DNA of 21,214 bases, from positions 1-21,214 of the IMG/VR virus record IMGVR_UViG_3300045118_000692. One strand, written 5' to 3'. Below are positions 1 through 21,214 of this stretch, in pieces. A program made the position numbers and the translations under genes. Within the stretch, counting starts at the first letter, position 1, and each line of letters starts with the position of its first letter. Origin of the DNA: a virus. The notes beneath the pieces were generated by a model. It was not told the DNA's origin. It ran no database searches and was given only the letters and a program-made list of their open reading frames with translations.

Positions 1-1
1 A

Positions 2-31
2 AAAATGATGTTAGAACATTATTACGATTGA
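2..31 (+). CDS. C-terminal tail of an upstream gene (partial)
   Basis: Reading from base 2, an open frame gives about nine codons (KMMLEHYYD) and ends at TGA 29-31, nine bases before the next start and just upstream of its ribosome binding site. The spacing matches the tight packing of the rest of the operon, so this may be the end of the preceding gene. The piece is too short to identify. In this gene order a terminase or other packaging gene could lie upstream, but nothing here shows it. A chance open frame is quite possible. Confidence 0.35.
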   Translation, partial: KMMLEHYYD

Positions 32-40
32 GGAGAAGAA

Positions 41-307
41 ATGCCTGAAGAAATAAAATCTGGAGATAATGGAGAATTAAAGCCTGAACCACAGAAGCCG
101 AAGGATATTGTTATAACCATAACCTTATCGCCAGAAGGGAAACTCTCTGTGCAGGCCCCGGGGAATGGCCAGTTATATGATTTGCCAATGGCACTGTATC
201 TTATGGAATTAGCCAAAGACCATATCAAGGCAGTTAATCTGGCACAGAGCCAATCAAAAATAATACAACCAAGACCAAGAATAGGTGATATTTTTAGGGG
301 ACATTAA
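41..307 (+). CDS. small phage protein of unknown function
   Basis: This 88-aa soluble protein starts at ATG 41 behind a good ribosome binding site (GAGGAG). The first 22 residues are charged and proline-rich. A short beta-like segment follows (about 23-40, VITITLSPEGKLSVQAPG), then an amphipathic helix (about 45-68). No signal peptide, membrane segment or catalytic motif is visible. Its TAA overlaps the ATG of the hydrolase gene by one base (TAATG), so the two are probably translationally coupled. I do not recognise the family. Its place just upstream of the portal suggests a packaging or head-accessory gene, but that is inference from position only. Confidence 0.75.
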   Translation: MPEEIKSGDNGELKPEPQKPKDIVITITLSPEGKLSVQAPGNGQLYDLPMALYLMELAKDHIKAVNLAQSQSKIIQPRPRIGDIFRGH

Positions 308-774
308 TGCCTTTTGATATATCAAAACTTACTTCAGAAGATATAGCCGCCCTTACAAGAATGGTCTATGGCGAGGCCGCCGGTTCAGATAATGCCACAA
401 TGAAAATGATAGCCCAGACCGCCATAAATCGCCTGCGTTCCGGCAGGTCAAAAGAGTTTGGGGGAAACCTGACAAAAATCTTAAAGAAAGGTTATTATGC
501 CGTTAAAAATCCCAATAAGCCATATCGCCAAGCATTGTCGGGGCAATTTAACGATGAGTTATCAAAAAACGCCTGGACACAAGCGCAGAATATGGTCAAT
601 GAAGTTATAAAAAACCAGGACTTCGGAAATGCGATGTTTTATTTTACTCCAGAGGAAATCAAACGATTAAAGAAGGGTGGGTTTAATTTTAACATCGTAG
701 TTCCCACAGGGCAGGTTGGGAATTATCAGACCTTCGGCTATCCGATACAGGCGAGCCATTACAGAAAGGAGTAA
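307..774 (+). CDS. SleB-like cell-wall hydrolase (probable endolysin)
   Basis: This 155-aa protein resembles the Hydrolase_2/SleB family, which cuts the glycan strands of peptidoglycan. The family signature is visible near the N terminus: residues 16-25 read LTRMVYGEAA, with E23 in the place of the catalytic glutamate, followed by the conserved A-x-x-A-I-N-R-L helix (about 38-43). The C-terminal part (AMFYFTP, then VPTGQVGNYQTFGY) resembles the family's final beta region. The protein is about the size of the isolated catalytic domain and has no peptidoglycan-binding repeats, signal peptide or membrane anchor, so release would need a holin or a role inside the virion. No holin or spanin gene is recognisable in the window. 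It is the only obvious lysis candidate, though it could instead be a virion-associated lysin used at entry. It overlaps the previous gene by one base. Confidence 0.7.
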   Translation: MPFDISKLTSEDIAALTRMVYGEAAGSDNATMKMIAQTAINRLRSGRSKEFGGNLTKILKKGYYAVKNPNKPYRQALSGQFNDELSKNAWTQAQNMVNEVIKNQDFGNAMFYFTPEEIKRLKKGGFNFNIVVPTGQVGNYQTFGYPIQASHYRKE

Positions 775-775
775 T

Positions 776-937
776 ATGCCATTGAAAAAAGGGAAAAGTA
801 AAAAAGTGATTAGTAAGAATATATCGGAGTTAATGCACTCTGGTCGTCCACAGAAACAGGCAATAGCCATAGCAATGAGCAAGGCAGGATTATCAAAGAA
901 GAAAAAGAAAAAAGTTCCGCATTATAGGATGTCATAA
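776..937 (+). CDS. DUF6496-like small basic phage protein
   Basis: This is a 53-aa, very lysine-rich protein. ATG 776 is preferred over the in-frame upstream ATG at 716 because it lies one base after the hydrolase stop and has an AGAAAGGAG ribosome binding site at good spacing. The pattern is a basic N terminus, then I-x-E-L-M-H-S-G-R-P-Q-K-Q-A-I-A-I-A-M-S-K-A, then a poly-lysine tail. This is typical of small phage proteins annotated as DUF6496, which often lie near terminase and portal genes. The molecular role is not established. The charge suggests nucleic-acid binding, but that is inference. Confidence 0.75.
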   Translation: MPLKKGKSKKVISKNISELMHSGRPQKQAIAIAMSKAGLSKKKKKKVPHYRMS

Positions 938-953
938 GGAGAGGATGACAGAG

Positions 954-1235
954 ATGCCGATGATTGATTTAGGGCGCAAGCCAGAAAAAATAACTACGCA
1001 AAGTGTTCCGCAGGAAGCCAAACAGCCAGAAATTTATTATCCTTCTTTTTACATTGACAAGGAAATCCCTATAGATGAAAAATCTATCGGTAAAGAAGTT
1101 ATGGCTATATGTAAATTAAAAGTTCGCTCAATCAGCAAACGCTCCGATAAAAAAGGGGATGATTATTCTTGTTCGTTTGATGTAATGGGAATTGATTTTA
1201 TGCCTAAATCAAAAGGGCATTACCAAAAAGGTTAA
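954..1235 (+). CDS. small phage protein upstream of portal, unknown function
   Basis: This protein has 93 aa from ATG 954. The in-frame ATG at 945 lies almost on top of the AAGGAGAGG ribosome binding site (937-944), whereas ATG 954 has about nine bases of spacing, so I choose it. The central part (from about YYPSFYIDKEIPIDEKSIGKE) looks like a short beta-rich domain; it continues through K-V-R-S-I-S and an S-C-S-F-D-V-M-G-I strand. Small proteins of this shape next to phage portals are sometimes annotated as capsid staple-like proteins, but I regard that only as a possibility. There is no signal peptide or membrane segment. The gene ends three bases before the portal start, consistent with one transcript. 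Confidence 0.7.
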   Translation: MPMIDLGRKPEKITTQSVPQEAKQPEIYYPSFYIDKEIPIDEKSIGKEVMAICKLKVRSISKRSDKKGDDYSCSFDVMGIDFMPKSKGHYQKG

Positions 1236-1238
1236 CCT

Positions 1239-3272
1239 ATGCCAGAATATAAACAGAAATCCAAAACCCCGCATTACAAGACAGACAATCCGCAAAACCC
1301 AAAACAGGTTGAGCAGATAAACCCTTGCGTTAAATTTGTAATTGACTCCTGGGAGTCTTGGGACGACTATTGGGCGGAAAAGTTTAATAAGTTTGAAAAG
1401 TTTTATGACCGCTGGATGGGCAAGCCGCCAAAAAGAGACGAGGAATGGCAGGCGCAATTCCATAAACGGCTTTCTTGGCAGGCGGAAAAAACCCTTGTGG
1501 CAAGGTATCACTCCGCTTTGTTTCCGGTTTCTGCCCCCATAGAGGCAGAGGCAACAGACATCCCGAATGAACTTCAGAAGATACTCGCCAAGTCAATGGT
1601 AGCACACTGGTTTAAGATTGGTAGGTTCGGAAAAGAGTTTTTATCAAGTATGCGCTCTGCGGGTATTTATGGAACAGGATTATTTGAGGATGACTGGTAT
1701 GTAAGGAAAGAAAATATAACCGAGAAGGTAGAGAAACGGATACCTGATTACCGGCCTCTGGTTGATTTAAACGGAAATAAAATCACCGACGAGCAGGGAA
1801 ATATAAAAGTTGAGCAATTAGGGTATAAGAATGTTTTGACCGAGCAGCCAAGATTAAAAATAGTAGAGGATAGGTATAGGGTGCGTAAGGCAAATATCTT
1901 TGCTTGGCGGATACATCCTAACAAGATAGATGATGATGATGACTTTCCTGCGATAAAACAGGAGTTCGTAACCTATGATGATTTATTAGAAAGACAAGCA
2001 GAGGCGGAGAAGTACGGTTTTACCAAGTTTGATAACATAGAAAAACTTGAACAGGATAAATTCAACATCAAAGAAGAAGATTTGAAACGCCTGCAAAAGG
2101 AAGGCGATTATATAGATAAGGACAATCCCAGGATAGAGCTATTGCATTACTGGGGGTTATATTCAGACAGTGCAAATGTCCAGAAGAAACCGATGTGGAT
2201 TATTGTTGCCAATAGAAAATATATCCTGCGTAAGCAGGATAATCCTTATTGGCACAAAAAACCCCCGCTTTTCCATATTGTCTGGACAGAGGACGAAAGA
2301 CCAAGTTATTACGGAATAGGCCTATGCGAGATAGGAGCGGACGCGGAAGATAGGGCGAATACCAATGTCAATATCAGGATAGATGAGCGCAAGAAGAGCC
2401 TGCGGGGGGGCGGGGTTTATAATCGGCTTGATAAAAAAATCAAGAAATCAGAACTCCAGCAGAATATCCCCGGCCTGTGGCGCGGGGCCTCTGATATAAA
2501 TAATATCAAACCGGATTTACCTATTCCCAAGTCAACTCTTGATGATTATAAGGAAGAAGAAGTCGCGGTTAACGACCATAGGGAGATTACCGGTGCCTCC
2601 AGCGCATTATTACCCACGGAAAATCCCCGTAATAGACCGGATACTTTGGGCGGTATGCAACAGGAACTTGGTCAAGCGGTGGCGAAGTTAAAACCAGATT
2701 TATCTATGATGGAGATTATGGGTATCCGTAAGATTGCTGACAGGGCGTTGTTATTAACCAGGCAATTTATGACGAAAGAGGAGACTATAGAGATTATCGC
2801 CTCTGAAAGCCAACTCAAACAATTCAATATCGCAAAGATTTATACAATGACCCCAGAGCAGTTAATGGGTTCGGTGAGGTTCTTCTGTACAGGATTATCA
2901 GAGAGCTTGGATAAAATGCAGAATATAGATAAGGCATTGAAGTTTATGGAGATACTGCAAAAGACCGCCCCAGGGCATCCTTTTGTTAATTTTCTGATTA
3001 AAAAGATTGCTTTCTGGCTTGGATTTGAGGACGCGGGGGAATTCTTTGATAATATGCCAATGCTTCCTGCAATGCCCCCAGGATTGCCCCCAGGATTGCC
3101 ACCAGGGGCTCAAGGCGGGGCGATTATACCTGGAGGTATACCTATGCCTGTCCCGCCAGGAATGCCGCCTCCTGGAGGCAATGGAGGCAGATTATCGCCT
3201 GAATTATTGGCAATGATAGCGCAAAATATAGCGCGAGGAGGACAACCAGTTAATCAACCAGGAATGATTTAA
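1239..3272 (+). CDS. portal protein (podovirus-type)
   Basis: This 677-aa protein would form the dodecameric channel at the capsid vertex through which DNA is packaged and ejected. Its length, position just before a scaffold-like gene and the capsid gene, and composition fit large podoviral portals. The N-terminal part has W-x-S-W-D-D-Y-W followed by helices. The middle contains the R-I-H-P-N-K-I-D-D-D-D-D segment typical of such portals, where a 'location' or substrate strand is followed by an acidic patch. A later segment (PLFHIVWTEDERPSYYGIGLCE) matches the portal-family pattern in which a P-x-Y-G-x-G motif precedes the long helix. The last 70 or so residues are rich in Pro, Gly and Met (MPPGLPPGLPPG) and look disordered. 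Start ATG 1239 has only a weak AAAAGG site. A strong hairpin follows the stop. Confidence 0.85.
   Translation: MPEYKQKSKTPHYKTDNPQNPKQVEQINPCVKFVIDSWESWDDYWAEKFNKFEKFYDRWMGKPPKRDEEWQAQFHKRLSWQAEKTLVARYHSALFPVSAPIEAEATDIPNELQKILAKSMVAHWFKIGRFGKEFLSSMRSAGIYGTGLFEDDWYVRKENITEKVEKRIPDYRPLVDLNGNKITDEQGNIKVEQLGYKNVLTEQPRLKIVEDRYRVRKANIFAWRIHPNKIDDDDDFPAIKQEFVTYDDLLERQAEAEKYGFTKFDNIEKLEQDKFNIKEEDLKRLQKEGDYIDKDNPRIELLHYWGLYSDSANVQKKPMWIIVANRKYILRKQDNPYWHKKPPLFHIVWTEDERPSYYGIGLCEIGADAEDRANTNVNIRIDERKKSLRGGGVYNRLDKKIKKSELQQNIPGLWRGASDINNIKPDLPIPKSTLDDYKEEEVAVNDHREITGASSALLPTENPRNRPDTLGGMQQELGQAVAKLKPDLSMMEIMGIRKIADRALLLTRQFMTKEETIEIIASESQLKQFNIAKIYTMTPEQLMGSVRFFCTGLSESLDKMQNIDKALKFMEILQKTAPGHPFVNFLIKKIAFWLGFEDAGEFFDNMPMLPAMPPGLPPGLPPGAQGGAIIPGGIPMPVPPGMPPPGGNGGRLSPELLAMIAQNIARGGQPVNQPGMI
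3071..3108 (+). repeat. short tandem repeat inside the portal C terminus
   Basis: The DNA repeats a roughly 12-base unit (CCCCCAGGATTG and a variant) about three times, encoding PPGL-PPGL-PPG in the disordered portal tail. Such runs change length easily by slippage; multiples of 12 keep the frame. Confidence 0.6.
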
Positions 3273-3299
3273 TAGATTTAGCCTTAATCTGAATACCAG

Positions 3300-3346
3300 A
3301 AGGGCTTGTTATATGTTCAATGAATGAACAGCAAGCCCTTTTTTAT
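3300..3346 (+). terminator. rho-independent terminator between portal and scaffold genes
   Basis: AAGGGCTTG (3300-3308) pairs with CAAGCCCTT (3332-3340). Inside it a second stem, TGTTCA (3314-3319) with TGAACA (3325-3330), closes a five-base loop, and a T run follows at 3339-3344. This is a typical intrinsic terminator and starts 27 bases after the portal stop. No clear promoter is visible between it and the next start, so it may act as a partial terminator or attenuator that sets the portal to scaffold/capsid ratio. Confidence 0.75.
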
Positions 3347-3395
3347 TAACCCAAGTCGGCAAGCACAATGCCCCGACAAAGCAAAGGAGCAAGAG

Positions 3396-4241
3396 ATGCC
3401 AGAACCAATTACCCCCAATCCGCAAGGACAGGGCGCGGCTGGCGGCGGTCAAGAACCACCGGCAGGCGCACAAACACCACCGGCACAGAGTATCTACAAA
3501 GATTTACAGGTCAAGAAAGGATTTAAGTCAGAGGAAGATTTGGCAAAAAGTTATATTGAGGCCGAGCAATCTCTGGGCAAACATCAAAATCTTAATAACA
3601 AAGTAAAACAACAACTTGAGTCCGCAGGATATACCATTGATGATGAGGGAAATGTAAAACCAGTAGGTCAACCAAGTGGTCAACCACTTACTCAACCAGG
3701 TGGTCAACCGGGTGGTTATCCTGGACAGCCAGTAGAACAGATATATGATCCTTATACCGGGCAAATTATTACTGACCCCATTGCTATACAGTTAGCAAGG
3801 ATGCCTTTAGGCATGAGAGAGGCGACTGTAGTTAATGCGATTATAGAACAGAGAGAAAAACAGCAGATAGGAAGTTATCAGGCAGAGGCAGAAGTTTTAT
3901 CAACTCCAGAGGCAAAAGGATTTGAGGATGATGTCAGAAATGTAATGCGCCAAGTTCCTTTGGCCCAGCGTGCGAATAAACAGAGTTGGCAAGATGCCCT
4001 TTTGAGAGTCAAAGGTATGAGATATGACCAAGCAGTAAAGAATGCGGGGCAACAAGGGGTAGAGGCATTTTTGAACAAAGAAGGAATACAAATCCCTGAA
4101 GGGTCAGGCGGGCAGCAAGGTGTGGCAACATTAACGGCAGAGCAGGAACAGGTTTATAGATATTACCAGCAAAATTATCCTGGGATGTTTAAAGACAAGG
4201 CCGCTTTTTTAAGGGCGAATAGTCCGACAGGCGGAAGATAA
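3396..4241 (+). CDS. scaffold-like head assembly protein
   Basis: This 281-aa protein starts at ATG 3396, which has an AAAGGAG ribosome binding site. An earlier in-frame ATG (3324) lies in the loop of the terminator hairpin and has no site, so I reject it. The N-terminal 30 residues are rich in Pro, Gly and Gln. A helical segment follows (KGFKSEEDLAKSYIEAEQSLGKH), a form often seen in podoviral scaffolding proteins. A low-complexity GQP/TQP repeat comes next, and then a helical C-terminal half. Scaffolds are charged, helical, low-complexity proteins encoded between portal and capsid genes, and this fits on all counts. The protein would guide procapsid assembly and then leave. The assignment rests on position and composition, not on a catalytic motif. 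Confidence 0.7.
   Translation: MPEPITPNPQGQGAAGGGQEPPAGAQTPPAQSIYKDLQVKKGFKSEEDLAKSYIEAEQSLGKHQNLNNKVKQQLESAGYTIDDEGNVKPVGQPSGQPLTQPGGQPGGYPGQPVEQIYDPYTGQIITDPIAIQLARMPLGMREATVVNAIIEQREKQQIGSYQAEAEVLSTPEAKGFEDDVRNVMRQVPLAQRANKQSWQDALLRVKGMRYDQAVKNAGQQGVEAFLNKEGIQIPEGSGGQQGVATLTAEQEQVYRYYQQNYPGMFKDKAAFLRANSPTGGR
3663..3726 (+). repeat. imperfect GGTCAACC repeat coding for GQP/TQP
   Basis: GGTCAACC occurs at 3666, 3678 and 3702, with a CTCAACCA variant at 3691. It encodes a Gly-Gln-Pro-rich linker in the scaffold-like protein and may vary in copy number between relatives. Confidence 0.6.
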
Positions 4242-4243
4242 AT

Positions 4244-5038
4244 ATGGCAGACCTGCATCCTTCAAAAACAGCGAAATCCGGGCACTTGCCTTCTGATGAT
4301 TTTATATCAAGAGGCGTAAACAGGGATGTAGGGGCATTTCCAGCGACTAAAGATGTTTACTGCAAACAATGCGGTTTCCCCTGCAATCTTGCCAGAGATA
4401 TAAGAAAGATTGACCAGTTTGCCGGAGAGAGTATTGGACAGGGGTTTAAGATTACCGACCACGGCTATCCCACGAGAGAGGAGATAGACGGGGGCGAGAT
4501 TTATGAAGGTAGCGAAAGGACTACCGTAAGTTTAAGCGCAGAATTAAGCAATGGTTCTTTTGAAGATTGGACAACAGGAAACCCTGATAGCTGGACTTTA
4601 TCAGGAAGCGTAACTGAGGAAACATCATCAGGATATTTTGACGAGTCCGATGATGGCTCCTCAAGTTGCAAGATAACCAGAAGTGGCTCCGATATTTCGT
4701 TGAGTCAAACGATGGCTAATCCCTCTGATTTTGGTAACAATACTATTATCTTCAGAGCAAGAGTAAAGTCATCTACGAATGAGGTAATACGGCTAAGGGT
4801 TGATGTTAACTCCGTCAGTTATTACTCATCGTATAACATCGCTCAACAGAATTTCCAAGAACTATCTTGCCTGGTTATTTGTCCAGCGACAGTAAGTTCC
4901 TTAATTGTTTATATACTGGCGGATAGCGCCAATGGAACCGCCTATATTGACCAGTGTATTTTGCACCGGTCAGGAAACCCGATTACTGCTACTGTTTCGG
5001 CGGGGTGCCCCCAATGCGGGAGCTTTAATTATTATTAA
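4244..5038 (+). CDS. zinc-ribbon head protein with carbohydrate-binding-like insertion
   Basis: This 264-aa protein begins two bases after the scaffold stop. Cys40-Lys-Gln-Cys43 near the N terminus and Cys255-Pro-Gln-Cys258-Gly-Ser at the C terminus have the form of the two halves of a zinc ribbon (CxxCG...CPxCGS). Between them, residues about 100-243 look like a jelly-roll carbohydrate-binding module of the CBM4/9 type: N-G-S-F-E-D-W, then P-D-S-W-T-L-S-G, alternating strands, and a final A-Y-I-D-Q-C strand. The simplest reading is that a beta-sandwich domain has been inserted into the loop of a small zinc-ribbon protein. Position between scaffold and capsid genes suggests a virion surface or head-accessory protein that could bind glycans. 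No signal peptide is present. Sugar binding is inferred from fold resemblance only. Confidence 0.6.
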   Translation: MADLHPSKTAKSGHLPSDDFISRGVNRDVGAFPATKDVYCKQCGFPCNLARDIRKIDQFAGESIGQGFKITDHGYPTREEIDGGEIYEGSERTTVSLSAELSNGSFEDWTTGNPDSWTLSGSVTEETSSGYFDESDDGSSSCKITRSGSDISLSQTMANPSDFGNNTIIFRARVKSSTNEVIRLRVDVNSVSYYSSYNIAQQNFQELSCLVICPATVSSLIVYILADSANGTAYIDQCILHRSGNPITATVSAGCPQCGSFNYY

Positions 5039-5075
5039 ATAGAAACAGGGCAGTTCTTAACTAAAGGAGAAAACA

Positions 5076-5828
5076 ATGAATCTTTGTATGGAATATCCAG
5101 AAGGGATTATGAAGCTTCCCGTTTATGATGCTTCATTAATAACCAAAGGACAGTTATTGAAGTGGGGTGCTGATGCCGGAACTTACAATGGCACAGTGCT
5201 TAACTCTATGGTTGATGTCGCTGATACCGCAGCAGATGCCTTTGCGGTAGCGATTGAGGGACTTACAAGCAGCGTTGCTTCAAACAGGCAGACACCTTAT
5301 GTATATCGTGTGCTTTGTAAAATCCTGAATAATCCGACCATTATGAAAATCTACTATGATATGTCAACTAGCACGGATTTGGATGTTGCAAGCTCAACCT
5401 CAACGATAATCACCACAGCGGCAAACGATGATGACCTTGACGGTGGATGGGTTTATATTAACTCAGGAACCGGAGCAGGCCAACTTCGTTATATTAAGGC
5501 ATCAACTGCTACGACTATAACGGTAAACACCGCTTTCACCACCACTCCAGACTCTACATCCGATTTTATCATAATCAGGCCGGAAGGAGCCCCTCTGGAT
5601 GGAATAGCCCTTAACGCAACCTTTGATATGATACTTCCAGTGTTGAATGAAACTAATGCCTCGCGCATTATCATACTGGAAAATCACGTTCAAGGGCCTA
5701 TGGGAGATAAAGTCCTTAATATCACTGACAATTCAGACCTGGAAACTGATGGTTTGAATGGCAGGGGTGTGAGATTTTATTCGGTGGCTATTATTGGTGA
5801 TGGCGCATTATGGGCAACAGGATTTTAA
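5076..5828 (+). CDS. probable capsid decoration / head protein with GTGAGQ beta domain
   Basis: This 250-aa beta-rich protein lies directly before the major capsid gene, the usual place of a decoration protein. The start is ATG 5076 with an AAAGGAG site. The N-terminal part (PVYDASLITKGQLLKWG, later ADAFAVAIEGL) resembles the short beta fold of lambda gpD-like and related head proteins, in which a value is set by 'kG' turns. Residues about 98-170 hold a distinct module, with S-G-T-G-A-G-Q (130-136), then T-I-T-V-N-T-A-F-T-T-T-P-D and a final I-I-I-R strand. The same module is found in the adaptor gene at 9341. The C-terminal part resumes with A-L-N-A-T-F. The function is inferred from position and composition. 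Confidence 0.55.
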   Translation: MNLCMEYPEGIMKLPVYDASLITKGQLLKWGADAGTYNGTVLNSMVDVADTAADAFAVAIEGLTSSVASNRQTPYVYRVLCKILNNPTIMKIYYDMSTSTDLDVASSTSTIITTAANDDDLDGGWVYINSGTGAGQLRYIKASTATTITVNTAFTTTPDSTSDFIIIRPEGAPLDGIALNATFDMILPVLNETNASRIIILENHVQGPMGDKVLNITDNSDLETDGLNGRGVRFYSVAIIGDGALWATGF

Positions 5829-5858
5829 TATTAGTTAACTTAATAGGAGGTTTTTAAG

Positions 5859-6773
5859 ATGCCAGTTCCGATAGCAAGTCAGAATTTTCCAAACATTGTG
5901 GCGCCTGGCATCCGTGAAGCGTTCTTTAATTCGTATGACGAAACAGTAACGCGCGAGGCGATGATTCCTCGTTTATTTCGGATGGAAGGTTCCACAAGGC
6001 AGAATGAATATACTCTCTCCATATCAGGATTGACTGACTTTGAAGATTTTACCTCAACAGGACAGATTCAATATGATGATATTTCGGAAGGGTATAAAAA
6101 GACCTTTACCCATAACGAATGGACTAAAGGCATCCGTATAAGGCGTGCCGCAAAGGACGACGACCTATATGGAATTTTTAATGGTTTACCGAGGCAGCGC
6201 GGTATTGCCGCGGCAAGGACAAGAGAGAAGCACGGGGCCTCTATATTCATCGGAGCATTTAGCGGTACATCTGGCCCTGATAGTTTGCCTCTCTGTTCCT
6301 CAGCGCATACTTCAACCGTAACAGGCGTAGCAACACAGTCAAACTCAGGCACCGATACTTTATCTAAAACCACTGTTTCCTCAACTCGTTTGGCGATGAA
6401 AAAGTTTTATGCATTAAACGGTGAGAGGATAGGCGTTAAGGGCGATATGCTTTTAGTGTCTATGGATAAAGAACAAGATGCTTGGGAGATTATATCTTCA
6501 AAGGGTGAACCTGAAACCGATAACAACAATGTTAACTTCCATTATGGAAAATATAAACTGGCAGTCTGGGATGAACTTACTTCTCCTCATGACTGGTGGA
6601 TGATGGATTCAACCCTTGCGAAGTTAAATCTGCTTTGGTTTGATAGGGTGAAATTGGAACTTAACCAAGATGTAGCTTTTAATACCTATGAGGCAAGGTT
6701 CTCTGCCTATATGAGGTATAGCTATGGATGGAGCGATTGGGTGTTCATATATGGCCATAACGCCACATCTTAA
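5859..6773 (+). CDS. major capsid protein (HK97 fold, Mu gpT-like)
   Basis: This 304-aa protein is the best candidate for the shell protein. Its start, ATG 5859, has a strong ribosome binding site (AGGAGG), as expected for the most abundant virion protein. The C-terminal half follows the Mu gpT-like capsid pattern: P-L-C-S-S-A-H-T (about 144-151), a serine/threonine-rich loop, the helix T-V-S-S-T-R-L-A-M (172-180), G-E-R-I-G-V-K-G-D-M-L-L-V (188-200), then A-W-E-I-I-S-S (208-214), N-N-N-V-N-F-H-Y-G (222-230) and L-A-V-W-D-E-L (234-240) before D-W-W-M-M-D (245-250). It is somewhat shorter than many free-standing capsid proteins, and no protease domain is fused. The next gene starts 14 bases later behind its own AAAGGAGG site. 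Confidence 0.85.
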   Translation: MPVPIASQNFPNIVAPGIREAFFNSYDETVTREAMIPRLFRMEGSTRQNEYTLSISGLTDFEDFTSTGQIQYDDISEGYKKTFTHNEWTKGIRIRRAAKDDDLYGIFNGLPRQRGIAAARTREKHGASIFIGAFSGTSGPDSLPLCSSAHTSTVTGVATQSNSGTDTLSKTTVSSTRLAMKKFYALNGERIGVKGDMLLVSMDKEQDAWEIISSKGEPETDNNNVNFHYGKYKLAVWDELTSPHDWWMMDSTLAKLNLLWFDRVKLELNQDVAFNTYEARFSAYMRYSYGWSDWVFIYGHNATS

Positions 6774-6787
6774 AGGAGGATGCGACT

Positions 6788-7105
6788 ATGAAAAAATTTA
6801 TAGTGGCAACCTTTCTTATAGCAATAGCTATTCTTGTTTTTGTTTCAAGGGGTTATTGTGCTGAAGATTGGTCGCAATATGAATCAGGGAGGGATAATAT
6901 TCGGCTTGACGGGTATCACGGCCAGCCTGGATATATCGCTTTTACTGATGGTGATGGAACGATTGAAGGATATTTGTTTGCTTCTGGGAATAAACTACTC
7001 TGGGTTTCGCCAAATGCTTTTAGCACTGCTTTTGGTTCTTCTCAGGTTACAGAGGCGTCTTATGCCAATCGTTTAAGCACTGTTGCGGTTAATTATCCTT
7101 ACTGA
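6788..7105 (+). CDS. secreted small protein next to the capsid gene, unknown function
   Basis: This 105-aa protein has an N-terminal Sec signal peptide: MKK, a 17-residue hydrophobic core, and a likely cut after C24-A25 before E26-D27. The C24 context (R-G-Y-C) does not fit a lipobox, so I read it as signal peptidase I, not a lipoprotein. The mature 80 residues look beta-rich and hydrophilic (IAFTDGDGTIEGYLFASGNKLLWVSP) and end in V-N-Y-P-Y. The start has a strong AAAGGAGG site and the gene is tightly coupled to the capsid gene. A signal peptide on a product of the capsid operon is unusual, because virion proteins assemble in the cytoplasm. I do not recognise the family. Confidence 0.7.
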   Translation: MKKFIVATFLIAIAILVFVSRGYCAEDWSQYESGRDNIRLDGYHGQPGYIAFTDGDGTIEGYLFASGNKLLWVSPNAFSTAFGSSQVTEASYANRLSTVAVNYPY

Positions 7106-7110
7106 GATAA

Positions 7111-7144
7111 AAGACAGACGGGGGTTTATTCCCCCGTCTGTCTT
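7111..7144 (+). terminator. perfect 14-bp hairpin downstream of 6788-7105, likely terminator or processing site
   Basis: AAGACAGACGGGGG (7111-7124) pairs perfectly with CCCCCGTCTGTCTT (7131-7144) around the loop TTTATT. The stem is symmetrical and GC-rich at the tip. The T tract after it is weak (TTAATATTAT), so it may terminate only in part or act as an RNA stability or processing element. It starts five bases after the stop of the secreted protein and ends six bases before the next ATG. Confidence 0.65.
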
Positions 7145-7150
7145 AATATT

Positions 7151-8260
7151 ATGCTTAAGCAAAAGAATATAATTGTACTATTGATATTCTTTACGGGCAT
7201 ATTTTTATTCAAGATGCCTTATGAGAATAATATTTGTATTACCCCTCAGATAGTATATTTATTATTCAGTGCTGGATTATTGTTTTATTTCTGTTTAGCA
7301 AAAGTCAATAAATATATCGGATTTTTATTTCTTATTGCCTTACTTATGACTTGCAGGACATATCTTGGAGAGAAAGCGTCAAAGTATTATTTGTTTGAGG
7401 ATATTATTTTAGGTTCATCTATGTTCGCAACTTATTATGCTATAAGAATATTGGATATAAGAGAAAATATATTGAAGTTTTTTATATTTCCGGCGTTGGT
7501 AAATTGCGGGTTTGTATTTATACAGAAATTTATGCCTGGATTTTTGCCTTTTCCCGAAGGCATATATGGGATGTTAGGGGTGAGTGGCTCAACGGCCTGT
7601 TTTTTGGGTGCGACTATTCCGATATTTTACAGGTATTTTAAGATAGGCATTATCCCCGTATTTTTAGCTATTTTATTATGTGGAGGTTCGGTTGGATTAG
7701 TCGCGGGAATTATAGGTTTATTGATTATGTTGTTTTTTGATGTTAAGAACAAAAAAAAGATAATCGCCATATCAGCGTGCGTTTTGATTATGGCGGCATT
7801 TTCTTCTTATAAATTTAAGATAATAAATAACTTTAAGACTGATTTTGACCAACGGATGTCTATGTATATAGGCACACTTGACGGGATTAAATACCATCCT
7901 ATAAATGGATGGGGCGTGGGAAGTTTTGCATCAATAATGGCAAGGGTAAAGCCAGAAAATAGCAAGTATTTCAAGGGAGTGCCATTTAATGACGGAAAAT
8001 ACTTTATGAACCATCCGCATAATGAATCTCTTTATTACTGGTGGTCTTTAGGGATTTTCTTTATGGCAGGATTGTGTTTTTTGGTTAAGGACTATCTTAA
8101 AAAATTAAGTTTTAATAATATATTGCCTGCCTCAATTCTTGCGGCGATGTGCATAATTATGTCCGGCTATCAACTTAAACCGCCGATTATATTTTTAATG
8201 ATGTCGTCAATGGGGATATATGAAAACGAGTATCATAACAAGGAGGAAATATGCCAATAG
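7151..8260 (+). CDS. O-antigen ligase/polymerase-like (WaaL/Wzy) membrane protein
   Basis: This 369-aa polytopic membrane protein has about nine or ten hydrophobic segments and a large loop at about 220-300. The loop carries the WaaL/Wzy_C hallmarks: R235 (RMSMY), Y-H-P-I-N-G-W-G-V-G-S-F (248-259) and H-P-H-N-E-S-L (288-294). Family members join or polymerise O-antigen or related glycans on the periplasmic face of the inner membrane. In a phage it would probably alter the host surface polysaccharide (seroconversion, superinfection exclusion). No Shine-Dalgarno precedes ATG 7151; the hairpin at 7111-7144 occupies that space. The gene seems more AT-rich than its neighbours, as expected for a cargo ('moron') gene. 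Substrate and direction (ligase versus polymerase) cannot be told from sequence. Confidence 0.75.
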   Translation: MLKQKNIIVLLIFFTGIFLFKMPYENNICITPQIVYLLFSAGLLFYFCLAKVNKYIGFLFLIALLMTCRTYLGEKASKYYLFEDIILGSSMFATYYAIRILDIRENILKFFIFPALVNCGFVFIQKFMPGFLPFPEGIYGMLGVSGSTACFLGATIPIFYRYFKIGIIPVFLAILLCGGSVGLVAGIIGLLIMLFFDVKNKKKIIAISACVLIMAAFSSYKFKIINNFKTDFDQRMSMYIGTLDGIKYHPINGWGVGSFASIMARVKPENSKYFKGVPFNDGKYFMNHPHNESLYYWWSLGIFFMAGLCFLVKDYLKKLSFNNILPASILAAMCIIMSGYQLKPPIIFLMMSSMGIYENEYHNKEEICQ

Positions 8261-8382
8261 AGAAACCGGATTCCGATTTTGACAGGTATGAAAATAAGCA
8301 GGGGAAAATGGATGAGAGTCATAAAACAGGAAAAAATGTTTATGTCAAAGGAGAAAAAAGAGATGAAAAAAAAGGAAAATAA
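8251..8382 (+). CDS. 43-aa charged protein overlapping the O-antigen ligase-like gene
   Basis: ATG 8251 has an excellent ribosome binding site (AAGGAGG, 8240-8246) and lies ten bases inside the end of the membrane-protein gene. The frame stays open to TAA 8380-8382 and gives a 43-aa, very hydrophilic, Lys/Asp/Glu-rich peptide (starts MPIEKPDSDFDRYENKQGK). The strong site and the tight overlaps on both sides support expression. The function is unknown. The alternative, that the site serves only the longer frame at 8363, is less likely because that gene has its own AAAGGAG. Confidence 0.6.
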   Translation: MPIEKPDSDFDRYENKQGKMDESHKTGKNVYVKGEKRDEKKGK

Positions 8383-8632
8383 AAAGGTGGAAGAAGATGT
8401 AATTACTCCAGATAATGACAACACCGCAGAATTAGAAAAAAAACGGGATAATCTTATAAAAGAACTACAATCAAAACTTCTTACCAAAACCCAATTAAAG
8501 CAGGGTGGGAGAAATATCCGCAACCGAGCGAGTATGGAAAGTGGTTATCAGGCCAATCTGGATGAGATAAATGAATTAGGAAAACAGATAGGAATAAGGG
8601 AGATAGGTTTCGGAGATATAAGAAGAAAATAA
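8363..8632 (+). CDS. small charged coiled-coil-like protein, unknown function
   Basis: This is an 89-aa protein. I choose ATG 8363 because AAAGGAG (8347-8353) stands nine bases before it; in-frame ATGs at 8279 and 8342 have poorer sites. The N terminus is Lys-rich. Residues about 20-45 (AELEKKRDNLIKELQSKLL) should form a helix or coiled coil, and a second helix follows (ANLDEINELGKQIG). It overlaps the 43-aa gene by 20 bases. Nothing recognisable by family. It belongs to a run of three small charged proteins between the O-antigen ligase-like gene and the neck genes. Confidence 0.6.
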   Translation: MKKKENKKVEEDVITPDNDNTAELEKKRDNLIKELQSKLLTKTQLKQGGRNIRNRASMESGYQANLDEINELGKQIGIREIGFGDIRRK

Positions 8633-8633
8633 T

Positions 8634-8966
8634 ATGGTCGGGATAATTATAAAAGGCTCAAGATTTGTTAAAGGGGGTTGTGGGGATAATTGGAATAGGC
8701 GCAAAGATGAACTGCATAGGCGCAGGAAAGAATTAACCGAAAGCATAAAAAAGGGTATTTTTTCAAAGTCAGAGATGAATAAAGGAGAAGAAGGAGAGCC
8801 GGAATTTGATGCAAGGGTAAATAAATACTTCCAATGGATAACAGAAAAGGACAAGGAAATAAGGGAATGGCAGGGCATAAACAGGGAATTCAAAAAACAC
8901 GGTGAGGAAGGCAGGCTACATAGCCTTGATGATTTGCGTAAAGAGGGTAAATTTAAAACTGATTAA
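8634..8966 (+). CDS. small charged protein, unknown function
   Basis: This 110-aa protein starts one base after the previous stop, so it is probably translationally coupled; its own ribosome binding site is weak. It is rich in Arg, Lys and Glu (NRRKDELHRRRKELTESIKKG), with helical segments in the middle and near the end (EKDKEIREWQGINREFKKH). A short glycine-rich start (VGIIIKGSRFVKGGCG) is not a signal peptide. No family is recognised. With the two genes before it, it may form an accessory cassette carried with the membrane protein, or be small neck factors. Context does not decide. Confidence 0.6.
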   Translation: MVGIIIKGSRFVKGGCGDNWNRRKDELHRRRKELTESIKKGIFSKSEMNKGEEGEPEFDARVNKYFQWITEKDKEIREWQGINREFKKHGEEGRLHSLDDLRKEGKFKTD

Positions 8967-8975
8967 GGAGGAAAA

Positions 8976-9308
8976 ATGGCTAATAGGTATAATGCGAAGT
9001 ATATCGTGATTGATACGACAAACACACAGATAGGCGGCCCCAATCCAACAGGTGGGCCTGTCGGGTCTCTGGCAATAAAGGCAATCAAATGGGTTGCTAC
9101 TGCGGCAAGGGATATAGCGGATGCCGATAAGTTGTCTATTGAATGGGGGAAAGATGGCGGTGATGAGGTGATAGGTTGCGACGCCCAATTAGCCGCAATT
9201 ACAGGAAGCGTAATCTATTCGTTGGAATTTGGCGGAAGTGCCTGGATAGTGCCAGGATTATATATAGAGGATATTGATGGTGGCGAACTTTTAATCATAC
9301 TTGAATAG
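8976..9308 (+). CDS. small virion protein, probably head/neck structural
   Basis: This 110-aa protein has an excellent site (AAGGAGG) at ATG 8976. It is not charged like its left neighbours: it is beta-rich, with Gly/Pro turns (QIGGPNPTGGPVGS), an A-I-K-W-V-A-T-A-A helix-like stretch and a C-terminal G-L-Y-I-E-D-I-D-G-G-E-L-L-I-I-L-E. The shape suggests a small decoration or neck protein. It lies before the head-tail adaptor gene, which supports a structural role. No enzymatic motif or signal peptide is seen. Confidence 0.6.
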   Translation: MANRYNAKYIVIDTTNTQIGGPNPTGGPVGSLAIKAIKWVATAARDIADADKLSIEWGKDGGDEVIGCDAQLAAITGSVIYSLEFGGSAWIVPGLYIEDIDGGELLIILE

Positions 9309-9340
9309 GAGATAAATTATTATTCCAATGGAGGTTTTTA

Positions 9341-10243
9341 ATGTCTCCCCAATTACACAGTGAGGGACTGAATTTATACGAGCAATTTATTGAAGTCCGT
9401 AAGGCATTAAGCGAGGCATCTGCTTCCTTCTGGTCTGATTTAGAAATTTACAATAGACTTAATCGCGGGCAGACAGATATTGTAAAAAAATCAAAATGCC
9501 TCAAGCGGACTGTAACTATAACCACGGTAAACGGAACGCAGGAATATGGCTTAAGAGATAATTCATTTTCGGATATTACCGACATAGTAGACGGCGGAGT
9601 ATATTTCAAAATCAACGGCTCAACATACTCTCCACTTACCTTTAAGAGCAAAAAACAACTTGCGATAGAATATCCTGGATGGCAGGGGACTGTCGCAGGG
9701 ACGCCCTCAGTTTATTACTGGAATAAAACCACAAAGACAATCGGCTTATATCCAAAACCTAACTCCTCAAACGCAGGCGCATATTTATTTGTTGAAGGGT
9801 ATCATCTGCCTAAAGTCTTGCACGCAGGAACTGCCTCATCCGGCTCAACATCAACGATAGTTTTGCCTGCGGGTTCTTCTACTCTTCCATATCCTTCAAC
9901 AACTGATGATTATTACAACAATCTTTATATAGAAATTTATTCTGGAACAGGGGCGGGACAAAAAGTTAAGATTACAGATTATGTTGCCTCAACCCGCATT
10001 TGCACGGCGACATTCTCTACTGCACCTGATAATACAAGTGTTTATGGTATGGTGCCTCAAATACCAGAGGATGCGCAAGGGCTTATGATTTCATATGCCT
10101 TATGGAAATTATGGCCGAAAGGCGGAAGCCGTGTAACTTTAGGCGAAAAATATCGCCAGGAATACTATGCGGGATTAAGTGAGTTTATTGGTGAATTTAC
10201 AGAAGATGAGGATGAGGAAATAGTAAGGGATAGTTATAGGTAA
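9341..10243 (+). CDS. head-tail adaptor protein with inserted GTGAGQ beta domain
   Basis: This 300-aa protein resembles the podoviral 'phage adaptor' proteins that dock under the portal. The N-terminal helix contains F-W-S-D-L-E-I-Y-N-R-L-N-R-G-Q (about 30-44). A Y-G-L-R-D segment follows, then G-T-P-S-V-Y-Y-W and I-G-L-Y-P-K-P (about 119-140). The C-terminal helix (QGLMISYALWKLW, then EKYRQEYYAGLSEF) matches the family's end. Between V-E-G-Y-H-L-P and I-P-E-D-A-Q-G, residues about 164-238 form an extra beta module with S-G-T-G-A-G-Q (201-207) and A-T-F-S-T-A-P-D-N-T-S-V-Y, closely like a stretch of the head protein at 5076. Start ATG 9341 has a GGAGG site. Confidence 0.7.
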   Translation: MSPQLHSEGLNLYEQFIEVRKALSEASASFWSDLEIYNRLNRGQTDIVKKSKCLKRTVTITTVNGTQEYGLRDNSFSDITDIVDGGVYFKINGSTYSPLTFKSKKQLAIEYPGWQGTVAGTPSVYYWNKTTKTIGLYPKPNSSNAGAYLFVEGYHLPKVLHAGTASSGSTSTIVLPAGSSTLPYPSTTDDYYNNLYIEIYSGTGAGQKVKITDYVASTRICTATFSTAPDNTSVYGMVPQIPEDAQGLMISYALWKLWPKGGSRVTLGEKYRQEYYAGLSEFIGEFTEDEDEEIVRDSYR

Positions 10244-10245
10244 AT

Positions 10246-11802
10246 ATGCCTACTTTATCATATAGACAGGTGGATAGTTTAGATAACATCATCGGGACAA
10301 TAAATATAAGCGATTATTCCGGCGGCCTGAATACTACCGCGAGCAATGAAGAGTTAAAAGATAATGAGGCGATTATCCGCAAGAATTGGGGAAATTCAAG
10401 CCTTGGTGCGATAGAAAAAGTAAATGGCTACACCAAAACCAATTCTGCCACTATGGGAGCTAAACCAATAAGGGGATTATTTAGAGTATATCAATCAGGC
10501 GGAACAAAGCATCTTCTGGCGATGTGCAATGGAAAATTATATTATTCTACTAATAATGGCACAACATTTACTCAAGAGTCAGGAAGCGTTGCTTTTACGG
10601 AAACAGTATTTAATACCGGCGTAAATTACAATAATTTATTCTTTTTTACCAATCCCACGGATAACCTTTATCACTATACCCCTGGAACTACGACCGCCGC
10701 CGCCGCTACTAATACACCTACAGACCCCTGCAAGGTATTATTAAAACGCTCGGATAGAAGATTGCTGGCTTTGGTGAATACCGTTAACGGCTCAACATTA
10801 TATTTTAGTAAAATTGACCCGACAGGGATTGCTGCGGATGACTGGTCGGCTGCTAATGATGCCGGTTCTATCGCCATAGACGGGGCATTATCCGAACCGT
10901 TAACCGGAGGAATGACTTTTGCGGCAGTGGATATAATCTTTAAGGATTATGCCGCTTTTAAGGTCTGGGGTTATCCTGCGCCAGTAGCAGTAAGAATACC
11001 TGGCTCTCCAGGATGCGCTGCCCCTTATTCGGTAGCGCAAGGAGATGGCTTGGGATTTCATCTTGCTCACGATGGCGTTTATATGTATGACGGAAATAAA
11101 TTTATAGATATATCAGACCCCATAAACGACATTATAGACAGTATAAACCCTTCTTATGTACAAAATTCTTTCGGAATATACCGTGATGGATATTATTGGC
11201 TTTTTTATACCGCAAGCGGAAATACCACTAATCAAAATTGCATTATATATGATGTATTTCATTCCAATCCATATGAAGGAAGGAATGTATGGTTTGAAAG
11301 AGATAATTTATTGATGAATTGCCCTGTTGTTTTTAACGGAACAGGAGACGACAACGAGATATATGCCGGAGATTCCGCCTCAACGGGTTTTGTCTATCGG
11401 CTTGATTATTCCTCTACCGGAGCGGACAACACCTCTAATATAGAAGCGGAATACCAAACCAAGTATTTTAACGCTAAACTTCCCCGTCTTGTTAAAAGAT
11501 TTTCAAAGATTATGGTTAGGTATTATCTGGCGAAAGGAAGTTTATTGGTCTATTGGTATACAAATAGAGGATTGACTTCGGGAAGTTTTACTATTTCTCT
11601 ATCGCAGACAGGGGCGGCTTTGGGAAGTTTTGTATTGGGGACTGATGTATTAAGCTCAGATGTTGAAGCAACGCACATTGAAAGATTGCCTGAAACCGCT
11701 ATCGGCAAAGATATATCGTTAAAATTCTACCATAATAATACTGGAAAAGCCCCAATAATCCGTGAATGCGAGATTGAGTGGGAAGGGCTTTATTTGGAAT
11801 AA
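10246..11802 (+). CDS. tail hub/nozzle protein (probable beta-propeller)
   Basis: This 518-aa protein begins two bases after the adaptor stop. The N terminus has the pattern S-D-Y-S-G-G-L-N-T-T-A-S-N-E-E-L-K-D-N-E-A (about 22-42) followed by a K-V-N-G-Y segment. This is typical of large podoviral tail proteins that form a beta-propeller hub or nozzle below the adaptor ring. The remainder is almost all beta, with repeated short strands and turns (LLAMCNGKLYYSTNNGTTF, then NNLFFFTNPTDNLYHYTPG, then GDGLGFHLAHDGVYMYDGNK), consistent with propeller blades. Residues about 425-505 look like a second beta domain. It probably seals the neck and forms the end of the short tail. Equivalent roles in P22-like phages are played by gp10 and in T7 by gp12. 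The call is from pattern and position. Confidence 0.65.
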   Translation: MPTLSYRQVDSLDNIIGTINISDYSGGLNTTASNEELKDNEAIIRKNWGNSSLGAIEKVNGYTKTNSATMGAKPIRGLFRVYQSGGTKHLLAMCNGKLYYSTNNGTTFTQESGSVAFTETVFNTGVNYNNLFFFTNPTDNLYHYTPGTTTAAAATNTPTDPCKVLLKRSDRRLLALVNTVNGSTLYFSKIDPTGIAADDWSAANDAGSIAIDGALSEPLTGGMTFAAVDIIFKDYAAFKVWGYPAPVAVRIPGSPGCAAPYSVAQGDGLGFHLAHDGVYMYDGNKFIDISDPINDIIDSINPSYVQNSFGIYRDGYYWLFYTASGNTTNQNCIIYDVFHSNPYEGRNVWFERDNLLMNCPVVFNGTGDDNEIYAGDSASTGFVYRLDYSSTGADNTSNIEAEYQTKYFNAKLPRLVKRFSKIMVRYYLAKGSLLVYWYTNRGLTSGSFTISLSQTGAALGSFVLGTDVLSSDVEATHIERLPETAIGKDISLKFYHNNTGKAPIIRECEIEWEGLYLE

Positions 11803-11815
11803 GGAGGATATATTT

Positions 11816-12307
11816 ATGTATAAGAAATTTATCTTATTCATAGGATTTATGTTATTGACGACACATCTCTATGCTCATTCTGGGCGTTTAGATAGTGTCG
11901 GAGGGCATAGAGTCAATACAGAATGGGTTTATGAAGGGCAGTATATTGAAATAAAGAATAATATACCAGAATTAAAAAAAGAAAAAATATTATTCAAGCA
12001 GGGAGATTATCATTTTCATTGCAGGCCATCCGCCAATAAAATTGATTTGACCCATTACAGAGATGGCGTATATCTGCCTATTCCAGAAAAAGAAGTTAAA
12101 AATACCGCTACTTCTAATATCCATTTGTCGGAAGAAAATGTAGTGGCAAGCAAAACTTCAAGATTTTATCATACCCCAAAATGCAGATATATAAAAAATA
12201 TAAAAGAAGAGAATATAGTTATTTTTACCGATAAAGAAGAAGCGGTAAAAGCAGGATATATGCCTCATAAAAAATGCAAGGCAGGAGAAATCGGGGGTAA
12301 GAGATGA
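11816..12307 (+). CDS. secreted YHYH-domain plus Ada-like zinc-binding protein
   Basis: This 163-aa protein is read from ATG 11816 (AAGGAGG site; the in-frame ATG at 11762 lies inside the hub gene). Residues 1-20 are a signal peptide ending L-Y-A. The mature protein opens with H-S-G-R-L-D-S-V-G-G-H and has G-D-Y-H-F-H-C at 63-69, matching the secreted 'YHYH' family except for a longer linker. Residues about 116-155 resemble the Ada-type zinc-binding module: F-Y-H-T-P-K-C (H119, C123), a helix E-E-A-V-K-A-G-Y, and P-H-K-K-C (H151, C154). The classical Ada site uses four cysteines; here two positions are His. The domains suggest a periplasmic or extracellular metal-binding protein, perhaps acting on nucleic acid or cell wall. 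Role in the phage is unknown. Confidence 0.7.
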   Translation: MYKKFILFIGFMLLTTHLYAHSGRLDSVGGHRVNTEWVYEGQYIEIKNNIPELKKEKILFKQGDYHFHCRPSANKIDLTHYRDGVYLPIPEKEVKNTATSNIHLSEENVVASKTSRFYHTPKCRYIKNIKEENIVIFTDKEEAVKAGYMPHKKCKAGEIGGKR

Positions 12308-13200
12308 AAAAATATATTTTAACTTTTATTGTATTGATGTTTTTATTCAATAACGCTTATGCCCTTAATCTTGCCAGGGTAAAAACTTGGAGTAATGGAG
12401 AAATACTTACGCATACTGACTTAAACGCGGAATTTGACAATATATTAAACCATTCAATAGTCAATGCTGATGTTTCCGCAAGCGCGGCTATTGTGGGAAG
12501 CAAGCTTGATTTAAGCGTTCCTGGGGCGATAGGCGGGACTACACCTGCAGCAGGGGCATTTACTACCCTATCAGCTTCATCTACTTTGGCAGTTACGGGA
12601 AATGCTACTTTTAACGGAAGCAATACTTTAGGTAACGGGGCAGATACCCTTACCATAAATTCCTCGTCAGGCATAACCTATACCCCTGCGGCAACCTGGA
12701 CTTTTACTGCGGCCCAGACAGTATCAGGAACTTGGGCCAATTTAGGCACAGTTACCACAGCCGACATAAACGGTGGCACGATAGACGGCGTTACTATAGG
12801 TGGCTCATCCGCTCCCACGACAACTAATATCGGCACGGTAGCCGCAGGCACCTGGCAAGGGACTGCCATAGCCACAGGATATGGCGGGACAGGAGTAGCA
12901 ACTGATGACAGGATAATTGGGGCTTGGGTAAACTTTCAGGGTTCATCTACAATAAACGACAGCTACAATGTTGACAGTGTAACGGATAACGGCACGGGGA
13001 ATTATACTATAACAATCACGACAGATTTTGCTTCAGCTAATTATGTAGTCGCAGGCAATACCGCTGATGACAGTAATGCAATTCGTTCCGTTCAGATAGA
13101 GGCTATTGCGGCAGGTTCTCTCCAAGTAATTTTAAGAGATACATCCGCAAATCCAGCAGATTCAAACCCAGTTACTATAATGATGTGCGGAAATAGATAA
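12304..13200 (+). CDS. tail-fibre-like protein with a Sec signal peptide
   Basis: This 298-aa protein has two striking parts. Residues 1-20 (MKKYILTFIVL...NNAYA) are a textbook Sec signal peptide with cut after A-Y-A. Just after it comes A-R-V-K-T-W-S-N-G-E-I-L-T-H-T-D-L-N-A-E-F-D-N-I, the usual N terminus of phage tail-fibre proteins. The middle is low-complexity G/T/S repeats (IGGTTPAAGAFTTLSA, TFNGSNTLGNGADTL), and the end (GAWVNFQG, then NYTITITTDFASANYVVAG) is a typical fibre tip domain. It overlaps the previous gene by ATGA. A signal peptide is not expected on a fibre assembled in the cytoplasm, so it may be an exported surface protein derived from a fibre, or a fibre that assembles in another way. 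Confidence 0.7.
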   Translation: MKKYILTFIVLMFLFNNAYALNLARVKTWSNGEILTHTDLNAEFDNILNHSIVNADVSASAAIVGSKLDLSVPGAIGGTTPAAGAFTTLSASSTLAVTGNATFNGSNTLGNGADTLTINSSSGITYTPAATWTFTAAQTVSGTWANLGTVTTADINGGTIDGVTIGGSSAPTTTNIGTVAAGTWQGTAIATGYGGTGVATDDRIIGAWVNFQGSSTINDSYNVDSVTDNGTGNYTITITTDFASANYVVAGNTADDSNAIRSVQIEAIAAGSLQVILRDTSANPADSNPVTIMMCGNR

Positions 13201-13209
13201 GGAGAGATT

Positions 13210-13656
13210 ATGAAAAAAATAATTTTATTGTTGTGTTTTGTGTTCATTTACCAATACTCCTTCGCTGAAATAATCAGGGTTTGGTATTGTCCCGATGGTT
13301 CGGTAAAGGTTACATCCGTAAGTAAAAAATCAAAACTTCCAGGTGAAACAGACGAACAGCATAGACAAAGGATATTTACTAATACTGGCATAGCCAATGG
13401 GTGGGAAAGTTATCCTTATGATGATATTGACAGTTCTGAATTACCAGACGCGGATATATATTTCTCTAAAGGATTAAATCATCCTTATTTTAATATGTGG
13501 GAGGGCGAACCCGGGAAAAAAGTAAAAATTAATCAACAGAAGGTAAAAGAGATAAATGATAAGAAGCAAAAAGACATTCAAGACAAACAGGGAGCTGTAA
13601 ATAAATTAAAGGCGTTAGGTTTAAGCGAGGATGAGATAGCGGCGATTAAAAAATGA
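13210..13656 (+). CDS. signal-peptide protein related to tail-fibre accessory proteins
   Basis: This 148-aa protein starts at ATG 13210 (AAGGAGAG site). Residues 1-19 form a signal peptide ending S-F-A. The mature part starts I-I-R-V-W-Y-C-P-D-G-S-V-K-V-T, continues with L-P-G-E-T-D-E-Q-H-R-Q-R-I-F and P-Y-D-D-I-D-S-S-E-L-P, and ends with a helix, K-L-K-A-L-G-L-S-E-D-E-I-A-A-I-K-K. This layout recalls small phage proteins encoded beside tail fibres, often called tail-fibre assembly or fibre-associated proteins, which have no signal peptide. It follows the fibre-like gene by nine bases and probably forms a pair with it. Assembly chaperone activity is only a suggestion. If exported, it would act outside the cytoplasm. 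Confidence 0.6.
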   Translation: MKKIILLLCFVFIYQYSFAEIIRVWYCPDGSVKVTSVSKKSKLPGETDEQHRQRIFTNTGIANGWESYPYDDIDSSELPDADIYFSKGLNHPYFNMWEGEPGKKVKINQQKVKEINDKKQKDIQDKQGAVNKLKALGLSEDEIAAIKK

Positions 13657-13946
13657 AAAACTTTGATATATTCTTAAATATCCCGCAGTTAAAAGACCCC
13701 GAAGAACAAAGAGAAATGGCGGCCTTCTGCGCTAAATTGCAAGAGATATTGCAGTATATTAGCAACAATCTGGGAGCAATTAAAGTATTGACTTCTGCTC
13801 CTGCGGCAGGCGAGCTTGATGTAAGAGGCGATGGGCAGGGGAATGTATTGAGTGAGGTTGCAATACTTGATAACGCTATTGCTGGTTCAAGAAAAATTTA
13901 TTATAAAGAAGTTGGAGGTAATTTAAGAACTATTACAAGCGCATAA
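13653..13946 (+). CDS. small virion-associated protein, unknown function
   Basis: This 97-aa protein overlaps the previous gene by ATGA, so it is probably coupled. The N-terminal half (about 15-42) is helical (EQREMAAFCAKLQEILQYISNNLG). The C-terminal half is a short beta part (PAAGELDVRGDGQGNVLSEVAILDN, then RKIYYKEVGGNLRTITSA) that resembles the ends of phage fibre or spike accessory proteins. No signal peptide is present, unlike the three genes before it. The last 14 bases overlap the end of the minus-strand homing endonuclease gene, tail to tail. Function unknown. Confidence 0.65.
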   Translation: MKNFDIFLNIPQLKDPEEQREMAAFCAKLQEILQYISNNLGAIKVLTSAPAAGELDVRGDGQGNVLSEVAILDNAIAGSRKIYYKEVGGNLRTITSA

Positions 13947-14577
13947 GATGGACTTGATATCCTTTAGGATGATGAATTTTGCTATGTTCAGAATTATTAA
14001 AAAACAATTTAAGATTTTCTATTTTATTATCAAGAGTATTTCTATTTATATGATGGACTATTTCTTCAGGTTTAAGATATCGCCCAAGATGTTTTTCCAT
14101 TACAAGTCGGTGCTCAAGAATATATCCAGTTTTTGTAGCAAAAGGATGTTTGTGATTTTTAATAAGTATATATTTATTTTTTCCAGAAGTTATTATTTTA
14201 CCACCTTTCCATTGATGATTATTTTTTCCAGAAACTGCTTTACTAATTTGAGGGCATTTTTTACCTTTATTCCAAGCAGGTTTTCCTTTATGAGCAATAC
14301 TCAATTTTTTGCGAGTTTTCAAAGAAAGTTTCTTACCAAGCATTCTTTGTCTACACTTTTCAGAAAATCCTTTAGGTCTTATTTTTCCTTTATTAGCCAA
14401 ACTTATTTTTCTTCTCCATTCTTTAGAAAGATGACCTCTTTTTTTACCAGTCCAATATCCTGGTCTTTCTTTATGAGCAAAATTTCTGCATTTAAGAGAA
14501 CAATATCTTCGTATATGATTTCTACTTTTGAATTTCTTTTTACAAAATTCACATATAAAATTATACATTTTATACAT
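13933..14577 (-). CDS. free-standing HNH homing endonuclease with NUMOD3-like repeats
   Basis: This 214-aa minus-strand protein has an N-terminal zinc finger (C9, C12, C26, C30). NUMOD3-type DNA-binding segments follow, with repeated K-x-S-x-A-N/H-K-G-K pieces at about 55-105 (KISLANKGK, KLSIAHKGKPAWNKGKK). The C-terminal HNH nuclease domain reads E-H-R-L-V-M-E-K-H-L-G-R-Y-L-K-P-E-E-I-V-H-H-I-N (about 155-178), then the D-N-x-x-E-N-L-K helix and H198. Such enzymes cut alleles that lack them and spread by repair. No intron or intein borders are visible, so it is free-standing. The start has AAAGGAG at 14590-14584, six bases away, and a sigma70-like promoter upstream (see next entry). It is the only minus-strand gene. 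Its 3' end overlaps the gene at 13653 by 14 bases. Confidence 0.85.
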   Translation of the reverse strand: MYKMYNFICEFCKKKFKSRNHIRRYCSLKCRNFAHKERPGYWTGKKRGHLSKEWRRKISLANKGKIRPKGFSEKCRQRMLGKKLSLKTRKKLSIAHKGKPAWNKGKKCPQISKAVSGKNNHQWKGGKIITSGKNKYILIKNHKHPFATKTGYILEHRLVMEKHLGRYLKPEEIVHHINRNTLDNKIENLKLFFNNSEHSKIHHPKGYQVHLMRL

Positions 14578-14583
14578 TATAAT

Positions 14584-14590
14584 CTCCTTT
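14584..14590 (-). promoter_or_regulatory. ribosome binding site of the homing endonuclease
   Basis: On the minus strand AAAGGAG lies six bases before ATG 14577. It selects this start over the in-frame ATG at 14568. Confidence 0.75.
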
Positions 14591-14599
14591 CATTAAAAA

Positions 14600-14628
14600 A
14601 TTATACTATAAATATAATAGCAAATCAA
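14600..14628 (-). promoter_or_regulatory. sigma70-type promoter for the homing endonuclease
   Basis: On the minus strand, TTGATT (14628-14623) and a perfect TATAAT (14605-14600) are separated by exactly 17 bases, in an AT-rich tract. This is a good housekeeping-type promoter pointing into the endonuclease gene. It lets the gene be expressed apart from the late operon and against its direction. Confidence 0.75.
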
Positions 14629-14647
14629 GAACTTTATTATAATTATT

Positions 14648-14935
14648 ATGCTTTTTACCACAAAAGATAACTTAGGCAATATCCAGGCAGTATGCGAATA
14701 CAATAAAGTCAATCAGCAAGGCAAGTTAGACAAGCAAGGTAAATATGTTTATATCGCCAATGTTGAGATTAATCCCTCGGCAAGGAATAATGGAATACTT
14801 AAAAAATTCATAAAAATGATAACTGATAAATTTCCCGATATTGAATATGGATATTTTAAAAGGGATATTAAATATAGTGGACGCCGGCGAATGTATACAA
14901 GACAACAATGGCTAAACAGAATAAAGGAGAATTAA
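14648..14935 (+). CDS. small GNAT-acetyltransferase-like protein
   Basis: This 95-aa protein has a V-Y-I-A-N-V-E-I-N-P-S-A-R-N-N-G-I-L-K-K-F-I-K segment (about 34-56). It resembles the central strand and the R/Q-x-x-G-x-x acetyl-CoA loop and helix of GNAT acetyltransferases. GNAT domains are usually about 140 residues, so at 95 residues it lacks the N-terminal strand-helix part and may be truncated or only GNAT-like. No Shine-Dalgarno is visible before ATG 14648: the space is taken up by the endonuclease promoter region. The end has R-M-Y-T-R-Q-Q-W-L-N-R-I. The gene ends one base before the next start. Acetylation of a host or phage protein is possible but not shown. Confidence 0.55.
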   Translation: MLFTTKDNLGNIQAVCEYNKVNQQGKLDKQGKYVYIANVEINPSARNNGILKKFIKMITDKFPDIEYGYFKRDIKYSGRRRMYTRQQWLNRIKEN

Positions 14936-14936
14936 G

Positions 14937-15986
14937 ATGAACTGGATATTGCCATTACTGTCTTTATCGGCGTGGGCTTATTTATTTATTCATAGCAAGA
15001 ATATGCGTAATAAATACGGCAGGAGCAAAGTGCCTTTTGTCTTGCGCGGTGGCGGGGATGATGAAGAACCGCCTCCAGCACCAACCTATCAACAACCTTC
15101 CTGGTCAGCAAATCTTCCTCCTGAAGTATTGGGTTATATTAGACAAGGCGTAGGAAAGCAGATTACAGAGCCGACCGAATATGGCTTAGTCAGTCAATAT
15201 CTTCAGAATCTAATGGGATATAAGCCGGAGCAATTTGCTTATCCTTTGACCGATATCCAAAGAGCATTAGAGGCGCAACAAGCACTTCAATTAGAGCAAT
15301 ATCAAAAACAGATACGGCCTGTTTTGGCTCAGCAAGGGCAATTAGACAGCACTTATTATGCCAATCTCTTGGGCGATTATATAAAGAACCAGCAATCGCA
15401 AGCATTGACTAACTATGCCAATCTTTTGACTAACCAAGCAACGCAGAATTATAATCTCGCTCAATGGCTTCCTCAATTCCAGAGTTCTGTTGCAGGACAA
15501 TTAGCCGGTCTTGGTGGGCAAAGAGTAGGGATACAACAATATAATCTGCAATATCCTTATCAGACTTATATTCCTGCATTGCAAGGTATATATGGAGCAG
15601 GACAACAAGAGGCGATGAATATGCTTCAACCACAATTAGCGCAATATAATAATCAATATCAACAGTATCTGCAAAATCAGCAACAGCAAAATGCTTTAAT
15701 GTCATCAATATATGGGGGTTTAGGACAATTAGGAATGAGCGCCTTGACTGGTGGTTTAGGCGGATTGGCTATGGGGACAGGATTTGGGTCAGGGGTTTTG
15801 TCTGGTCTTTTCGGCATATCTCCCAGCACAATATATCAAACAAACGCATTAAGCAAAATTTTAAATCCTACAACTTTTCCTTCAACAGGAGTAAGTTCAA
15901 AATTGCTTTGGCCTTCTTCTGGGAGTTATTATACAGACTTATTAGGTGGTCGGACATTAGGGCAATTAGGAGGCATATATGGCTAA
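14937..15986 (+). CDS. probable internal virion (ejection) protein 1
   Basis: This 349-aa protein has a hydrophobic N-terminal segment (about 2-18) that looks like a membrane anchor rather than a cleavable signal: no A-x-A follows and the next residues are basic. A Pro/Gly-rich linker follows, then a long Gln-rich helical region (about 100-255). The final stretch, about 258-349, is rich in Gly, Leu and Ser and moderately hydrophobic (GGLGQLGMSALTGGLGGLAMGTG). Gln-rich helices plus a glycine-rich apolar part are typical of podoviral internal proteins that leave the capsid first and help DNA cross the envelope, such as T7 gp14 and P22 gp7. AAAGGAG precedes the start. The call rests on composition and on the two following genes. 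Confidence 0.55.
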   Translation: MNWILPLLSLSAWAYLFIHSKNMRNKYGRSKVPFVLRGGGDDEEPPPAPTYQQPSWSANLPPEVLGYIRQGVGKQITEPTEYGLVSQYLQNLMGYKPEQFAYPLTDIQRALEAQQALQLEQYQKQIRPVLAQQGQLDSTYYANLLGDYIKNQQSQALTNYANLLTNQATQNYNLAQWLPQFQSSVAGQLAGLGGQRVGIQQYNLQYPYQTYIPALQGIYGAGQQEAMNMLQPQLAQYNNQYQQYLQNQQQQNALMSSIYGGLGQLGMSALTGGLGGLAMGTGFGSGVLSGLFGISPSTIYQTNALSKILNPTTFPSTGVSSKLLWPSSGSYYTDLLGGRTLGQLGGIYG

Positions 15987-16812
15987 TAATAATTTAAAAT
16001 ACCTTTTCTTGGGCGGTTTGCAGGAATTACAGACTCAAAGGCAAAAAAATCAAGAATTGGCTGATGCACTTTTGCAATTAAAAATGAAGGCAGAATTAGA
16101 CCCAGAAACAAGGTTGATGAATTATATAATGGGTGGAATGGGTGGGCAACAGCCAGCTTTTACGCCACAAGGAATTATGCCTCAAACAGGACAGCAAGGA
16201 ATGGGAATAGACCAATCACAGTTATTGAGAGGAATGTTGAGTAAGAAATTTGGAGTTCCTTATGAGCAGATAATGACTCCAACAGAAAAACAGGCAGAAA
16301 TAAAACAAGCACAAGAAAAAACACGAGCGACAAAACTTGCTGAAATTGAAGCCACAATGCAACCTGCAAAGAATATCCTAAATACACTTAAAACTCAATA
16401 CTTCGCCACTTTTCCAGAAGCACCAGAAACAGGGAAAGGATTAAAAAGATTTAGTTATGGTTTGGCAAAGGGATATGAGGCTTGGACAGAAAGCAATCCT
16501 GCGGTAGCCTCTTATCTACAAACAAGAAACGCATTTCTATCTCTACTTGTAAGAGGATTAGGTGAAAGAGGAGTTTTAACTGATAAAGATATTGAGAGAA
16601 TAAATAAAGCGATTCCTTCTCAATATACGACTAAATCCGTAGCGGAAAGAAACTTCCAGACAATAGAAGATATACTTGGTTCTGCTATACAGAAATATGG
16701 TTCGCAGGGTGGAGATATGTCGGTAGTGCAAAATATTTTTAATAGCGTTGGGAATATGCAATCAACACAACAGCAAGGTGGAAGTTTTAAGGTTTTAAGG
16801 AGATTAAGATAA
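15979..16812 (+). CDS. probable internal virion (ejection) protein 2
   Basis: This 277-aa soluble protein overlaps the previous gene by eight bases and has a GGAGG site six bases before ATG 15979. The N terminus is helical (LQELQTQRQKNQELADALLQLKMKAEL). A Gly/Gln/Met-rich stretch follows at about 50-78, then more helices. The region R-G-L-G-E-R-G-V-L-T-D-K-D-I-E-R-I-N-K-A-I-P is a pattern often seen in podoviral internal and structural proteins. No catalytic motif is visible. Its place between two probable ejection proteins supports the same role. Confidence 0.55.
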   Translation: MANNNLKYLFLGGLQELQTQRQKNQELADALLQLKMKAELDPETRLMNYIMGGMGGQQPAFTPQGIMPQTGQQGMGIDQSQLLRGMLSKKFGVPYEQIMTPTEKQAEIKQAQEKTRATKLAEIEATMQPAKNILNTLKTQYFATFPEAPETGKGLKRFSYGLAKGYEAWTESNPAVASYLQTRNAFLSLLVRGLGERGVLTDKDIERINKAIPSQYTTKSVAERNFQTIEDILGSAIQKYGSQGGDMSVVQNIFNSVGNMQSTQQQGGSFKVLRRLR

Positions 16813-16843
16813 GATGAAATTCTTAAAATAGTGGGAGTTTATA

Positions 16844-18190
16844 ATGGCTGTATGGCAAGTAGAAATTGATGGGGAAATTTATGAGTTAGAAGGCGGAAAT
16901 GTTGCTCCAACAGAACAAGAAGCAAGGTCAACAGTAGGACAATTCAAACAAAGAATTCTGCCTGAAAAAATTACTCAATCTCCCGATGTTCAACTTATGG
17001 CTCATTGGTTAAGGAATATTCCATTTGGGCAAAGGATGGCTTCTGTTGTTTCTGGTCAACCATTAAGAAATATCCAGCAGACTTTGTCCTCAATCCCTGA
17101 ACCACAAGCAAGAACATTTGGTATGGCATTAGGCAAGGCATTGCCTGATATTGCTATGGCAACTCCGGTTATGCGTGGGGCAGGATTACTTGGTCAAATA
17201 CCGAGAGTAGGAAAATTTATTCCACCAATAGCAAAGACAACGGCAGGTTTAAGTGCTTATTCTGGAATTAAAGCAAAAGCACAAAGGCAACCTGTTGCCC
17301 CTGCTATAATCGGTGGGGTAGGTCAAGGTTTATTATTTGGTGGATTAAGTAAATTAGGGGCAACTACTATTCCATCCAGAATACCTTTTGCGGAAAGATT
17401 AGGTTCTGCTTTAGGTGGTGCTACTGCCGGTGCTATTATAGGAGGAACTCCTGAAGAAACAGCGTTTTTTGGCGCATTAGGGGCGATATTTCCAAATCAA
17501 AAAATGACAGTTAGTAAATTAAGAGATTATGCTGGTAATAAAGTTAATTTAACCAGACAAGGAGCAAAACAATACTGGAGGCGAGAAGTTAACGCTTATG
17601 GAAATTCCATAAATCTACTTACTACTGATAGACAACCCATTACTTTAGACCCTCTAATGCAAAAAATGACTCAACAGATGATTGAGAGAAGACTTTATGA
17701 CCCAATAAACCAACAATGGCTTAAACCACTTAATAAAGTGGATGCACAATTATATAAATCTTATGAAAGTTTATCTCGTTGGTTTACGAGTAAAGGAAAC
17801 GCTCCGACAGGAGAAATAATCAAGGAATGGAGAAACATAAGAGATAGTGCTCCGATTGATACTCCATTGGGTAGAGAAGGGCACAATTTGGCTAATGAAA
17901 TGTTAGGAAGCATAAAAGACCAGATTAAATCAGATATATTTCAACAAGCAAATATCCGTTATGCTGATTTTAGAAATAAGTTTGACTTGGTAGATAAATA
18001 TGTTGATGTTTGGGGTAGTCCTTTAGAGACAGCGAAGGGGGAAAGATTTTTAATGGAAGGAAGATTAGGAGCAACTAAAGAAACAAGAGAGACAGGCAGA
18101 ATTATTGAAAAAGAATTGGGGCAGAAATTAAAACGAGCAAAGATAGAAAGCAGTATAAGAAGGCTTCCAATATTAAGGAAATGGTTATGA
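16844..18190 (+). CDS. probable internal virion (ejection) protein 3
   Basis: This 448-aa protein begins with a short beta strand pair (WQVEIDGEIYELEGG) typical of many phage virion proteins. It continues with an apolar, glycine-rich part (about 95-215: IIGGVGQGLLFGGLSKLG, then LGGATAGAIIGGTPEETAFFGALGA) that could insert into a membrane. The C-terminal half is helical and charged, with a Gln- and Trp-containing region (QQWLKPLNKVDAQLYKSYESLSRWF). It is the largest of the three, and the apolar middle resembles pore-forming ejection proteins. A GGGAG site stands before ATG 16844. The order of three ejection proteins after the tail genes matches podoviral gene order. I see no lysozyme (E-x8-D) motif. 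Confidence 0.55.
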   Translation: MAVWQVEIDGEIYELEGGNVAPTEQEARSTVGQFKQRILPEKITQSPDVQLMAHWLRNIPFGQRMASVVSGQPLRNIQQTLSSIPEPQARTFGMALGKALPDIAMATPVMRGAGLLGQIPRVGKFIPPIAKTTAGLSAYSGIKAKAQRQPVAPAIIGGVGQGLLFGGLSKLGATTIPSRIPFAERLGSALGGATAGAIIGGTPEETAFFGALGAIFPNQKMTVSKLRDYAGNKVNLTRQGAKQYWRREVNAYGNSINLLTTDRQPITLDPLMQKMTQQMIERRLYDPINQQWLKPLNKVDAQLYKSYESLSRWFTSKGNAPTGEIIKEWRNIRDSAPIDTPLGREGHNLANEMLGSIKDQIKSDIFQQANIRYADFRNKFDLVDKYVDVWGSPLETAKGERFLMEGRLGATKETRETGRIIEKELGQKLKRAKIESSIRRLPILRKWL

Positions 18191-18245
18191 TAATATTATT
18201 TATTCAAAATCTCTACCTCTAAAGCAATATCAAGGAGTATTTATT

Positions 18246-18551
18246 ATGCTTATCTACGAAATCCATATCTCCGAAACCGCCTCAAGCGGGGCCTGGAGCA
18301 AAAACACCGCAAAATTTGATAATGTTAAAATCAAGCAAATCATCATTAAGGCAAATACTGCCACGACTACTTTTGCCTTTTCAATAACGGATTGGAAAGG
18401 CAATGTAATTTTTAATACCGAAACAAAACCTACCGGCACTCTGCGTCAGGAAGTCAATATCCCAGTAAAAGGTATTTGTACTTTAGCGGTAAGTTCGGCA
18501 AGTAGTGATGAGGCATTTACCGGAAAAATCGTAATACAGGAAGAACCTTAA
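18246..18551 (+). CDS. small beta-sandwich virion protein
   Basis: This 101-aa protein has AAGGAG about ten bases before ATG 18246. It is nearly all beta: short strands alternate with turns (SETASSGAWSKNTAKFDNVKIKQIIIKANTATTTFAFSITDWKGN, then TLRQEVNIPVKGICTLAVSS). Such small all-beta proteins near fibre genes often sit at the base or surface of the tail. The preceding 55 bases (18191-18245) hold no other feature. No signal peptide is present. Role inferred from position. Confidence 0.6.
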   Translation: MLIYEIHISETASSGAWSKNTAKFDNVKIKQIIIKANTATTTFAFSITDWKGNVIFNTETKPTGTLRQEVNIPVKGICTLAVSSASSDEAFTGKIVIQEEP

Positions 18552-18566
18552 CAGAAGGAGAGAACG

Positions 18567-19778
18567 ATGTTTGATAAAAAGTTAAAAGGGCAGATAAGTA
18601 CATTAGAAGAAAAATTTAATGGAGAAATTTCACTTCTGCGGGAATCTCAAAATAACGGTATAAACTCTATTCTTGATAAGATATCTTCTTTTAATGATAA
18701 AACAAGAAAACTGCAAAATGATATAGAGGATATCCGCATAGAAATAGGTTCAAGAATATTAGAAGAATGTTCAACTATAACAAAGATTAATAAAGAAACA
18801 GAAGATAAGGTTGATAAAAATATATCTATCCTATCTGAAGAAACTAAAAAAGAATTAAAGTTATTGTCTGGAAAACTTGACATTATTTCTTCAGTAATTA
18901 ACAATTCTATTTCCTCTGTCAAGGCCGATGCGTTAAAAGGAATCACGGATATTAAAAAATATTGCGATGAGGCATTGGCGCATAATTTTAATATTACCGA
19001 ATCTTTGTGTAAAAACAACTCCATAGAATTGGTGGGAGTAAAAAAAGAACAGGAGATAATCGGGAAACACCTATCTGAAAACGATACAAGGAATAAGTTA
19101 TATATAGATGGCCAGATAGGGATAATTAAAGAGGGCATAGAAAAAATAAACTCGCGCCTTGGAAATATAAGCCAGGAATTATCGCAAAGAACAGGAAGTA
19201 TATCTCACGATGTATATAACTTAAAGGATAGGATTATTAAAACAGAGAACAATATCCAACGGGTATCGGATAAGGTTGACCTGCTGAACACCGATATTCC
19301 AGGATTACGGGAAGCATTAAAAAAAAATTCATCTGATATAGTTAATATCGTAAATGACATTAAAGCGTTACATAGCGGGTTTGATATATTAAAAAAGGAA
19401 TTGAATTTTGACATTAACAGGATTATTGAGGAAAAGACTATTGAATATCGTCAATGGATTAACCAAGAATATTATAATTTGATAAGCGGGGTAATTCTTG
19501 CAGTTAAGAGTTTTATTGTTAAAAATCCCGAAAGCGATAAAGAATTAGAAGAATTAAGAAAGAAACTTGAGCAGAAAGCACTTGAGGAAAAATGGCGCAG
19601 AGAAAAAGAACTCAATGGCGAGAAAATAATCAACAAAGGCGTTCAGATAATAGAAAAAAGACATAATCTTCATCAGGATATATTAGCAAGAGAAAAACGA
19701 GGCGAGAATGTGGAAAAATTAAAAGAACAGTTAAAGGCTTATGATGAGATATTGGAGATGGTTAAATGCGAAAAATAA
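18567..19778 (+). CDS. long coiled-coil protein, probable fibre or whisker shaft
   Basis: This 403-aa protein has heptad-like hydrophobic spacing from about residue 5 to 300 (SLLRESQNNGINSILDKISSFNDKTRKL, then NKETEDKVDKNISILSEETKKELKLLSGKLDII), with a continuous charged helix from about 325 to 400. It has no beta-rich knob and no signal peptide. A length of about 300 helical residues would give a rod of roughly 45 nm if fully extended, so a fibre shaft or whisker is plausible; a structural scaffold of another sort is possible. A strong AAGGAG site precedes ATG 18567. It lies between two beta-rich proteins and the last 13 bases overlap the next gene. Confidence 0.6.
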   Translation: MFDKKLKGQISTLEEKFNGEISLLRESQNNGINSILDKISSFNDKTRKLQNDIEDIRIEIGSRILEECSTITKINKETEDKVDKNISILSEETKKELKLLSGKLDIISSVINNSISSVKADALKGITDIKKYCDEALAHNFNITESLCKNNSIELVGVKKEQEIIGKHLSENDTRNKLYIDGQIGIIKEGIEKINSRLGNISQELSQRTGSISHDVYNLKDRIIKTENNIQRVSDKVDLLNTDIPGLREALKKNSSDIVNIVNDIKALHSGFDILKKELNFDINRIIEEKTIEYRQWINQEYYNLISGVILAVKSFIVKNPESDKELEELRKKLEQKALEEKWRREKELNGEKIINKGVQIIEKRHNLHQDILAREKRGENVEKLKEQLKAYDEILEMVKCEK

Positions 19779-20131
19779 CTCTATGGGTTATTGGAATATT
19801 GTTATTGTCAGGGACTACTTTTGCGCTTGCCGAATCAATAGTCAGAATTGCCCCTTTGACTTATAGCATTAAATCTAATACTACCACAGTAACTACCTCT
19901 GCTACGGCTATACCTGCGACGGCTTTAGTAGGCAGAGAAAGTATCACCATACGCAACATAGACTCTGGGACAACTACAGTCTATGTAGGGGGCTCTGATG
20001 TTACTACCGCAAATGGCTATCCGCTTGACTCAGCTAATCCTGCAATTTCCATAGATATTGATGACTCTGTTGTGATATATGGGATTGTTTCGGCTGGGAC
20101 GGCAAGTGTAAGGTCTTTAGAGGCAAAATGA
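19766..20131 (+). CDS. secreted small beta-rich protein, unknown function
   Basis: This 121-aa protein has a clear Sec signal peptide: MRK, a hydrophobic core, and a cut after A-L-A (22) before E-S-I-V-R. The mature 99 residues are rich in Thr, Ser and Val with short strands (SITIRNIDSGTTTVYVGGSDVTTANGYPLDS, then ISIDIDDSVVIYGIVSAGTASVRSLEAK), likely one compact beta-sandwich. It overlaps the coiled-coil gene by 13 bases and the fibre-like gene by ATGA, so it belongs to this gene group. The folded part resembles small phage virion proteins, but a virion protein would not need a signal peptide. Family not recognised. Confidence 0.65.
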   Translation: MRKITLWVIGILLLSGTTFALAESIVRIAPLTYSIKSNTTTVTTSATAIPATALVGRESITIRNIDSGTTTVYVGGSDVTTANGYPLDSANPAISIDIDDSVVIYGIVSAGTASVRSLEAK

Positions 20132-21214
20132 GATATATTCTTGCAATTATATTGTTATTATTTTCAATATCTCCTGCTTTTGCTACTCGCATAAGAACTA
20201 CTGAAGGCGATGATTTAACAACTTTAGACTCCCGCTACCTCAAACTCTCCGGCTCAAACGCCAATCAGAATATCAGCATAAGCACTTACGGCTTTACCGC
20301 TGGCGACATCCAAGCCACTGGTACTGGCCCGGATTATACCCTGGCTATTACCGGGAGCGATACCTTTGGCATCCACGCTGAAAGCCCGGGCCTCTTATCA
20401 ATTAAAAACAATACTGATAATAGCTACTATCTCCAAGCCGACTCATCCCATAACCTTATCCTTCAACCCTTCCAAGCCAACGGCAAGGTAGGCATAAACT
20501 TAGGCGCAGGTGCTCCGGCATATAACCTTGATGTAAAAGGTTCAACAAGAATTAGCGATGAATTATATCTAACATCCCGCGCCTCTGGCAGGGTGGCTTA
20601 TTTTACCACAAACGGGGCCCTTACAGACAATGCAAACCTTACCTTTGATGGCACAACTTTAAGTTCTACTAATATTACCGCCACATCAACAGGGACATTC
20701 TCCTCCGTTGTTATTCCCACAGTTTTTACCGTAATGACCGAACCTACGGGATTTGTGGATAGAACCGCCACCTTATCATTTACCGACGCAAACAGGACTT
20801 TTTATATAACAGGAAGCCACGATATTTATATACACGGGGTAAAATATTCAAAATCTACTACCTCAAAACAAATAACCGATGTTACAGGGACGCATTGGAT
20901 TTATTATGATAGCACAGGAACGATACAGGAAAGCACCTCTGCGCCGTCTTTCATAAGCAATTCGTTTATCGCCACCGTATATTGGAACTCTACCACGCAG
21001 AAAGGAATTTTAGCAGAAGAGCGGCACGGCATAAAGATGGATGTGGATACCCATTTATTGATGCACGAGACCATTGGCGTTAGATATGAGGGTGGATTGA
21101 CCGGCTCATTTACAGATACAACATTCAGCATTACCACAGGAAATATCCACGATGAGGATATTAATATTTCCATATCAGCCCAAACTACCTGCGATTTATT
21201 TTATAAAAATGGAG
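20128..21214 (+). CDS. tail-fibre-like protein with a Sec signal peptide (runs off the window)
   Basis: From ATG 20128 (ATGA overlap with the previous stop) the frame stays open to the window edge, giving at least 362 codons. Residues 1-19 (MRYILAIILLLFSISPAFA) are a Sec signal peptide. The mature part has phage tail-fibre traits: T-L-D-S-R-Y-L-K-L-S-G-S-N-A-N-Q-N-I-S-I-S (about 32-52), then Gly/Thr/Ser-rich beta stretches (GKVGINLGAGAPAYNLDVKGSTRI, then LTFDGTTLSSTNITATSTGTFSS). A further beta domain with F-Y-I-T-G-S-H-D-I-Y-I-H-G follows. This is the second fibre-like protein with a signal peptide in the window. It may be exported to the host surface or fold outside the cytoplasm. The C-terminal end is not available. 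Confidence 0.65.
   Translation, partial: MRYILAIILLLFSISPAFATRIRTTEGDDLTTLDSRYLKLSGSNANQNISISTYGFTAGDIQATGTGPDYTLAITGSDTFGIHAESPGLLSIKNNTDNSYYLQADSSHNLILQPFQANGKVGINLGAGAPAYNLDVKGSTRISDELYLTSRASGRVAYFTTNGALTDNANLTFDGTTLSSTNITATSTGTFSSVVIPTVFTVMTEPTGFVDRTATLSFTDANRTFYITGSHDIYIHGVKYSKSTTSKQITDVTGTHWIYYDSTGTIQESTSAPSFISNSFIATVYWNSTTQKGILAEERHGIKMDVDTHLLMHETIGVRYEGGLTGSFTDTTFSITTGNIHDEDINISISAQTTCDLFYKNG

Follow-up and report, generated by a model that had tools for sequence, protein, structure and literature searches.

Predicted Sec signal peptides on a tail fiber and other probable appendage proteins encoded in a podovirus late operon

Six genes in a podovirus late operon encode proteins with predicted cleavable Sec signal peptides, and one of them is a tail fiber. 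Our best guess from the sequences is that Sec exports what are otherwise ordinary virion appendage proteins, whose genes are linked in two lineages with that of a phage-encoded Wzy_C protein; we favor it because the forms of the gene 12304 and gene 19766 domains that lack a signal peptide are normal virion modules. The accepted view is that tailed phages build their virions entirely in the cytoplasm. The present data suggest that some particle components cross the inner membrane, either ahead of joining the virus or without ever joining it. If fibers are Sec-exported, disulfides, glycans and a changed order of assembly would become available to phages, and a further step to block would become available to hosts. 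If the proteins are decoys instead, they would form a large uncharted class of fiber-derived exclusion proteins. Natural pairs of homologues with and without a signal peptide make the question directly testable.

The late operon

The window analyzed here, 21,214 nt in length, is the whole of IMG/VR record IMGVR_UViG_3300045118_000692, in which 28 genes were read. It contains a podovirus late operon, with portal, scaffold-like, capsid, adaptor, nozzle, fiber-region and probable ejection-type genes. The window family is known solely from metagenomic contigs. Genes are named below by their first position, and a slash marks a predicted cleavage site.

Gene 1239: portal
Gene 3324: scaffold-like
Gene 5859: major capsid
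6788..7105, + strand: signal peptide protein 1, small; signal peptide at about residues 1–25, YCA/EDW; directly 3′ of the major capsid gene
7151..8260, + strand: Wzy_C polytopic membrane protein (O-antigen polymerase/ligase superfamily), PF04932
9341..10243, + strand: tail adaptor-like virion gene without signal peptide; phrog_399 structural protein
10246..11802, + strand: podovirus tail nozzle (gp10-like) without signal peptide; phrog_3287 and nozzle-chain profile matches
11816..12307, + strand: signal peptide protein 2, with YHYH and Ada-type Zn-binding domains (NF033223, PF02805); LYA/HS
12304..13200, + strand: signal peptide protein 3, tail fiber; AYA/LNLARVKTW; C-terminal part phrog_11355
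13210..13656, + strand: signal peptide protein 4, window-specific; SFA/EI
14937–18190: probable ejection-type genes
19766..20131, + strand: signal peptide protein 5, small virion-module protein, from a family with and without signal peptides
20128..21214, + strand: signal peptide protein 6, fiber-like; gene truncated by the window end

Gene order and nozzle homology are in common with the P22-like, nozzle-bearing podovirus tail module (portal, coat, adaptor, nozzle gp10, needle or fiber). The profile matches of the gene 10246 nozzle are the solved phage nozzle chains 8zkk/8zkm and 9nwi_Y. However, signal peptides are absent from the virion proteins of P22 and T7, whereas the window fibers have them.

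Signal peptides in the window

Signal peptides were called by a rule, not by SignalP: a basic n-region, a hydrophobic core with a mean Kyte-Doolittle value of at least 2, and small residues at −3 and −1. Six of the 28 genes (6788, 11816, 12304, 13210, 19766 and 20128) passed, and the other 22 were negative. The predicted Sec/SPI features comprise the basic n-region, a core of 8–15 residues and the small −3/−1 residues, the core of the gene 6788 protein being long. None of the six N termini has a lipobox ([LVI][ASTVI][GAS]C) at its cleavage site, as a Sec/SPII lipoprotein would. The preliminary description had named these six genes as carrying clear cleavable signal peptides, and this held under the rule for all six and, for some of them, in relatives (see below). 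Its statement that every neighbor is without one stands for cleavable signal peptides but not for hydrophobic segments in general, since gene 7151 encodes a polytopic membrane protein and gene 14937 a hydrophobic N terminus that is possibly an uncleaved anchor. This stretch in the probable ejection-type protein of 14937–15986 (MNWILPLLSLSAWAYLFIH) has no cleavage site and is absent from the L095 counterpart.

At a score of at least 4.2, only 3 of 678 genes were positive in loci whose homologous fiber lacks a signal peptide. Against this background, 6 of 28 gives P = 2.6e-9, a value that expresses only how rarely the rule fires by accident, since the window was picked for its signal peptides. 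Among the late genes of P22 and T7, only that for the Rz spanin of P22 reached this score, and this spanin is a genuine envelope protein.

The start codons are backed by Shine-Dalgarno sites (AAAGGAGG, AAGGAGG, AAGGAG and others). The start of gene 12304 has a weak one and overlaps the preceding stop. For gene 11816, initiation at a GTG further 5′ (11762) would place the signal peptide inside the protein, but the strong Shine-Dalgarno site belongs to the ATG at 11816. The fibers of L095 and L103 contain no internal start codon within the first 40 codons, and from the sequences such fibers seem to be translated solely from the codon that opens the signal peptide. Dual starts yielding a product without signal peptide were rejected, internal starts being missing. 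That the signal peptides are artifacts of rule-based prediction or of wrong start codons is very improbable and largely refuted: the calls do rest on a rule and the 12304 Shine-Dalgarno site is weak, but the false-positive rate is low, several relatives have no alternative start and the signal peptides are conserved.

Conservation in relatives

Searches with the major capsid and nozzle retrieved the relatives L002, L003, L004 (part of the 44-kb record G003), L005 and L095; L103 came via the fiber search. A lack of conserved signal peptides in relatives would have refuted the preliminary description, but the counterparts of genes 6788 and 12304 keep them in L003, L095, G003 and L103. All five members of the 6788 family have a signal peptide whose letters have diverged and whose cleavage site aligns. 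Mean identity in this family is 36% in the signal peptide versus 73% in the first 40 mature residues; for the 12304 family, also of five members, the values are 26% and 66%. Across the signal peptide families, identity is about 26–36% in the signal peptides and about 66–75% in the mature domains, with charge, core and cleavage position kept. As read from these alignments, diverged letters with kept charge and cleavage position are the pattern of selection on signal function. Their retention at the corresponding genes of relatives, despite letters that diverge about twice as much as those of the mature part, speaks for export.

The gene 19766 counterpart in L095 also keeps its signal peptide. 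G003 has signal peptide genes at the positions of both 19766 and 20128, the latter encoding a different fiber-like protein. In L002 the 6788/7151 pair is missing, and a different gene stands there. Outside its virion operon, G003 (L090–L092) has more signal peptide and lipoprotein-like genes.

Because the signal peptides are conserved in relatives, the earlier proposal of an exported set of phage-encoded proteins, some of them fiber-derived, is well supported as a prediction. They may also coat the host or modify its envelope, as was proposed there. Alternatively, the N termini could stay uncleaved and either anchor the proteins in a membrane or, as components of the virion, enter the host membrane during infection. 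The hydrophobic core of the 6788 protein, intermediate between a signal peptide and a transmembrane anchor, would suit this. Yet A-x-A-like sites align across relatives at the mature start and the h-regions of the six N termini are mostly of signal peptide length, and we consider such anchors quite unlikely. The AlphaFold model of the 6788 protein is weak (pLDDT 64, pTM 0.40).

Genes 11816 and 13210 had no counterpart in the related contigs, and genes 13210, 19766, 7151 and 11816 gave zero tblastn matches in 50,697 phage records. The gene 11816 protein matches NF033223 and PF02805 above the cut-off, domains typical of exported bacterial proteins. Such features fit a mixed bag of secreted accessory genes, with 11816 and 13210 as host-derived cargo, the fibers a separate matter and no common system. 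This is improbable, for genes 6788, 12304 and 19766 keep their signal peptides in relatives, and genes scoring at least 4.2 cluster in phages whose fibers have signal peptides (13 of 75 versus 3 of 678 in loci with fibers lacking them).

A second lineage

The preliminary description had also suggested looking for the same gene order in other genomes. G012, an unrelated 49.6-kb phage with a major capsid and a nozzle 28% identical to that of the window (E = 1.4e-21), repeats it. A capsid gene is followed there by a signal peptide protein, at the place that gene 6788 has in the window, then by Wzy_C, a coiled-coil protein and further genes including two signal peptide proteins; the order ends with a nozzle that itself has a signal peptide, two signal peptide fibers with a common Cys pair and another signal peptide protein. 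L220, a fragment nearly identical to G012, has the same nozzle with a signal peptide. On sequence grounds, G012 is an independent second lineage combining a capsid-adjacent signal peptide protein, Wzy_C, and a nozzle and fibers with predicted signal peptides. One G012 signal peptide protein (L164:6615–7967), with a Disaggr_repeat (PF06848) domain, adjoins the fibers.

Two Manatee Spring phage genomes, MW202637 and MW202554, each contain several signal peptide genes, including signal peptide fibers after the gene in the nozzle position. The phage of MW202497 (L221:1682–6001) has GroEL-like and glycosyltransferase genes, as annotated, between terminase and portal. A host search of GTDB contigs with the major capsid profile gave no match, and one with the fiber-domain profile gave a single match, a fiber without signal peptide on a Desulfobacteraceae MAG contig.

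The fiber with and without a signal peptide

Gene 12304 lies 3′ of the tail nozzle gene 10246, with gene 11816 between them, and its C-terminal part matches tail fiber family phrog_11355. Searches gave 80 viral loci that encode the N-terminal domain of the mature protein, RVKTW...LTxxDLNAEFDNI. The position after the nozzle, the N-terminal domain in common with fibers lacking a signal peptide and the C-terminal fiber family identify it as a podovirus fiber. In about 70 of the 80 loci the domain has no signal peptide and the protein mostly starts right at it (MALSRVKTW...). A signal peptide stands in front in about 10, four of which belong to the window family, L130 and L137 being weaker calls. 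The predicted cleavage site coincides with the start of the homologues that lack one (AYA/LNLARVKTW versus MALSRVKTW).

Most of the loci without signal peptide have a gene of ~520 residues directly 5′ of the fiber. Thirty-six nozzle-type sequences were aligned, and 20 of the 36 match the PHROG family of the window nozzle. The cultured Roseobacter phage CRP-207 and environmental podophages likewise have the fiber directly 3′ of the nozzle, with a similar short N-terminal motif, but unlike in the window their fiber has no signal peptide. The nozzle-then-fiber order, common to the signal peptide forms, most other forms and CRP-207, favors the export of true virion fibers. C-terminal tail fiber families are present in the signal peptide fibers of the window, L095, L178 and G012, and the fiber tips vary between close relatives, like receptor-binding parts.

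The gene 19766 family has a signal peptide in the window, L095 and, weakly, G012. It has none in L074, L130, L174 and L178, nor in L139, where it forms the C-terminal domain of a protein. Because the 12304 and 19766 families both have forms with and without signal peptides, virion modules of an ordinary kind have gained or lost them. The fiber-domain tree, although poorly resolved, requires seven changes of state by parsimony, of which at least two are forced by well-supported branches; judged from the sequences, the gain or loss occurred at least twice. The preliminary description had overlooked the normality of these virion modules, and also the linked Wzy_C gene (7151). The homologues without signal peptide favor virion appendages over its separate surface-display system.

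L124 has tandem fiber copies with and without a signal peptide, as would be expected if the form with one had a function of its own. The main and close rival to Sec export with late joining, favored by these paralogous copies, is that the proteins are exported decoys or exclusion factors. From the periplasm or the cell surface, the fiber-derived proteins would attach to receptors or to glycans of the envelope, and Wzy_C would alter a surface glycan; superinfection would be blocked and progeny would not be lost on debris. Exported phage exclusion proteins exist, such as T5 Llp and P22 SieA/gtr, which act in the envelope, and gtr and sieA genes were seen in this analysis. Wzy_C enzymes normally act on surface glycans. 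However, T5 Llp and P22 SieA/gtr, unlike the signal peptide fibers, are not derived from a virion fiber gene. Decoys would need a separate virion fiber without signal peptide, and no such receptor-binding fiber stood out in the window or in the 44-kb G003. The genes belong to the late virion operon, a stage at which exclusion brings little benefit, and the signal peptide on the G012 nozzle is left unexplained. On balance we regard decoys as doubtful, though a serious contender.

The Wzy_C gene

Gene 7151 encodes a multi-pass protein that matches PF04932 above the cut-off (E = 4e-13) and has the catalytic His region, which places it in the Wzy_C superfamily (WaaL/Wzy/PglL). The HN-X9-G motif is present in all five Wzy_C proteins of the family. 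By sequence profile the protein is closest to WaaL (7tpg, E = 0.0017), and WaaL 7tpg is also the top Foldseek match of the predicted model (pTM 0.73), with an E of only 0.063. Thus it resembles the superfamily in domain and motif, with WaaL as best structural relative, but is unlike it in being encoded in a phage virion operon beside a predicted exported protein. WaaL O-antigen ligase acts on the lipid A core, and its gene lies in an LPS locus. The Wzy_C proteins of L095, L003 and G012 fall below the PF04932 cut-off as whole proteins, and that of G012 lacks the motif histidine.

A 7151 homologue adjoins signal peptide protein 1 in all five family records that have the latter, and in G012; the family with both genes consists of these five records, which limits the independent evidence. 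Wzy_C occurs in 6 of 13 records with signal peptide fibers (two lineages) versus 0 of 34 with other fibers, a count that sets aside one weak G010 match containing stop codons. A scan with a single Wzy_C protein gave no match and was less useful than the profile.

PF04932 includes protein O-glycosyltransferases, whose genes often adjoin those of their targets (PMC3643930), as well as LPS ligases. Gene 7151 similarly adjoins a possible exported acceptor, but the PglL-specific motif PglL_A (PF15864) had no match in it and it is not a PglL by this motif.

A model for exported appendages

The reading we put first, tentatively and at somewhat less than an even chance, is that the signal peptides are real and used: the appendages go through the host Sec pathway, are possibly modified in the periplasm, and join the heads at lysis. 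Capsid, portal, adaptor, nozzle and ejection proteins would assemble in the cytoplasm as usual, and the outer appendages (the main tail fiber, the small knob-like proteins and the capsid-adjacent protein) would be exported. Signal peptidase would cut the signal peptide and restore the N terminus that the other homologues have at their start codon. In the periplasm the appendages may fold, form disulfides or receive a glycan from the phage Wzy_C, whose active site should face that compartment. Holin and endolysin action would then mix the compartments and let the appendages join the heads. For P22, spikes and fibers are known to bind completed heads in vitro, away from the cell.

Several points weigh against late joining. 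Most phages with the same fiber manage without a signal peptide, and the tandem fibers of L124 were mentioned above. Wzy_C could act on host glycans instead, and the G012 enzyme lacks the histidine. P22 depends on its nozzle equivalent to retain the packaged DNA, and by this analogy an exported G012 nozzle is hard to fit; it fits neither late joining nor decoys easily. A fuller scheme of two-compartment virion assembly, in which cytoplasmic cores would receive at lysis Sec-exported appendages (in one lineage the nozzle too) matured or glycosylated by the phage Wzy_C, is in our estimate unlikely, though worth stating.

Virion proteins with cleavable Sec signal peptides are known in the filamentous phage M13, namely the coat proteins pIII and pVIII. 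M13 virions assemble in the membrane, however, whereas tailed phages assemble in the cytoplasm. In the literature accessible without subscription, we found no described tailed phage with signal peptides on its fibers.

Other genes of the window

A weak Hydrolase_2/endolysin-like gene (307–774), with neither signal peptide nor anchor, lies 5′ of the portal gene. The head-region protein of 4244–5038, also without signal peptide, has a C-terminal half similar to carbohydrate-binding/tail fiber domains and contains the Cys pairs CKQCGFPC and CPQC. Within the late operon, an HNH endonuclease gene (13933–14577, − strand) occupies a low-GC stretch (about 29%). It is probably mobile, of the homing type, and the overlapping ORF on the + strand (13948–14670) is likely spurious.
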